Origin: Psychromonas sp. MME1
GTDB taxonomy: Bacteria; Pseudomonadota; Gammaproteobacteria; Enterobacterales; Psychromonadaceae
Reading direction: 5' to 3'
Assembly (NCBI RefSeq): GCF_041080865.1
Contig: NZ_CP160906.1
Coordinates: forward strand, 1,612,001 to 1,676,000
Length of the DNA stretch: 64,000 nucleotides
Shown here: piece by piece, positions 1 through 64,000 of the stretch
Numbering within the stretch: position 1 is the stretch's first letter
Layout: each line of letters opens with the position of its first letter
Notes under the pieces: generated by a model
The model's input: only the letters and a program-made list of their open reading frames with translations
The model's database searches: none
Told to the model about the DNA's origin: nothing
Made by a program: the position numbers and the translations under genes

Positions 1-15
1 ATTTATCGTAATACA

Positions 16-642
16 TTACACATCTCTATTATCAGTAAAAACAGGCAATGAAAGGTGCCAATAAATGGCAGATAGACGCAAAGATAGGGTGCCAAGCATT
101 GCAATTAACATAGAAAAAATAGCCTCAAAACCGAAGTAATGGCATATTACATAGAGTATTGCGCCAAGAATAGAGGCCGTGGCATATATCTCTTTTTGTA
201 AAACGAAAGGGATCTGCCCACTTAATAAATCACGGATCATCCCACCAACAACACCGGTCATGCACCCCATTACAATAGCAACGGGGCCACTAAAGCCAAA
301 TGCTAAGGCCTTTTGCGCACCAACGATGGTAAAAATAGCCAGTCCAAAGGCATCAAGAATTGGCAATAAATAACTAGGTAAACGATGAATATGGTGCAGC
401 CATAAAACTGAAATAAATGCGGTTAATAAAATAGCGTAAATGTAAGTATTATCAACAATCCAAAAGACCGGAGTAGCGCCCATTATCATATCGCGTAAGG
501 TGCCACCACCAATCCCCGTAACCCCCGCTAGGACAATAATACCAAAGGGGTCCATACGCAAACGAGTAGCGACTAACACTCCCGATATAGCACAGACAAT
601 CACACCTAATAGATCTGAAAAATAGATAAAGCTCTGTAACAT
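16..642 (-). CDS. TRIC/UPF0126-family inner-membrane protein (YicG-like)
   Basis: A 208-residue polytopic membrane protein with about seven hydrophobic segments. It shows the family's internal duplication: a glycine-rich GGGTLRD motif at residues 45-51 is echoed by GGMIRD at 133-138. The family is related to trimeric intracellular cation (TRIC) channels; the transported ion is not settled for most bacterial members and nothing here decides it. The start at 642 gives a hydrophobic first helix with no leader to trim. It is transcribed alone; the gene upstream on the same strand ends beyond 115 bp of non-coding sequence. Family assignment is secure, function is not. Confidence 0.85.
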   Translation of the reverse strand: MLQSFIYFSDLLGVIVCAISGVLVATRLRMDPFGIIVLAGVTGIGGGTLRDMIMGATPVFWIVDNTYIYAILLTAFISVLWLHHIHRLPSYLLPILDAFGLAIFTIVGAQKALAFGFSGPVAIVMGCMTGVVGGMIRDLLSGQIPFVLQKEIYATASILGAILYVICHYFGFEAIFSMLIAMLGTLSLRLSAIYWHLSLPVFTDNRDV

Positions 643-755
643 GATTGCGACCCAGTTAATAAAAATGGCGATTATACATGACTCTTATTCGCTGTCTTTA
701 CAATAAATACTAGCGGAGAATATCTTTCCTATTTATAACCGAGTAGATTAATTAG

Positions 756-1310
756 CTAGGGAATTTCCTTTAGTACACGAGCAGGATTACCACCGATAAC
801 CACATTATTAGCAAAACTTTTTGTCACAACGGCACCAGATGCCACCACAACATTATCCCCTAACTTAACGCCCGGATTGATCGTTGCGTGACCACCGATC
901 CAACAATTATTGCCGATCAATATCGGTTTAGCATACTCTAAACCGCTAATTCTCTCGTTCGGATCAATCGGATGCGTGGCCGTATATATCCCGACTTGAG
1001 GTGCTATAAAACAGTTATCACCAATGCGCACTTCTGCGACATCTAAAATGACACAGCCAAAATTGCTATAAAAATTTTCGCCAACGTGAATGTTCTCACC
1101 ATAATCACAATTAAAAGAGGACTCAATATGGATATTTTCCCCCGTTGAACCAAATAGTGACTTTATAATTTTTGTTCTTTCTTCTTGGTAAGCAACGCTA
1201 GTTTGATTCAATTTTTCCGTTAATAAACGCGCTTTAAGCCTTAAATCTACTAGCTCTGGCTCACTAGGATCGTAAAACTCCCCGGCTAACATTTTTTGTT
1301 TTTCAGTCAT
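756..1310 (-). CDS. maa: maltose O-acetyltransferase-family enzyme (LbH hexapeptide repeat)
   Basis: A 184-residue acetyl-CoA-dependent sugar O-acetyltransferase. The N-terminal helical Mac domain starts MTEKQKMLAGEFYDP, and the left-handed beta-helix of hexapeptide repeats follows. The active-site region IYTATHPIDP contains the expected catalytic histidine, and the C-terminus ends with the usual VVIGGNPARVLKEIP. It closely resembles E. coli Maa in length and motifs as I remember them. The ATG follows directly on the stop codon of the upstream RND pump gene (TAA then ATG), so it is the last gene of that operon and probably translationally coupled. A sugar acetyltransferase in an efflux operon is unusual, and the true substrate is unknown. 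Confidence 0.85.
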   Translation of the reverse strand: MTEKQKMLAGEFYDPSEPELVDLRLKARLLTEKLNQTSVAYQEERTKIIKSLFGSTGENIHIESSFNCDYGENIHVGENFYSNFGCVILDVAEVRIGDNCFIAPQVGIYTATHPIDPNERISGLEYAKPILIGNNCWIGGHATINPGVKLGDNVVVASGAVVTKSFANNVVIGGNPARVLKEIP

Positions 1311-4300
1311 TTAAGACTCCCCAACAGATACAATACCAGTAATGAAGCGGCTAACATTTTCACCGATCATGAGTAAGCAAGGTGTTAATATCAAGGTTAA
1401 TAAGGTCGCAAAGGTTAACCCACCCGCAATTGCCGTGGCCAATTGCGCCCACCACTGCGTTGACGGCGCATTATATTCAACCGTTTGTGCAAAGAAATCG
1501 ATATTGAGTTTTAATACCATCGGCAGCAATCCTAAAATCGTTGTCACCGTGGTCAGTAAAACGGGTCGAATACGCTGCGCGCCTGTGCGTAAAATAGCTT
1601 CTCGCGTGTTTACCCCCTGTTGCTTCAAAATATTATAGGTGTCAATAAGCACAATATTGTTGTTAACAACAATACCAGCTAAGGCGATGACACCAATCCC
1701 AGACATAACAATACCAAAGGCACTTTGCGTTATGTAAAGGCCAATAAATACACCAGCCGTCGAGAATACTACTGCACTTAAAATTAATAACGCCTGATAA
1801 AATGAGTTAAATTGCAGCAGTAATATTAATGCCATCACCGCCAACGCCACCATAAATGCATTTTTTAGAAATTCCTCAGCTTCCTGTTGATCTTCATTTT
1901 CACCACGCAATTTTAAGCTCACACGAGGATCCAGATTTAAACTTTTAAATTCCTCTTTAAGTTCTGGCAAAATTAAACTTAAATTTGTGCCGACGGCCAT
2001 ATCGGCACTGACCGTCATCACAATGCGCCCATCTACTTTTTTGATAGATGATTGTTTTGCCGTTGCGATCAATTCAACAAAGTGACTCACTGGTACTTGC
2101 CCTGCTGCTGTTTGTAAACGCAACTCAGATAACTTACTCAAACTACGTTCAGACTCTGGATAACGAACGCGAATATCTAACTCATCATCAACATCATCGG
2201 GCCGATAGGTACCTAACATCAACCCATTAGTTAACAACTGCACGCCACTACCGAGCAAAGTCGCATCAGCACCATAGCGAGCAGCATCGGCTCGATTGAT
2301 CTGAAATTGCCATTCCACACCCGGTTTAGCACTATCATCTTCAATATTGATAAAGTACTTTTTACTTTGTAATTTATGGCGTAACGTATCCGCGGCGGCT
2401 TGCAATAAGTGGGGGAAACGCGAACTGATTTCAATTTGCAAATCTTTACCCGTCGGAGGCCCCGCTTGATCTTTCTTCAACTCAATTTCTACCCCTGGTA
2501 AATTTTCAGTACGTTGTTGAATATCGGCAATGATCTCATTAGCACTACGCCTTTCTTGCCACTCCTGCAAATTGATACGCATTGTGCCGATTAATTCATC
2601 ACTTGCATCCCCAGTCTTCACGTAAAGGGTATCGATTTCATCGGCTAAGGGTAATACCTTCGATTCAATATCCGTCATGATTTGATCCTGTTCATAGACA
2701 GAAAAATCACCATAGGAACGCACTTTGACATTGATGCCATTGGGTTCAACATCGGGGAAAAATTCCACCCCTAAATTTGACTTGGCAAACATAAACACAC
2801 CAGAAAACGCAATAATTATCGTCAACAATAAAACCAACCAAGGACTTTTTACTGCGCGATTCAACGTATTAACATACAAACCAGTAAAACCAGATAGAGC
2901 AAGTAGATCACCACTTTCAGCAAGCATCACATTGTTTTTTTGTTTTTCTGAAAGTACACGCGGTTTACCAAAGACACTCCCCAATACAGGAATAAAAATC
3001 AATGCCATCAACAATGAAGCCGTTAACGTCGCAATCAGTGTTAAGGGTAGATACTTCATAAATTCGCCGGTAATACCGGGCCAAAATAGCAGAGGCGCAA
3101 AAGCGGCTAAGGTCGTTGCTGTCGATGCGATGATCGGCCATGCCATCCGTTTTGCAGCATGAAGATAAGCTTTATGGCGTTTAATACCAGCACTCATTTC
3201 ACGATCCGCAAACTCAGTTACCACAATCGCGCCATCTACTAACATGCCAACAGCCATAATTAATGCAAATAAAACCACCACATTAACCGTAATACCCGAT
3301 GTCCAGAGGACTAAAATCCCCGATAAAAAGGAGCCTGGAATAGCAATGCCCACCAAAAAGGCACTGCGTACCCCAAGTATCGCAATAATGACAATGATCA
3401 CTAACAATACGGCACTAAAAACGTTGTTTTGTAAATCATTAAGCATGATTTTAACGTTCTTGGAGTTATCTCCAGCATAAGTCACTTGAATGTTTTTTGG
3501 CCAAAAAGCCCTATTTTCCTCGATTAAATTTTTAACCTTATCAACGGTATCTATAATATTTTTACCCGGACGTTTGATCACTTCCAAGGAGATAGTCGGC
3601 AAACCATTGACACGCACAAAACTACTCGGATCTTTGAAAGTACGACGGATCTGCGCAACATCGGCAAAGGTAATCACCTTATCGCCAGATACTTTAATCG
3701 GCATGGTTAATACATCTTTAATGGTCGAAAATACCGCAGGCACTTTTATCGGAAAACGTCCTTTACCGTTGTCCATCACCCCAGCAGCGACTAATCGATT
3801 ATTGCGTGAAATTAAACTATAAATATCATTCATATTGAGTTGGTAACTTTCCATCATCAATGGATCAACTAATATCTCCACCATATCTTCTCGGTCACCA
3901 CCTATGTTTACCTCTAAAATATCGGCAATACTTTCTAACTTATCTTGCATTTCACGTGCTAAGGTCACCAGCGCTCGTTCTGGGACATTGCCAGATAATA
4001 AGATAGTAAGCGCAGGATTTTCCGTGGCCAAGGTTACCTGTTTAACGATCGGATCATCGGTCTCTTGTGGCAATTTACCCTTTGCCTGATCGACTTTTTC
4101 GTGAACATCATTGAGCGCATCTTTGATATCGATATCAATATAAAACTCAATTACAATCGAGGCATGACCCGAGCTCGCTGTCGATTTCATCTCTTTAATG
4201 CCTTCAATTCCTCTCAACTCTTGTTCTAATGGACGTAACAATAAACGCTCGGCATCTTCAGGAGAGATCCCCTCATGGCTAGTAGAAACATAGATAAATG

Positions 4301-4430
4301 GAATTGGAATATCAGGATCTGACTCTTTAGGAATCTGCATATAAGCCACAAATCCAGCAATCAATAAAAAGGCCAACAACATTAATACTGCACGTTTACG
4401 TGATAGCGCGCCATCAATGATCGTTTTCAT
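1311..4430 (-). CDS. RND-family efflux pump, inner-membrane permease (AcrB/HAE1 type)
   Basis: A 1039-residue proton-driven resistance-nodulation-division permease, the family's normal length. An N-terminal transmembrane helix is followed by a large periplasmic porter region, then a helix bundle with the motif MAVGMLVDGAIVVTEF carrying the GxxxDxxxV element of helix 4. The second half repeats the layout and ends with helices containing IALAGIVVNNNIVLID. It sits 2 bp downstream of its membrane fusion protein and directly upstream of the acetyltransferase gene. No outer-membrane factor is adjacent, so it presumably uses a TolC-like channel encoded elsewhere. The substrate cannot be told from sequence. 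Confidence 0.93.
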   Translation of the reverse strand: MKTIIDGALSRKRAVLMLLAFLLIAGFVAYMQIPKESDPDIPIPFIYVSTSHEGISPEDAERLLLRPLEQELRGIEGIKEMKSTASSGHASIVIEFYIDIDIKDALNDVHEKVDQAKGKLPQETDDPIVKQVTLATENPALTILLSGNVPERALVTLAREMQDKLESIADILEVNIGGDREDMVEILVDPLMMESYQLNMNDIYSLISRNNRLVAAGVMDNGKGRFPIKVPAVFSTIKDVLTMPIKVSGDKVITFADVAQIRRTFKDPSSFVRVNGLPTISLEVIKRPGKNIIDTVDKVKNLIEENRAFWPKNIQVTYAGDNSKNVKIMLNDLQNNVFSAVLLVIIVIIAILGVRSAFLVGIAIPGSFLSGILVLWTSGITVNVVVLFALIMAVGMLVDGAIVVTEFADREMSAGIKRHKAYLHAAKRMAWPIIASTATTLAAFAPLLFWPGITGEFMKYLPLTLIATLTASLLMALIFIPVLGSVFGKPRVLSEKQKNNVMLAESGDLLALSGFTGLYVNTLNRAVKSPWLVLLLTIIIAFSGVFMFAKSNLGVEFFPDVEPNGINVKVRSYGDFSVYEQDQIMTDIESKVLPLADEIDTLYVKTGDASDELIGTMRINLQEWQERRSANEIIADIQQRTENLPGVEIELKKDQAGPPTGKDLQIEISSRFPHLLQAAADTLRHKLQSKKYFINIEDDSAKPGVEWQFQINRADAARYGADATLLGSGVQLLTNGLMLGTYRPDDVDDELDIRVRYPESERSLSKLSELRLQTAAGQVPVSHFVELIATAKQSSIKKVDGRIVMTVSADMAVGTNLSLILPELKEEFKSLNLDPRVSLKLRGENEDQQEAEEFLKNAFMVALAVMALILLLQFNSFYQALLILSAVVFSTAGVFIGLYITQSAFGIVMSGIGVIALAGIVVNNNIVLIDTYNILKQQGVNTREAILRTGAQRIRPVLLTTVTTILGLLPMVLKLNIDFFAQTVEYNAPSTQWWAQLATAIAGGLTFATLLTLILTPCLLMIGENVSRFITGIVSVGES

Positions 4431-4432
4431 GA

Positions 4433-5518
4433 CTATTTCTCCGCAGGGACAGCATGCACAGGATCACCCGGTTTAACGAAACCTTGCCCTAAAGTAATAA
4501 TATCAATGGGTTCAGCCACCCCCGATACCCATGCACCTTCGTTATCAGCTTCGAGCAATTTAATCGCTTTGAATTGCACTACACCATCACGTACCGCCTT
4601 CACCCCTAAATTCCCTTCTTCATCAATGGCTAATGCTGAAGGAGAAATATAAATGGCGTCAATAGGGTAAAGAGGAATAGCTAGCTTTGCACTAATACCC
4701 GAAAATAGTTGCAAATTAGGGTTAGGAAATTCAGCTTCGATACGGAAAGTACTACTTTGTGGATTGGCTAGCGAGGCAATGTAAGTTATCTTACCAGTAA
4801 TTTTTTCGCCTGAAAGCAAGGTGGCAGTGATGGCCTCCCCTAACTTCAATTGATTAATATGATGCTCGGTCGCATCGCCGCGAATAACAATAGGATCGAT
4901 ATTTTCTAAACTAAAAATTGCATCACCAACTTTAACATAATCCCCTTTTTCAGCATATTGTTCCTGTAAAATGCCCGCAAAGGGGGCTTTAACTTCCGTT
5001 CGTAGTAACTGCAATTGTAGATATTTAACGTTCGTTTGTGCCGCGAGTAATAAACTCTTCATTTCAGCTAAACGCACTCGCCCCTGCAATCCTTTATCAT
5101 TAAGTGATTTTACCGCGTTGTAGTTTAATAAACGTTCATTAAGCAAAGCCTTTGCCTCTTCAAGACGTTCAGGCAGTTCATTTTTATCTAACTCCGCCAA
5201 CTTTGTCCCATACGTCACTGAGCGCCCTTTTTGCGTTGCTATAACGGTCACTTTCCCAGCTACTTCAGCACGAATAACAGCTCGAGTGTTGGCTTCACTG
5301 CGACCATAAAGAGTTAATATTTTGGTCATTTTTTGCGGAATAAAGTGCGTTGTTTGTACGGTTGCAATTTTTTGCTGTTCGGAAGCGCTTACAACATTAT
5401 TGATGGTCGACTGATCTACTTCTTTTTTAGAAAACATCCAAAACACTAAGCCAATAACAATTAATAGCGCAATCCAATATGGGCGTGAGGTGAAATAGGA
5501 GAATAATTTGGCTAACAT
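4433..5518 (-). CDS. RND efflux membrane fusion protein (periplasmic adaptor)
   Basis: A 361-residue periplasmic adaptor that would join the pump gene just downstream to an outer-membrane channel. It has an N-terminal membrane anchor (about residues 15-30). A split lipoyl domain follows (IRAEVAGKVTVIATQKGRS ... VKAPFAGILQEQYAEKGDYV) around a coiled-coil hairpin, then a beta-barrel domain. First gene of the three-gene operon MFP-RND-acetyltransferase. A promoter must lie in the 205 bp upstream (5519-5723), where I see no clear operator. Confidence 0.92.
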   Translation of the reverse strand: MLAKLFSYFTSRPYWIALLIVIGLVFWMFSKKEVDQSTINNVVSASEQQKIATVQTTHFIPQKMTKILTLYGRSEANTRAVIRAEVAGKVTVIATQKGRSVTYGTKLAELDKNELPERLEEAKALLNERLLNYNAVKSLNDKGLQGRVRLAEMKSLLLAAQTNVKYLQLQLLRTEVKAPFAGILQEQYAEKGDYVKVGDAIFSLENIDPIVIRGDATEHHINQLKLGEAITATLLSGEKITGKITYIASLANPQSSTFRIEAEFPNPNLQLFSGISAKLAIPLYPIDAIYISPSALAIDEEGNLGVKAVRDGVVQFKAIKLLEADNEGAWVSGVAEPIDIITLGQGFVKPGDPVHAVPAEK

Positions 5519-5723
5519 AAAAACCTCAATAAATAATAGCTGAAAAAGCTATGGTATATAAACACAGTTAATATGCGACCAAATTAATCGATTTTTGCTA
5601 CTAAGGTATAGTTATAGAGAGGAAAAGCACGTCCCCTCGCCCGCCTTTTTAAGGTCTCATGGCGACAGAACCTTCGATATGCACTTTAAGACAATACAAT
5701 GGGCTACCCCTAGTCGCTAAGCA

Positions 5724-6986
5724 TCACTCTGAAAACAATTCCAAGCACGTTTGATTATTAATTGGATCGACGCCTTTGGCAATGTCATAACAAGGGGTTG
5801 CAAACTGAATGACATGCTTAACGATTTCTTTATCTAATTTTCCGCTCTCTGCCTGCTCACTAATAATAGTAAGCACCTTTTCCATTTTCATTCCCTTTCT
5901 ATAGGGGCGTTGTTGGACAAGCGCTTGAAATACATCAGCTACAGCAAGAATTCTCGCTTCCACACTTATTTCACTCTGTTTAGGATGAAATGGATATCCT
6001 GCACCATTAATGCCTTCATGATGAAACGCTGCCCATTGAGCAATATCGGCTAATCCTTCAATATGACGTAAAATTTCATAGGTTTCATAACTGTGTTGAT
6101 TCATGATTGCACGTTCAATCACATCCAAGGCCCCATGTTTCTCAAGAATATTATCGGGTATATGTAATTTACCTAAATCATGCAGCAAACCAGCAATTTC
6201 AATCTTTTGACATTGTTGCAACGATAAACCATAGGAAGATGCAATAAATTTCGCTAAGTCAGCAACCCTAACAGAATGTTGAGCCGTAAAAGGACTCTTT
6301 TGATCCACAATATATGACATGATTAACGCAAGATACTTAATTTCTTCCAGTGTCAGTGATTGAGTACAAGGTAGCCTGCCCATATCCCATGTATAACGGG
6401 TAATATGCCTATCTTCTAAGGCAATCCAAAATGCCTCTGAACGCTCTATTTTTTGAAAAGCGTTTACCAGTTCGGGATCAAAATAACGACCTGAATAGCT
6501 GACAATTGATTGTACAATTTCGGCTTTCGCAAGCAGTATATCAGTCCCGTAGTGAGCAGCGGCTAACACATCTATTCGATCCGCAATGAAAATTAAATTT
6601 GCCATACGCGCATCATCAATGCTGATATCAAAGTTAGATAAATCAGCCCAGAGGGTATGATGATGAAGAATTGGCACAGCGAATTTAGCTAAGGGCTTAA
6701 AAGAGTGGAGTAACTGATAACCAATATTGCAATGTATATGAGCATCTTGCCAATCAAAATGGTTTACTAAGCTAGAATGCATTTGCGCAGTCGACACACC
6801 ACAATCATGTAGTAACCCTAACTCAAATACGTATTGTAGATCTCGGTCACTAAAACCGAGTTCATTGCCGAATTGAACTGCAATATAAGCGACTCGTTTG
6901 CCGTGATTTGTATCATTCATACCGACTAATGAAACGGCTGTTTCTATGGCCATGATCATTTGTCGTAAATCAATATTCTGTTCCAT
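5724..6986 (-). CDS. HD-GYP domain protein, probable cyclic-di-GMP phosphodiesterase
   Basis: A 420-residue cytoplasmic protein with two HD-type domains. The N-terminal one has LLHDCGVS at residues 59-65 and the later HHH, but no GYP motif. The C-terminal one is a full HD-GYP domain, with GLLHDLGKLHIPDNIL near residue 270 and HHEGINGAGYP near 320. HD-GYP proteins hydrolyse c-di-GMP to pGpG or GMP using a bi- or tri-nuclear iron centre; the motifs for this are present in the second domain. There is no receiver or membrane domain, so the N-terminal degenerate HD domain may be sensory. It is transcribed alone. The start at 6986 has an AAAGGGATTGTT ribosome-binding region just upstream. Confidence 0.88.
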   Translation of the reverse strand: MEQNIDLRQMIMAIETAVSLVGMNDTNHGKRVAYIAVQFGNELGFSDRDLQYVFELGLLHDCGVSTAQMHSSLVNHFDWQDAHIHCNIGYQLLHSFKPLAKFAVPILHHHTLWADLSNFDISIDDARMANLIFIADRIDVLAAAHYGTDILLAKAEIVQSIVSYSGRYFDPELVNAFQKIERSEAFWIALEDRHITRYTWDMGRLPCTQSLTLEEIKYLALIMSYIVDQKSPFTAQHSVRVADLAKFIASSYGLSLQQCQKIEIAGLLHDLGKLHIPDNILEKHGALDVIERAIMNQHSYETYEILRHIEGLADIAQWAAFHHEGINGAGYPFHPKQSEISVEARILAVADVFQALVQQRPYRKGMKMEKVLTIISEQAESGKLDKEIVKHVIQFATPCYDIAKGVDPINNQTCLELFSE

Positions 6987-7503
6987 AACAATCCCTTTCA
7001 GGTACAGCTATTTAATTAAAAAATCGCACAACAATAACGATTGTTCACTCGGCATGCAATCACTGCATCCCACATCCTTTATTAGAAGAATACTAGTTCA
7101 TTATTCGTAGTTGCTAGAACAAAAAGCATAGCATTGTGATGACATTTTATTGATCTTAATAAAAAAAATCGGGAGCAAAAACGCATTTGTTTGCTATTTA
7201 TAGAAAGATATTTACAATAACGCCCCAATTTCATCCACTAAAACTTCTTCGAGTGTTGGTCTAGATCTGAGTAACAGCAATCACAGAACTATCTAGCTTT
7301 CACATATTTATGCCCATTCAGCGCATCTAATAAGGATCAAGAAGTCAACGTAGCCGCCTTAAATGAATGATCAAGTTATGCTCATAACAATTGAAGATTG
7401 CATGATAATAGCCAGTCTATTGCAATCTACGGTAACTCAATTTTGACGAGCGGATTAGTTCAAACAATTAATAAGGTTGCTAAAAACCAAGGAAACAACA
7501 ACC
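6987..7503. other. intergenic region between divergent HD-GYP and xanP genes
   Basis: About 500 bp of AT-rich sequence that must hold the promoters of both divergent genes. At 7181-7196 there is a weak PurR-box-like sequence (ACGCATTTGTTTGCTA), with three mismatches to the conserved positions of the E. coli consensus. I do not call it an operator. I see no RNA gene, repeat or coding frame here. Confidence 0.4.
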
Positions 7504-8877
7504 ATGACCCAGCAACATCGCAAAATTGAAACACCACGTCGTTCTGATCTAATCTACCGTTTAGAAGACCGACCGCCACTGCCTGAAACGCTTTTTGCAG
7601 CGACCCAACACCTATTGGCAATGTTTGTTGCGGTGATCACCCCGTCACTGATTATTTGTCAAGCACTAGGCCTACCAGCTAGCGATACCAATACTATTGT
7701 CAGCATGTCACTATTTGCTTCAGGACTTGCCTCATTCATCCAAATTCGTACCTTTGGTCCAGTAGGCTCTGGCTTATTATCGATTCAAGGTACTAGCTTT
7801 AACTTCCTAGGTCCTATCATTGGGGCTGGCTTAGCATTAAAAGCAGGCGGAGCTGATGTGCCAACCATGATGGCAGCAATTTTCGGTACAATACTACTGG
7901 CCTCTTTGACTGAAGTATTTATTTCACGAATACTACAACATACTCACCGTATTATTACCCCATTAGTCTCAGGTATTGTAGTAACTCTAATAGGCCTAAC
8001 CTTGATTCAAATTGGTTTAACCTCCATGGGGGGCGGTTATGCAGCCATTGGAGATGGTAGCTTCGGCAGTTTAGACAACTTAATGCTAGCGGGTACCGTA
8101 TTAGGTTTAATCGTTTTTCTAAACCGGCTAAAAAATCCCTACCTGCGCGTTTCATCGATTGTTATTGCTATGGCAGTCGGTACATTGTTAGCTTGGTTTA
8201 CTGGCATGCTGGACACATCAAAAGCAACAGAAAGTGCATTAATTGCGATTCCTATGCCGATGCAATATGGATTAGGATTTGACTGGGGATTACTGATCCC
8301 ACTGATCATCGTTTTCGCCATCACTTCACTAGAAGCTATCGGTGACATAACCGCAACATCAGAAACCTCTGAGCAACCCGTAACAGGCCCAATTTATGTA
8401 AAACGTATCAAGGGGGGAGTACTCGCTGACGGTCTAAACTCAGCATTAGCATCAGTACTCAATAGCTTTCCTAATTCAACCTTCAGTCAAAATAACGGTA
8501 TTATTCAACTCACAGGCGTAGCTAGTCGCTATATCGGTTACTTCGTTGCGGGTATGCTAGTACTACTTGGCCTATTTCCAGGTGTTGCGAACTTAGTGCA
8601 GCTGATTCCTGAGCCAGTATTAGGCGGTGCAACTATTGTCATGTTCGGTACAATTGCGGCTTCAGGAATCCGTATTATCTCCCGTTGCGAATTAAACCGC
8701 CGTGCTATTTTGATAATGGCACTGTCATTTTCAATGGGACTGGGTATTGGACAGCACCCTGAAATTCTACAGTTTATGCCTGATTGGGTAAAAAGCATCC
8801 TATCCTCAGGAATGGCAGCTGGCGGGATCACGGCGATTATATTGAATTTGGTACTACCAGAAGATTTACAAGATTAA
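7504..8877 (+). CDS. xanP: xanthine:proton symporter XanP (NCS2 family)
   Basis: A 457-residue inner-membrane nucleobase transporter of the NAT/NCS2 family. The signature block [21 protein letters not shown] and the following [20 protein letters not shown] closely match E. coli XanP. Around 12-14 hydrophobic segments are evident. I chose the ATG at 7504 over the in-frame TTG at 7477 because AAGGAA at 7489-7494 lies at proper spacing upstream of 7504. The two neighbouring phosphoribosyltransferase genes would convert imported xanthine or guanine into nucleotides, so the locus reads as a purine salvage unit. Confidence 0.92.
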
Positions 8878-8895
8878 CGACAAAAGGAAGTAAGA

Positions 8896-8928
8896 GGGCC
8901 ACTTCATTTCGGCATCATGAAGTGGCCC
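8896..8928. terminator. hairpin terminator between convergent xanP and phosphoribosyltransferase genes
   Basis: A perfect 12-bp stem (GGGCCACTTCAT with ATGAAGTGGCCC) around a 9-nt loop, 19 bp after the xanP stop codon and before the end of the convergent gene. The thymine tract after it is weak on the plus strand, so termination efficiency is uncertain. It probably serves both directions. Confidence 0.7.
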
Positions 8929-8988
8929 AATACTTTTGAGTTTGCTTTAACACTTATCGCTAATAAAGATAGATATAATATGAAACAA

Positions 8989-9570
8989 TTAATTGTTAGT
9001 GAATAATTGCGCATCAATAGAATGATAAGCAAAAGATTTATATTGCTTTATTTCTTTGAGCGATAATCCTTGAAGTTCATAGGGAAAAACAACCCAGTCA
9101 TCGGTTTCATGAACAAAATAGTCAGGGGTTTTGTTATTCGCTATGCTGGCTTTTTTCCAAACAGTCGCAATCCTAACATCGGATGGCATATTGCGTTTAA
9201 GCCTTTTTTGCAGCTCATCAATGACAGCTTGTGAATTTTTTCCAGTCCGGTACATATCATCAACGATAAGCAATTTATCGCCGACATTTAAGTTCTTAAT
9301 TAAATAAGTAAGTCCATGAACGCGAATCGGCTGTTCATTCTCTGTTTTTTGTTGGTAACTGTCAAAACCGCCGTATGAAGTGCGAATAGAGATGTGATCC
9401 GTTTTAACCCCTAACGTCTGCAGACATTCTTGCACATAAATCCCAACCGAACTGCCTCCGCGCCATAGACCAACAATAAAAGTAGGTTTAAAATCGCTTG
9501 CCAATATTTGGGTTGCTAATTGAAATGACTCTTCGATTAATGAGTCTTCATCTAAAAATATTTTTTTCAA
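8989..9570 (-). CDS. purine phosphoribosyltransferase paralogue 1
   Basis: A 193-residue type I phosphoribosyltransferase. The PRPP-binding loop is LLIVDDMYRTGKNSQAVI: the two acidic residues and the TG are kept, although the usual position after DD is altered. The N-terminal FIVGLWRGGSSVGIYVQE and the C-terminal DYFVHETDDWVVFPYE resemble the xanthine/hypoxanthine-guanine transferase subfamily found next to purine permeases. It is a diverged duplicate of the protein encoded divergently at 9697-10275: the two share the layout F/KPTFIV-WRGG, IRVHGL-YL-KN and DYF/Y-HET. The base specificity cannot be assigned. Transcription converges on xanP. Confidence 0.8.
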   Translation of the reverse strand: MKKIFLDEDSLIEESFQLATQILASDFKPTFIVGLWRGGSSVGIYVQECLQTLGVKTDHISIRTSYGGFDSYQQKTENEQPIRVHGLTYLIKNLNVGDKLLIVDDMYRTGKNSQAVIDELQKRLKRNMPSDVRIATVWKKASIANNKTPDYFVHETDDWVVFPYELQGLSLKEIKQYKSFAYHSIDAQLFTNN

Positions 9571-9696
9571 TCTTTTACCAATAAATCACCAACTTAATGT
9601 GGTATATTTGTAGTTATTTGAGTCGCGAATTAGAACATAAACGAGATATTTGTTCAAGGTTTAGCGGCTTTCTATCCATATTCAACTGGAATCAAG

Positions 9697-10275
9697 ATGG
9701 CAGAGAAACAGTACTTAACAGCCCAATCTTTATTAGAAGATTCATATACATTAGCACGCAAAGTTCTTGATAGTAACTTTAAACCGACCTTTATCGTAGC
9801 CATCTGGCGTGGTGGTGCACCTATCGGCATCGCCGTACAAGAATTCTTAAGCGTACATGGCATTAAATCAGATCATATTGCTATCAGAACCTCTTCCTAC
9901 GCAGCAGAAATCGATCAACAAGCAAAACAAGTCAGAGTTCACGGGCTTAACTATTTGGTTAAGAATATCCAACGTCACGACAAACTCTTACTGGTGGATG
10001 ATGTATTCGATACAGGTCGCTCAATTGAAGCAATTATTAATGAGTTACAGAAGAAGACTCGGCTTAATATGCCTGAAGAGGTGAGAGTTGCGGTCCCCTA
10101 TTACAAGCCAGCTCGTAATAAAACAGAGCTTACACCAGACTATTACATTCATGAGACCGAGGCATGGTTAAAATACCCACACTCTCTTGAAGGACTTTCT
10201 AGTGAAGAGATAGCTCAATACCGTCCACGCTTATATGAAATCATAAAATCTCATTTGCCAGAGAACAATCCATAA
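9697..10275 (+). CDS. purine phosphoribosyltransferase paralogue 2
   Basis: A 192-residue type I phosphoribosyltransferase, probably for xanthine, hypoxanthine or guanine. The PRPP loop is LLLVDDVFDTGRSIEAII, closer to the consensus than that of paralogue 1. The pair is encoded head to head across a 126-bp promoter region (9571-9696). Context with xanP suggests conversion of imported purine base plus PRPP into a nucleotide. A hairpin follows its stop codon. Confidence 0.82.
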   Translation: MAEKQYLTAQSLLEDSYTLARKVLDSNFKPTFIVAIWRGGAPIGIAVQEFLSVHGIKSDHIAIRTSSYAAEIDQQAKQVRVHGLNYLVKNIQRHDKLLLVDDVFDTGRSIEAIINELQKKTRLNMPEEVRVAVPYYKPARNKTELTPDYYIHETEAWLKYPHSLEGLSSEEIAQYRPRLYEIIKSHLPENNP

Positions 10276-10284
10276 ACACAATTA

Positions 10285-10311
10285 GTACGGCGAGAAGCTA
10301 TTTCGCCGTAC
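10285..10311 (+). terminator. terminator-like hairpin after phosphoribosyltransferase paralogue 2
   Basis: Stem GTACGGCGA / TCGCCGTAC (9 bp, perfect) with a 9-nt loop, 10 bp past the stop codon. Only a weak thymine-rich stretch follows (CCTTTGTATT), so it may be an inefficient terminator or an mRNA-stabilising hairpin. Confidence 0.6.
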
Positions 10312-10487
10312 AGAGCAGCCTTTGTATTAATAAAAAGCACAAGTTACGGAGCCTCTAGACTCATATTAACATTTAAAGATAATACTTATTACCTTGATAA
10401 GGCATCAAGCTAGCGCCAGACAAAGCATCTGAGGTAACATAGAAATATACACATAGCATTACAACTGATGGCAGTGAAGGAGTGAAA

Positions 10488-13001
10488 GTGAATCCACATA
10501 AATCTCGTAAAAACATACACACATTGACATTCACAACCTATGATAAAAAAGAAGAATTTGCCACTTTTTCTGCTGAAAACGAGGCTGCTCAATATCGCCA
10601 CTACGCCCAATCGACGACTCAAGGTTTACGTGATTCCAGTGATGATTATCTGCTCTATCAAGAGAAAGCGGGACACCCCACCATTCGTACCGGCAACCTT
10701 GCCTTTGATGCTCTATTCTCTTTAGCCATTAATGAAAGCGAACAAAATAGTGTTTCTGAAATTAAAGATGGTAGTTATAACAACGGTCAAGCGATTGCTT
10801 GCGACTGTTTTGAAACAGGTGCGAAATGGCACTATGTTTGGACGCGTGATCTGGCTTACGCAGCAAATTTAGGACTCGCTCTGCTTGATCCTGAACGTGT
10901 TAAAACCTCACTAGAGTTCAAGCTTTCAGGTTATCGTGATGGTGTCAGTAAACCAATTCAAGCTGCGGGTGATGATAGTGGCCTGCAAATTGTACAAGAT
11001 ACCGGTTCAGGCGGTAGCTGGCCGATCAGTACCGACCGTGTCACTTGGGCATTTGGAGCCGAAAAAGCACTACAAAACCTAACTGGTGAAACGCGAAGTG
11101 CATTTGCAGTAAAAGCCTATAACGCATTAATTAATACCGTTGAAAACGATCGTAAAGCGGCTTACGACAAAGTTGATGGCTTATATAATGGTGAGCAATC
11201 ATTCCTTGATTGGCGTGAACAAAGTTACCCCATTTGGATAACAAAAGATATCGCCAGTATGGGCAGTGCCAAAGCGCTTTCTACTAACGTCGCACATTAC
11301 CAAGCACTATCATTAACCGCCAAACTAGCCATAGAACAAGGTGAGCCAGATATTGCCTCGAAATATCAAAACTGGGCAAATCAGCTTAAAATGGCTATCA
11401 ATCACCGCTTCTGGCTAGAGGATATGGGGATGTATAGTAGCCTGACTGCAGGACATCAAGATTTAGCGGCGCTCCATAAATTTGATTGGTTAGGTCAATC
11501 ACTCGCAATTATTACCGGTATTGCCGATACAACACGTGCGCATAAAATAGTAGCGAATTATCCACATAGCGACATGGGCGCACCCGTAATATTCCCACAA
11601 CAACCCGATGTGCCTATCTACCATAACCGTGCTATCTGGCCATTTGTTACCGCTTACGGTTTAAAAGCAGCGGCACAAATCGGTAATACAGCCGTCGCTA
11701 ACGCCGCTTACCAAACCTTATTGCGCAGTGCTGCACTTAACCTTTCCAATATGGAAAATCTGGAATGGCTCTCACTTAAACCTAACCTGTTAGATTTTAC
11801 TCACCCAGAATTGTCTGGCCCTGTGATTAACTCACAACGTCAACTTTGGTCGGTTGCTGCCTATGTTGGCATGGTAATCGAAAATGTATTTGGGGTGACG
11901 ACTAGCGATCAAGGCATTAACTTAAAACCATTTATTACGACTAAGCTACGTCAACAACAATTTGCAGATGCTAGCAATATAAAATTACAAGGGTTAAGGC
12001 TGCAAAATAAAGTCGTGAATCTGCAAATAGAGTTACCACAAACATCCGAAGAAACGGGCTATTACACAGTACAAGGTGTTACTGTCAACGGTCATATAAC
12101 CGATCAGTTTATTGCTTGGGCCGATCTTGTTGAAACGAATAATCTGGTCATCACCTTAGCTGATATCGTTGCTGGCAGCAGTGCAATAACCAAGGTAACC
12201 GCAGATCCACTCAGTACCGACGACCCTGCCGTATTTGCACCGAAAGAACCGCTAATAACAGGCGTATTTAGTCAAGATAATGGTCAACTTGCCGTAGAGT
12301 TTAGTGATACACAGAAGGGAGATATTACCTATAACCTATATTGTAACGGCGTTCTTATAAAAACTGATGTCGAACAAGGAATTGTAACGGACACAAACAC
12401 TTCTGAAAATAATCAAGGTAATTGTTACGCTATAGAGGCCGTTTATAACGCAAGCAATAATTACTCTCACCACAGTGCCCCCGTCTGTTTTGCCTCGGCC
12501 CAAAATATTTCAGTTAGCGATAAGCGCGTGATATCAAACATCAATATTACAGCTGCCGATGAGTTTATCAGCCAACCATATCTCAACAATTGGGGGGCAT
12601 TGAACGACACCCTAGAGGTTAATAATATCGCCATAACAATGGATGGTAATTATGCCATTCAGCTGCACTACCATAATAACTTTAATGCGATTAACCTTGG
12701 AATTACTAATGGGGTGAAATGGCTACAAGTTAAAAATAGTCTTGGTGATGTGGTTGCAGAGGGCGTTATTCAGATGCCTCATGCGCTCATTGAAGAGGCT
12801 AAAAAACCTCTCGTTTACTCAACCCCGCTGGCCGCTCATCTTAGCATTGGCATCTATTCATTAGCCGTAACGGACTTCTACAATATGAGCTACCTAGCAA
12901 GTAATACAAGCTATATAGAGAGTGGCGGTCAAAATGGTCACGTAAATAAATTCGATGTCGCAACAATTCGCATTCAAGCCGTGAAACCGTTAGCAAAATA
13001 A
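10488..13001 (+). CDS. six-hairpin glycosidase-like protein with C-terminal accessory domains
   Basis: A protein of about 837 residues. The first ~480 residues look like an (alpha/alpha)6 six-hairpin glycosidase barrel, with motifs such as WHYVWTRDLAYAANLGLAL, GSGGSWPISTDRVTWAFGAE and YHNRAIWPFVTAYGLKAA. The remainder is beta-rich, with a fibronectin-III-like segment and a terminal domain that could bind carbohydrate. The GTG at 10488 is preferred over the GTG at 10482, because AAGGAG at 10477-10482 overlaps the latter and is well spaced for the former. No signal peptide is visible, and an in-frame TAG at 10440 rules out a longer N-terminus, which is odd for a protein with surface-type accessory domains. 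Exact glycoside hydrolase family and substrate are not assigned. Confidence 0.7.
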   Translation: MNPHKSRKNIHTLTFTTYDKKEEFATFSAENEAAQYRHYAQSTTQGLRDSSDDYLLYQEKAGHPTIRTGNLAFDALFSLAINESEQNSVSEIKDGSYNNGQAIACDCFETGAKWHYVWTRDLAYAANLGLALLDPERVKTSLEFKLSGYRDGVSKPIQAAGDDSGLQIVQDTGSGGSWPISTDRVTWAFGAEKALQNLTGETRSAFAVKAYNALINTVENDRKAAYDKVDGLYNGEQSFLDWREQSYPIWITKDIASMGSAKALSTNVAHYQALSLTAKLAIEQGEPDIASKYQNWANQLKMAINHRFWLEDMGMYSSLTAGHQDLAALHKFDWLGQSLAIITGIADTTRAHKIVANYPHSDMGAPVIFPQQPDVPIYHNRAIWPFVTAYGLKAAAQIGNTAVANAAYQTLLRSAALNLSNMENLEWLSLKPNLLDFTHPELSGPVINSQRQLWSVAAYVGMVIENVFGVTTSDQGINLKPFITTKLRQQQFADASNIKLQGLRLQNKVVNLQIELPQTSEETGYYTVQGVTVNGHITDQFIAWADLVETNNLVITLADIVAGSSAITKVTADPLSTDDPAVFAPKEPLITGVFSQDNGQLAVEFSDTQKGDITYNLYCNGVLIKTDVEQGIVTDTNTSENNQGNCYAIEAVYNASNNYSHHSAPVCFASAQNISVSDKRVISNINITAADEFISQPYLNNWGALNDTLEVNNIAITMDGNYAIQLHYHNNFNAINLGITNGVKWLQVKNSLGDVVAEGVIQMPHALIEEAKKPLVYSTPLAAHLSIGIYSLAVTDFYNMSYLASNTSYIESGGQNGHVNKFDVATIRIQAVKPLAK

Positions 13002-13162
13002 TACCAATTCCGGTAAGTATGTGATCTAGATTTTGCGCAGGAAAAACAGCTTAATTCAAGGCGTAATTTGACGTAAATGGTTATTCCCTTTGCGAAAATT
13101 ACAACGCAGCAGTAAGTTGTTTTAACCAGTAAAATAGATCAGCTATTTATCGGAATTGGTAT
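13001..13162. repeat. 162-bp MITE-like repeat, copy 1
   Basis: A 162-bp element with imperfect terminal inverted repeats (ATACCAATTCCGGTAAGTA at the left, and ATCGGAATTGGTAT at the right). It begins within the stop codon of the glycosidase-like gene. A second copy of the same length lies at 45873-46034, with very similar internal sequence (for example GATCTA-ATTTTGCGCAGGAAAAA). A degenerate third copy is near 46293-46447. It has no coding capacity, so a mobilising transposase must act in trans. Confidence 0.85.
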
Positions 13163-13192
13163 AATCACTATATAGCGATGATAAAACAGATC

Positions 13193-13224
13193 AAAAAAGC
13201 CCAGCGAATTCACTGGGCCTTTTA
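13193..13224 (-). terminator. terminator of the metNIQ operon
   Basis: Stem GCCCAG (13199-13204) with CTGGGC (13213-13218). On the minus strand it is followed by six thymines (plus-strand adenines 13193-13198). It sits 45 bp past the metQ stop codon. A TTTT on the plus side could make it bidirectional. Confidence 0.8.
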
Positions 13225-13267
13225 AATTGTCATCGTATTTAGGTCGCTTTAAAAGAAACGAAAAAAA

Positions 13268-14092
13268 CTACCAACCTTTAACAACACCACCTTTGAATGT
13301 TGCGAGTGCCGCTTGATAAACTTCTTCTGACTGGTACGCCTTAACAAAGTTTTGTACATTTTCAGCAGTTAGATTGTCTTCACGTGCCACAATTAAGTTA
13401 ACATAAGGAGACTCTTTATCTTCAACGAAAAGACCATCGTCAGTAGGATTTAGATCAATACTACTTGCATAGGTTGTGTTGATAATTGCGATACTAACAT
13501 CATCAAGAGCACGCGGTAGTTGTGCCGCTTCTAGCTCAATAATTTTCAAATTTTTAGGGCTACTTACGATATCAAGTACGGTTGCAGTTAAATCCGCATC
13601 CTCTTTCAATTTAAGCAATCCTTGTTGCTCAAGCAACATCAAAGAACGCGCTAAATTACTTGGATCACTTGGCACTGCAATTTTGTCACCTTCAATTAAT
13701 TCATCGAGTGATTTGATTTTGTTTGTATAACCCGCAATAGGGTAAACGAAGGTATTACCCGCCACCGCAAATTTGTAACCACGATCTTTAATTTGCTGAT
13801 CAAGATAAGGTTTATGTTGAAATGCATTAACATCAATTGAACCTTCATCTAATGCTGCATTGGGCGTAATATAATCAGAAAAAATAATTAGTTTAACGTC
13901 TAAACCATATTTCTCCTTGGCCACTTTTGCTGCCACTTCTGCAACTTGTGCCTCTGAGCCAGCAATAACCCCCACCGTAATTTTAGAATGATCGACCACG
14001 GGCTCTGCCGACTCTTTCTCGCCACATCCCGTAAGTGCTAATGTCGATGCTAAACCTAGCACGGTAAAAATGCTTTTAAGATTAAAATTCAT
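13268..14092 (-). CDS. metQ: D-methionine-binding lipoprotein MetQ
   Basis: A 274-residue substrate-binding lipoprotein (NlpA family) of the methionine ABC importer. The signal sequence has lipobox LALTGC, which would be lipidated at cysteine 23. Characteristic blocks include ITVGVIAGSEAQVAEVAA, FSDYITPNAALDEGSIDVNAFQHKPYL and IAVPSDPSNLARSLMLLE, all typical of MetQ. It is the last gene of metN-metI-metQ, 58 bp after metI, and is followed by a clear terminator. Confidence 0.95.
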   Translation of the reverse strand: MNFNLKSIFTVLGLASTLALTGCGEKESAEPVVDHSKITVGVIAGSEAQVAEVAAKVAKEKYGLDVKLIIFSDYITPNAALDEGSIDVNAFQHKPYLDQQIKDRGYKFAVAGNTFVYPIAGYTNKIKSLDELIEGDKIAVPSDPSNLARSLMLLEQQGLLKLKEDADLTATVLDIVSSPKNLKIIELEAAQLPRALDDVSIAIINTTYASSIDLNPTDDGLFVEDKESPYVNLIVAREDNLTAENVQNFVKAYQSEEVYQAALATFKGGVVKGW

Positions 14093-14150
14093 AGTGTTGC
14101 TCCTTTTAGGGTATACCCTATTTTTGTAGTTTTAGTTGTAATAAAAGCGC

Positions 14151-14837
14151 TTAGCGATGATCAACATGCTTAACTAAATAATCACCGACAGATTGAATGA
14201 GTTGTACCAAAATCACCAAAATAACAACGGTTATCAGCATCACTGAGCCATCAAAGCGTTGGTAACCGTAACGAATACCAACGTCACCAAGGCCACCGCC
14301 ACCAACCGTTCCCGCCATCGCCGAATAACCTACTAACGTAACGAGGGTGATCGTCGCTGCATTAATGATACCGGGAAGCGCCTCTGGTAATAGTACTTTA
14401 GTGATAATCTGCGCAGGTTTAGCGCCCATCGCCTGAGCTGCTTCAATCAACCCCGACGGCACCTCAAGTAACGCCCCTTCAACAAGACGCGCAATGAATG
14501 GAATCGCAGCAATAGTGAGAGGGACAATCGCCGCTGCCGTGCCAATTGAGCTACCAACCAGAAAACGAGTAAACGGAATAATAGCGACCAACAAAATAAT
14601 AAAGGGGATAGAACGCCCCATATTAACCACGGTTGACAATATTTTATTAAGCGCATGATTTTCTAATAGGCCTGATTTTTTACTTAAATGTAATAAAATA
14701 CCGAGCGGAATACCAAATAAAAAACCCACGAATCCAGAAGTAAACACCATGGCTAATGTTTGCCCTAGCGCGTCCACTAATAGTGCGATAAGGCGATCAT
14801 TGTTAGCCCACCAGCTAAAAATTGAATCAAGCGACAT
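14151..14837 (-). CDS. metI: D-methionine ABC transporter permease MetI
   Basis: A 228-residue inner-membrane permease with about five transmembrane helices. The EAA-type coupling motif region [22 protein letters not shown] contacts the ATPase. It overlaps the 3' end of metN by 11 bp, indicating translational coupling. Family and context (metN upstream, metQ downstream) agree. Confidence 0.95.
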
Positions 14838-15861
14838 ATCCTAATACCTCTATTTCTATGTTGTGCTCTTTAAGAAAAGCGATTGCTTTATCTGCATCTT
14901 CTTCTGTGCCGAAAAATTCCGCTAACATAAGACCAAATTTAACCCCACCAACGTAATCCATATTTGAACTAAGAATACTAATATCAATATTAAATAGTCG
15001 CGCAACTTGGCTGATCAATGGCGCATCAACGGAAGCGCCTGTAAATTCTAAACGGACTAATGGGTAACTATTTTCAGTACGAGCTGCTAATAGGCGTTCG
15101 CTGTAATCGATAGGTATCGAAAGATCTAATGTCGAACGAATAAAATCACGTGCTAAAGCACTTTTTGGGTGGGCGAAAATATCGCCAACCGCGCCCTGTT
15201 CAACTAATTTGCCACCGCCAATAATGGCAACTTCACTACAAATTCCTTTGACCACGGCCATCTCATGCGTGATGAGTAAAATAGTCAGGTTTAATTCTTT
15301 ATTGATCTTTTTAAGAAGCTCTAATATGGACTGTGTCGTCGCGGGATCAAGCGCACTGGTTGCCTCATCGCAAAGTAATACTTTAGGATCAGAGGCTAAA
15401 GCGCGGGCAATCGCAACACGTTGTTTTTGCCCTCCACTTAAATTAGCAGGATAGGTATCACGCTTATCACTCAGCCCCACCAGCGCCAACAGGCTCTCGA
15501 CCTTAGCCTTTATCGTTTTTTTATTTACCCCCGCCAATTTTAAAGGGAGGCTAATATTATCAAAAACAGTACATGATGAAAGCAGGTTAAAATGTTGAAA
15601 TATCATGCCTATTTTACGACGCGTTAATGTCAATTGCTGATTAGAAAGTGCAGTTAAATCAATCCCATCGACGATAACCTGACCACTACTTGGCCGCTCT
15701 AATAAATTCACACAACGAATTAAAGTACTTTTACCTGCACCAGAGGAGCCAATAACGCCATATATACAACCTTCAGCGATATTAAGATTAATATCGCTAA
15801 GCGCATGGATAGCTTTATCTCCCTGATAAAAAACTTTATTTACACTTTTTATTTCTATCAT
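14827..15861 (-). CDS. metN: methionine ABC transporter ATPase MetN
   Basis: A 344-residue ATPase energising methionine import. Walker A is GSSGAGKST (near residue 38), the signature is LSGGQKQR, and Walker B is [12 protein letters not shown]. The C-terminal ~100 residues form the NIL regulatory domain, which in E. coli MetN binds methionine and inhibits transport. I take ATG at 15861 rather than the TTG at 15864; AGGA lies about 7 nt upstream. Transcription should be repressed by MetJ, as two met boxes lie in its promoter spacer. Confidence 0.95.
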
Positions 15862-15947
15862 CAAATGTCCTGAATTTAATTAAGAGTCGATTACTGTTAT
15901 GTTTGTCATCATCGCAAAGCGGGACATGAGTACATAAATAAAAACCG

Positions 15948-15976
15948 ATAGTAAGACGTCTAGACGTCCAAGTCAA
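15948..15976 (-). promoter_or_regulatory. metN promoter with MetJ operator in the spacer
   Basis: On the minus strand, TTGACT (15976-15971) and TACTAT (15953-15948) are separated by exactly 17 bp, a near-consensus sigma-70 promoter. The spacer holds two adjacent met boxes, AGACGTCT (15954-15961, a perfect match to the E. coli MetJ consensus) and AGACGTCC (15962-15969). MetJ with S-adenosylmethionine binds such tandem 8-bp boxes cooperatively, so methionine sufficiency should shut the operon off. Confidence 0.9.
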
Positions 15977-16369
15977 TCAATGCTTAGCAACTAAGTAAAA
16001 TTTTATAATTTCATGGACGCAACGCCCTTTTACTTGATGATCTTTTTATGGGCAGTAACATCGAGCATTACAATCAGTGATGTTTGCTTCACATTTATTA
16101 AACAGTCGCGGGTTAATAGTAGTCATGCCTTTAACGATATGACCAATTTAAGTGAGGGAAATAAATGGATGATTGCCACTGACAAGGCATACCGAGGTAA
16201 GATGGGAATCTCTGTTCGGACACTATTTTACTTCTATAAATCCCCCCTTTGAGATAACATAAAGGCAGAGAAATACCTTTTATATTTCACTCAATTTTCT
16301 ACTTAGCATCCCCCCATTACATTAACCGGGCTATCGCTAAGCATCATTTATAAACAGCAAGAGCAAAGC
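15977..16369. other. upstream region of the second RND operon
   Basis: Roughly 390 bp between the metN promoter and the plus-strand efflux operon at 16370. It includes a plus-strand open frame of 79 codons (16013-16252) that matches nothing I recognise and has no ribosome-binding site. I treat the stretch as non-coding. It must contain the efflux operon promoter, but no clear operator is visible. Confidence 0.4.
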
Positions 16370-17416
16370 ATGAAAAAATACCTTTTATTAACAGTGATAA
16401 TCGCATTGTTTTTAATAGGATGGACCCTTATCAATAACCAAGATGGTGAAAATAAAAACAAGCAAACCAACACCGCTTCGCCAACACATTCCGTGGAAGT
16501 CGTACGCGTTGATAAACAGGTATTACATGAAAAAGTCCCCCTATTAGGGACGGTATTTGCGATTAATTCCATCGAGGTTAAACCTGAATCCGAAGGGAAA
16601 ATAAAATCGATTCATGTTAAATCTGGTCAAATGATAGAAAAAGGCAGTGTGATGGTGGAACTCGATGATCGCCACCAACTTGCTGTTGTCAATCGTGAGC
16701 AGGCGCGCTTAGTTGACTACCAACGCCAATATAACAACTATCGGGCCCTTTTTAAAACCGGGGCGGTAACACAAGCAACACTAGAAAGTGCTGAAACACA
16801 ATGGCTTATTCAACAAGCCGAATTGTCATTAGCAAAAGCAGCTTTACAAGATAAAACCATCGTAGCACCCTTTTCTGGGAAACTAGGCTTAGTTGATTTA
16901 AGTCGCGGTCAATTGGTTACACCGAATACGGTATTAACCACCCTTGATGATGCGTCACAATTACGTCTTAACGTACCTATCGCAGCTCGCCACATTAATT
17001 TACTAAAAGAAAAACAACAAGTTAAAATCAGCAGCACAGAACTAACTGCTGAAGATAAAATAGCCATACTAAGCAGTATCGATAGTCGCGTAAAAAATCA
17101 TAACCTCAATGTTTACCTTCAATTTAACATTGATAATAGTGACATGGCACTGACACCGGGTAGTTTGGTGACGGCTGACATCCTGCTCAATAAACCTGCA
17201 GAGTTATTGATACCACTGCAATCAATCGTTTATCAAGGACACCAACGCTTTGTCTACCGTATCGCCAACAATATCGCAGAAAAAGTAGAAGTGACACTGG
17301 GTGAGCGAAATGGCAAAAAAGTACAAGCATTAACGGGTTTATCACCTAACGATAGCATTGTTTATAAAGGCACAGTCAAACTGCAGGATGGCGCAAAAGT
17401 TGTTATAAAATCATGA
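16370..17416 (+). CDS. RND efflux membrane fusion protein
   Basis: A 348-residue periplasmic adaptor with an N-terminal anchor (about residues 5-20) and lipoyl halves IEVKPESEGKIKSIHVKSGQ and IVAPFSGKLGLVDLSRGQLV. A short coiled-coil hairpin lies between them and a C-terminal barrel/membrane-proximal domain follows. Its stop overlaps the ATG of the pump gene by 4 bp (ATGA), so the two are co-translated. It resembles adaptors of the VexC/MdtA broad group; no specific substrate can be assigned. Confidence 0.92.
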   Translation: MKKYLLLTVIIALFLIGWTLINNQDGENKNKQTNTASPTHSVEVVRVDKQVLHEKVPLLGTVFAINSIEVKPESEGKIKSIHVKSGQMIEKGSVMVELDDRHQLAVVNREQARLVDYQRQYNNYRALFKTGAVTQATLESAETQWLIQQAELSLAKAALQDKTIVAPFSGKLGLVDLSRGQLVTPNTVLTTLDDASQLRLNVPIAARHINLLKEKQQVKISSTELTAEDKIAILSSIDSRVKNHNLNVYLQFNIDNSDMALTPGSLVTADILLNKPAELLIPLQSIVYQGHQRFVYRIANNIAEKVEVTLGERNGKKVQALTGLSPNDSIVYKGTVKLQDGAKVVIKS

Positions 17417-20400
17417 GAATCTCTGATTTTGCAATGTATAGGCCTATTTCGGCAATTGTATTAAGCATTTTATTAGTGCTATTTGGAATGGTAGGTTTTG
17501 ACTTATTACCAGTTCGTGAAATGCCAGATATCGAAAGTCCAATCGTTTCAATTGGCACCCCCTATAGAGGAAGTGCTTCGTCTATCGTTGAAACACAAAT
17601 AACAAAACCGATTGAAAATGAGCTCAGTGGAATAGACGGGATTGACTATATCTGGTCATCGTCGTGGGATGGCTGGTCTGGTATTAACATCGCATTTAAG
17701 CAAGGTCATGACATGATTGAAGCCGTCAGTGATGTTCGTGATGCAGTCAATCGAGCACGAAATCGTTTACCAGATGATGTAGATGAACCCGTAGTACGTA
17801 AAAACGACAGTGATGGTGCGCCGATGATGTGGCTGAATCTAACCAGCAGCAAAATAGATCGTGTTGCATTAAGTGATTATGCCGAGCGCGTTTTAGTCGA
17901 ACGATTAAGTTTATTACCGGGTGTGAGTACGATAAATATGTCCGGTGGTGTAGAACGCGTTTTATATATCGAGCTTAACCCCATTGAATTAGCTGCACGG
18001 GGGTTAACAACGAATGATATTACCCATGCATTACAGGAAGAAAACATACAACTACCTGCGGGCTATGTGCGTAATGATAGCCTTAACCTTGTTGTACGTA
18101 TGGAACGTTTATATCAACACGCTGAGGATTTTTATAACCTTAAAGTGACTGAGATTGGCGGTAGCGCTGTTTTCTTATCCGACGTGGCCAATATTTATGT
18201 CGGTGCAAAGCAGGAAACCACTACATTTAAAGCGAATAATATCGACAGTCTCGGTTTGGGCATAATCGCGATGTCACAAGCCAACCCGCTGGATGTCTCT
18301 AAAGCAGTGAAGCAAGAGTTAACCCATTTGCAAAACTTCTTACCAGAAGGAACAACGTTACAGGTTGATTATGATAGTACCGTATTCATTGACGCCGCAA
18401 TAAAAGAAGTTTATCAAACATTACTGATCACCGCGTTGTTAGTGATTGCAGTGCTATACCTATTTTTAGGCCGACTTGCCACCACCATTATTCCGGCGCT
18501 AACGGTTCCCATTTCCTTAGTTGCGGCCTTTTCTGTTGCTTACCTATTTGGATACAGCATTAACCTAGTAACCTTAATGGCGTTAATTTTAGCGATTGGG
18601 CTGGTAGTCGATGATGCGATTGTCGTTGTTGAAAACATTATCCGTCATCGGCAGCTCGGTGAATCACCAATGATAGCAGCCTTTAAAGGTGCCAAAGAAC
18701 TAAACTTCGCTGTGATTGCAACCACGGTGGTATTAGTAATGGTATTTTTGCCACTCATTTTCATGGATGGAAAAATTGGAGAACTCTTCACTGAATTTGC
18801 GGTACTACTTTCTGCAGCAATTATTATTTCATCTATATTGGCATTAACAATTGTGCCTGTACTCGCTGAAAAAATATTAGCAAGCCCCCTCTATTCCGCC
18901 CAGCCAAGTAAATTATGCGCCATTATCGATAAGGCGATGTTAGTGTTAGGCCGTTTATATCGTCTGACATTACATTTTTTACTTAAACGACATTACCTCT
19001 CGTTCATGGTAATGCTACTCTGTTTTGTCGCACTTTTTTACAGTTATCAAGCACAGCAATTAGCATTAGCCCCCACCGAAGACAGAGGTGTGATTAATAT
19101 TTATGTCGGCGGCACAGAAGCGACTAGCTACGATAGAATGATAAAAAGTATGGAACAAATCAATTCAAAATTATTGCCACTTGCCACTGATGATGGCCCT
19201 ATTGATTCTCTTAATTATTCTGCACCTGCATTTGGTTCATGGGCAGACCACCAAGGCTACTTTATTATCCGTTTGAAAGATTGGGCAGATCGCACCATGA
19301 GCGCCGCTTCTGTCGTTGATAAAATTAGATCATTAACCCATGATATAACGGATGTACAAGTTCACCCTTACGTACCTGGTATGGGCGGTAACTCTAGTGA
19401 GCCTGTTGCCTTCGTGGTGCAGGGCGAGGATTATGATGCACTCTATACTTATGCGCTCGCGTTACAACGTGATGCTGAACAAAGTGGACTGATGGATGGC
19501 GTTAAGTTGGATTACAACCCCACAACCCCCGAAATAATCGTACATGTTAATCGCTTAGTTGCAAGAGAGTTAGGTATCAGTGTGAGCGAAATTGCAACCG
19601 CGTTAGAGGTGTTTTTAGGAGGGCAAAGCCAAACTCGCTTTGAAGAGCGTGGTGAAGAGTATGACGTATACCTTAAAGCCAATGAAAGATATTTCAATGC
19701 AGCAAATGATTTAAGCAAAATATATTTACGGTCAAAAGAAGGGACATTAGTTTCACTTGATACCTTGATAACGACGGAAGAAAGAGCTTCTGCTCGTGGC
19801 TTATTTCACTTTCAGAAGAAAAAAGCGATAACACTCAAAGCCAGTTTAATTAATGATGCGAGTTTGGGAGAAGCATTAGAATATTTAAATGGGCAGGCAA
19901 ATAAATTGTTACCGACTGGCTATACCTATGATTACTCTGGTGAATCAAAATCTTATTATGACAATCAAAGGGAAGTTTGGCTTTTGTTTGTAATGGCTTT
20001 ATTCGTTTGTTACCTCGTTTTAGCTGCTCAGTTTGAAAGCTTTGTGAGCCCTGCTGTGGTGATGTTAACCGTACCAATCGGACTATTAGGGGGACTATTA
20101 GCCGTTTTACTCGCAGGTGAAACCTTTAACTTATACAGCCAATTAGCCATGTTAATGTTAATTGGTATGGCAACTAAAAACGGGATCTTAATTGTTGAGT
20201 TTGCCAATCAATTACGAGGGCAAGGACAGCGAGTAAAAGAAGCGGTTATTAATGCAGCAGAACAACGCCTGAGACCAATATTAATGACGACAATCACCAC
20301 ACTTTTAGGGGCTGTTCCCATGCTTATTGCATCGGGATCCGGTGCTGAAACTCGATTTGCTGTTGGTGTTGTACTCTTCGGAGGCATGTTATTAGCGACG

Positions 20401-20520
20401 CTAGTGACATTATTTATTGTACCGAGTTTATATTCATTAGTTGGCCATCTCAGCCACTCACCACAGGTACGCGTTGATGCCTTAGATAAAGCCTTAACGG
20501 AGGGACAATCGAAGGATTAG
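17413..20520 (+). CDS. RND-family efflux permease (HAE1 type)
   Basis: A 1035-residue inner-membrane antiporter. Helix 4 carries ALILAIGLVVDDAIVVVEN with the paired aspartates needed for proton relay in hydrophobic/amphiphilic efflux RND pumps. The C-terminal repeat contains LAMLMLIGMATKNGILIVEF. It ends about 110 bp before a convergent binding-protein gene. There is no local outer-membrane factor, so an external TolC-type partner is presumed. It is not a recent duplicate of the other three RND permeases in the window; its N-terminus and porter loops differ clearly. Confidence 0.93.
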   Translation: MRISDFAMYRPISAIVLSILLVLFGMVGFDLLPVREMPDIESPIVSIGTPYRGSASSIVETQITKPIENELSGIDGIDYIWSSSWDGWSGINIAFKQGHDMIEAVSDVRDAVNRARNRLPDDVDEPVVRKNDSDGAPMMWLNLTSSKIDRVALSDYAERVLVERLSLLPGVSTINMSGGVERVLYIELNPIELAARGLTTNDITHALQEENIQLPAGYVRNDSLNLVVRMERLYQHAEDFYNLKVTEIGGSAVFLSDVANIYVGAKQETTTFKANNIDSLGLGIIAMSQANPLDVSKAVKQELTHLQNFLPEGTTLQVDYDSTVFIDAAIKEVYQTLLITALLVIAVLYLFLGRLATTIIPALTVPISLVAAFSVAYLFGYSINLVTLMALILAIGLVVDDAIVVVENIIRHRQLGESPMIAAFKGAKELNFAVIATTVVLVMVFLPLIFMDGKIGELFTEFAVLLSAAIIISSILALTIVPVLAEKILASPLYSAQPSKLCAIIDKAMLVLGRLYRLTLHFLLKRHYLSFMVMLLCFVALFYSYQAQQLALAPTEDRGVINIYVGGTEATSYDRMIKSMEQINSKLLPLATDDGPIDSLNYSAPAFGSWADHQGYFIIRLKDWADRTMSAASVVDKIRSLTHDITDVQVHPYVPGMGGNSSEPVAFVVQGEDYDALYTYALALQRDAEQSGLMDGVKLDYNPTTPEIIVHVNRLVARELGISVSEIATALEVFLGGQSQTRFEERGEEYDVYLKANERYFNAANDLSKIYLRSKEGTLVSLDTLITTEERASARGLFHFQKKKAITLKASLINDASLGEALEYLNGQANKLLPTGYTYDYSGESKSYYDNQREVWLLFVMALFVCYLVLAAQFESFVSPAVVMLTVPIGLLGGLLAVLLAGETFNLYSQLAMLMLIGMATKNGILIVEFANQLRGQGQRVKEAVINAAEQRLRPILMTTITTLLGAVPMLIASGSGAETRFAVGVVLFGGMLLATLVTLFIVPSLYSLVGHLSHSPQVRVDALDKALTEGQSKD

Positions 20521-20631
20521 TAGTGCCAAAAAATAGCTTTCTAAGATCATCGCGAGACAAATAAGCAAGGACCAAAAAGATAACAGAAAGGTTACGGCCT
20601 GTACTACACGACGCTAACGTGGTTGAAAATC

Positions 20632-21489
20632 CTATTTGTCTTTTAACCACCAACTTGAATCAGGATCTTCTGTTCCCTCAGAAAGGGTAGGATTTTTTAA
20701 TATAAATATTTTTCTGTTATGCAATGCAGCCTGCTCAATAATAGCCGCATGATGCTTTAAAAAAAGCGCTTTAAAAGTTCCATCTTGAAGCGCAAGATTC
20801 AAGCCTCGCTCAATTCTGTCGGCAAGCTTCAGATTAGATTTATTAACAAAAAAATAGACGGGATAAGGATAGTAAAGAGCAATGTAGGGATCAACGGTAA
20901 GTGCTGGGAATCTCTTCTCTCTCTGAGATATTTCATGCCACGCTTCATTGACTCCTCTTGGGAAATAATCAAACCTTTTAGCATCCAACATGCTAAATAA
21001 ATTTTCATATTCAGTGGTTCCGACTGTAGGTATGTTGTTAATTCTGAGAATATCCATATCAGCCCATTGATTACCAAAGCCCGCTTTATATTCTGCTATT
21101 AACTGATCAATTGATTCAATTTTAGCAAAATCAGGTAAACTCTGTTTTCTAATTATAGATATTCGATAACCGAGCAACCCCCTGAGAATCGGAATTTTAA
21201 CAGCTAAAAATGTTGATTCTCTTTCTCGGTTTGTCGGCAAAAAAACTACATTTACTTTTTCCCCTTTAGCCAGAAAACGAAGGCCTCTGCTCTGTGGCAT
21301 TTTTATGTCGAGAGGCGCAAGCGAATAAGGTCCGTCACTTTCTATTGTTTTATCCATGGCAAGTTTAAGCAGATTAATACGGTAGTCGTAACGCTCATCG
21401 GTTTGAAAATATTTTAAAGATAGCGGTTCAGAAAATACTATGGCGCTGAATAATGAGATTGTTATTAACAACAGAAATGTTTTTTTCAC
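20632..21489 (-). CDS. periplasmic solute-binding-like protein (family 3-type fold, likely)
   Basis: A 285-residue protein with a clear N-terminal signal peptide (MKKTFLLLITISLFSAIVFS, cut before or after EP). The body resembles amino-acid-type periplasmic binding proteins that occur without transporters in marine gammaproteobacteria: LRFLAKGEKVNVVFLPTNRE near residue 75, SIDQLIAEYKAGFGNQW near 130, and a C-terminal helical pair. No permease or ATPase gene is adjacent, so it may be a stand-alone sensor-like or scavenging protein. Ligand unknown. Confidence 0.65.
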   Translation of the reverse strand: MKKTFLLLITISLFSAIVFSEPLSLKYFQTDERYDYRINLLKLAMDKTIESDGPYSLAPLDIKMPQSRGLRFLAKGEKVNVVFLPTNRERESTFLAVKIPILRGLLGYRISIIRKQSLPDFAKIESIDQLIAEYKAGFGNQWADMDILRINNIPTVGTTEYENLFSMLDAKRFDYFPRGVNEAWHEISQREKRFPALTVDPYIALYYPYPVYFFVNKSNLKLADRIERGLNLALQDGTFKALFLKHHAAIIEQAALHNRKIFILKNPTLSEGTEDPDSSWWLKDK

Positions 21490-22110
21490 ATTTACGCTTC
21501 CAGAGTTAATTTTTTACCCGCGATAACAGTAAAAAACATGTGCACCAATCTTATTTGACGACCTTATCAACAAACCTTTCACTTCACTATTAGATATCTT
21601 GATTACCTAAGACTCTCGATTAAAAAATGCATAAACTCTAGTATAAAAATACTCGTACAGATAACACGCAGAACCACTCCTTTCATTTTTATTAATAATC
21701 ACACTATCTATTAATCATCTGCTAATCAAATGATTCTATAGTATTTTTGAAAAACTTTGATTTGTCGCAGATATAAATACGCTATCTATACCATCACTAT
21801 CCTCTTATACCAGATTCATATAGACAAAATAAAAATGTTAAAGCGATTCGTTTCTGATTTGACAACATAGGCAATGATTCGCTCACGCCTATATTCACTA
21901 TTTATGGATTGAGAACAGCAACAGTTATGGAGTAAATTAGCGTGGTAACTGGCACAGCAATAATCGCATTACTCTCTGCACCGTAATAACAAATCCTATA
22001 ATTATCTATACATTAATATTCCAGCCTCTAATTGCAAGTGTCAGTTTTTTTTACACAGACGATTACCCACAACAACAAAAATAAAGTAAATCATTGATAA
22101 ACAACGGCTT
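21490..22110. other. long AT-rich upstream region of the PEP-CTERM gene
   Basis: About 620 bp with no convincing coding frame. At 21694-21764 there is a ~71-bp stretch (starting AATAATCACACTATCTATTA and ending AAAAACTTTGATTTG) that recurs imperfectly at 30224-30297, next to the satellite array. At 22038-22056 there is an imperfect inverted repeat, GTGTCAG-T5-TTTACAC, about 65 bp upstream of the sigma-54-like promoter. It is a candidate enhancer site. Confidence 0.5.
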
Positions 22111-22116
22111 TATTAT

Positions 22117-22134
22117 TTTGGCGTACTTTTTGCT
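22117..22134 (+). promoter_or_regulatory. sigma-54-type (-24/-12) promoter of the PEP-CTERM gene
   Basis: The sequence TTTTGGCGTACTTTTTGCTT has GG at 22120-22121 and GC at 22132-22133, with exactly 10 nt between them, which is the diagnostic RpoN spacing. Transcription would start near 22145, leaving a 5' leader of about 35 nt. Published work on other PEP-CTERM bacteria links such genes to RpoN and the PrsK/PrsR system. The regulator genes are not in this window. Confidence 0.7.
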
Positions 22135-22178
22135 TTTAAATGATTTTATATCAAAATTTTTATTTTAAGGAAGTAAAC

Positions 22179-22790
22179 GTGAAAGGTATCACTAAAATAG
22201 TTATGCTCGCATCAGCATTTGCAATCAATACCGTACAAGCAAAACCAGTTACCATCAACTATACCGTAGACAATACCATGCTACATTTAGGTCTTTGTGC
22301 CAATACGGGATGTACTGACCTAACAAACCCTACTAATTTTTCTACCTTATTTTCCACAGGAGCAAACGTAAGTAACTGGCAAAATGCAGATTCATTTACG
22401 CTTGATTTAGCACCAGGAACCTATGAGTTTGGTTTTGTTGTTAATAATTTTGGTATCGGTAGTACAGGTAATCCAGCAGGTTTACTCGCGGAAATTTTAT
22501 GGGATGGCAATATCAACGTCTCTTCAAGTGCTTGGGATGTTACAACGAATGGTGTTGATTTCGTTTCTGCTACTGAGTGGGCACGCAATGGAACCGGTAT
22601 TTGGGGTAATAAACTTTTAGGTGAAATAAGCTCCGATGCAAAATGGTTATGGACTGAAAATAACTTCAGTGATAAAACAGAGAACATTGCAGCATTTAGA
22701 ACATCAATTACCGTTCCTGCGCCAGCTACGTTAGGTATTCTTGGTCTAGGTCTGTTCGGTTTAGGTTTGTTACGTAAACGTAGCGCATAA
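22179..22790 (+). CDS. PEP-CTERM sorting-domain exported protein
   Basis: A 204-residue secreted protein. I choose GTG at 22179: TAAGGAAG lies 5-8 nt upstream, the product begins with a clean signal peptide (MKGITKIVMLASAFAINTVQA), and the start lies 34 nt after the predicted transcription start. The C-terminus VPAPATLGILGLGLFGLGLL followed by RKR is a PEP-CTERM tail: short P-rich motif, hydrophobic helix, basic end. It should be processed by an exosortase and delivered to the cell surface or extracellular matrix. The mature domain (Thr/Asn/Trp-rich, predicted beta) has no family I can name. A perfect terminator follows. Confidence 0.88.
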   Translation: MKGITKIVMLASAFAINTVQAKPVTINYTVDNTMLHLGLCANTGCTDLTNPTNFSTLFSTGANVSNWQNADSFTLDLAPGTYEFGFVVNNFGIGSTGNPAGLLAEILWDGNINVSSSAWDVTTNGVDFVSATEWARNGTGIWGNKLLGEISSDAKWLWTENNFSDKTENIAAFRTSITVPAPATLGILGLGLFGLGLLRKRSA

Positions 22791-22811
22791 AATCGCAGTA
22801 ATGGCAGATAA

Positions 22812-22840
22812 AAATCCCGATATAGTCGGGATTTTTTATT
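22812..22840 (+). terminator. intrinsic terminator of the PEP-CTERM gene
   Basis: Stem AAATCCCGA / TCGGGATTT (9 bp) with loop TATAG, running into a T-rich tract. It begins 22 bp after the stop codon. Confidence 0.9.
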
Positions 22841-22908
22841 TAACTTCACTAATAAAAATAAGCCATTAATTGAGCTAATACTTTTTGAAAATGTAACATT
22901 GTCTAAAC

Positions 22909-22963
22909 TAACGAACGAGGACATCCATATCTTTGAGTAACGAACGAGGACATCCATATCTTT
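22909..22963 (+). repeat. tandem pair of REP-like motifs
   Basis: The motif AACGAACGAGGACATCCAT followed by ATCTTT occurs twice in direct orientation with a 28-bp period. Related sequences lie upstream of the transposase gene (minus strand, AGGACAGCCACATCTTTTT at 24229-24211) and at 31060-31079 (CAACAAACGCGGACATCCAT). Such motifs flanking a Y1 transposase gene fit the REP/RAYT pairing. Confidence 0.65.
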
Positions 22964-23150
22964 TCATTTATAAAAATATAATAGCCATTCTTTTTAAAAA
23001 TAATCTTAATCAGCGCTTTGCTGTATTTAAATACTTAAATTCCCACACTTGATACTCAATTCAATCTGTTTAATCAAATTTTATTAAAATCAACGCACAC
23101 CCCCCCCTTAACGCAGTGTTAATAGTTAATAAAAAATAAATGATGGGGAG
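22964..23150. other. non-coding 3' flank of the Y1 transposase gene
   Basis: AT-rich stretch between the REP-like pair and the end of the transposase gene. It includes a C8-type run (CCCCCCCC near 23100). I see no gene, and no remnant of the truncated PHP-ATPase gene. Confidence 0.4.
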
Positions 23151-24146
23151 TTAATGCAGCATACAACTTAGTTTGTTTTGCCCAGATACCCAACATCGGC
23201 CTGTATGCTCGGCAAATAATGTCAGCTCTTCAAGTGAGCCCACTGCACCATGGTAATCTTTACCAAAACTCACGGCTAAGGCTAACCACGTGTCACTCTC
23301 TAAACCAAGGGTACTTAATAAGCTTGGCAGTTGGCTCGAAATCACGCCGCGCTTATCCTCTCGAATCGCTCGCCCAGTCCAATCAACAAGCTCTAAATAA
23401 TCGAGCAAGGCATAGGGAATACCTTCGTGGGGCGCATCACATTCTGCCGCTACAAAACCAAATAAGGGTTTACTGTTATCATGGCAATGCAACGCTTCAT
23501 CGTGACTACATTTACTGTGGATACGCTCAAATATGGACGTAAATTCCGATGTTTCCACACTCTCTGACATTTTTGCCCGCACGGGGTTTAAATCAACATA
23601 AGCCATACAAGTTAATAGTGCTTTTTCATCAAGCAATGCTTGCGACTTAAAGCGCCCTTCCCAAAAGCGTCCTTTACAGTTATCTTCGGCGTTCGCTTTG
23701 CGGGCAATAAATTCATTTAACGCACGCATGAACCAAGAGATATCAAGCAGGCGATGACGCCATTTGCTGATTATCTCAAGCGCCACCTCTATTTGACCTG
23801 CGCAAGTCAGCTCCCCTTTGCGCCATCGCGAAACTATTTCTGAGCCGGAATAAAGTTGATACCAACGTCGGCAAACTTCTTCATCGCTACAGGCGCTAAT
23901 CTCGGCTTCATTAGCATGTAAAACAAGGTGATAGTGATTAGACATAATCGAATAAGCGCAAACATCAATGGCAAAGATATCACTTAATTGCCGAATACGA
24001 TCGACCATCCATTGCCGGCGATGTGAATAGTTTTTACCGCTGTAATTATCTTCGCCACACAAAAATGCACGGCGAACACATCGAGAAATGCAATGATAAT
24101 AAGGCGTGTCCACAAGAGAAATTAACGAAGCACGTGATTGTGTCAT
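23151..24146 (-). CDS. REP-associated tyrosine (Y1) transposase
   Basis: A 331-residue single-strand transposase of the IS200/TnpA-REP (RAYT) group. The HUH metal-binding motif is SNHYHLVLHANE near residue 80. The family block GRFWEGRFKSQALLDEKALL and the following AYVDLNPVRAKM contain the conserved residues around the catalytic tyrosine. I trim the start from 24176 to the ATG at 24146, which has GGAG about 7 nt upstream. It is longer than IS200 TnpA (about 150 residues), as RAYT proteins are. REP-like motifs flank it in opposite orientation, and it has its own strong promoter. Confidence 0.9.
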   Translation of the reverse strand: MTQSRASLISLVDTPYYHCISRCVRRAFLCGEDNYSGKNYSHRRQWMVDRIRQLSDIFAIDVCAYSIMSNHYHLVLHANEAEISACSDEEVCRRWYQLYSGSEIVSRWRKGELTCAGQIEVALEIISKWRHRLLDISWFMRALNEFIARKANAEDNCKGRFWEGRFKSQALLDEKALLTCMAYVDLNPVRAKMSESVETSEFTSIFERIHSKCSHDEALHCHDNSKPLFGFVAAECDAPHEGIPYALLDYLELVDWTGRAIREDKRGVISSQLPSLLSTLGLESDTWLALAVSFGKDYHGAVGSLEELTLFAEHTGRCWVSGQNKLSCMLH

Positions 24147-24179
24147 ACCAAACTCCACAACTGTAAACAAAAACACTGT

Positions 24180-25154
24180 TTATATAGTAGGTACAATATT
24201 CAATTTAGTCAAAAAGATGTGGCTGTCCTGCATTATTTTTCTCTTTCCACTTCCTTTATGGCCTATGATAGTGACAAGCTCACTGTTTAGCGGTATTGCT
24301 AAATCCTCAAACCAAATTGAATCATTATCATTTTTACCTGTTCTCTTTATATTAAGCGTTTTAATATATTTAGTTTTATTTTCTCTTACTCTCTTAAGAA
24401 CACTTGGCTCTTCACCGATGTAAAACCTGCTTTCTGGCTCGTTTAGGGCGTATTTTAGACCTGCGAATGAAGGTTCACCCTTAATCCATAATTTTTGTTT
24501 AATCGTGTATTTCTTTATGTTGTGATTATCAGAGCAGATAATCATAGGGATAGTTTTCCCAATATTTGGAAAAACAAATTTCCTATACCCTTCCTGATCC
24601 GCTTCCTTTCCAAGCTCATAAATATCAACTGCTTTAGCTATCTCTGTCTTCTGGGCAGTTCCGTGAGGAAGTGAATGTGTAATATTTTCAACAGAACCGC
24701 TCTTTTCACCAGCGTGAATTGTTACTATCCCACCCAAACTCTTTACTAATTTTATAGTATCAATTAAATCACAATAAACCTGATTCTCCCTGAGTCCTTC
24801 CGAATCAACTTTGTTAATATCTGTCTTGTGTTTAATCTGACCCCATACATGCTCTAAATTAGTGTTCTCAGAAAATATACCAATAAAATGAACAGGATCT
24901 TTTCCTCTAGCATCAGAGAGAAATTCAATGCCAGGCAAAACTGTAATACTCTCTTTTTCACCAAGTTCTTTCAATTCACGATATCTATCAATATCAATAA
25001 CATGGTGGTCTGTAATCGCAAATACTGAAATTGAATTTCGCTTCATTTCCTGAATTATTTCAGCGTTGGAAATTGCCTTGTCTTTATAGTCATATGATGA
25101 AGGAGTATGAAAATGTAAATCCCATCTATTCCATTCTGAACCTTTGCTTTCCAT
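24180..25154 (-). pseudogene. truncated PHP-domain ATPase (TrlF-like), cut at Walker A
   Basis: 324 codons. The N-terminal PHP phosphoesterase domain is intact by motif: DLHFHTPSS near residue 13, FAITDHHVID near 46, GIEFLSD near 76, IHAGEKSG near 150 and ICSDNHNIKK near 208. An SMC/AAA-type ATPase then begins, LVTIIGHKGSGK ending at residue 304. Codon 305 onward (20 residues to the stop) is unrelated and falls in the 5' flank of the Y1 transposase element, with the junction near 24242. Full-length relatives usually continue for several hundred residues through Walker B. The ATG at 25154 lies about 54 bp after an attC site with GAAGGAAG upstream, so it appears to be a decayed integron cassette. 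PHP-ATPases of this kind often occur in defence loci. Confidence 0.8.
24184..24212 (-). promoter_or_regulatory. sigma-70 promoter of the Y1 transposase gene
   Basis: On the minus strand, TTGACT (24212-24207) and TACTAT (24189-24184) are 17 bp apart. They lie about 38 bp upstream of the transposase start and inside the apparent 5' flank of the inserted element. Confidence 0.7.
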
Positions 25155-25207
25155 CTTGCTTCCTTCAAATAATATAGATATTCAAACTACTACCGTAGTG
25201 ACTTATC

Positions 25208-25301
25208 ATATAACGCCCACTTAAGCGGACAAAAATTGTTGGCTATAATGTGTAGCGGAGCGAAACGTAGCCAACTGTTTTTGTTCCGTTTAAAGTGCTT
25301 G
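25208..25301 (-). other. integron attC site F (5' remnant, interrupted by IS91-like element)
   Basis: Imperfect inverted repeat with arms CACTTAAGCGGA / TCCGTTTAAAGTG and inner TTGGCT / AGCCAA. On the minus strand it ends GGCGTTATAT. Its outer end (CTTG and beyond) is separated from the next part by the IS91-like element. Joining 25297 to 27547 restores a continuous site reading AACAAGCACTTTAAACGG on the minus strand, like the intact site at 29778-29869. Confidence 0.75.
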
Positions 25302-25400
25302 TTGAACGAAGCCGCTGTGCGGCAGAAAAACAAAATATGAACCAACACGCATACTTATATTTGCATCACTTTTCGGTGATGTCTAATAGGAGTATAAGCG

Positions 25401-26288
25401 ATGAACACCTCAGAACAAAAACACTTTAACCTTTTATATCAACAACACTTGACCAACTTAGCATTACAGGGCATGAGACCTGCCACTATTGATGCTTATT
25501 CTCGTGCTGTGCGTAGGATAACTACTTTTTTTGACCGCACACCTGACACCCTCACTAAAGCTGATTTGAAATGCTACTTTGCGCAACTCATTCAAACTCA
25601 CTCTTGGAGTACCATCAAATTAGACCGTAATGGGTTGCAGTTTTTCTACAAGCATACCCTTGAACGCCAGTGGGAATGGTTAAATATTGTCAAACCACCA
25701 CAAGTAAAACGCATTCCTGATGTCATCACCAACAAGCAGGTTGGCATGTTAATTAGCGCGACGCGTGCTTTACGCTATCAGGTGTTTTTTCTTGTCCTGT
25801 ACAGCATGGGATTACGGTTAGGTGAAGCCCTTCATTTAACCGTCAACGACATTGATAGCCAAACTATGCAAGTTCATATCCGTGAGGGAAAAGGCGGGAA
25901 AGATTGCTTAATCCCCCTTCCCAAACGAACCTTACAGGCTTTGCGCTGTTACTGGAATACACACCGTCACCCGGTCTTATTATTTCCTCGTTTTGGTCAA
26001 AACAAACATGTACCCATGGATAAAGGAAGCGTCCAAAAAGCCTTGAAGAAAGTAATGGCTGAGTTAGGGATTAAGAAAAATATAAGTCCACATTCACTGC
26101 GACATTGCTTTGCAACACACTTGTTAGAGCAAGGTATTGACCTACGCTCTCTGCAAATATTATTAGGCCATCATAGCCTCAATACCACAGCAAAATACAC
26201 ACAACTCACCACGCTTAAACAAAAAGACAATGTGGCAGCCCTTAACCAACTAACCGATAAATTACCGATTCAATGGGAGGCTTTATGA
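25401..26288 (+). CDS. tyrosine recombinase of the IS91-like element
   Basis: A 295-residue XerC/phage-integrase-type recombinase. The catalytic residues are visible: arginine in MGLRLGEALHL (about residue 138), HSLRHCFATHLL supplying His and Arg (about 232-235), LGHHSLNTTAKYTQL supplying His and the nucleophilic tyrosine (about 272). AGGAG lies 8 nt before the ATG. The gene overlaps the transposase gene by ATGA, as in marine IS91 elements that pair an integrase-like gene with the Y2 transposase. It is not an integron integrase, despite lying in an attC array. Confidence 0.88.
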   Translation: MNTSEQKHFNLLYQQHLTNLALQGMRPATIDAYSRAVRRITTFFDRTPDTLTKADLKCYFAQLIQTHSWSTIKLDRNGLQFFYKHTLERQWEWLNIVKPPQVKRIPDVITNKQVGMLISATRALRYQVFFLVLYSMGLRLGEALHLTVNDIDSQTMQVHIREGKGGKDCLIPLPKRTLQALRCYWNTHRHPVLLFPRFGQNKHVPMDKGSVQKALKKVMAELGIKKNISPHSLRHCFATHLLEQGIDLRSLQILLGHHSLNTTAKYTQLTTLKQKDNVAALNQLTDKLPIQWEAL

Positions 26289-27334
26289 GCCAATTTATTG
26301 CATTACTTGAACGCTACCATGAGCAACTAGAGCAACAATATGGTGGATTATTAAATCAAGATATTCGCCGCGCCATTACCGATATGTTGCACTGTAAAAA
26401 TGATACAACCCGCACCACACAATGGCACTGCGGACACTGTCAGCATGACCAACAACATCCCGCATCCTGTGGAAACCGAAGTTGCCCACAATGTTTGCAT
26501 CAAACCACATCGAATTGGCTAGCCAAACAAACTAATAAATTACTACCTGTGCACTATTTTATGGTCACGTTTACCTTACCCTATCAATTTAGAGCCCTTG
26601 CTCATAAAAAACCGAAGGCGCTATATAAATTGATGTTTCAAGTAACATCAAACATATTAAAAGACTTTGCCTCACGACAGAATAAAGGTGACTTAGGTTT
26701 TACCAGCGTATTACACACACATAATCGTAAAAGAGAATGTCATCCTCATCTACATATCATCGTGCCCAGTGGAAGCTATGATGCAACGAACAAGCAGTGG
26801 CATAAAAATGATAAGAAATATCTCTTTAATGAATTGGCACTCGCCAAGGTATGGCGAGCAAGAGTGATTGATGCAATCAATCACCACCCCGAGTTAGCTA
26901 TGCCCAATGATATTGCTAAAAAATGGGTCGTTGATTGTCGCAAGGTCGGATTTGGTTTGTCATCATTCCAGTATTTATCTCGTTACCTGTACCGTGGCGT
27001 GTTACCCGATAAAGACATTATTAATGTCAGCGAAAAAACAGTGACCTTTAGATATAAAGAAGGAGGAACAGATATTATCAAAAAGCGAACATTACCCGTA
27101 CTTAAATTCTTATGGTTAATCTTACAACATGTATTACCAAAAGGCCTGCAGCGCGTTCGTGATTACGGTTTCTTGAGAGGTAATGCTAAACAACTTCGCT
27201 TGCAAATCATGCTGATACTAGGGAGTCATTTAAGCACGGTGGCAATAACACCAAAACGAAAAAAAACCGTCTACATCTGCCCATGTTGTCAGCATGAAAT
27301 GAGTTTTGTAGGTATAAAGCGACTGAGAAATTAG
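26285..27334 (+). CDS. IS91-family Y2 (HUH) transposase
   Basis: A 349-residue rolling-circle transposase. An N-terminal zinc-ribbon (CGHCQHDQQHPASCGNRSCPQC) is followed by HUH motif HPHLHIIVP near residue 157, the paired catalytic tyrosines in YLSRYLYRG near residue 230, and a C-terminal CPCCQHEM. The start at 26285 is chosen over 26273 because GGGAGG at 26275-26280 is correctly spaced for it and the ATG overlaps the upstream TGA. It would nick single strands at the CTTG-flanked right end. Confidence 0.92.
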   Translation: MSQFIALLERYHEQLEQQYGGLLNQDIRRAITDMLHCKNDTTRTTQWHCGHCQHDQQHPASCGNRSCPQCLHQTTSNWLAKQTNKLLPVHYFMVTFTLPYQFRALAHKKPKALYKLMFQVTSNILKDFASRQNKGDLGFTSVLHTHNRKRECHPHLHIIVPSGSYDATNKQWHKNDKKYLFNELALAKVWRARVIDAINHHPELAMPNDIAKKWVVDCRKVGFGLSSFQYLSRYLYRGVLPDKDIINVSEKTVTFRYKEGGTDIIKKRTLPVLKFLWLILQHVLPKGLQRVRDYGFLRGNAKQLRLQIMLILGSHLSTVAITPKRKKTVYICPCCQHEMSFVGIKRLRN

Positions 27335-27536
27335 CGTGTTATCACGCGTGATCTTCTACGAAGAATTCATAACAGAAAGCGAATAAAAAGAGGTGTATTG
27401 GCATTCAACCAAAAAAGATAACAGATTGATATAATTGAACTATCAATTGTATATTAGCGAAACTCGCCTAAAGAAAAGTGACAAATTAAATTTAGCCTTC
27501 AGCAAAATCCACTATTTACTATAAAGAGAAGCAATT
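27335..27536. other. non-coding right (origin) arm of the IS91-like element
   Basis: About 200 bp between the transposase stop and the terminal palindrome. No gene or RNA is recognisable. Position and length fit an oriIS region. Confidence 0.5.
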
Positions 27537-27549
27537 CCCGATCGGGCTT

Positions 27550-27604
27550 GTTCAACACCCGAATAAGGTGTCGGCTGCGCGACACCTATTCTTGTTTGTT
27601 AGCA
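27550..27604 (-). other. integron attC site E (short type)
   Basis: A compact site of about 55 bp. On the minus strand it runs from GCTAAC through AATAGGTGTCG / CGACACCTTATT arms to a perfect GTTGAAC, matching the GTTRRRY core. It follows the HNH gene cassette. Its right core abuts the reconstructed attC F directly, so these two sites are adjacent with no gene between them. Confidence 0.75.
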
Positions 27605-27666
27605 TGCTTTAAATATTGCTGCTTATACACAATATTTACTTCTCTCGTTTTTAGAAAAACCAGCTA

Positions 27667-28359
27667 TTAAAGCAAGCTTGTTTCTACGTTTTCTAATTCA
27701 TTATCTTTGGTGCAATCAACTACCTCTGTAATTAATAGATATGCCTGATTGAAAATAAATACAAATTCATCATTATTTTCACCAGCAATAATAAAGCATT
27801 CGTTAAAGATATTTTCAACATTACGATTGCAGGCTAAATCGCCAAAGACATTGGCACCATGAATTTCTCTATATTTCGTCAACATAACTTTAATTAAATG
27901 CGGACTTCCCCACTTAACAAATACAATTTTATGTGTGATATTTAATAAACTTCCATGTTTTTTAAAATATTCCCCTTTTGTAAGGAATACACCATATTCA
28001 TATATATCTTCACCGTTAAATGGGAGTTTTAATTGGATGCCTTCGGTTGTTTTTTTAACACTTTTTATCATTTTTAAAACGGCATTATTTCCTTTCCCCG
28101 CCATTTTAGCCAGTTTACTAACAGCTATGTCTCCATTCTCATTTGGAGAGTTTATTCTTGAAATTAGTCCAAAAAGTTCATCTATTCTGCTTTTTTTAGT
28201 ATTGCATTTACGGCACACATGGAAATCACCTTGAGCATTTGTTCTTGTCTTACTAACAGCTATTTGTGGAATCATATGCTCAACAGATCGACCATCATCG
28301 GCATTCTGTGATTTTTTTATTTTGATTCCACAATAAACACAGTTTTGACTTTTTATCAT
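27667..28359 (-). CDS. HNH endonuclease-like protein, integron cassette
   Basis: A 230-residue protein with an N-terminal HNH module: CVYCGIKI (Cys pair), VEHMIPQ with the active-site His, and VCRKCNTKKS with the second Cys pair and Asn. This arrangement resembles HNH_5-type nucleases. The rest (about residues 90-230) has no family I recognise. The gene lies between attC sites E and D on the same strand as the array, with the ATG about 40 bp after the preceding core site, so it is a mobile cassette. A role in DNA restriction or defence is possible but only inferred. Confidence 0.75.
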   Translation of the reverse strand: MIKSQNCVYCGIKIKKSQNADDGRSVEHMIPQIAVSKTRTNAQGDFHVCRKCNTKKSRIDELFGLISRINSPNENGDIAVSKLAKMAGKGNNAVLKMIKSVKKTTEGIQLKLPFNGEDIYEYGVFLTKGEYFKKHGSLLNITHKIVFVKWGSPHLIKVMLTKYREIHGANVFGDLACNRNVENIFNECFIIAGENNDEFVFIFNQAYLLITEVVDCTKDNELENVETSLL

Positions 28360-28395
28360 ATATTACAACTAAATAATGGATGAGGGGACATTGCA

Positions 28396-28505
28396 TGCTA
28401 ACGCTGCAATAAACGGCGCGTAGGTTGGCGCTGTTTTTGCTGTTTTTTGTTTTTAGCAAAAATCGCGACAGCCGTTATGCGTCCGATTTAATTGCCTTGT
28501 TAATT
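28396..28505 (-). other. integron attC site D
   Basis: About 110 bp. Arms GCAATAAACGG / CCGATTTAATTGC, inner hairpin of GCGC-type and AGCAAAAA repeats. On the minus strand it ends GCAGCGTTAGCA. Nearly identical to attC C at 28817-28925 apart from its final core, as expected if two copies of one cassette were joined to different neighbours. Confidence 0.8.
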
Positions 28506-28816
28506 TTTAGCGACTTGTTTGCTGTTCGCCTACAATACACTTAATGCTTGATTTTGTTGTAACTTGAAACAAAAAACGTTTATTTAAAACAGTTTTAATT
28601 CAACGAAGTAGCCCAACTGCCAACAACAAAACTTAAATCATAAAATTGGAAAATAAGGAGAATTAAGCAAACCCGTTTAGCACAAACTCAACCGAAATAT
28701 TGCCCCACTTCCAACTACGATTCAGAAACCCAATTAGCAAACTCGCTCAGGATTGGATTGTGTAAAACACCAAACCAACCCATTTACAATTTCTACATTT
28801 CATAATGCGGAGCGAA

Positions 28817-28925
28817 ATTTAACGCTGCAATAAACGGCGCGTAGGTTGGCGCTATTTTTGCTGCTTTTGTTTTTAGCAAAAATCGCGACAGCCGTTATGC
28901 GTCCGATTTAATTGCCTTGTTAATT
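28817..28925 (-). other. integron attC site C
   Basis: About 109 bp, same arms as attC D. On the minus strand it ends with GTTAAAT, a perfect match to the GTTRRRY core. It closes the first copy of the duplicated cassette. Confidence 0.8.
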
Positions 28926-29236
28926 TTTAGCGACTTGTTTGCTCTTAGCCTACAAGACAATTAATGCTTGATTTTGTTGTAACTTGAAACAAAAAACGTT
29001 GATTTAAAAAAGATTTAAATCAACGAAGTAGCCCAACTGCCAACAACAAAACGTAAATCATAAAATTGGAAAACAAGGTGAATTAAGCAAGCCCGTTTAG
29101 CACAAACTCAACTTCAATATTGCCCCTTTTCCAACTACGATTCAGAAACCCAATTAGCAAACTCGCTCAGGATTGGATTGTGTAAAACACCAAACCAACC
29201 CATTTACAATTTCTACATTTCATAATGCGGAGCGAA

Positions 29237-29330
29237 ATTTAACGCCCCTAAACAGTGGCGAGTTTACGAGTCCAATGCCCGCAGCGGAACGCTGTTTTTA
29301 GCGGGCATGAACTGCTTTGGTTTGTTAGAG
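29237..29330 (-). other. integron attC site B
   Basis: About 94 bp with arms CTAAACAGT / ACTGCTTTGG and inner CAATGCCCGC / GCGGGCATG. On the minus strand it begins TCTAACAAA and ends GGCGTTAAAT, again a perfect GTTRRRY core. It follows the secreted-protein cassette. Confidence 0.82.
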
Positions 29331-29377
29331 GCTAAACATAGCCGAAAATTCTATAAGGGGCATATAGAAGTCAAACT

Positions 29378-29767
29378 TCAACTTATCCCAACACTCATAT
29401 CGCGAAGATAGAGATTATTATTTTTTACTAAGGCAGCGTTATTACCACAAATAGGTAATTGAAAACCGGACTCCCAAGCCGTTAGCGCCACTATATATTC
29501 ACTGCTCATTTTCATGTTTGAAGGCGATATAACTGTTAATTGCATTGGGACTGACTTGGCAGTGATAACCTTAGGTAGATCGCTACCTTTATAAACAGTC
29601 AAAACTTCAAAGTCCACTTCAAATGGACTACCCGTTCTAATTACTTTTACATGTATCAAAGTGTTATTTGAAGAAATAACTTCTTCAAAATTTGAGATCC
29701 CTAAACACGAACCTGAAAATACTTTAGAAGAAACAAGTAATAAAAATAGGATAGACAGATATTTCAA
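29378..29767 (-). CDS. small secreted protein, possible NTR/TIMP-like fold, integron cassette
   Basis: 129 residues with a signal peptide (MKYLSILFLLLVSSKVFSGS). The start codon is TTG, supported by GAGG 9 nt upstream. That ribosome-binding site lies right after the attC A core, as is common in integron cassettes. The mature part has Cys20 and a late Cys (LPICGNN), with VDFEVLTVYKGSDLPKVITA between. This pattern is reminiscent of bacterial netrin/TIMP-like proteins, but only weakly. Function unknown. Confidence 0.6.
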   Translation of the reverse strand: MKYLSILFLLLVSSKVFSGSCLGISNFEEVISSNNTLIHVKVIRTGSPFEVDFEVLTVYKGSDLPKVITAKSVPMQLTVISPSNMKMSSEYIVALTAWESGFQLPICGNNAALVKNNNLYLRDMSVGIS

Positions 29768-29777
29768 GTTTGATTGC

Positions 29778-29869
29778 CTCTAACGCCTCGTTAAGCGGAT
29801 AAAAATGGTTGGTTAAAATCGCGTAGCGATAACCAACTGTTTTTATTCCGTTTAAACGACTTGTTATGT
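29778..29869 (-). other. integron attC site A
   Basis: The clearest attC in the array. On the minus strand it starts ACATAACAAG, with the TAA being the stop codon of the lipoprotein gene. It then has arms TCGTTTAAACGGA / TCCGCTTAACGA, inner AACAGTTGGTTA / TTAACCAACCAT, and ends GGCGTTAGAG. About 92 bp. The next cassette's ribosome-binding site follows at once. Confidence 0.87.
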
Positions 29870-30151
29870 TTTGGTTGGCTCTACACACTTGAACTCAAGC
29901 GTAGCACTAGCTGATTTTGCAAAGCCTGAATCGCGTAATTCAAGGTTAATAGTTTCAACTTCTTTGTCTTGTTTTTGACAGAAAATATTAGCCTCTTTGT
30001 AAGCCTCAACTTTTTCTTCTGCGGCATTCACAAAACCTACCTTTGCACTTTTAACAGATACCATATATTTATTCTTTTCCATTTTGATAACGCCAGTATT
30101 GCTACAAGCACTCAAAAAAAGAACAAAAGGTATCAGTATAATTAATCTCAC
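29864..30151 (-). CDS. small lipoprotein, integron cassette
   Basis: 95 residues with a lipobox LSAC (cysteine 16). The start is GTG, with AAGGAG 5 nt upstream. The body has two cysteines (NIFCQKQ and FKCVEP) and is otherwise unremarkable, ending in EPTKT. Its TAA stop lies inside attC A. A core-like ACATAAC at 30167-30173 just upstream marks the other edge of the cassette. Such small lipoproteins are frequent integron cargo; no function is known to me. Confidence 0.7.
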   Translation of the reverse strand: MRLIILIPFVLFLSACSNTGVIKMEKNKYMVSVKSAKVGFVNAAEEKVEAYKEANIFCQKQDKEVETINLELRDSGFAKSASATLEFKCVEPTKT

Positions 30152-30296
30152 AAATACTCCTTAAAAACATAACAGCTTTATAAATGGCATGATGTAATGC
30201 ACCGCGCCACTTATCTTATTTAAAATAATCATCACATTATCTATTAATCATCATGTAATCAATCAGTTCGCTAACTATTTGTAAAAACTTTGATTT

Positions 30297-31057
30297 GAGA
30301 TAGGTATGACACTGCCACCTATCACCTTTTTGAAATCATGCCCTAACCAACTAATTTATAAAGCAAATTAGAATGTTAACAAATATAACCTGCACGGTGA
30401 CGTAAAACTCAACGCCACCTATCTCATTTTTGAAAACCATAAAAAACAGGAAAATCACCATTAAATTCAATTGGTTAAGCCTGATTTATAACATAACACC
30501 TTCTGAGATAGGTATGACACTGCCACCTATCACCTTTTTGAAATCATGCCCTAAACCACTAATTTATAATGCAAATTAGAATGTTAACAAATATAACCTG
30601 CACGGTGACGTAAAACTCAACGCCACCTATCTCATTTTTGAAAACCATAAAAAACAGGAAAATAACCATTAAATTCAATTGGTTAAGCCTGATTTATAAT
30701 CATAACACCTTCTGAGATAGGTATGACACTGGCACCTATCACCTTTTTGAAATCATGCCCTAACCCACTAATTTATATAGCAAATTAGAATGTTAACAAA
30801 TATAACCTGCACGGTGAGGTAAAACTCTGCGCCACCTATCTCATTTTTGAAAACGCTAAAAAATAGCAAAATGACCATTAAATTCAATTGGTTAAGCCTG
30901 ATTTGTAACATAACACCTTCTGAGATAGGTATGACACTGCCACCTATCACCTTTTTGAAATCATGTCCTAACCAACTAATTTATAAAGCAAATTAGAATG
31001 TTAACAAATATAACCTGCACGGTGACGCAAAACTCTGCGCCACCTATCTCATTTTTG
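30297..31057. repeat. 208-bp tandem satellite array, ~3.65 units
   Basis: Units begin GAGATAGGTATGACACTG at 30297, 30505, 30714 and 30922 (periods 208, 209, 208), the last being partial. Each unit contains two diverged halves, marked by GCCACCTATCACCTTTTTGA and GCCACCTATCTCATTTTTGA 100 bp apart in the first unit. Each also has a hairpin GATAGGT...ACCTATC at its head. The period is not a multiple of three and no frame stays open, so it is not coding. Confidence 0.9.
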
Positions 31058-31059
31058 TG

Positions 31060-31079
31060 CAACAAACGCGGACATCCAT
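31060..31079 (+). repeat. REP-like motif
   Basis: CAACAAACGCGGACATCCAT, closely related to the tandem motifs at 22909-22963. It lies immediately at the end of the satellite array. Confidence 0.55.
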
Positions 31080-31213
31080 CCCGTTAATTTGTATGGATCC
31101 TGAGGAGCTCTAACCGTTGCCCTTGAAATAATTGTCGTACAAGTAAAATTAATCCCACCCTTTTACTCAAAAAATCCGTATTCATTGGCTGTTTTTTTTA
31201 CAAATTGCAGATA

Positions 31214-31263
31214 CAAAAAAAGCTTGCCTCTGCCTACCCCGAAGGTTAAACAAACAACAAGCT
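31214..31263 (-). terminator. terminator of the dnaX-ybaB operon
   Basis: On the minus strand, AGCTTG (31263-31258) pairs with CAAGCT (31226-31221), with an internal CCTTCGGGG region, followed by seven thymines. It begins 24 bp after the ybaB stop. Confidence 0.65.
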
Positions 31264-31286
31264 ATTGAGTTTATTTTAAATAAAAC

Positions 31287-31616
31287 CTAGAACGGCATTT
31301 TAAAGCCAGGTGGTAATTCCATCCCCCCCGTTAAGCCACTCATTTTACTTTTACTCATTTCCTCAACACGACGCACTGCATCATTCATTGCTGCTGCGAT
31401 AAGATCTTCTAACATCTCTTTATCGTCTTCCATTAAACTTGCATCGATATCGACTTTACGCACATTGTGATTACCAAGTAATGTGATTTTTACAAGCCCG
31501 GCTCCCGACTCACCCGTTACTTCGGTGTTCGCTATATCTGCCTGTGCTTTTTGCATATTTGCTTGCATCTCTTGCGCTTTTTTCATTAAATCGCCCATGC
31601 CTGCTTTATTAAACAT
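31287..31616 (-). CDS. ybaB: nucleoid-associated protein YbaB/EbfC
   Basis: 109 residues, the typical length. It starts [21 protein letters not shown] with the amphipathic helix of the family. The core is [22 protein letters not shown] and the C-terminus is glycine/proline rich. It binds DNA as a tweezer-like dimer. Position just after dnaX is the conserved gammaproteobacterial order; the usual recR does not follow. Confidence 0.95.
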
Positions 31617-31653
31617 ATTATCTCTCTTTTAGTCTTGCTGTAAAAAAATTTAA

Positions 31654-32424
31654 TTATAACGGTATAATACTATTTTCATAGATTTTTGCCGCATACTCTT
31701 TTTGCAATATTTTAACTAATTTATCTTCCTTAATCGCCTGTTTGGCTGCATCAAGATACTGTTGAAACAATGCAAATTCATACTCAATGGGTGTCATCGC
31801 CCCAGCAACATCCCCCACTTCGATATACATGGTCCGATCATTCCCATAGTGGGCTTTTAAACTCTCTTGTAGTTGCTCACATAATGTATGGTCATTCAGT
31901 AAATGTTGCTGTTCTGCTTTCAAGGTGAGTATCATTTTTTTATCCACTTGCTGCATGACACTATTTTTAGCTAAGAGTTTAACTAACCCCAGTAATTGCA
32001 TTTGCTGAATGGCAAGAGACCATGAATCACTTATCTTATCCTCAACATATTTTGCAATATCAATCGTAGGCGTTTCGATTAACTGTTCACAGAGGAGCAC
32101 TTCTTCATGCTCTGTATTGCTCTGGATTGCCGCAAGCGGTTGCTCTCCATGATGGTTATTTGTAAACGCGTCGTGACTGTTCAAATCTGAACCGTTATCA
32201 TTTTCCAGTGGCGATGGTAAATCAGCCTCATTAGAAGTCCCAACACGCATCTCATCGGATAAGTAACTATCAATAGGTGGAAGTTCCTCTTCGGGCATCT
32301 CAGATGAGCTAAGCGCATTTTCAGCAAGCGTTTGTTGAACGACTGGGGCCAGGCGCTTTTTCCTGATTTTTTTCTGTTTCCGGCAGGTTAACCTGAGGGA
32401 AACTATCCTGCGGTTGAGCGACAA
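31654..32424 (-). CDS. dnaX: dnaX 3' part: tau-specific C-terminal domains in a second frame
   Basis: An open frame of 256 codons in the +1 frame relative to the upstream dnaX segment, overlapping it by 104 bp. From about residue 125 it encodes the alpha-binding domain V of tau: DSWSLAIQQMQLLGLVKLLA through YAAKIYENSIIPL aligns in layout with E. coli tau. There is no good ribosome-binding site or start codon of its own, so it should be read as a continuation. Frames join if one base is lost from the A7 run at 32367-32373, giving ...PETEKIRKKRLAPVVQQ. Either slippage, a sequencing error or a true mutation explains the split. Confidence 0.8.
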   Translation of the reverse strand: MSLNRRIVSLRLTCRKQKKIRKKRLAPVVQQTLAENALSSSEMPEEELPPIDSYLSDEMRVGTSNEADLPSPLENDNGSDLNSHDAFTNNHHGEQPLAAIQSNTEHEEVLLCEQLIETPTIDIAKYVEDKISDSWSLAIQQMQLLGLVKLLAKNSVMQQVDKKMILTLKAEQQHLLNDHTLCEQLQESLKAHYGNDRTMYIEVGDVAGAMTPIEYEFALFQQYLDAAKQAIKEDKLVKILQKEYAAKIYENSIIPL

Positions 32425-33886
32425 CGTCTGCGATAATCGGACTATTCGTTGCCGCCTGTGACTTTTTTGCTTCTTCTCGCTTTTGTCGATGACTACGTAA
32501 CATATTACGCGAATGCGTTACTTGCTGAACAGATTGTTGCTCATACGGCTCTTCTACTACATTATTTTCAGGCAGATTGTGATGCGTTGCATCTGGCAAA
32601 GCATCCTCAGCAAGCGACGCATCGGCAGCGCGTGCTGTTTCATTGGATGGTGATTCGGCTAATGCCGTGTCCGCTGGCAATGAAGCTTCGCTCTGTTCAG
32701 ATTGATGAATAGCTATTTCATCGGATACCGGGGCGAACGTGGTTGTTTTGGGTTCAGGGGTCTTCGCTAATACTGCGCTGTCTAATTGAGTTTCATCGAC
32801 GGCAATATAATTTGCAGGTTTAAAAGCTAATAAACGCATCACTGTCATTTCTAATGCAATTTTACCATTAGGGGCATAGGGATAATCTTTATAACCCTGC
32901 AGTGCAATTTGATAATAAAGTTGCACCTCCTCTGGACTTAAACGCTCCGCTAATAATTGCATCGCCGTTTTGTTACTATCATGTTTTTTCCCTTGCATCT
33001 GTAATAGTGCAAGCTGATGGCATAATCCAGCGAGTTCCTGATGCAATTTCGCAAAATCTGCCCCTAAATGGACAAACTCTTCAATTTTCTGAAACACTTT
33101 TTGCGTATTGCCTGAAACAATGAAATGCAATAAATAAACTAAGTGGGCATTATCAATGGTACCGAGCATCTTTAACACCGATTGATACTCTATATTACCT
33201 GCACCAAAAGCCAGTGCTTGATCCGTTAAACTTAAGGCATCACGCATACTGCCATCGGCAGCTTTAGCAATAACGGTAATAGCAGCATGCTCATAGACAG
33301 CTTGCTCCTGTTGCAAAATAAAATTGAGCTGTTTTTCAATCTCATCGGGCAGGAGCGCTTTTAAATGAAATTGTAAACAGCGAGACAACACCGTTATGGG
33401 TAATTTTTGTGGGTCGGTCGTCGCTAACAAAAACTTAACGTACTCAGGGGGCTCTTCTAATGTCTTCAATAACGCATTGAAACTATGTTTAGACAACATA
33501 TGTACTTCATCAATTAAATAGACTTTATAGCGCCCTTGAGCTGGTTTATATTGAACGTTATCGAGTAATTCGCGTGTATCATCAACTTTAGTACGCGAGG
33601 CCGCATCAATCTCAAGCAGATCAACAAAACGCCCCTGATCAATCGCTTGGCAATTGACGCACTGTCCACAGGGCGTCGCTGTCACGCCCTGCTCACAGTT
33701 CAAACTTTTCGACAATATGCGGGCAATGGTTGTTTTACCGACGCCTCGCGTGCCGCTAAACAGGTATGCATGATGCACCCTATTTCTTGCTAAGCCATTC
33801 GACAGCGCGGTTAACACATGAGATTGCCCAATCACCTCTTGGAAATTTCGTGGCCGCCATTTTCGTGCTAATACTTGATAACTCAC
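32321..33886 (-). CDS. dnaX: dnaX 5' part: DNA polymerase III clamp-loader subunit (gamma-like product)
   Basis: About 521 residues. Walker A FSGTRGVGKTTIARIL, zinc-binding cysteines in CEQGVTATPCGQCVNCQA, Walker B YLIDEVHMLS and the SRC-type sensor (LSRCLQFHLKALL) show an active clamp-loader ATPase. I prefer GTG at 33886, giving MSYQVLARKWRP as in E. coli, over ATG at 33910, which overlaps apt. The frame ends at 32321 after APGPSRSTNAC. Domains I-III and the linker are present; the tau C-terminus is in another frame. The gene follows apt by a few bases. Confidence 0.9.
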   Translation of the reverse strand: MSYQVLARKWRPRNFQEVIGQSHVLTALSNGLARNRVHHAYLFSGTRGVGKTTIARILSKSLNCEQGVTATPCGQCVNCQAIDQGRFVDLLEIDAASRTKVDDTRELLDNVQYKPAQGRYKVYLIDEVHMLSKHSFNALLKTLEEPPEYVKFLLATTDPQKLPITVLSRCLQFHLKALLPDEIEKQLNFILQQEQAVYEHAAITVIAKAADGSMRDALSLTDQALAFGAGNIEYQSVLKMLGTIDNAHLVYLLHFIVSGNTQKVFQKIEEFVHLGADFAKLHQELAGLCHQLALLQMQGKKHDSNKTAMQLLAERLSPEEVQLYYQIALQGYKDYPYAPNGKIALEMTVMRLLAFKPANYIAVDETQLDSAVLAKTPEPKTTTFAPVSDEIAIHQSEQSEASLPADTALAESPSNETARAADASLAEDALPDATHHNLPENNVVEEPYEQQSVQQVTHSRNMLRSHRQKREEAKKSQAATNSPIIADVVAQPQDSFPQVNLPETEKNQEKAPGPSRSTNAC

Positions 33887-33890
33887 TAAA

Positions 33891-34436
33891 TTACTCGCCT
33901 TCAAATTCAATTAAAGAAAAATGTGCAACACCTAATTCAGCGAGTTTTTTCCCGCCCTGTAGAGCTGGTAATTCAATAACAAAAGCGGATTCCACCACCT
34001 CTCCACCTGAGCGTTGAATTAATTTAACAGACGCTGCGGCTGTCCCACCCGTCGCTAATAAATCATCCACTAATAAAACTTTTTCACCGGGTTTTATGGC
34101 ATCGTGATGAACATGCAAGGTATCTGTTCCATACTCAAGTTGGTAACTTTCTTCAATTGTTTCACGGGGTAATTTACCCGGTTTACGCACAGGCACAAAA
34201 CCAACACCTATCGCAGCAGCCAATGGTGCACCAAAGATAAAACCACGCGCCTCAGTACCTACTATTTTATCTATATGCATATTTTTATAGCGCTCTACGA
34301 ATAGTTTAATGGTTGCTGAAAATGCCTCTCCATTTTCGATTAAACTGGTCACATCACGAAACATAACACCAGGAATGGGGTAATCAGGAATGGTTTTAAT
34401 ACTCTTTTTTATAAGCTGTTGGGTACTGGAAGTCAT
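33891..34436 (-). CDS. apt: adenine phosphoribosyltransferase
   Basis: 181 residues, close to the E. coli length. The PRPP-binding loop is [18 protein letters not shown] (about residue 120) and the flexible-loop region is [20 protein letters not shown]. It makes AMP from adenine and PRPP in the cytoplasm. Located directly upstream of dnaX, the common gammaproteobacterial arrangement. It adds to the two purine transferases at 9-10 kb, but belongs to a distinct subfamily. Confidence 0.96.
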
Positions 34437-34810
34437 TGATAATTACTCTTTAATAAATATTATGGCTAAGATTAATTAGTTGTCAGCCGTTGTGCAAGCG
34501 CTTGGCTCAACTATTGAAAATAACATTATAATTAACGCTAATACTACACCAAATTCTCCCGTTATACTCATGATACTTCAAGATCCAAAGTCAGCAACAA
34601 GAAGCGTGCCGAGTTGCGAGGCATAAAATAGGAGTCTAACTATTTTATAACAAAACAGCTGGGGGCTATTTGGCCTCCTCTGTTGGGGCTAGTTCCTGAC
34701 TAAACCGCTAAGTTTAGGTGTGTATAGAACAATTAATAAAAAAATGGCCATTATTCCGATACCAACTTTCTCTAATTTCTATATTATGTGCAAAAAATGG
34801 TGGGGTGATT
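34437..34810. other. intergenic region between apt and dusC
   Basis: About 370 bp. It holds a copy of a short dispersed sequence (ATACTTCAAGATCCAAAGTC near 34571), whose reverse complement resembles the right arm of a long inverted repeat near 45680-45750. Otherwise I see only AT-rich promoter-like sequence and no gene. Confidence 0.4.
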
Positions 34811-35734
34811 ATGAGAATTATATTAGCACCGATGGAAGGTGTCGCAGATGCATCAATGCGCAGACTATTAACAAATCAAGGCGGTTTTGATTTATGTATT
34901 AGTGAATTTATACGTATTGTCGATATGAAACTACCAAAACGCGTTTTTTATCGCATCTGCCCAGAGCTCGATAATGATTGCCAGACAGAATCAGGTACAC
35001 CAGTACGAATTCAGTTACTTGGTCAAGAGCCTAACTGGATGGCGGAAAACGCTGATAGAGCCATTCGTTTAGGCTCTCACGGCATAGACATCAATTTTGG
35101 TTGCCCATCTCGCACCGTCAACAAAAACAAAGGTGGCGCATCTTTACTACGTGAACCTGAAACTATTTACCAAATAGTTAAAAAAGTAAGGGAAACGGTG
35201 CCTGCTTACCAAACTGTTTCAGCAAAAATGCGCTTAGGTTGGGATTGTAAATCGCAATGTGTGGAGATAGCTCAGGCCATTGAAGCGGCTGGCGCAAATG
35301 AATTAACTGTCCACGCCAGAACAAAGGAGGAAGGCTATAAGCCCCCTGCTCATTGGCAATATATTAAGTTAATCAAAGACTCAACTAACTTAAACATTAT
35401 TGCTAATGGAGAGGTCTGGAATAAGGATGATTATCTACGTTGCCAAGCAATCAGTGGTTGTGATGATATTATGATTGGTCGTGGTGCAGTTACCATTCCT
35501 AATCTTGCTCAGCATATTAAAGGTGCGGCGATAATGCCTTGGGCTGATGTTAAACAATTGATGATTGATTACGGTGGTTTCGAGACAATCGGCGATAGAG
35601 AGAAGTATTTTCCACAGCGCTTAAAGCAATGGTTTAAATATATTACTAAACAATATCCTGAATCTCATGCGTTATTCAATCAAATTCGTAGCATAAAAGA
35701 TACAGAGCTAATCATGGAAGCGCTAACACAATAG
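34811..35734 (+). CDS. dusC: tRNA-dihydrouridine(16) synthase DusC
   Basis: 307 residues. FMN enzyme of the Dus family: N-terminal MRIILAPMEGVADASMRRLL, catalytic cysteine in DINFGCPSRTVNKNKGG, and NGEVW/MIGRGAV phosphate-binding segments. The residue pattern LCISEFIRIVD and overall length point to the DusC subgroup. The ATG at 34811 is used because the family starts exactly with MRxxLAPMEG; the frame is open for 31 codons upstream. It reduces uridine 16 in tRNA D-loops. Confidence 0.92.
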   Translation: MRIILAPMEGVADASMRRLLTNQGGFDLCISEFIRIVDMKLPKRVFYRICPELDNDCQTESGTPVRIQLLGQEPNWMAENADRAIRLGSHGIDINFGCPSRTVNKNKGGASLLREPETIYQIVKKVRETVPAYQTVSAKMRLGWDCKSQCVEIAQAIEAAGANELTVHARTKEEGYKPPAHWQYIKLIKDSTNLNIIANGEVWNKDDYLRCQAISGCDDIMIGRGAVTIPNLAQHIKGAAIMPWADVKQLMIDYGGFETIGDREKYFPQRLKQWFKYITKQYPESHALFNQIRSIKDTELIMEALTQ

Positions 35735-35965
35735 AGTTAAGTGCAGTTAGATTTATCTATTCACAGCAACGCATTGATTTTTAGCCCCTTTGATATCGCT
35801 AAAATGGCAAAACAACCTAATTGGCAAGTAAAAAGAGATTAGCAACGATATCCCACAAAAAATATCCGTGTAACCTCTCTTTATAGGAAATAATTGATAT
35901 ATTGAATATCCTGAATCATTTATGATTATCTTAGTTTTTTATGGTTGTATTTTTTTAGGAGCAGT

Positions 35966-37000
35966 ATGTCTCTACCTGTTTTAATTTGTGACGATTCGGC
36001 AATGGCACGCAAAGCAATTGCACGTTCACTACCCAAAGATTGGGATATCGATATAAGCTTTGCTGAAAATGGTGCGTTAGGTCTTGATGCCATTAGACAG
36101 GGAAAAGGCGATCTTGTTTTCCTTGATTTAAATATGCCTGTCATGGATGGCTACCAAGTTTTACAAACGATCCATAGCGAAGATTTACCTGCATTAGTGA
36201 TCGTCATTTCTGGTGATATTCAGCCGCAAGCGCATAAAAAAGTCCGTGAATTAGGTGCCCTTGATTTTATAAAAAAACCCATTGAAGAAAAGGTTTTAAT
36301 CAATTTATTGGATACCTACGGAATCTATAAAGCGAATGCGAGTCATGCCGTAAAAGATGAAGTTAAGGCTGAAATAAAAGGTGACCTACAAAACATAAAG
36401 CAAGACAATCTGGCATTACGCGATGCATTGCAAGAGGTCTCTAATATTGCCATGGGTCGTGCGGGGGATTTACTTGCCCGTCTACTCGATGTGTTTGTTT
36501 TATTACCGATCCCCTATGTCAATATGATTGAAACCAGTGAATTACAAATGGCATTCACCTCGATTGCCCATGACGATAATGTTTCTGCCGTTTCACAAGG
36601 ATTTATCAGTTCAGGAATCAGTGGTGAAGCAATCATTATTTTTCATGATTCAAGCTTTACTGATATGGCAAAATTACTACGCCACCAAGATATTTTGGCG
36701 GAAAATATTAATATTGAGGTAATGAATGACATATCAAATATACTGATAGGTGCGTTTTTAAATGGGTTAGCTGAACAGCTCGACATTAATTTTAACCAAG
36801 GTCAACCAAACGTTCTCGGCCAGCATTGTCGCGTTGATGATTTGATTAAAGATAGAAAAAACCATTGGCAAAAAACACTGACCATTGAAGTTAACTATGG
36901 CATTGAAAACTACAATATTAAATGCGATTTGTTGCTTTTATTTACGGAAGACTCTATTGAAACATTAACTAACAAAATAGGATACCTGTTAAAAGAATGA
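35966..37000 (+). CDS. response regulator with CheC/CheX-like phosphatase domain
   Basis: 344 residues. The receiver domain (1-120) has the acidic pair DD in LICDDSAMARK, the phosphoacceptor Asp in LVFLDLNMPVMDG (about 52), and KKPIEE with the conserved lysine. The C-terminal part has two CheC-type helices, LQEVSNIAMGRAGDLLARLL and VMNDISNILIGAFLNGLAEQ, each with the E/D-x-x-N phosphatase signature. Such proteins may dephosphorylate CheY-type regulators or themselves. AGGAG at 35957-35961 supports the start at 35966. The stop overlaps the next gene (ATGA), tying it to a diguanylate cyclase. Confidence 0.88.
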   Translation: MSLPVLICDDSAMARKAIARSLPKDWDIDISFAENGALGLDAIRQGKGDLVFLDLNMPVMDGYQVLQTIHSEDLPALVIVISGDIQPQAHKKVRELGALDFIKKPIEEKVLINLLDTYGIYKANASHAVKDEVKAEIKGDLQNIKQDNLALRDALQEVSNIAMGRAGDLLARLLDVFVLLPIPYVNMIETSELQMAFTSIAHDDNVSAVSQGFISSGISGEAIIIFHDSSFTDMAKLLRHQDILAENINIEVMNDISNILIGAFLNGLAEQLDINFNQGQPNVLGQHCRVDDLIKDRKNHWQKTLTIEVNYGIENYNIKCDLLLLFTEDSIETLTNKIGYLLKE

Positions 37001-37950
37001 GTAATATTAACCTAAAGGATATCCATTGGCTGTTCGATATGATTCAAAATATTGATGTCGGCCTCGTTGTGATCGACCTTGATATGAAAGTAAAAGTGTG
37101 GAATGGTTTTATGGAAAATCATTCTGGCTTGCTAACCGCGCATATTGTAGACAAAAAACTGAATGAATTATTTACTGATATTCCCAAAGAGTGGCTACAG
37201 CAAAAAATAAATAGCGTCTGCTTATTAAAAAACAAGGCTTTCACCACTTGGGAACAACGACCTTTTCTTTTTAAATTTAAAAGTTATCGGCCAATTACCA
37301 GCAGTGCCGAATTTATGTATCAAAACATTACATTTTTGCCTTTAACTGACATTAGCCAAAATGTGACGCAAATATGTATGATTATTTATGATGTAACGGA
37401 TATCGCACTTAATAAAATGGCATTTCAAGATGCCAATCAAAAGTTAGAGCATTTAAGTCATACCGATTCATTAACACAGTTACATAATCAAGGTTTTTGG
37501 CGCGAACGGTGCCACCAAGAATTTAAACGCCATACACGTACTCAGCAACCTTCTAGTCTGATCATGTTTGACATTGACCATTTCAAGAAAGTAAATGATA
37601 CCTATGGACACCCCTTTGGTGACGAAGTGATTAGAGAGGTGGCGAATAGTTTACGAAAAAATATGCGGGATACTGACATCGCAGGCCGTTATGGTGGTGA
37701 GGAATTTACCCTAATTCTTGTTGATACCGATCTAAATGGTGCGACGTTGGTTGCAGAACGTATCAGGCAATCTATCGAGGCCATTGAGTTCGTTTATGAA
37801 GGCACACCAGTAAAAGTTACTGCGAGTTTTGGCGTTGCCCACATCACAGGTAACACCCCTAATTATCATAGCTGGATAAAAACGGCCGATTTAGGTCTAT
37901 ACATTGCTAAAAATTCTGGCCGTAATCAAATCGGCATCACAGACCATTAA
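36997..37950 (+). CDS. PAS-GGDEF diguanylate cyclase
   Basis: 317 residues. A PAS-like sensor domain covers about residues 10-135 (NIDVGLVVIDLDMKVKVWNG). The GGDEF domain covers 150-315, with active-site GRYGGEEFTLIL near 228 and the inhibitory I-site RDTD five residues before it. It should make c-di-GMP from two GTP and be feedback-inhibited. There is no membrane segment. Overlap with the response regulator by 4 bp suggests the pair works as one signalling unit, with the HD-GYP protein at 5.7 kb as a possible opposing activity. Confidence 0.92.
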   Translation: MSNINLKDIHWLFDMIQNIDVGLVVIDLDMKVKVWNGFMENHSGLLTAHIVDKKLNELFTDIPKEWLQQKINSVCLLKNKAFTTWEQRPFLFKFKSYRPITSSAEFMYQNITFLPLTDISQNVTQICMIIYDVTDIALNKMAFQDANQKLEHLSHTDSLTQLHNQGFWRERCHQEFKRHTRTQQPSSLIMFDIDHFKKVNDTYGHPFGDEVIREVANSLRKNMRDTDIAGRYGGEEFTLILVDTDLNGATLVAERIRQSIEAIEFVYEGTPVKVTASFGVAHITGNTPNYHSWIKTADLGLYIAKNSGRNQIGITDH

Positions 37951-37971
37951 CAATAAACTCTTATCAACAAT

Positions 37972-38003
37972 AAAAAAGGCTTGTTTATTACAAGCCTTTT
38001 TTA
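37972..38003. terminator. bidirectional intrinsic terminator
   Basis: AAAAAAGGCTTG and CAAGCCTTTTTT form a perfect stem with a 7-nt loop between the convergent GGDEF and DUF3466 genes. Both strands end in a thymine run. Confidence 0.93.
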
Positions 38004-38044
38004 TCTTTTTAAGCCATCTGAAATATCAGAAAATGGCTACCACA

Positions 38045-39865
38045 TTATAATATGGTTTTAGAATAACGACGAATCAACAATAAGGGTAATGCGAAAATCC
38101 ACATCCAAAAACTTGCCGCGCCAGAACGTTTATTCGGTGTTTCAAGATCCTGTAACAATTCAGAATCCCAACAATTCGGGCTATCATTAGGCGTCATCTC
38201 TGCAGTAGCGATTAATTTAAAGGCAACTTGGGTAGCATTGACTTTATTTCGATAATCATCTGCACTCTGATATTTATAACCTTCCGCTAAAATGATGCCA
38301 TCATTATTAATAACGCGAGCACTACGAATTCGTACAAATGGAGAAGTTACCACCCCATCGCTTTCAGTACAGAGCAAATCATTAATAAACCAGCTTTCGC
38401 CGCTATTGTTATCATATAAAAATGCACTTTGAGTACGAGGAATGCCATTTCTAACAGGCGCCACTTGATCATAATCATCGGCTTCGCCAACAATAAGTCC
38501 ATGCTCATTAATATCATAAGCCAAGCTATTTGCACCACGTTTTTCACCGCTGTTGCCAGCTAAGCGCTGCTTCGTACTTAATACTTTTTTATCTAAAAGC
38601 GGCACTTTAATGGAAGCGCTATTGATGTCATAAACAAAAAATTCCGTTGGTAAATTTACCGATTTCGAAGAGTCGTATTCACGATTACCAATCACGATAT
38701 TATTATCAGTAATAGCTTGCGCCCAGCTGTTATACAACATATTTTGAGCATGTTCATTACCATCATCGAGGTCATCATAAACTCGTTTCATCTCAACCGG
38801 TTTGCCATAAATGCCCTCACCATCAGGTGTCATTATAATCGCCCGGCCGCGTCCACCTTCACTATTATTGTTTCTTCTAAAAGTAGACATACCAACAGCA
38901 ATACCTGAACTATTGATATCTAATGCGCTGGCACTGTATGTGTTACGTTTATTTTCATTGCTGTTATTGTCATCTAACCAGTGAGTCGCTAGTGCATAAC
39001 CGGACAGTTCAGTCTCACTATCAAGCGCGTTAGTTACATCCCATGCCCATGCCTGAGTATCGAAACCAGGGCAATAAACTAAATCATTTAAAGAGTATCT
39101 ATTATCATTTTGATCACTGAAATAACAATCGTTAAAATAATCGTCATTATTACGGGGGTAAGAGACACTAGCGGCACCAACAACAAGTGTTTTACTCTCT
39201 CCGTTTGCGTAGGTTACATCCTGCACTTTATAGGCACTACTAAAACCGCCATTGGTCATAAAATTTGGCAGTAATTGAATAGCCTGTGAAAAATTTTCTT
39301 TGATAAAAGCACGGCGAACAAATTCACGTTCATTGTCAATATAGGGTGCAGAAGCATAGCCAACCACATAATCAATACCATCTTGCACCGTTAATGAATT
39401 ACTGACATCCGTCACACTAACATCACTACTACTATCGCTAAGCGCGTAGGGTATTTGTATTTGATCGCTACCATTTAATAGAGTGTTAGCCATAAAATAA
39501 CTACTATAGCCATCTAAAGCAGCATTCGCCATCGCATTTCGCCATGCTTGATAAGCATTTTGATAACTTGCCTGCCCTGCAGTTTCTGAGCCATAGAACT
39601 GTAACTTACAAACGATCGTGTCCCATTGACACTCACGATTAAAGGTGAAAGGTAAACCGATATCGATATTACTCACTAAATTCGCTTTCAATGAGTTAAA
39701 GGCGATAAGCTGCCCATCCTCGGTCATTGCCGACGGGAATGGCCCATATTTAGCCCCATCCGCACTAACATTAAGTTCTTCAAATGTATAATAAGGCTGT
39801 TGATTCGCCCAACTATTACCTGCTAATAAGAAAACAGCAGTCGCCAAGGTAACTTTATATTTCAT
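38045..39865 (-). CDS. DUF3466-family exported protein with GlyGly-CTERM-like tail
   Basis: 606 residues. Signal peptide MKYKVTLATAVFLLAGNSWA. The mature part has repeated units of the type ALDINSSGIAVGMS, AYDINEHGLIVGEA and ARVINNDGIILAEG, typical of DUF3466 and of HAF-type beta-propeller-like repeats. The C-terminus SGAASFWMWIFALPLLLIRR is a short small-residue motif, a hydrophobic helix and a basic end. This resembles GlyGly-CTERM tails that are processed by rhombosortase and linked to type II secretion. Function unknown. Follows uup by 3 bp. Confidence 0.82.
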   Translation of the reverse strand: MKYKVTLATAVFLLAGNSWANQQPYYTFEELNVSADGAKYGPFPSAMTEDGQLIAFNSLKANLVSNIDIGLPFTFNRECQWDTIVCKLQFYGSETAGQASYQNAYQAWRNAMANAALDGYSSYFMANTLLNGSDQIQIPYALSDSSSDVSVTDVSNSLTVQDGIDYVVGYASAPYIDNEREFVRRAFIKENFSQAIQLLPNFMTNGGFSSAYKVQDVTYANGESKTLVVGAASVSYPRNNDDYFNDCYFSDQNDNRYSLNDLVYCPGFDTQAWAWDVTNALDSETELSGYALATHWLDDNNSNENKRNTYSASALDINSSGIAVGMSTFRRNNNSEGGRGRAIIMTPDGEGIYGKPVEMKRVYDDLDDGNEHAQNMLYNSWAQAITDNNIVIGNREYDSSKSVNLPTEFFVYDINSASIKVPLLDKKVLSTKQRLAGNSGEKRGANSLAYDINEHGLIVGEADDYDQVAPVRNGIPRTQSAFLYDNNSGESWFINDLLCTESDGVVTSPFVRIRSARVINNDGIILAEGYKYQSADDYRNKVNATQVAFKLIATAEMTPNDSPNCWDSELLQDLETPNKRSGAASFWMWIFALPLLLIRRYSKTIL

Positions 39866-39868
39866 CTA

Positions 39869-41788
39869 TCAATTTTCCCCATTTTGTAATTCTTCTAGCT
39901 CTTCCCAACGCATAAATGCGATTTCTAGTTGTTCTTCTGTTTTAGCAAGTTCGGCTAGGAATTGGTCTGCTTCATTTCTATTTTTAGTAAAAAATTCAGG
40001 TGCATTAATACTTTCTTGTAGCGTTGCAACTTTCGCTTCGAGCTCCTCTAACTGACGAGGTAAAGCATCTAATTCAAGTTGCAGTTTATAAGATAGCTTC
40101 TTCTTTTTAAGTTGTTTATCTACTTGCTTTGCGGTATTAGCTGGCACTTTCTCTTTTTTTGCTATACCAACAGGCTTCTGATTACTTGTACTCTGATCTC
40201 TGTGGCGTACAGCATCACCATAACCACCTACATACTGTTCAATATGTCCGTTTCCGTCAAAGAACCAAGTATTAGTTACGGTATTATCGACAAAACTACG
40301 GTCATGACTAACTAATAGTAGAGTGCCTTGATAATTTGCCAATAGTTCTTCGAGTAATTCCAAGGTTTCGACATCAAGATCATTGGTTGGTTCATCTAGA
40401 ATCAACAAGTTATTAGGTTTTAGGAAAATTTTAGCCAATAATAAACGATTTTTTTCACCGCCAGAGAGCGCTTTTACGGGCGTACGAGCACGCACAGGAT
40501 GGAATAAAAAGTCTTGTAAATAGCCTAATGCATGGCGTTTAACACCATTCACTTCAACCTCTTGCTTACCTTCCGCAAGATTATCCATCACCGATTTTTC
40601 GGGATCCAAGGTATCACGGTATTGATCAAAATAAGCCACTTCCAGTTTTGTACCACATTTTAGGGTGCCTGAATCTGGTTGTAATTGCTGTAAAAGTAAT
40701 TTCAATAAGGTACTTTTACCGCAACCGTTGCGACCAACTAAAGCGATTTTATCACCACGCATGATAGTACATGAAAAGTCGCGTACGATGGATAAATCAT
40801 CGTAGCTGTAAGCCACATTTTCAGCTTCGAAAATAATTTTTCCTGAGCGGCTTGCAACATCAATATTGATTTTAGCTTTACCGACCACATTCTGTCGTTC
40901 AGAACGTTCGTTGCGTAATGCTTTTAAAGCACGTACCCGCCCTTCATTACGGGTACGACGGGCTTTAATGCCTTGACGAATCCACTTTTCTTCAATAGCA
41001 AGTTTGCGATCAAATTCAGAGTTTTGCTCCTCTTCAACGCGTAACGCTTCTTCCTTAGCCACTAAGTATTCATCATAACCACCAGGCCATGAACTTAACT
41101 GACCTCGATCGATATCAACAATACGTGTTGCTAAGCGACGAATAAATTCACGGTCATGACTTATGAAAACAATTGAACCTTGAAAGCTCATTAAAAATTG
41201 CTCTAACCATTCAATAGTCCCCACATCCAAGTGATTGGTTGGTTCATCAAGTAATAATAAATCAGGATCATTGACCAGCGCTTTTGCTAAGGCCACTTTA
41301 CGTAACCAACCACCTGACAATTGATCTAATGATGTATCGGGATCGATCGCCAAACGATCTAAAATTTGATTGATTTTACTGTCTAACTGCCACGCATCGA
41401 GCTGATCTATTTGCTCTTGTAATTTTTGTAATTTATTTAACTCTTTCTCACTACAATCTTCAGAAATAACATGTAATTGATGGTGATATGCCTTTAATAT
41501 TTCCCCGGCATTTTCCATGCCTGAAGCAACAAAGTCATAGGCACTCATGGTATTCGCCGTCGGAGGATCCTGCTCTAAACGCGCAACTTTAACATCGTTA
41601 TTAATCAGTAAGCTGCCATCATCTAATTGAATACGGCCATCCAATACTTTTAATAATGTTGATTTACCTGCACCGTTACGACCTACCAAACAAACGCGTT
41701 CGTTAGCTTCAATAACTAGATTAGATTTATTTAATAATGGGTTATCACCAAAGGCGAGTTCTGCATTGTGTAAAGTTAATAATGCCAC
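39869..41788 (-). CDS. uup: ABC-F family ATPase Uup
   Basis: 639 residues. Two ATP-binding cassettes: Walker A GRNGAGKSTLLK (about 36) and GRNGCGKSTLLK (about 350), signatures LSGGWLRKVALAKAL and LSGGEKNRLLLAKIF. The C-terminal coiled coil (KKKLSYKLQLELDALPRQLE onwards) is the DNA-binding tail of Uup. ABC-F proteins act at ribosomes; Uup loss in E. coli raises precise transposon excision. It is the likely first gene of a uup-DUF3466 unit. Confidence 0.95.
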   Translation of the reverse strand: MALLTLHNAELAFGDNPLLNKSNLVIEANERVCLVGRNGAGKSTLLKVLDGRIQLDDGSLLINNDVKVARLEQDPPTANTMSAYDFVASGMENAGEILKAYHHQLHVISEDCSEKELNKLQKLQEQIDQLDAWQLDSKINQILDRLAIDPDTSLDQLSGGWLRKVALAKALVNDPDLLLLDEPTNHLDVGTIEWLEQFLMSFQGSIVFISHDREFIRRLATRIVDIDRGQLSSWPGGYDEYLVAKEEALRVEEEQNSEFDRKLAIEEKWIRQGIKARRTRNEGRVRALKALRNERSERQNVVGKAKINIDVASRSGKIIFEAENVAYSYDDLSIVRDFSCTIMRGDKIALVGRNGCGKSTLLKLLLQQLQPDSGTLKCGTKLEVAYFDQYRDTLDPEKSVMDNLAEGKQEVEVNGVKRHALGYLQDFLFHPVRARTPVKALSGGEKNRLLLAKIFLKPNNLLILDEPTNDLDVETLELLEELLANYQGTLLLVSHDRSFVDNTVTNTWFFDGNGHIEQYVGGYGDAVRHRDQSTSNQKPVGIAKKEKVPANTAKQVDKQLKKKKLSYKLQLELDALPRQLEELEAKVATLQESINAPEFFTKNRNEADQFLAELAKTEEQLEIAFMRWEELEELQNGEN

Positions 41789-41811
41789 TTAAGGTCTCTT
41801 TTTATTAGGTT

Positions 41812-42060
41812 TCAATTTTTATTAGATTCAATGTGTAGAAAATCGTTTAATAGCTTTAAATCAAATGGCCAGTACAAACTATTTCCACGCTCATCTTCCA
41901 GCACTGGAATGAAATAACCGTATCGATCCACTAACGCTTGAGAGTGGATGATATCGATTTTTGTATAAGGGGTATTTGCTTGTTGCAATATTCTGACGGC
42001 ATCATCACACAAATGACAACCATCCGTAAAATATAACAGCAATGGCGCGCCATTAGTCAT
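41812..42060 (-). CDS. glutaredoxin-like small protein (DUF836 type)
   Basis: 82 residues. Thioredoxin-fold N-terminus LLLYFTDGCHLCDDAVRIL has the CHLC redox motif (about residues 15-18), and the cis-proline is in YFIPVLE. Members of this family sit beside rlmL/uup in many gammaproteobacteria. The start overlaps the rlmL stop by 8 bp, so the genes are co-translated. Redox partner unknown. Confidence 0.88.
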   Translation of the reverse strand: MTNGAPLLLYFTDGCHLCDDAVRILQQANTPYTKIDIIHSQALVDRYGYFIPVLEDERGNSLYWPFDLKLLNDFLHIESNKN

Positions 42061-44284
42061 GCTTTGTTAAAATCCAACATTGATGAATTTTACTATTACG
42101 TTTAAAGTCTTCGGGAATCGAAGCCTGAGAAACGTCCTTAATCGCAAATCCTAATGCTTTAATTGCTTCTGCATCTAATTTAAATCCACGTTTATTATTA
42201 GAAAATATAATTTCCCCACGCGGGTTTAAACGGTCACTAGCAGAAGTAAGTAATGCAACATGGTCTTCTTGCACGTCAAACACATCACTCATTCGTTTAG
42301 AATTGGAGAACGTGGGAGGATCAATAAAGATAAGGTCGAACATCTCATGGGCGTGTTGTAACCATTTGATACAATCTTGCTGAATGAATTGATGTTTTCC
42401 TTTAATACCATTTTCGGCAAAGTTATCTTCCCCCCAAGCTAAATAGGTTTTTGACATATCGACACTCGTAGTCGATTTGGCACCACCTAGCGCGGCATGG
42501 ACAGAAGCCGTTGCGGTGTAACAAAATAGATTAAGGAAATCTTTCCCCTTCGCCATTTGTGCTATACGCAAACGCGTTGGGCGGTGATCTAAAAAGAGCC
42601 CCGTATCGAGATAATCTTGTAAGTTAACAATTAACTTTGCAGCACCTTCTTGTACCACTAAAGATTGTTTTTTACTCGCCAATTTTTCATATTGCTGACG
42701 TCCTTTTTGACGTTCACGCACTTTGATAACGAGTTTATCATCGGAAAGATCCAACATATAACGTACAGTAGAGACGATATCTAAGAAGCGACGACGTACT
42801 TTCCCTGCATCAATCTCCTTAGGTGCGCGGTATTCTTGGATAATAATATAATCATCATAACGGTCAATAGCGACATTATATTCAGGCAAATCAGCATCAT
42901 ACAGACGATAACATTGAACATTTTCCCGTCGAGCCCATTTTTCTAATTTTTTCATGTTTTTAGTCAAACGATTGGCGAAGGCTTCTGAATATATTGCGGG
43001 TTTAATCTGTTTCGCTTCTTTAAAAACTATCGCTGATTCACTTTCATCTTGAGCGACAAGTGGATCACCGCCACGCCCCATTGTCCAAGGGTTTATCGGT
43101 TGTGATTCAGTGCTAACATCAGGTATCTGCGGTGCGATATCACGTTTGGGAGAAATACGATAATTTTTAAGGACACATTCTATTGGGCCATTAAAAAATT
43201 TAAAACTTTTACCTGCACGCATCCCTAAACAGCTAAGCAGCTCGGTATCCACGGCAAACATGGATAAATTCCAACCGGCAAAGGCATCTTTGAAATGGTG
43301 ACCTAACTCCGTATAAAGCGTAATCGTATCGCTAAATCCACCTAAGCGCTCTCCATAAGGGGGGTTAGTCACAATAATACCGGTTTCTAACTCCTCGGGA
43401 GGTAATACTTTTTTAGCATCCTTAACGGAGAACTCAATAACCTCAAGAACCCCTGCTCTTTGCGCATTTTTTCGCGCAATTTCAATCATATCTCGACTTA
43501 AATCAGAGGCGTAAAAACGTGTTTCACATTTATTAACAGCGCGTTTTGCATACACTTGTGCTGACGTTTTTAGTGTTTGCCAAGAGTCGTTGTCATGTTT
43601 TTTCCAGTTTTCAAAACCAAAGCGGGTACGTAGTGTACCTGGTGCAATGTTAAGAGCCATCATTGCTGCTTCGATGACAATGGTGCCGGAACCACACATA
43701 GGATCAAGCAACGCTTCCCCCTGCCAGCCACTGCGTTTTAAAATCCCTGCAGCAAGCGTTTCACGCATTGGCGCTTCTCCTGCGATAGTGCGATAGCCTC
43801 GCAAATGCAAGGGTGAGCCAGATAGATCTAAATAAATTGTTGCTTTATCCTTCCACAAGCGGCCATTGAAACGAATATCCGCATCGCGCTTTTCAACATT
43901 TGGGCGATCATCGAATTTTTTACGAAAACGGTCAACGATTGCATCTTTAATTTTTAATGCACCAAATTGAGTATTACGGATGTCATCGTTGCTTCCAGAG
44001 AAATCAATAGAGAATGTGTTGCTAACATCAAAATGGTCTTCCCAGGGGATGTTGCTACAACCTAAATATAGGTCAAGGGAATTTAATACTTTGAATTCAC
44101 TCAATTTTAATAGTACTCGCGAAGCAAAACGAGACCATAAACAAACTTGATACCCTTGCTCTAAGGTGCCATCGAAGGCCACACCACCATTCATCTGTTT
44201 GCAATTTTCAATACCCATCTCTTTCAGCTCAACTTCAAGCAGTGGGGCTAAACCTTTAGCGGTGGGGATAAAGTAACTTAACAT
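42053..44284 (-). CDS. rlmL: bifunctional 23S rRNA methyltransferase RlmKL
   Basis: 743 residues. N-terminal THUMP domain, then the RlmL methyltransferase with LLDPMCGSGTIVIEAAMM and catalytic TNPPYGERL (N2 of G2445 in E. coli). The C-terminal RlmK methyltransferase has FLNLFCYTATASVHAA and FDLIFIDPPTFSNSKRM (N7 of G2069). I use ATG at 44284 instead of the open frame from 44344, because the family starts with a short M-x-x-YFxPTAKGL and GAGAG precedes it. Confidence 0.95.
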   Translation of the reverse strand: MLSYFIPTAKGLAPLLEVELKEMGIENCKQMNGGVAFDGTLEQGYQVCLWSRFASRVLLKLSEFKVLNSLDLYLGCSNIPWEDHFDVSNTFSIDFSGSNDDIRNTQFGALKIKDAIVDRFRKKFDDRPNVEKRDADIRFNGRLWKDKATIYLDLSGSPLHLRGYRTIAGEAPMRETLAAGILKRSGWQGEALLDPMCGSGTIVIEAAMMALNIAPGTLRTRFGFENWKKHDNDSWQTLKTSAQVYAKRAVNKCETRFYASDLSRDMIEIARKNAQRAGVLEVIEFSVKDAKKVLPPEELETGIIVTNPPYGERLGGFSDTITLYTELGHHFKDAFAGWNLSMFAVDTELLSCLGMRAGKSFKFFNGPIECVLKNYRISPKRDIAPQIPDVSTESQPINPWTMGRGGDPLVAQDESESAIVFKEAKQIKPAIYSEAFANRLTKNMKKLEKWARRENVQCYRLYDADLPEYNVAIDRYDDYIIIQEYRAPKEIDAGKVRRRFLDIVSTVRYMLDLSDDKLVIKVRERQKGRQQYEKLASKKQSLVVQEGAAKLIVNLQDYLDTGLFLDHRPTRLRIAQMAKGKDFLNLFCYTATASVHAALGGAKSTTSVDMSKTYLAWGEDNFAENGIKGKHQFIQQDCIKWLQHAHEMFDLIFIDPPTFSNSKRMSDVFDVQEDHVALLTSASDRLNPRGEIIFSNNKRGFKLDAEAIKALGFAIKDVSQASIPEDFKRNSKIHQCWILTKHD

Positions 44285-44469
44285 AATGACTCTCGCGCAA
44301 TAAATGGGGGGAATGAAACAGCCCGTATTATACCCAAACGCCACGAGAATGCGAGCATCGGCAATGAGTAAAAATAGAACCCAATAACCGGCTATTTTAC
44401 CCCCATTGAAATTATCTCAATATAATCAAATTACGAAATGTAAAATATCTACAATTGACTTTTATTCTA

Positions 44470-44497
44470 TTGCAAAAAAAAAATTAATCCCTATACT
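44470..44497 (+). promoter_or_regulatory. guaC leader promoter
   Basis: TTGCAA (44470-44475) and TATACT (44492-44497) with 16-bp spacing. Predicted transcription start is about 44504, which is only a couple of bases before the terminator-like hairpin below. Confidence 0.65.
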
Positions 44498-44505
44498 ATT
44501 TTCAA

Positions 44506-44541
44506 CCGGGGCGCTTGAAAAAAGTGCCCCGGTTTTTTTTT
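44506..44541 (+). terminator. promoter-proximal hairpin and T-tract in the guaC leader (candidate attenuator)
   Basis: CCGGGGCGCTT pairs with AAGTGCCCCGG (one G-T pair) around a short A-rich loop, followed by nine thymines. It looks like a strong intrinsic terminator, yet no gene lies upstream on this strand. It sits at the very 5' end of the predicted guaC transcript, 73 bp before the start codon. Confidence 0.75.
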
Positions 44542-44613
44542 GCCTGCCGTTTATGCCTGTAAATCAAAACCCATTTGTTAACCATTTTGCTATCCATTTA
44601 GTAGGAAACAGTT

Positions 44614-45657
44614 ATGCGTATTGAACAAGATCTAAAATTAGGTTTTAAAGATGTCCTTTTCCGTCCAAAACGTTCGACTTTAAAGAGTCGCTCACAGGTA
44701 GATTTATCCCGTGAATATACGTTCAAGCATAGCGGTCGTAAGTGGAAAGGAGTTCCAATAATTGCCGCAAATATGGATTCAGTAGGTAGCTTTAACATGG
44801 CTAAATCCCTTTCTGAGTTCTCAGTATTAACAGCCATTCACAAACATTACACCGTGGACGATTGGGCTGGATTTGTTAAAGAAAATACCGCTTCAGTATT
44901 AAATAACGTCATGGTATCAACGGGAACATCTGAAAAAGATTTCCAAAAAACCAAAGATATTATGGCCCTATCTGATGACTTGATTTTCATCTGCATTGAC
45001 ATTGCTAACGGCTACTCTGAACACCTTGTTGAATATGTTGAACAAGTGCGTGCGGCATTTCCTGATAAAGTGATCACAGCGGGGAACGTTGTTACAGGCG
45101 ATATGTGTGAAGAACTTATTTTGGCTGGAGCTGATATTGTAAAAGTCGGTATCGGCCCTGGCTCTGTTTGTACAACGCGTGTTAAAACAGGTGTTGGCTA
45201 CCCTCAACTTTCTGCCATTATAGAATGTGCCGATGCAGCACACGGTCTTGGCGGCTGTATTATTGGCGATGGCGGTTGTAGCTGTGCTGGTGATGTTGCA
45301 AAAGGCTTTGGCGGCGGCGCTGACTTTATCATGCTTGGCGGTATGCTTGCAGGGCATAGCGAAAGTGGTGGTGAAGTGATAGAAAAAGAGGGCGAGAAGT
45401 TCATGAAATTTTATGGAATGTCCTCTAAAAGCGCCATGGAAAAACACTCAGGTGGTGTCGCTAATTACCGTGCTGCGGAAGGTAAAACCGTTTTGTTACC
45501 TTATCGTGGTGGTGTATCAGAAACAATTCAAGATATTATGGGAGGTGTTCGCTCAACCTGTACCTATGTCGGCGCATCAACTTTAAAACAACTTTCAAAA
45601 CGTACCACATTTATTCGTGTTCTTGAGCAAGAAAACAATGTATTTGGTAAAGAATAA
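44614..45657 (+). CDS. guaC: GMP reductase
   Basis: 347 residues, the normal length. It converts GMP to IMP with NADPH. Visible landmarks are [16 protein letters not shown], the catalytic-cysteine loop [19 protein letters not shown] (about 175-193), [16 protein letters not shown] and [20 protein letters not shown] lies 7 nt upstream of the ATG. Probably monocistronic. Confidence 0.96.
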
Positions 45658-46292
45658 AATAGTGTCAGCATAGATCCCCATGTCACCTCAAGATGCTTTG
45701 TCAGGCGATCTTTTTAGCGCTGACTTTGCAGCTTGAAGTAACATGGCTATATTCGCTCATTTTTAACAAACATAAATGAGCGAATAAACGGCACGCCATA
45801 GCAAGCTATGCCCCCTTATTATCCCCACCGACACTTATTTGATCTGCACTTCAAATAGCCAGATACAAAGTAATACCAATCGGATTAAGTATGTGATCTA
45901 AATTTTGCGCAGGAAAAATGGCTTAATTTGAGGCGTAAGTTGACGTAAATGGTTGCTCCCTTTACGAAACTTACAACAAAAAAGTAAGTTATTTTAATCC
46001 GCAAAATAGATCAGCTATTTACTCCGATTGGTATAATACTATATATCATTGCAACGCTGCTTTTCTAGGGCAATAAAATATCGAAGAGTTTCGATCAACA
46101 ACTTAGTTTGTAAAAAAGCGAGGCTGGATTTAAATTTTTAATGATCTTAATAGAAGCTGCGTGTACTATTTAAGAGGTATTTTTGAATAAAAATGAGCGC
46201 TATCTATACTATAGAATAATTATTTAAATTTTTGATGTTTATAGGTTATTTGCATTACGTGAATAAAATTACTGACCATCTAAGTGAATAAT
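45658..46292. other. repeat-bearing intergenic region after guaC
   Basis: About 630 bp with no gene. A long imperfect inverted repeat (CCATGTCACCTCAAGATGC at about 45678 with GCAGCTTGAAGTAACATGG at about 45729) may terminate guaC. The 162-bp MITE-like copy 2 follows, then about 250 bp of plain AT-rich sequence. Confidence 0.5.
45873..46034. repeat. 162-bp MITE-like repeat, copy 2
   Basis: Same length and ends as the copy at 13001-13162: ATACCAATCGGATTAAGTA at the left and ACTCCGATTGGTAT at the right, with TGATCTA / TAGATCA just inside. Internal sequence is conserved (TTTTGCGCAGGAAAAA, TTGACGTAAATGGTT). Confidence 0.88.
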
Positions 46293-46447
46293 TAATAGCG
46301 ATAGGATTAAGTATCAGATCTCAATTTTACACAGAAAGAGACGCTTGAGTTAGAGGTGTGAGTATATGTGAATAGGTATTCCCTTCACGAAACTTACAAC
46401 TAATATGGAAGTGATTTCAACCTGTAAAATAGATCTGCTATTTTATA
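46293..46447. repeat. degenerate copy 3 of the MITE-like repeat
   Basis: Recognisable pieces in the same order as copies 1 and 2: GGATTAAGTATCAGATCTCA, CACGAAACTTACAACTA, CTGTAAAATAGATCTGCTAT. The terminal ends are worn. It supplies the open frame upstream of the mdtA-like start. Confidence 0.65.
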
Positions 46448-46500
46448 TGCTCTTTCTTCTCGGCGTTTTACGTCAACATTTAACATTAAGGCTGTGGTTA

Positions 46501-47673
46501 ATGCAACGAGCAACTGTGAAAAAAATTCTGTTAATGCTAGCTGTTTTGATACTCGTTCTAGTATATAGCACCTATCAAAGGCAAGAAGCGCCTTTAACCG
46601 CTATTCAAGGTATGAGCAACGAAAACGATCCCTCAGCAACTGCTGTCGTTGTCGCCCCAGTTCGCCAAGATAATTTTAATATTGCTCAGTTCGCATTGGG
46701 CACCGTTACCCCGATAAATGTTGTTGATGTAAAAAGTCGCGTAGCAGGCCAGTTGATTAATATCGCCTTTGTAGAGGGCAAAATGATTAAGGCTGGCGAA
46801 CTATTAGCTCAACTGGATCCAAAACCATTTGCCGCTCAGCTAAAACTTGCCGAAGGACAATTACAATTAAGTAAAGCGCTACTGGAAAATGCCAAGGCAG
46901 ACGTAGAGCGCTATACATTATTACTTAGCCAAAAGTCGACATCAAAACAGACGCTCGAAGCTAAAGAGTCGCTTTTACAGCAATATAAAGCTACCGTAGC
47001 AGCAGATGAAGCGGCCGTTACCCGTGCTCAATTACAATTACAATACACTGATATTGTTGCGCCTATCAGTGGTCGACTAGGTTTTCGACAAGTGGATATA
47101 GGCAATGCAGTTAGCCCCACTTCAGCTAAAGGTATCGTGACAATCACACAGATAGATCCGATCGCCATTGTTTTCTCAATTCCTGAAGATACCTTACCTA
47201 AGGTACTCAAACAGATGCAGCTTAATGACAATATATCCGTTGATATTTATGATCGGGCCATGCACAAAAAAATGGCTACGGGACAATTATTAGCCGTTGA
47301 TAACCAAATAGATCCCCACACTGGCACCGTAAAACTTAAAGCGCAACTTAATAATAGTAATGGTCAGTTTTACGCCAATCAATTTGTTAATGTATCAATG
47401 ATAGTTGAGACATACCCACAGACAACATTAATCCCCACCTCTGCAATACAACGCGGTACACAGGGAACCTTTGTTTATCTGGTCGATGCCGATAATCTTG
47501 CCCGTGTCACCAAGATAGCGATCAGCGCAACTCAGGGTGAAGTTAGCGCGATTAGCACTGCAATCCCAAGTGGCGCTTTAGTTGTCACGCAGGGGGGAGA
47601 TAGGCTAAAAGCGAATGCAAAAGTTAAAATAATAAGCAATGATGAAAATATGAGTGATAACGATGCTCAGTAA
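46501..47673 (+). CDS. mdtA: multidrug efflux membrane fusion protein (MdtA-like)
   Basis: 390 residues from ATG 46501. An N-terminal anchor (VKKILLMLAVLILVLVYSTY) is followed by lipoyl halves VVDVKSRVAGQLINIAFVEG and TDIVAPISGRLGFRQVDIGN around a coiled-coil hairpin. The segment NQIDPHTGTVKLKAQ is typical of MdtA. The frame is open back to 46405, but that part derives from a degenerate MITE copy and is not family sequence. First gene of mdtA-mdtB-mdtC-outer-membrane factor. Confidence 0.88.
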   Translation: MQRATVKKILLMLAVLILVLVYSTYQRQEAPLTAIQGMSNENDPSATAVVVAPVRQDNFNIAQFALGTVTPINVVDVKSRVAGQLINIAFVEGKMIKAGELLAQLDPKPFAAQLKLAEGQLQLSKALLENAKADVERYTLLLSQKSTSKQTLEAKESLLQQYKATVAADEAAVTRAQLQLQYTDIVAPISGRLGFRQVDIGNAVSPTSAKGIVTITQIDPIAIVFSIPEDTLPKVLKQMQLNDNISVDIYDRAMHKKMATGQLLAVDNQIDPHTGTVKLKAQLNNSNGQFYANQFVNVSMIVETYPQTTLIPTSAIQRGTQGTFVYLVDADNLARVTKIAISATQGEVSAISTAIPSGALVVTQGGDRLKANAKVKIISNDENMSDNDAQ

Positions 47674-47772
47674 TGCGATGCCATCTACAAAAATTAAAAC
47701 TGACATCACCAAAAAAAATCCACTGACATCCCCCCTGATGTTTGTCCATTTTAATTCACAACAGGGTTGTCT

Positions 47773-50700
47773 ATGAATATTTCACGTCCCTTTATCCTAA
47801 GACCCGTTGCAACATCACTGTTAATGGTGGCAATTATGCTAGTGGGCATTTTTGCTTACCGTTTGTTGCCACTATCGGCTTTGCCTAAGTTTGATTATCC
47901 AATCATCCAAGTAGTCACATTATACCCAGGGGCTAGTCCAAAAGTTATCACCTCAACAATTACCGCCCCCTTAGAGCGGCAGTTTGGGCGTATTCCCGGT
48001 TTAAATCAGATGTCATCGACCAGTTCAGGCGGTGCCTCCATTATCACCTTACAGTTTAATCTTGATCTGCCATTAGATATTGCTGAACAAGATGTACAAT
48101 CGGCAATCAATGGCGCAGTCAGTGCACTACCAAGGGATCTGCCTCAGTTTCCTATTTACAATAAAATTAATCCGGCTGATCCGGCAATTATCACCTTGGC
48201 ACTCACCTCCGATACATTACCTTTATCCTTATTACAACAATTAGCTGAAACACGGTTAACAGCTAAAATTGCTCAAGTATCCGGCGTTGGACTGGTCAGT
48301 ATCAGTGGCGGACAGCGACCTGCTGTTAGAATCCAAGCCAATCCAAATGCATTAGCGGCTTACAAACTTTCCCTTGATGATTTACGTATAGCCATTGGCA
48401 ACGCGAACTCGAACTTACCCAATGGGGGATTTGACGGCCCAACTCAAGCTTCAATAATTAATGCTAATGATCAGCTTAAATCGATTGATGAATTCAAGTC
48501 GATGATTATTGCTTATCGTGATGGCTCCCCTATTCGCATGTCAGATGTTGCCGATGTAAGTGATGGCATTGAAGATACCCACCTTGCCGCTTGGGCAAAT
48601 AAATCGGCTGCATTAATTATAAATATTCAACGCCAACCCGATGCCAATGTTATCCGGGTAGTCGACAACATCAAAACATTACTCCCTGAATTACAAGCCT
48701 CTCTACCACAGGGCGTCAATGTTGCTACTTTATCGGATAGAACCGAAATGATCCGCTCCTCGGTACGTGATGTACAGTTTGAGCTATTTATTTCGATTGC
48801 CTTAGTCGTGATGGTGATATTTCTGTTTTTACGTAATATCCCTGCGACAATTATTCCAAGTGTCGCTGTACCACTCTCACTTGTTGGCACCTTTGCCGTT
48901 ATGTATCTTGCCGGTTTTTCTATTAATAACCTTACTCTGATGGCAATGATTATTGCGACGGGATTTGTGGTCGATGATGCGATCGTTATGATTGAAAATA
49001 TCATGCGTCATATAGAAGCCGGTGAGCCGCCACTCGTCGCTGCATTAAAAGGATCGAAACAAATTGGTTTCACCATTATTTCCTTAACCGTTTCATTAAT
49101 CGCCGTCATGATCCCTTTACTCTTTATGGGGGATGTTATAGGGCGATTATTTAGCGAATTTGCAATTACTCTTTCCGTGGCCATCTTAATTTCAGCGTTA
49201 GTCTCTTTGACCTTAACACCGATGATGTGCGCTCGTTTACTAAAACACGATCCGACTAAAAATCAAGCACAACAATTTCACGATAGTAATAGTTGGTTTG
49301 AGCGCCTGACGCGACGCTATGGAAAGCTGTTAGAGTGGGTACTTGCTCGACAAATGTTAACATTAATGGTCGCATTGGCAACCTTACTACTGACCTTTGT
49401 ATTATACGTTTTGATTCCAAAGGGGTTTTTCCCAGTACAAGATACAGGCGCAATTCAAGGTATTTCTCAAGCACCAGAGAGCATCTCATTTACAGCAATG
49501 GCTGAACGACAACAGGCATTAGGAGCGATCATACTCGAAGATCCTGCGGTGCAAAGCATCTCCTCTTTTATTGGTGTCGATAGTAGTAATCCGACACTTA
49601 ATAGTGGCCGTTTCACTATCAATTTAAAACCATTAGCAGATAGAGATGCCGGTGTTCAAGCGGTTATTCGACGCCTGCAAACAGCGGCACAAAAAATACC
49701 GGGAATCGAATTATTTATGCAACCTGTACAAGATCTCACCATTGAATATCAAGTGAGCCGTACACAGTATCAACTTTCCATCGAAGATGCTGATGGTGAT
49801 TTATTACGTCAATGGGTACCCCGTATTGTTTCACGATTACAGCAATCATCAACGTTAGCAGATGTAACCAGCAATCAACTTGATGCCGGGTTAGAAGCCC
49901 ACATAGAGATAAATCGCGATTTAGCAGGCCGATTAGGTGTCACTGCGCAGGCGGTCAATAACACGCTTTATAATGCCTTTGGCCAGCGACAAGTTGCCAC
50001 TCTATTTACAACAACTAGTCAGCAACATGTGGTTCTCGAAGTTAAACCTGAATTTAGCAAGGGTATTGAAGCATTGAATAATGTCTATATCAGTGTTGCC
50101 AATGGCAGTAAGCCTGATAAGCAAATACTGCTAACTTCCATAGCAGAAATCACTGAACGCAGTGCACCTTTAGCGATTAATCGTATCGGCCAGTTCCCGG
50201 CAATCACGATTTCCTTCAACCTTGCAGAAGGAGCGTCCTTGGATGCAGCGCTGGAGGCAATAGAGATTGCACAACATGATTTGCAATTACCCGCCAGCAT
50301 GCAGCTAAAACTGCAAGGCTCTGCCCAAGCCTTCAAAAGCTCATTAACAAGTCAGCTGTTATTAATTCTCGCTGCAATCATCACCGTTTATATTGTATTA
50401 GGTGTTCTTTACGAGAGCTATATCCACCCAATTACTATTCTATCAAGCTTACCCTCTGCAGGTATTGGAGCGTTACTTGCTTTGATGATGACGGGTAATG
50501 AGCTCAATGTTATCTCTATTATCGGGATTATTTTATTAATTGGCATCGTCATGAAAAATGCCATTATGATGATCGACTTCGCACTAGAGGCACAGCGAGA
50601 TGAAGGTATCAGCGCAAGAGATGCAATATTTAAAGCGTCACTACTGCGTTTTCGTCCAATCATCATGACATCGATGGCGACACTACTGGCTGCTCTACCA

Positions 50701-50868
50701 TTAATGCTTGGTTGGGGAAATGGCTCCGAGTTACGCCATCCGCTTGGTGTAACCTTAGTCGGGGGCTTGATTGTCAGCCAAATGCTAACGCTGTTCACCA
50801 CGCCTGTTATATATCTTCTATTTGAGCGACTCGGACATCGTAATAAAATGACCGATGATAATGAATAA
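47773..50868 (+). CDS. mdtB: multidrug efflux RND permease MdtB-like
   Basis: 1031 residues. It aligns by eye with E. coli MdtB through long blocks, for example [39 protein letters not shown] and [20 protein letters not shown]. The paired aspartates are present. ATG 47773 is preferred over TTG 47767. MdtB and MdtC form a B2C1 heterotrimer in E. coli, where it exports bile salts and novobiocin. Gene order here is the same. Confidence 0.92.
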
Positions 50869-50878
50869 GTGAATATCT

Positions 50879-53800
50879 ATGAATTTCTCTAAACCATTCA
50901 TCGATCGTCCCGTCGCAACCACATTACTCACTATTGGTATGATGTTGGTCGGTGCGGTTGCCCTGTACTTGCTTCCCGTTGCTCCTTTACCAAAGGTTGA
51001 TATTCCGACCATCAAAGTAAAGGCTTCATTACCCGGAGCAAGCCCAGAAACAATGGCAGCAGCCGTCACAACGCCGCTGGAACGATCCTTGGGACGCATA
51101 TCTGGTATTACAGAGATGACATCAACCAGTACCCTTGGTACGGCAAATATTGTTTTACAATTTGATTTTTCACGCGATGTAAACGGTGCCGCACGGGATG
51201 TGCAAGCCGCGCTAAATGCGGCACAAGGATCGCTGCCTGCCGGCCTTGCAAGTAATCCGAGTTATCGTAAAGTCGATCCGGCTGACGCCCCTGTCATGAT
51301 ACTTGGGCTGACATCGGATACCATGACTTCAGGGCAAATCTATGATGTAGCCTCGACCATCATTGCGCAGAAATTATCGCAATTAAAAGGCGTTGGCGAT
51401 GTTGAAATCGGTGGAGGCTCCCCCCCTGCTGTACGAATTGAGTTAAATCCCCATGTCCTTAATCAATATGCAATTGAATTTAAAGATGTGCGTAACGCCA
51501 TCGCGGCTACCAACTCATACCAACCACAGGGTGCATTAGAGGAAGGTGATAAACGCTGGCAATTATCGGTCAATAGCGAAGCGAGTAATGCGCAAGCGTA
51601 TATGCCAATCATCATTGGTTACAATCAATCAGGAGCCAGTTTACAACTTAAAGATGCCGCCAATGTGGTTGATTCCGTTAAAGATTTACGCCATGCCGGA
51701 TTAGCAAATGAAAAGCCAGCGGTGCTCGTATTAATCAGGCGCGCCCCTAATGCAAACATCATTGAGACCGTTGAAAGCGTCAACCAACTACTGCCCACTC
51801 TGCAAGCCTCATTACCTAATGCGCTCGACGTTGATGTTATGATGGAACGGACATCAACTGTTCGCGCTTCGATGCACGATGCGGGTGAAACGCTTATCAT
51901 AGCCGTTATATTAGTCACCTTAGTTGTACTTTTATTCTTACGTAATTGGCGAGCGGCACTGGTTCCGATTGTAGCGGTTCCGGTATCTTTAATCGCAACT
52001 TTTTCCATGATGTATCTGCTCGATTACAACTTAGATAATTTATCGTTAATGGCATTAACCATTGTCGTTGGCTTCGTCGTTGATGACACCATTGTGGTAC
52101 TTGAAAATGTAATGCGCCACATCGAAAATGGTTTATCTCCTCGTGCGGCCGCCTTAGTGGGTGCCAAGGAAGTGAGTTCAACTATACTGACCATGACCCT
52201 AGTTTTGATTGCCGTATTTTTACCCATGCTATTAATGGGAGGCTATGTCGGATTATTTGTACGTGAATTTGCCGTTACATTAGCCGTTGCTATCATCATT
52301 TCCTTAATTGTTGCATTAACAACTGCGCCTATGATGTGTGCACAATTACTAAAATCCGCTGATGCAATACCTAAACACAACAAACTCTACCAATGGAGCG
52401 AACGCGGTTTTACAGCGCTGTTACGTGGTTATGATGTCAGTTTACAGTGGGTACTTAAGCGCCCTAAATTTACCATGCTGATGCTACTGGCAACGATATT
52501 TTTCAATGTCTACCTTTATGTGATAGTGCCTAAGGGCTATTTCCCTGAACAAGATACAGGACAAATAACCGGCAGGATTGAGGGTGACCAAAGCGCCTCA
52601 TTCAAGGTAATGGAAAGTAAACTAAAGCAATATATCGAACTAATTAGTGCCGATCCAGGCGTAGATAGTGTGGTCGGATTTACCGGAGGGGGTCAAAGTA
52701 ATAGAGGTGAGCTATTTATTATGCTCAAACCTTTGGCGGACCGCGGCGTTACCGCATTTGAAATTGTAGAACGGCTACGCCCACAAATTGATAACATTCC
52801 CGGTGCGCTATTGACCCTAAAACCTGTACAAGATATTCGTATGGGTGGCCGTCGTAGCCGCTCTTCCTACGAATACACCCTGCAATCCGATGACCTTGAT
52901 ATTCTCAGGGAATGGGAGCCTAGGATCCGTAACGCTCTCGCAAAAGTCCCTGAATTAATTGACGTTGATACCGATGAGCAAAATAAAGGGATACAGACGG
53001 AGTTAGTCATTGATAGAGATGCAGCCGCTCGCTATGGTATTACCATTAAACAGATAAATACACTGCTTAACCATGCCTTTGCACAACGATCTGTAGCAAC
53101 TATTTATGAACCATTGAATCAATATCAGGTGGTCATGGGATTAGCGGCTGAATATGCACAATCACCACAATCACTGGATCATATCTACCTTAAATCGGCT
53201 GATGGCGGACAGGTCCCGCTTTCCATGATTGCGACCTATCAGCAAAGCGTTTCTGGATTAAGAGTTGAGCACCATGGCTTGCTCCCTGCTATCAATATCT
53301 CCTTTAATCGCGCTCCCGGCGTCTCTTTATCTCAGGCGACTAATGCCATTAAGGCTGCAATGGAGGATATTGGCGTACCCAGTGCGATTCGCGGTAGTTT
53401 TCAAGGCTCAGCAAAAGCATTTAAAAAAATGCTTGATGAACAGCCTATTTTACTACTCGCCGCTTTCTTAACACTTTATATTGTTTTAGGTATGCTCTAT
53501 GAAAGCTTAATTCATCCATTAACAATATTATCAACACTCCCATCTGCGGGAGTTGGCGCACTCTTAGCCCTACTCTTTTTTGAGACCGATTTTAATGTCA
53601 TTGCCATGATTGGTATTTTTATGCTGATCGGAATTGTAATGAAAAATGCGATCATGATGATTGATTTCGCTCTCGCGGCACAACGTCAATCATCAATTAC
53701 ACCGGAAAAGGCGATCTATGAAGCTTGTATATTGCGATTTAGACCAATATTAATGACCTCGCTTGCTGCATTACTTGCAGCTATTCCATTAGCTATCGGT

Positions 53801-53998
53801 CAAGGAGATGGCGCTGAAATGCGCCAACCACTTGGCATAGCCATTGGTGGAGGATTAATTATGAGCCAATTATTAACACTCTATACCACCCCCGTTGTTT
53901 ATCTTTACCTAGATAAGTTCAGCCATTGGTTAAAGCAATTACGCCGCCCTGTTCATCGCACCACGGATATCACAAACGTGGTGGAGGATTTAAAATAA
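50879..53998 (+). CDS. mdtC: multidrug efflux RND permease MdtC-like
   Basis: 1039 residues. Starts MNFSKPFIDRPVATTLLTIG and carries VVGFVVDDTIVVLENVMRHI in helix 4. About 10 bp after mdtB. Its stop overlaps the next ATG by one base (TAATG). In E. coli MdtC is the drug-binding partner in the MdtB2C1 trimer; this copy has the same proton-relay residues and should be functional. Confidence 0.92.
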   Translation: MNFSKPFIDRPVATTLLTIGMMLVGAVALYLLPVAPLPKVDIPTIKVKASLPGASPETMAAAVTTPLERSLGRISGITEMTSTSTLGTANIVLQFDFSRDVNGAARDVQAALNAAQGSLPAGLASNPSYRKVDPADAPVMILGLTSDTMTSGQIYDVASTIIAQKLSQLKGVGDVEIGGGSPPAVRIELNPHVLNQYAIEFKDVRNAIAATNSYQPQGALEEGDKRWQLSVNSEASNAQAYMPIIIGYNQSGASLQLKDAANVVDSVKDLRHAGLANEKPAVLVLIRRAPNANIIETVESVNQLLPTLQASLPNALDVDVMMERTSTVRASMHDAGETLIIAVILVTLVVLLFLRNWRAALVPIVAVPVSLIATFSMMYLLDYNLDNLSLMALTIVVGFVVDDTIVVLENVMRHIENGLSPRAAALVGAKEVSSTILTMTLVLIAVFLPMLLMGGYVGLFVREFAVTLAVAIIISLIVALTTAPMMCAQLLKSADAIPKHNKLYQWSERGFTALLRGYDVSLQWVLKRPKFTMLMLLATIFFNVYLYVIVPKGYFPEQDTGQITGRIEGDQSASFKVMESKLKQYIELISADPGVDSVVGFTGGGQSNRGELFIMLKPLADRGVTAFEIVERLRPQIDNIPGALLTLKPVQDIRMGGRRSRSSYEYTLQSDDLDILREWEPRIRNALAKVPELIDVDTDEQNKGIQTELVIDRDAAARYGITIKQINTLLNHAFAQRSVATIYEPLNQYQVVMGLAAEYAQSPQSLDHIYLKSADGGQVPLSMIATYQQSVSGLRVEHHGLLPAINISFNRAPGVSLSQATNAIKAAMEDIGVPSAIRGSFQGSAKAFKKMLDEQPILLLAAFLTLYIVLGMLYESLIHPLTILSTLPSAGVGALLALLFFETDFNVIAMIGIFMLIGIVMKNAIMMIDFALAAQRQSSITPEKAIYEACILRFRPILMTSLAALLAAIPLAIGQGDGAEMRQPLGIAIGGGLIMSQLLTLYTTPVVYLYLDKFSHWLKQLRRPVHRTTDITNVVEDLK

Positions 53999-55349
53999 TG
54001 ATAGCCCCTCTACAAAAAAATATATTAAGCAAACTTATTTGCATCTCATTGGCCACCTTTAGTATTGGTTGTACCGTTGTTGGCCCTGATTATGAGCGCC
54101 CAAGCATGGATATACCCGATGCCTATAAAGAAAGCGCTGATAATAATCAGTTATCCAATTTCAAAGTAACAAATAACGCTGCTTGGTGGTTGGTTTATAA
54201 CGATTCGGATCTTGATCAACTACTTTCTCAAGTGGAACTAAATAATTATTCATTACAAAGCATGGCAGCCAAATTATCACAGGCGACCGCATTAGCGAAT
54301 ATCGCTCAAGCGGGGAAATCACCAACCGTTGTTGCCGGTGGTAGCAATGATTTGGGGATTTTAATGAATTGGGAGCTCGATTTATGGGGCAAACTGCAAC
54401 GTAACATTGAAGCCAATGAAGCCTTTGTTGCAGCAAGTCAAGCGGACCTTGCGGCTGCCAAATTATCATTACAGGCACAACTTGCAAAAAACTATTTTCT
54501 GTTAAGAGTGCAAGATGAAGAGCTATCGCTATTACAAAATACCGTCTTTTCCTATGAAAGTTCTTTACAGATCACCCGTAATCAATATGATGCTGGCGTC
54601 GCTAATAGCGATAATATTGCGCAAGCACAGGGTCAATTAAGCAGCGCAAAAGTTCAATTATTTAATGCGCAAATAACACGCGCGCAACTTGAACACAGTC
54701 TTGCAATACTAACGGGCAAAGCACCTAGTGATTTTTCACTTCCAGCAAAATCTTTTGCTATACAAGTACCGATCATTCCTGAAACCTTACCCGCAGACCT
54801 ACTGAACGCCGCCCCGATATTGTTGCTGCAGAAAGACGCATGGCGGAAGCTAGTGCAAAAATTGGGGTTGCCATGGCACAAGCATACCCAGAGGTTAGCC
54901 TATTTGCAGGAGCCACTATCTCGCGTGGTTTAATAGGAGGTGCAAAAGGAGAGGTACCACTCTATTCTGCAGGTGCAATTGACGCATTAAGCAGCTCTGC
55001 AAAGGCTGAATATGAATCCGTTGTCGCCAATTATCGTCAAACCATACTTAATAGTTTTAAAGAGGTGGAAGACAGCATGGTCGAATTGCAACTACTAGAG
55101 GAAGTATCTCACTCTCAAAACAATGCATTAACTGCATTACGTGAAGTCGTGAAGGTGACCAATAATCAATATAACGCTGGTGTTACAAACTACCAATCGA
55201 TCATTATTGCGCAGGCCTCGGCCCTCTCCAATGAGCGCGAAGCATTAAAAATTCTAGGGCGTCGCCTACTAGCAAGTGTGACATTAATTAAATCACTTGG
55301 TGGAGGGTGGCAGGCTACACCTCCCACTAGCGAAGAAACTGAGCAGTAG
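53998..55349 (+). pseudogene. outer-membrane factor lipoprotein (NodT/OprM family), single-base frameshift
   Basis: Lipoprotein signal with lipobox FSIGC, then the outer-membrane factor fold: VVGPDYERPS, WWLVYNDSDLDQLL, NWELDLWGKLQRNIEA. The frame breaks at 54804/54805. Family members read L-L-E-R-R-P-D-I-V-A-A-E-R-R-M-A-E-A there, but the sequence has CTACTGAACGCC where CTG-GAA-CGC is expected, so one G is missing. The second part (from 54807) continues RRPDIVAAERRMAEASAKIG to the end at 55349. The segment after KSPTVVAGG also seems 20-30 residues shorter than usual. Either a real loss of the local channel or a sequencing error. Confidence 0.85.
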
Positions 55350-55369
55350 TTGCAGCTCAGCTCCACATA

Positions 55370-55912
55370 CTACCAATACATTGTCAAGTTAAGCCCAACA
55401 CCTTGGGTATCGACCCAAGGTGTTAACTGTACTTGATCATCATAAGCATCAGTAAAAAACCAACCACTTGCAATGCCGATAGCGGCGCCCGCTAACACAT
55501 CATGCCAATAGTGTTTATCTGCAGCGACACGAGCCCCACCAGTAAGCGACGCTACGGCATAGGCAGGGAATCCAATTTCCCAACCGTAACGACGATGTAG
55601 CGTTGTCGCTGAAGCAAAGGCCCTTGTTGTATGGCCAGAAGGAAAACTATCATTATCACTCTTATCAGGGCGTTCCTCATTGATTAGCGCTTTACCAACA
55701 AAAGTAACTCCACTAGCTAAAAGAATACTATAGCCTGCTTGACGGGTACCTTCCCAGTCATCACGTACTGCCGGCAACGCTAAGGCAGTACCAAGTAAAG
55801 AATAAACACCGATGTCACTGATGTTCTCCCATTTCTTATCACTTAAGGCATGCGCAACGGGAATGGTTGAAACCATTAATATTAAAAAAGAACCGATATA
55901 ACGAGAAAACAT
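55370..55912 (-). CDS. PAP2-superfamily lipid phosphatase
   Basis: 180 residues with an N-terminal signal or anchor (MFSRYIGSFLILMVSTIPVAHA). The three phosphatase motifs are present: KALINEERP, FPSGHTTRAFAS and RVAADKHYWHDVLAGAAIG, with catalytic histidines in SGH and the last motif. The active site should face the periplasm and remove phosphate from lipid pyrophosphates or phosphatidate-like lipids. Proximity to the sphingolipid-like cluster invites a role in that pathway, but this is inferred from position only. Confidence 0.9.
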   Translation of the reverse strand: MFSRYIGSFLILMVSTIPVAHALSDKKWENISDIGVYSLLGTALALPAVRDDWEGTRQAGYSILLASGVTFVGKALINEERPDKSDNDSFPSGHTTRAFASATTLHRRYGWEIGFPAYAVASLTGGARVAADKHYWHDVLAGAAIGIASGWFFTDAYDDQVQLTPWVDTQGVGLNLTMYW

Positions 55913-55970
55913 AACAAACTCCTTTTTGTTGAAGAGATTTAGCCCATTTCATCTAAAATAGGCATCATAA

Positions 55971-56699
55971 TTAACAGGTATGTTTATCATATCCACGTTC
56001 AGTTAATGATTGTGATATAACCTCTCTTACCTCCGCTAATACATCCTCTAACGGTTGTACTGTGTCTATTTCTGCAATAGGTGCGCCATTAAAGGTAAGT
56101 TGCGGGACAACTTTAATTTTTTTCTCTAATGAATCTCTTTTGTGGTCTGGCTTACGTGCACAGGCAGTATCCAAATCAACATTCAGTCTAATCACTAAAT
56201 CAGGGGTATAACTGGTCATCCATTGAAAAGCTTTATGCTCTTGCTTGGCTAACCAACGTACAATAGAGCTCCCCTTGGCCGTAATCGATAATCCTGGACC
56301 ATCAATCGCTTTAGTATATTCATTTTGCGGATAGCGATCGGTAATAATAATTAACCCTTTACTGCGTAATTTCATCATACGATGATACCGGCGCAGGCGT
56401 CTTAGAGTCAGTAAATAGATAACTAATGACGGTAAAAATTCCGGTGTTTTGTCGGCGTCATAAGCTTTATGCACCTTTACCGCTTTACTTTCTTGAACTC
56501 GTTCAATCCATTTGCCAATCAATGGTAAATTATTTAAGGCTCGCCCAAGGTTGCCCCCTTGCTTACCTAAATGTGCACTTGCTGCAGGACCATAACTTTG
56601 TGCCCATACCAAAGCTTGTTCGACAACGGTTGATTTCCCTGAACCATCACAACCGACTATCGCTATCATCGGTGCTAGTTTTTTTTCATTGGCTGACAT
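55971..56699 (-). CDS. thymidylate-kinase-like P-loop kinase, paralogue 1
   Basis: 242 residues. Walker A GCDGSGKST (16-24), LID/base region with ITDRYPQNEYTKAIDGPGL, and a C-terminal signature RKPDH...LTFNG shared with two paralogues at 57862 and 58655. True thymidylate kinases are about 210 residues and differ in these motifs, so the substrate is open. Encoded on the opposite strand to the other two, with a CHAD-like gene between. Confidence 0.75.
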   Translation of the reverse strand: MSANEKKLAPMIAIVGCDGSGKSTVVEQALVWAQSYGPAASAHLGKQGGNLGRALNNLPLIGKWIERVQESKAVKVHKAYDADKTPEFLPSLVIYLLTLRRLRRYHRMMKLRSKGLIIITDRYPQNEYTKAIDGPGLSITAKGSSIVRWLAKQEHKAFQWMTSYTPDLVIRLNVDLDTACARKPDHKRDSLEKKIKVVPQLTFNGAPIAEIDTVQPLEDVLAEVREVISQSLTERGYDKHTC

Positions 56700-56947
56700 T
56701 TATAACCCTTTAACATTTTAAAATATTGATAATTTATAACTATTTAGCCGCATGATGCGCAACTGAATAAAATAGTTACGCATAATATCACATCATCAAT
56801 TCGATGGGATATTTGTTACCGTTAATACCCTTTTTTGTGATTTACACTTTAAAGGTTGTCACACATTGACCTTAACAACGGATAAAACATACAATGCCTA
56901 ACAGTTATAGCGCTTAGCAATCATTATTTATAAATTCAGGATCATCT

Positions 56948-57835
56948 ATGAAATCGGAAGCTGACAAAAGTTTTGCCACCAATACCACTATAGATCAGCC
57001 GTTACCATTTACTAGGGAACAGTGTGAAAAACTTTTTGCAGCTGTGCTTGTACATGACGATATCTATCCAAATGCAACGCTTCCCGATGAAATCCACCTA
57101 AACTATAGTCAAGCACAACTTAATCAATGCTATCAACTATGCCTACAACTTTGGGAACTCGGTGTACAACGGCAAACCTTAAAAGCACTGATTTTCAAAA
57201 TATACCGACAACACCAACTTGACCCTGCTGAACAGGAGGTCTATAAAGATATCCGAGCTAAATTCAAACACCTTCGCTTTGCCTATGTGACCTGTGGAGA
57301 GAATCATACATACCCTAACCTTTTTAGTAATTTAACTAGAAAGATGGGGAAATTTCAGGATGCGTTTAAAAATAAAAAATATAGCAACATGAAATGGGCC
57401 GTTAATCGATTACGCATATTACTTACCCCCTTTGTTTATAGATTTATAACAAGGGAAGTGGAGCACTTTAAAGCAAGTAGCACGGAAACGTTTCAACACT
57501 ATATACATAGTGAAATTGATTTTATACGTTTACACCTTAAGCAATCTGAAGTGACCGGAAAAGAGTTTCATGAAACGAGAAAAGTCATTAGCCGTCAAGT
57601 TGCTCTTTACGACAATCTCAAAGTTCTTTATCCATCACAGTACCACAACAAGATCTCTGAATATCTTAGTACAATAAATGGTATGATGGGCAGCTTTCAT
57701 GATGATCTGATTATCACTAAGTTCGCAGATCCTGAAAAATATTTTGAGGATACTTTTCCAATACCAGCTGAGATAAAAGTACGCTTAGAAAGCTACACGC
57801 AAAAATTCCAGTTAATGAAAAGTACAGAGCATTAA
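56948..57835 (+). CDS. possible CHAD-domain protein
   Basis: 295 residues, largely helical, with no signal peptide. The C-terminal half has FHETRKVISRQVALYDNL and YLSTINGMMGSFHDDLIITK, which resemble the conserved histidine helices of CHAD domains (polyphosphate-binding in known cases). The N-terminal half (1-110) is unassigned. AGGA lies 7 nt before the ATG. It is followed 26 bp later by kinase paralogue 2, so they are probably co-transcribed. The CHAD call is by eye. Confidence 0.55.
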   Translation: MKSEADKSFATNTTIDQPLPFTREQCEKLFAAVLVHDDIYPNATLPDEIHLNYSQAQLNQCYQLCLQLWELGVQRQTLKALIFKIYRQHQLDPAEQEVYKDIRAKFKHLRFAYVTCGENHTYPNLFSNLTRKMGKFQDAFKNKKYSNMKWAVNRLRILLTPFVYRFITREVEHFKASSTETFQHYIHSEIDFIRLHLKQSEVTGKEFHETRKVISRQVALYDNLKVLYPSQYHNKISEYLSTINGMMGSFHDDLIITKFADPEKYFEDTFPIPAEIKVRLESYTQKFQLMKSTEH

Positions 57836-57861
57836 TATCCCGACATATATACGAGTTTAAT

Positions 57862-58584
57862 TTGAAATCTTCATATCCACAAAAAGAGCAGGTTCTTAGC
57901 AATGTCATTGCCGTAATTGGCTGTGACGGCTCAGGAAAATCGACACTAACCGCTGATTTACTGACACAATTACAATCACATGCCCCTGTTGAGCTACTCT
58001 ATTTAGGGCAATCATCCGGCAATATTGGCGATTGGATAAAAAGCCGTCCATTCATTGGCCCGTCATTGAGTCGCTACTTAAAAAACAAGGCTAAAGGTGC
58101 TCATAGCAAAGAGAGCAAATCACCCGATACAGCGACCACAATCGTAATATATCTGCTCTCCCTATGGCGAGCACATAAGTTTCGGCGCATGTTATCACTT
58201 ACCCGTAAAGGCACATTAGTGATCACGGATCGTTATCCTCAGGCTGAGACGGCAGGGTTTTACTTCGATGGCACAGGGCTCGGTGGATTAAATCACAATA
58301 GTTGGTTAGTGCGTAAATTAGCAGCTCGAGAGCAAAAACTGTATGAATGGATGGCCAGCCATATTCCGACACTATTAATACGACTTAATATTGATGCACA
58401 AACGGCACACGATCGTAAACCCGACCATAAATTAAAAATGTTAGAAGCCAAAGTGTCGGTTATTCCAACCCTCACTTTCAATGGTGCGGATATTCTCGAA
58501 TTAGATGGTACCTCTCCTTACCAGCAGGTGCTAGATACCGCCTTAACAAAAATCAACCAAAAATTAACCCGTAATAGATTTTAA
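57862..58584 (+). CDS. thymidylate-kinase-like P-loop kinase, paralogue 2
   Basis: 240 residues from a TTG start (no better start is available before the P-loop; the ribosome-binding site is poor). Walker A GCDGSGKST at 20-28, VITDRYPQAETAGFYFDGTG near 120, and DRKPDHKLKMLEAKVSVIP near 178. It is about equally similar to paralogues 1 and 3. Function unknown; phosphorylation of a small nucleotide- or lipid-linked substrate is possible. Confidence 0.72.
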   Translation: MKSSYPQKEQVLSNVIAVIGCDGSGKSTLTADLLTQLQSHAPVELLYLGQSSGNIGDWIKSRPFIGPSLSRYLKNKAKGAHSKESKSPDTATTIVIYLLSLWRAHKFRRMLSLTRKGTLVITDRYPQAETAGFYFDGTGLGGLNHNSWLVRKLAAREQKLYEWMASHIPTLLIRLNIDAQTAHDRKPDHKLKMLEAKVSVIPTLTFNGADILELDGTSPYQQVLDTALTKINQKLTRNRF

Positions 58585-58654
58585 TCCCCTAGATAACCGG
58601 CGTATGCTTAATTTTTAGCTATCCTTGTTATTAATATTATTAACTGAGTTTTAC

Positions 58655-59383
58655 ATGTTTGAATTTAAACGCAATAAAAAAAGAATCGATACACCTCTGA
58701 TCGGGGTCGTCGCCGTTGTCGGTTGCGATGGTACAGGAAAATCTACCCTAACGGCAGATTTACTCACTCATCTACGGGCTAATGGTCGCGTTGAAAGACG
58801 TTATTTAGGCACTATTTCGGGTGAAATGGGTGACAAAATAAAATATATCCCATTTTTTGGTGTTAGATTAGAACGCTATCTCAATGCTAAAGCGCAACGT
58901 GCGCAAGATATCAAGAAAAATTTACCCGGTACAACCACCTCGATCATTATGTACATCCTCTCTTGGTGGCGTGCACTGCAACTACTCAAAGTTCGTCGAT
59001 TGTCACGTAAAGGAATACAAGTTATTGCAGATCGTTATCCTCAAGCTGAAATAGCCGGTTTTCATTATGATGGTCCAGGTTTAACCGTAAATAGAACCAA
59101 TAACTTACTAATTCGTAAACTTGCAGAGCGTGAACAACGACTCTATGAATGGATGGCTTGTCACAAACCGGATCTCATCATTCGCCTTAACATAGATGCG
59201 GATACCGCCTATTCTCGCAAACCAGACCATAACATCGTAGAGTTACGTGATAAAATTTCAGTGATGCCACGCTTAACATTTAATGGCGTACAGATTTGCG
59301 ATATCGATTCCCGAGCGCCCTATCAAGAAGTCTTAGAGGCGGCCTTACAAGCTATCGCTCAATATCACAATAAGCGCCAATAA
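58655..59383 (+). CDS. thymidylate-kinase-like P-loop kinase, paralogue 3
   Basis: 242 residues from ATG 58655 (the open frame extends to a TTG at 58625, but the ATG has GAG upstream and matches the length of its paralogues). Walker A GCDGTGKST at 23-31, VIADRYPQAEIAGFHYDGPG near 123, SRKPDHNIVELRDKISVMP near 183. It lies 70 bp after paralogue 2 in the same direction. Confidence 0.72.
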   Translation: MFEFKRNKKRIDTPLIGVVAVVGCDGTGKSTLTADLLTHLRANGRVERRYLGTISGEMGDKIKYIPFFGVRLERYLNAKAQRAQDIKKNLPGTTTSIIMYILSWWRALQLLKVRRLSRKGIQVIADRYPQAEIAGFHYDGPGLTVNRTNNLLIRKLAEREQRLYEWMACHKPDLIIRLNIDADTAYSRKPDHNIVELRDKISVMPRLTFNGVQICDIDSRAPYQEVLEAALQAIAQYHNKRQ

Positions 59384-59392
59384 AAGATAGCC

Positions 59393-59887
59393 ATGACATT
59401 GAAATATAAACTCCCACTATGTTTTTCGCTATGCGTTGCGGCAAATGCCTTTGGCCTGCCGTTATCAACAGAGGGTAAAGGCGAGGTTTATGGTCTTTGG
59501 CTCGAACGTGATAAACAAAAAGTGGCGGTATTGGTTGAGGATTGTCAGGGACAGTTATGCGGAAAAATAGTCTGGTTGAAAAAGCCTTATAAGAAAGATG
59601 GTAAACCTAAACTTGATAGCAAAAATCCAGACAAAGCACGACGAAATACTCCTCGTTGTGGCTTGACCATACTCTCTGGATTTACTGCCGTTGATAAAAA
59701 CCATTGGCGCGATGGAACGATTTATAACCCGAGCGATGGTGATACCTACCGCAGTACTATCGAGCTTACTGACCAAGGGGAGCTCGAAGTAAGAGGCTAT
59801 GTCGGTATTCCCTTTTTTGGGATAACAACACATTGGATCCGTCCAAACAGTAAACTACAGTGGTGTAATAGCAATTGGTATGAATAG
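59393..59887 (+). CDS. DUF2147-family secreted protein
   Basis: 164 residues with a signal peptide (cleavage near NAFGLP, residues 18-23). The mature domain has the DUF2147 pattern: VYGLWLERDKQKVAVLVEDC, LCGKIVWLKKP, DGTIYNPSDGDTYRSTIEL and VRGYVGIPFFGITTHWIRP. This is a small beta-barrel of the lipocalin-like type, with unknown ligand. It starts 10 bp after kinase paralogue 3 and ends 5 bp before the convergent flippase gene, so it belongs to the plus-strand group CHAD-kinase-kinase-DUF2147. Confidence 0.88.
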   Translation: MTLKYKLPLCFSLCVAANAFGLPLSTEGKGEVYGLWLERDKQKVAVLVEDCQGQLCGKIVWLKKPYKKDGKPKLDSKNPDKARRNTPRCGLTILSGFTAVDKNHWRDGTIYNPSDGDTYRSTIELTDQGELEVRGYVGIPFFGITTHWIRPNSKLQWCNSNWYE

Positions 59888-59891
59888 CAAA

Positions 59892-61241
59892 CTACTTGCT
59901 CTTTTTCTTCACCACAGGAATAGTTAATATACTTTTATGGATTAAATTTAACATAACCATGGGAGGAATTGCCGCACCAACACAAGCTGCTATTCCTGCA
60001 CCAATCAAACTAAAAAATGAAGTCAACGCAAAAAACATCACTAAATAAAGCAGTGCAGATAGCGTATAAACACGCAAAACTAAACCAGCATGACCAATCG
60101 CATAAGATGCCGAACGTAATGACGAGGCCGTCAAATCTAAGGTAGATGCAAACAATAATAGTGCCAGTACTGGTGCTGCTGCAATATACTCTTGACCGAC
60201 AGTAAGTTGTAGCAATGCCTCTCCAAAGAAAAGAGCGACAACGACAAAGACAAGGCCAAATAATGCACCTAGCATGGCCGTTCGATAGGCCACGACTTTA
60301 AAGTCACTACTGCCCTGATTCCAACTACGCGTTAAATCAAGAAAGACCACTTGACGAATCAGTGCCGCAGGCTGTGAAAGTAAACTAGAAAACTGCCGTG
60401 CTAGACGTAATAAACCCGCTTCTGATGCTCCCAATAAGTAACCAGCCAACATCACTGTGATACGTTTAGGAACCATATCGACATTAGCTTGCCAATAGGT
60501 CACCCAAATAAAATGGCGTAGCCCTGTGAATTCGTCAACTCGCATATTATGTGTATCTTGTGAATTTTCAGCAGGCCCGATTTTTTTACGGTATTCACGC
60601 CACCCATAAAAATTTAGGTAGAGATCTTCACTTATTGAACCAATTGCTAAGATAGAAATAAACACAGCAAATGAAGCATCAAACCACCATGCAATACAAA
60701 CACCTACAAAACGAACGAGTGGTCCAACTGACATTTGTTTGCCGATAATATCAAATTTATCAAATAATCGCAGAAGACCTCGAGAGGTGCCATTGCCTAT
60801 CGAAGCGAAAATAACAAAACTATATAGGGTGAGAAAAAAAACGTGGTTACTATCCATTCCCATGTGAGGGCCAACGACGGGTGCTAACAATATCGCAATG
60901 ATCGCCCCACTCGCAGTTGTGATAAGGTCAAGACGCCAACAAATCTGAATTAAACGACGTAATGTACGGGTATCTTTAGCATCATAGGCAGGCACACCAA
61001 ATCGAACAATGGCATCAAAAAGTTTAAAATTAAGCAGGCCTCGAGTCAGTAATGCATAGGTTTCGATCAACACTATCATACCAAACTCAACAGGCCCAAG
61101 TACTCTGGCAAGTAGAGCCGTAACACCAAATAACATCAAGGCGGCAACCACTCGTCCGCGAGCAAGCAGCAAAAAATTACTTAACACTCTACGCATTGGA
61201 CTTTGCACGGGAGATATCGCTTTAGCACTACTCACGTGCAC
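59892..61241 (-). CDS. polysaccharide/lipid flippase-like membrane protein (MOP superfamily)
   Basis: 449 residues with about 12-14 transmembrane helices. N-terminal LARVLGPVEFGMIVLIETYAL is typical of Wzx/lipopolysaccharide O-unit flippases. It is the last gene of the operon that starts with the reductase at 63706, about 55 bp after the serine-palmitoyltransferase-like gene. It may move the lipid (or a glycosylated form) across the inner membrane; the substrate is inferred only from context. Confidence 0.82.
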   Translation of the reverse strand: MHVSSAKAISPVQSPMRRVLSNFLLLARGRVVAALMLFGVTALLARVLGPVEFGMIVLIETYALLTRGLLNFKLFDAIVRFGVPAYDAKDTRTLRRLIQICWRLDLITTASGAIIAILLAPVVGPHMGMDSNHVFFLTLYSFVIFASIGNGTSRGLLRLFDKFDIIGKQMSVGPLVRFVGVCIAWWFDASFAVFISILAIGSISEDLYLNFYGWREYRKKIGPAENSQDTHNMRVDEFTGLRHFIWVTYWQANVDMVPKRITVMLAGYLLGASEAGLLRLARQFSSLLSQPAALIRQVVFLDLTRSWNQGSSDFKVVAYRTAMLGALFGLVFVVVALFFGEALLQLTVGQEYIAAAPVLALLLFASTLDLTASSLRSASYAIGHAGLVLRVYTLSALLYLVMFFALTSFFSLIGAGIAACVGAAIPPMVMLNLIHKSILTIPVVKKKSK

Positions 61242-61295
61242 TTCCTTTTATCATAATAAGCATCACTTATTGAATACTATTTTTCTCATTGATGT

Positions 61296-62498
61296 TTATG
61301 ACGCACGTAGTTGCAGTTGTAATTTTTTACCTAACGTAGCAAATATGTCACAAATAGTGTCAATCTGTTGATCCGTATGTGCAGCACTAACGCTACAACG
61401 AATTAAGAAAGCACCATTAGGTGTCGCAGGCGGTATCATCAAGTTAGTGTAGCCCCCCATTTCAAGAAGATTATCCCAGAAGGTAAGCACTTCCATTTTA
61501 TCTTTGAAAACCACCGCAACCACAGGACTTGCAGGCGCGCCCAAGGTATAACCTAACGCACTAAGCCCTGCATGTAAGCGCCTTGCATTGTAATGCAATC
61601 GCGCACGCAAATCTTTCCCCTCAGCGACCTTAACTAATGCCGCCCTCGTTGTGGCAATCGTTGATGGTGAAGGCGATGCCGTAAAAATATAGGGACGACT
61701 TGAATAGCGAATAAGATCTAATTCAGGGTGGTTACTCACACAGTAACCACCAGCAGCGCCAAGACTCTTACTAAAAGTACCAACGATAAAATCAATATCA
61801 TCCAATACACCAAGTTCCTCAGCTAAACCACTGCCTCGTTCACCGAGTACGCCTAGGGAGTGTGCTTCATCTACAAATAAGTAACCACCATATTCACGTT
61901 TTACGGCAATGAACTCATTTAATAATGCGTGGTCACCAAGCATGCTGTAGATACCTTCAACGACAATCAAAGCCTCAGAGGCTTTGTCACCAAGGCGTTG
62001 CAAACGTTTTGCTAAATGTTCAGGATCATTATGACGGAAACGTAACGTTTTTGTTCCACCTAAACGGCAGCCATCGTAGATGCTGGCATGGCAATCAGCA
62101 TCTAATATGACGGTATCATCGGGGCCGGCAAGTGTTGATAACATGCCTAAATTAGCTAAATACCCCGTAGAAAATACAATACAATCCCTTTTTTGATAAA
62201 ATGCAGCCAATTCCAACTCTAAATTTCGGTGGCCAGAATAACTCCCATTAGCCATACGCGAACCAGTTGTCCCAGTCCCTTCGAATTCTAATGCATTGTA
62301 TGCAGCGTCAAGGCAGTCTTTATCAAATGTCAGACCTAAGTAATTATTTGTGCCCGCTAAAATCGTTTTTCGCCCGCGAATAATCCCCTCCGTTGGGCTA
62401 TTCATTTTTTCAACCTGGATGCCAAAGGGATCGATTCCTAACATTTCAAGTTGTTGGCGTTTCTCTAAAATAGCGTTGAATTTTGTAAAAATGCTCAT
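61296..62498 (-). CDS. spt: serine palmitoyltransferase-like alpha-oxoamine synthase
   Basis: 400 residues. PLP enzyme that would join serine and a fatty acyl thioester to give 3-oxo-sphinganine. PLP lysine K244 in VGTFSKSLGAAGG, ring-stacking H137 in DADCHASIYDG, D210 and H213 in VDEAHSLGVLG. These positions track those of Sphingomonas SPT (K265, H159, D231, H234) with a constant offset of 21-22. Blocks ending RPYIFTAS and PPATP-G-FLIRCS-SAAHT are characteristic of SPT rather than KBL or BioF. The start overlaps the ACP stop by 4 bp (ATGA), suggesting acyl-ACP as donor. Specificity for serine is inferred. Confidence 0.85.
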   Translation of the reverse strand: MSIFTKFNAILEKRQQLEMLGIDPFGIQVEKMNSPTEGIIRGRKTILAGTNNYLGLTFDKDCLDAAYNALEFEGTGTTGSRMANGSYSGHRNLELELAAFYQKRDCIVFSTGYLANLGMLSTLAGPDDTVILDADCHASIYDGCRLGGTKTLRFRHNDPEHLAKRLQRLGDKASEALIVVEGIYSMLGDHALLNEFIAVKREYGGYLFVDEAHSLGVLGERGSGLAEELGVLDDIDFIVGTFSKSLGAAGGYCVSNHPELDLIRYSSRPYIFTASPSPSTIATTRAALVKVAEGKDLRARLHYNARRLHAGLSALGYTLGAPASPVVAVVFKDKMEVLTFWDNLLEMGGYTNLMIPPATPNGAFLIRCSVSAAHTDQQIDTICDIFATLGKKLQLQLRAS

Positions 62499-62743
62499 AT
62501 CTCACCAGCTGTAATTTTTTCTATTTGTATCACAAGATCCTTGACGGTCTTTACGTTTTTTAAAACACTAACTGGAATTGATATCTCATAATAATCTTCT
62601 ACGTCCAGTATCAATTCCATGATATGCAAAGAATCCAATTGTAATTGTTTAACTAAATCAGTGTTTTCATCTATTTCTAAATATTTTTCTGTTCGTAATG
62701 CGAGGGCGTTACACACATAAGCAAGCAAACTTTGCTGTTCCAT
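62495..62743 (-). CDS. dedicated acyl carrier protein
   Basis: 82 residues. The phosphopantetheine attachment serine is S38 in QLDSLHIMELILDVEDYY. It is acidic and four-helix by pattern. It is not the housekeeping AcpP (the sequence around DSL differs). It starts directly after the reductase stop (TAA then ATG) with GGGGG upstream, and overlaps the SPT-like gene. It probably delivers the acyl chain to that enzyme. Confidence 0.9.
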   Translation of the reverse strand: MEQQSLLAYVCNALALRTEKYLEIDENTDLVKQLQLDSLHIMELILDVEDYYEISIPVSVLKNVKTVKDLVIQIEKITAGEI

Positions 62744-63706
62744 TTAGCCCCCTTTAGATTTATCATCTTTATTGAAGATAGTTGCCAAACCACGTTGCAA
62801 ATTATATTGCGGTTGCCAGTCAATCACCTGACGGAATGCTTTATTATCTGCTAACCAATCAGGGTGGATAATTTCTCTTACCTTACCAGGCGTTAACATT
62901 GGCGCATAGGAAAACAATGTTGCAGCGAACAAATTAATCTTCGCGACTATATTAAAAATAAATATAGGGATCTGTATCCGCCGGACTTTACCACCATCAC
63001 GTAACACGCGGCTACCAATTTCAAGGATGTTAGCCCAGTTATAGCCACCTTGAAAACCATCGTCTAGCTCAAATGTCTGACCATAGCCGCTGTCCGCTTC
63101 TAACCAAGCGATTATAGCCAGCGCTAAATCATCAACATAAATCATCGATATACTGCTATTTTTCACTGCTGGCGTAGGGGCAAAGCCATTCGCGATACTG
63201 CGAAATAGTGGCAATAACTCTTTATCCCCCGGTCCATATACCGCAGGCGGTCGTAATATTGTCCAGCGTAAATTTTTTGCTACCTTTTTTAGCGCGCACT
63301 CTCCACGCCATTTGCTGCCTGCGTAATAAGATAATTGTGACTCACGTGCTGCTAATGATGAAATAAGTAGAAAACGAGGCGCAATGCTTTGCTCCGCTGC
63401 AGCTTCGGCTACATTTAAAGCCCCCTGTTCATTTACCTTATCAAAATCTTCCTGAGTAGCCCCCCTTACCACACCCGCACAATGAATAACGGTATGCGTA
63501 CCTTTGACAAAATCACGCAATAATTGCGGATTGCTCAAATCGCCTGCAACCCAGGTTACTCCGGGCAATTTTGGCTGAGTCCGTCCTTTTTTAGGGCGAT
63601 ACAGGGCACGCACATGCCAGCCCCTATGTACAAGCAAGGAGATAAGCCGGCTTCCGATAAATCCGGTCGCGCCAGTAAGCGCTATTTCTAATTTAGTAGT
63701 AGACAA
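62744..63706 (-). CDS. NAD-dependent epimerase/reductase, CerR-like
   Basis: 320 residues of the extended short-chain dehydrogenase family. The cofactor loop is TGATGFIG at 11-18. The catalytic residues are S116/S117 in LLISSLAA and the Y128-x3-K132 motif in YYAGSKWRG. In Caulobacter the 3-ketosphinganine reductase CerR is a member of this same family and is encoded near spt and acp; the gene order here is comparable. So a keto-reductase role after the SPT-like step is a reasonable inference, but a sugar-nucleotide epimerase cannot be excluded. First gene of the operon. Confidence 0.8.
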   Translation of the reverse strand: MSTTKLEIALTGATGFIGSRLISLLVHRGWHVRALYRPKKGRTQPKLPGVTWVAGDLSNPQLLRDFVKGTHTVIHCAGVVRGATQEDFDKVNEQGALNVAEAAAEQSIAPRFLLISSLAARESQLSYYAGSKWRGECALKKVAKNLRWTILRPPAVYGPGDKELLPLFRSIANGFAPTPAVKNSSISMIYVDDLALAIIAWLEADSGYGQTFELDDGFQGGYNWANILEIGSRVLRDGGKVRRIQIPIFIFNIVAKINLFAATLFSYAPMLTPGKVREIIHPDWLADNKAFRQVIDWQPQYNLQRGLATIFNKDDKSKGG

Positions 63707-64000
63707 TTTTTGATCTTAATTTATGGCAAGGGTTTTGAACATGGTTAGCGTTATATGAATTCATCCATGACCTCACGATAGCAGTATTAAACCGCTGCAT
63801 TATACATACCAGCTATGTTGATGCAAACTCAATACCTCAACTCATTGCATACTTATAATGAATTGTGTGACCGACTAATAATAACAGGATGCTACATGCC
63901 TAAGAATCAGTAATTATTTAAAAAACAGTGACTTTTTATGACTATTAAATGACTCTGCAACTCTTTCTGTTTGATTTTTATATATTCAAAAACAAAACCA
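63707..64000. other. upstream region of the sphingolipid-like operon
   Basis: About 290 bp to the window edge, AT-rich and with no gene. It should contain the operon promoter. I see no recognisable operator. Confidence 0.4.

Follow-up and report, generated by a model that had tools for sequence, protein, structure and literature searches.

A putative ceramide-synthesis locus without the acyl-ACP synthetase AasR in the gammaproteobacterium Psychromonas sp. MME1

The ygh ceramide locus of Escherichia coli (E. coli B in PMC9386255) has the order yghO-aasR-cerR-acpR-spt...flippase-yghRST; its enzymes form 3-oxo-sphinganine, and section 13 of that paper assigns the ceramide-synthase (N-acyltransferase) role to yghO, also named aca. 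According to the sections of PMC9386255 cited here, serine palmitoyltransferase (SPT) in alpha-, beta- and gammaproteobacteria always co-occurs with genes for an acyl carrier protein (ACP) and an acyl-CoA synthetase, the latter being AasR. Caulobacter crescentus has the corresponding genes CC_1165-CC_1162, CC_1154 and CC_1166 and the pair LptF2/G2; CC_1166 has been called a potential flippase in the cited part of PMC11324152, and in 2024 the authors of PMC11087976 had not yet identified any bacterial sphingolipid flippase or transporter. Psychromonas sp. MME1, with AcpR and SPT encoded on a single-contig genome without an AasR ortholog, is a natural exception to the co-occurrence rule as given in PMC9386255.

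We analyzed a 64,000-nucleotide stretch of this genome (the window), in which a sphingolipid-type SPT cluster of four tightly coupled genes had been predicted at 59892..63706. The locus comprises about 11 genes, and these four are among them; all eleven are open frames. The four ORFs (reductase, ACP, SPT and flippase) were all found, on the minus strand. cerR (63706-62744; 320 aa, TTG start) encodes a predicted NAD(P)-dependent ketoceramide / 3-ketosphinganine reductase of the extended SDR family that matches Pfam Epimerase above cut-off, has GATGFIG and YxxxK motifs with the nucleotide-binding fold at the very start of the protein, and is 58% identical to its Sulfuritalea counterpart. acpR (62743-62495; 82 aa), which encodes a specialised acyl carrier protein, matches Pfam PP-binding above cut-off, keeps the DSL serine in the alignment and lies directly before spt (62498-61296; 400 aa). 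Reading of the sequence bore out the tight coupling, with a TAA-ATG junction between cerR and acpR, an ATGA overlap between acpR and spt, and the flippase ORF 54 bases after spt. The original prediction had also noted that no ceramide synthase was visible in the window and that one might lie beyond 64000, and a YghO-type N-acyltransferase gene, cerS (bCerS), indeed begins 187 bases beyond the end of the window on the same contig (L009:8187-9341, equal to window 64187-65341; plus strand), divergent from cerR. CerS is 68% identical to its Sulfuritalea counterpart and gave no Pfam or NCBIfam match at E 0.001; homologs of both the reductase (cerR/epi) and the N-acyltransferase (cerS/aca) of the pathway in PMC9386255 are present at the window locus. 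The cerR-cerS intergenic region measures 480 bases, with 63707..64000 inside the window and 186 bases beyond it. Base composition gave no signal of recent transfer (GC 40-42% for the locus vs 40% for the window), and a promoter/terminator scan was uninformative, with 9 promoter-like sites vs 16.9 in shuffles.

The 400-aa protein scores 619.4 bits against a cut-off of 500 with the NCBIfam proteobacterial serine palmitoyltransferase model (NF047599), and its best PDB matches are SPTs. Its residues H137, D210, H213 and K244 align with H159, D231, H234 and K265 of the chain in 2jg2, a named serine palmitoyltransferase that we take to be from S. paucimobilis; these are presumably the stacking histidine, the Asp/His pair and the PLP lysine, in agreement with the conservation claimed for this protein at the outset. 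Arg378 of 2jg2 aligns with Ile355 of the window SPT, and none of six SPTs aligned, that of E. coli among them, has Arg at this position.

Nine genes of the window locus match the E. coli ygh locus (L051, L085; E. coli B in PMC9386255) one to one, and the kind of system is therefore already known. Identities between the two loci are 51% for CerS/YghO, 41% for CerR, 36% for AcpR, 54% for SPT, 25% for the flippase, 33% for a helical protein, 55% for YghR, 54.5% for YghS and 51% for YghT. In contrast to the window locus, that of E. coli has the fatty acyl-AMP ligase gene aasR (annotated as broken in F9792 and intact in C21), an LptF/G-like pair and a YtfJ-family gene, and the two SPTs fall in different SPT clades in our trees. 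Betaproteobacterial loci (L100-L103, from Sulfuritalea, Methylotenera and others) have SPTs 69-73% and CerS proteins 59-68% identical to those of the window, and these loci or the relative G035 provide the best or near-best named-locus match for cerR, the flippase, DUF2147, YghR and YghS. The order in L100 is that of the window (cerS, cerR-acpR-spt-flippase, DUF2147, YghR, YghS); L103 has no labelled flippase homolog, and for YghT and the helical protein Rhodanobacteraceae provide closer matches. These loci carry aasR between cerS and cerR, unlike the window, G035 and a second relative, G458. With Caulobacter crescentus the window shares the SPT, AcpR, CerR and CerS steps as well as a potential flippase gene beside the operon, as reported in the cited part of PMC11324152 (L176 is a Caulobacter MAG), whereas the window genome lacks AasR and a second LptF/G pair and has the extra YghRST kinases. 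The Caulobacter ceramide logic originally proposed for the cluster thus applies to SPT, AcpR, CerR and CerS but not to AasR.

What is new here is an absence: no AasR ortholog was found at the locus or elsewhere in the window genome, a single contig that is 99.96% complete. Of its nine AMP-binding proteins, two acetate-CoA ligases and OleC score above a curated cut-off, and the other six have best matches to FadD, FadD11-like, Aas-type, MenE (two) and 4-coumarate-ligase-like proteins; the top score against E. coli AasR belongs to a FadD-like protein, at 24%, and the AasRs of 17 SPT loci of the class are 43-49% identical to that of E. coli. In a profile search across the class, 20 of 22 genomes with SPT matched AasR at 2.4e-236 or better, and the window genome (G000) and G035 had no match at 1e-70; G458 gave partial matches only (best 4.9e-24), and G703 and G739 matched below 1e-282. 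The AasR-less layout is common to the window genome and two relatives, G035 and G458, which are drafts (85 and 93% complete). Among 44 named loci that show cerS as well as cerR, 43 have aasR. A tblastn search with AasR-labelled locus ORFs detected no aasR remnant in the 480-base cerR-cerS region (best E 0.14 over 15 aa), nor was one found between cerR and cerS in G035. The loss looks derived, because the sister betaproteobacterial loci keep aasR between these two genes. The same region of G458 contains AasR-like stretches of 15-19 residues (best E 0.005), which were not counted as a remnant.

An aasR gene that is merely unlinked in the window genome was ruled out by the genome search, although the gene could lie on a plasmid that the assembly lacks. 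Fourteen named loci had no aasR on the fetched stretch, and 12 of them are in genomes with a match elsewhere; among these, the match in G435 is a 982-residue frame at 1e-127 only that may be another ligase, and those in G428 and G433 cover part of the AasR profile, at contig edges. The remaining two, in G438 and G436, had no match; the SPT contig of G438 is equal to that of G035, and the contig of G436 starts within cerR. A fifteenth genome, that of L103, served as the positive control for the search for unlinked aasR and matched.

SPT was found in 21 of 369 genomes searched from the class, 5 of 394 from the order and 1 of 24 from the genus. Counted by species, SPT is thus uncommon in the gammaproteobacterial samples searched, in line with the original claim for sphingolipid synthesis, but this does not extend to E. 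coli, in which 4055 of 5426 genomes have a match that covers about a quarter of the operon DNA (spt was annotated in 20 of 20 among the matches listed, out of 4055 in all). A single clade (96/93) unites the SPTs of the three AasR-less genomes, and the sister of this clade (85/89) carries aasR; branch lengths are 0.34, 0.23 and 0.16 in the AasR-less three vs 0.029 and 0.067 in the sisters. The AasR-less layout spans three genomes in two families, with shared proteins about 52-74% identical, and the G458 locus is collinear with that of the window except for the helical protein.

Gene content, homology, catalytic residues, synteny and the absence of an AasR ortholog from the assembly come from direct analysis, and we put the probability at roughly 0.8 that they reflect a ceramide-synthesis locus of the proteobacterial (rhodobacterial) kind known from Caulobacter and E. 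coli B, derived through loss of its dedicated acyl-ACP synthetase. For the reactions, their order, the transport step and the substitute for AasR we infer the following. SPT would convert serine and a long-chain acyl thioester to 3-oxo-sphinganine; since AasR is missing, another enzyme would load the fatty acid or the first step would differ here. The acyl chain is most likely still carried by AcpR, which may be loaded by another cellular acyl-ACP ligase (an Aas-type protein is encoded) or from fatty-acid synthesis. The MOP flippase would move the lipid, or a head-group-bearing form of it, across the inner membrane, and a phosphorylated head group or precursor is the probable target of the YghRST-type kinases and a PAP2 phosphatase. 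In the experiments cited here from PMC9386255, the acyl-ACP synthetase of Vibrio harveyi barely loaded Caulobacter AcpR, and on coexpression neither it nor an acyl-CoA synthetase took the place of AasR, which speaks against an easy replacement.

The window SPT might instead use acyl-CoA directly, with AcpR being accessory or a leftover, which we regard as possible if somewhat unlikely: no AasR was found, a FadD-like ligase is encoded, and palmitoyl-CoA can serve Caulobacter SPT according to section 13 of PMC9386255, but AcpR has been kept, its gene overlaps spt, and all three AasR-less loci (the window, G035 and G458) preserve the carrier serine. Having no AasR ortholog, this organism makes it possible to identify the acyl donor of SPT. 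That the locus is a decaying remnant of a horizontal gain from which no sphingolipid is made appears quite unlikely. The loss of AasR could be a sign of a decaying pathway, and the missing second LptF/G pair, the longer SPT branches and the occurrence of SPT in one of 24 congeners point in the same direction; against this, the frames and catalytic residues are intact, the layout persists across families, and neutral decay should have broken frames, since the shared proteins have diverged so far.

A different alpha-oxoamine synthase (of the BioF, KBL, CqsA, ALAS or cysteate acyltransferase type) with a non-sphingolipid product is highly improbable. The 400-aa protein is of the same superfamily and also matches those models, as well as a chain of a cysteate-C-fatty acyltransferase, to a lesser degree, but it does not reach the BioF, KBL, CqsA or ALAS cut-offs, and its neighbours are cerS, cerR and acpR. 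Moreover, 82 SPT rows stood apart (support 99) from six outgroup rows, two of which (L005 and L018) were confirmed as BioF and KBL, in a quick tree with very long outgroup branches; BioF and KBL are thus rejected by tree and model cut-offs, and CqsA and ALAS by model score. The original prediction had named grouping with BioF, KBL or CqsA as evidence against it, and by these scores and the tree it is not refuted. Family score and grouping support placing the protein with the rhodobacterial SPTs, and together with cerS they uphold the core interpretation of a sphingolipid-type cluster in a gammaproteobacterium.

The MOP-type flippase (59892-61241, minus strand; 449 aa, GTG start; Pfam Polysacc_synt above cut-off) is of the type of CC_1166 and of the E. 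coli locus flippase, which we take to be named YghQ. A second GTG six bases further in, at 61235, has the better spacing to an AAGGAAG stretch and is the probable start. Flippases of this kind are also found elsewhere: homologs occur on 16 of 80 named SPT loci, and the window protein resembles other SPT-locus flippases in homology and position. No second LptF/G pair was found in the window genome, whose two PF03739 genes are adjacent and form one pair, and a single pair is present in all ten genomes examined from this SPT clade. This is not special to the clade, because six of 21 comparator genomes (L107, L111, L133, L160, L171 and L178), chosen for having no LptF/G labelled at the SPT locus, also have one pair each; L154, L158 and L115 are without LptF/G at the locus or stretch, yet have three to five LptF/G genes.

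An MdtABC/MuxABC-like RND pump (46405..55349, plus strand) comprises an adaptor (46405-47673), two permeases (47767-50868 and 50879-53998) and an outer-membrane factor spread over two overlapping ORFs (53926-54933 and 54840-55349). The best NCBIfam matches of the permeases are MdtB/MuxB and MdtC, both below equivalog cut-offs; the adaptor and the outer-membrane factor were assigned from their appearance and gene neighbourhood. It adjoins the SPT locus in seven of ten clade genomes examined, including G458 and L102-L106, and may be part of the sphingolipid locus. The flippase and this clade-linked pump are concrete candidates for sphingolipid transporters, in an organism that has no second LptF/G pair to confound a transporter result. 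A broader scheme, in which supply and export are rewired throughout this SPT clade, with fatty-acid synthesis or a non-cognate ligase charging AcpR and the pump and flippase, not a second LptF/G pair, carrying the sphingolipid to the outer membrane, is unlikely as a whole.

In addition to these genes, the locus includes a DUF2147 protein (59393..59887, plus strand; Pfam), found at six of 80 named SPT loci (L100-L103, L116 and L119) and in G458, a link to SPT that lies mainly in the same clade; Fisher values on the named SPT loci ignore shared ancestry. Two P-loop kinases lie on the plus strand, one like YghS (57862..58584) and one with a thymidylate-kinase fold (58625..59383; model pLDDT 83.5, with a thymidylate kinase as best PDB match at E 2.5e-6) that resembles an unnamed E. 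coli locus gene, which we call YghR by assumption. An all-helical 295-residue protein (56948..57835, plus strand), with no Pfam match and no counterpart seen in G458, is weakly CHAD-like as modelled (pLDDT 80.6; a CHAD domain is its best PDB match, at E 0.21 and prob 0.96). On the minus strand are a YghT-like P-loop kinase (55971..56699) and the PAP2 phosphatase (55370..55912; Pfam), which is kept at the same place in G458 and is 61% identical in L189.

The Psychromonas sp. MME1 locus is a serine palmitoyltransferase (SPT) operon of a known kind but an exception to a published rule, which makes the acyl-donor question testable and perhaps the export question too. The four open reading frames originally predicted, all on the reverse strand (cerR 63706-62744, acpR 62743-62495, spt 62498-61296 and a flippase gene 61241-59892), are borne out in the sequence together with their junctions. 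The reading as SPT also holds, with a score of 619.4 against a cut-off of 500 for NCBIfam NF047599 and NCBIfam scores below the cut-offs of the bioF, glycine C-acetyltransferase, CqsA-type and 5-aminolevulinate synthase models. In a PDB comparison its closest solved structures are SPTs (2x8u, 430 bits), and the stacking histidine H137, the Asp/His pair D210 and H213 and the PLP lysine K244 align with counterparts in 2jg2. Grouping with BioF or KBL was checked in a quick tree of 88 rows, where 82 SPTs stand apart (99, starred) from six outgroup proteins on very long branches; outgroup proteins L005 and L018 exceed the BioF and KBL cut-offs and the remaining four cluster with L018, CqsA and ALAS identity being assessed by model score alone, outside the tree.

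The ceramide synthase gene, invisible in the window and suggested to lie beyond it or elsewhere, is present just past its end. The source genome is a single contig of 3,590,786 bases (99.96% complete) with the window at 1612001-1676000, and a 384-residue gene begins 187 bases beyond the window, divergent from cerR. Its product has no match in Pfam or NCBIfam at E 0.001; E. coli YghO is 51% identical to it across 375 residues, and the assignment follows from this likeness and from the naming of yghO as the acyltransferase gene aca in a list within PMC9386255.

One E. coli locus carries yghO, a fatty acyl-AMP ligase gene, a CerR-type gene, ACP, spt, LptG/F-like genes, a YtfJ-family gene, a hypothetical protein, a flippase-type gene and three kinase-like genes, and provides one-to-one counterparts for nine proteins of the window's locus. 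Since E. coli AasR, AcpR and SPT jointly yield 3-oxo-sphinganine, as described in PMC9386255, the system is already known in gammaproteobacteria. The original prediction that it is uncommon there stands in part: few of the species sampled have SPT (21 of 369 class genomes, 5 of 394 order genomes and 1 of 24 genus genomes), but a search with the operon DNA matched 4055 of 5426 E. coli genomes (the 20 rows listed, all annotated spt, are some 65% identical across 25% of the query length). In E. coli F9792, aasR (L051:8991-10682, in the ygh locus) is annotated with an internal stop, and it is intact in C21, so a working AasR may be missing from some E. coli strains too.

No aasR, the gene for the specialised acyl-ACP synthetase, is found in the window, although 17 of 20 class-level SPT neighbourhoods have one and, among the other three, one contig ends inside cerR. 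The genome encodes nine AMP-binding proteins (11 matches), the top scorer only 24% identical to E. coli AasR; three exceed a curated cut-off (two acetate-CoA ligases and OleC), and the best models of the others, all below cut-off, are FadD, FadD11-like, Aas-type, MenE (two) and 4-coumarate ligase. A profile built from eight AasRs matches 20 of 22 SPT-bearing class genomes at 2.4e-236 or better, leaving this genome and the draft relative G035 as the only two without a match at 1e-70. At order level the profile matches G703 and G739 below 1e-282, and it gives only partial matches, 4.9e-24 at best, in MME1, G035 and a second draft relative, G458. Among 80 named SPT loci, the best 80 among the matches listed, aasR is on the fetched stretch in 66; cerS and cerR are both labelled at 44, and 43 of these have aasR, the sole exception (L099) lying on a contig identical to that of G035. 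For 12 of the 14 loci without it the genome has a match elsewhere, three of these being doubtful (G435, a 982-residue frame at 1e-127, may be another ligase; G428 and G433 are partial, at contig edges). Loci L067, L069, L118, L121, L122, L140 and L142, several named Thiogranum or Thiohalobacter, have only acpR-spt with LptF/G upstream, and aasR-type matches elsewhere in their genomes. The titles and abstracts searched, with subscription papers and preprints outside the search, held no report of an AasR-less SPT locus.

A candidate loader of AcpR is an Aas-type acyl-ACP ligase encoded near 2.76 Mb. It and an MFS/acyltransferase-like part are specified by adjacent frames (L055:1066-2541 and 2565-3989), which the best-matching family model joins in a single long protein. 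The OleC gene lies near 1.425 Mb (L057; olefin beta-lactone synthetase, 959 bits against a cut-off of 850), and long-chain olefin synthesis is therefore likely.

A careful tree of 31 SPTs unites the window, G458 and G035 (as L099) in one starred clade (96/93), with Sulfuritalea and Methylotenera as its sister (85/89, not starred); these five belong to a starred ten-row clade (100/99) together with two more betaproteobacterial loci and three from Rhodanobacteraceae. The E. coli SPT groups with G739, Rosenbergiella and G703, and Pseudomonas lies further out; the larger quick tree, from which G458, G703 and G739 are absent, concurs. For CerS, CerR, the flippase, DUF2147, YghR and YghS the closest or nearly closest relatives are in betaproteobacterial loci, G035 or G458, and YghT and the helical protein are closer to Rhodanobacteraceae among the named loci (the best 80 among the matches listed). 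Gene order in Sulfuritalea is identical, as far as its stretch extends, except for the aasR absent here, and G458, from another family, keeps the segment that runs from the RND permeases to cerS, lacking both aasR and the helical protein. The data are most simply read as a betaproteobacterial-type locus with a single loss of aasR, before or after transfer between families; base composition gave no signal of recent transfer.

As to export, a flippase homolog occurs at 16 of the 80 named loci (the best 80 among the matches listed). PMC11324152 describes the Caulobacter homolog as a potential flippase and regards LptC2/F2/G2 as likely components of transport, and the authors of PMC11087976 say that they had not identified a flippase or transporter. 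Each of the 10 genomes in the window's SPT clade carries exactly two LptF/LptG genes. The 21 SPT genomes compared from outside the clade divide into 15 with at least three and six with two, these six having been picked for want of a labelled LptF/G at the SPT locus. MdtB/MdtC-like RND permeases lie on seven SPT stretches. The betaproteobacterial L102 and L103 each have a single permease, truncated where the stretch ends, along with an adaptor, left of cerS; L104-L106 have two permeases plus an outer-membrane factor right of the gene for the helical protein; G458 and the window have permeases and an outer-membrane factor beyond PAP2. Outside the clade, RND matches at 1e-20 occur only in L155 and L169 of 72 listed named loci (24-29% identity). 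None is seen on L100 (17.7 kb) or on the short L099 and L101, stretch lengths varying such that absence from a stretch is not absence from the genome. Our guess is that the RND pump exports the sphingolipid, a role with no report in the titles and abstracts searched (subscription papers and preprints outside). The window's outer-membrane factor is split into two overlapping frames (53926-54933 and 54840-55349), both matching one open G458 frame (L189:225-1610).

The YghR-type kinase is modelled with a thymidylate-kinase fold (pLDDT 83.5; best PDB match E 2.5e-6), and 14 sequences of the YghR, YghS and YghT types share, with little or no variation, the P-loop residues, DR(Y/F)PQ and RKPDH. These types differ from CpgB, the ceramide kinase with a diacylglycerol-kinase-type domain described in PMC10331486. 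The 295-residue protein (56948-57835) is predicted to be all-helical with weak CHAD likeness; its family, with no Pfam match, accompanies YghRST-type kinases at SPT loci and has two copies at the Luteibacter locus (L104:12501-13337 and 13362-14198).
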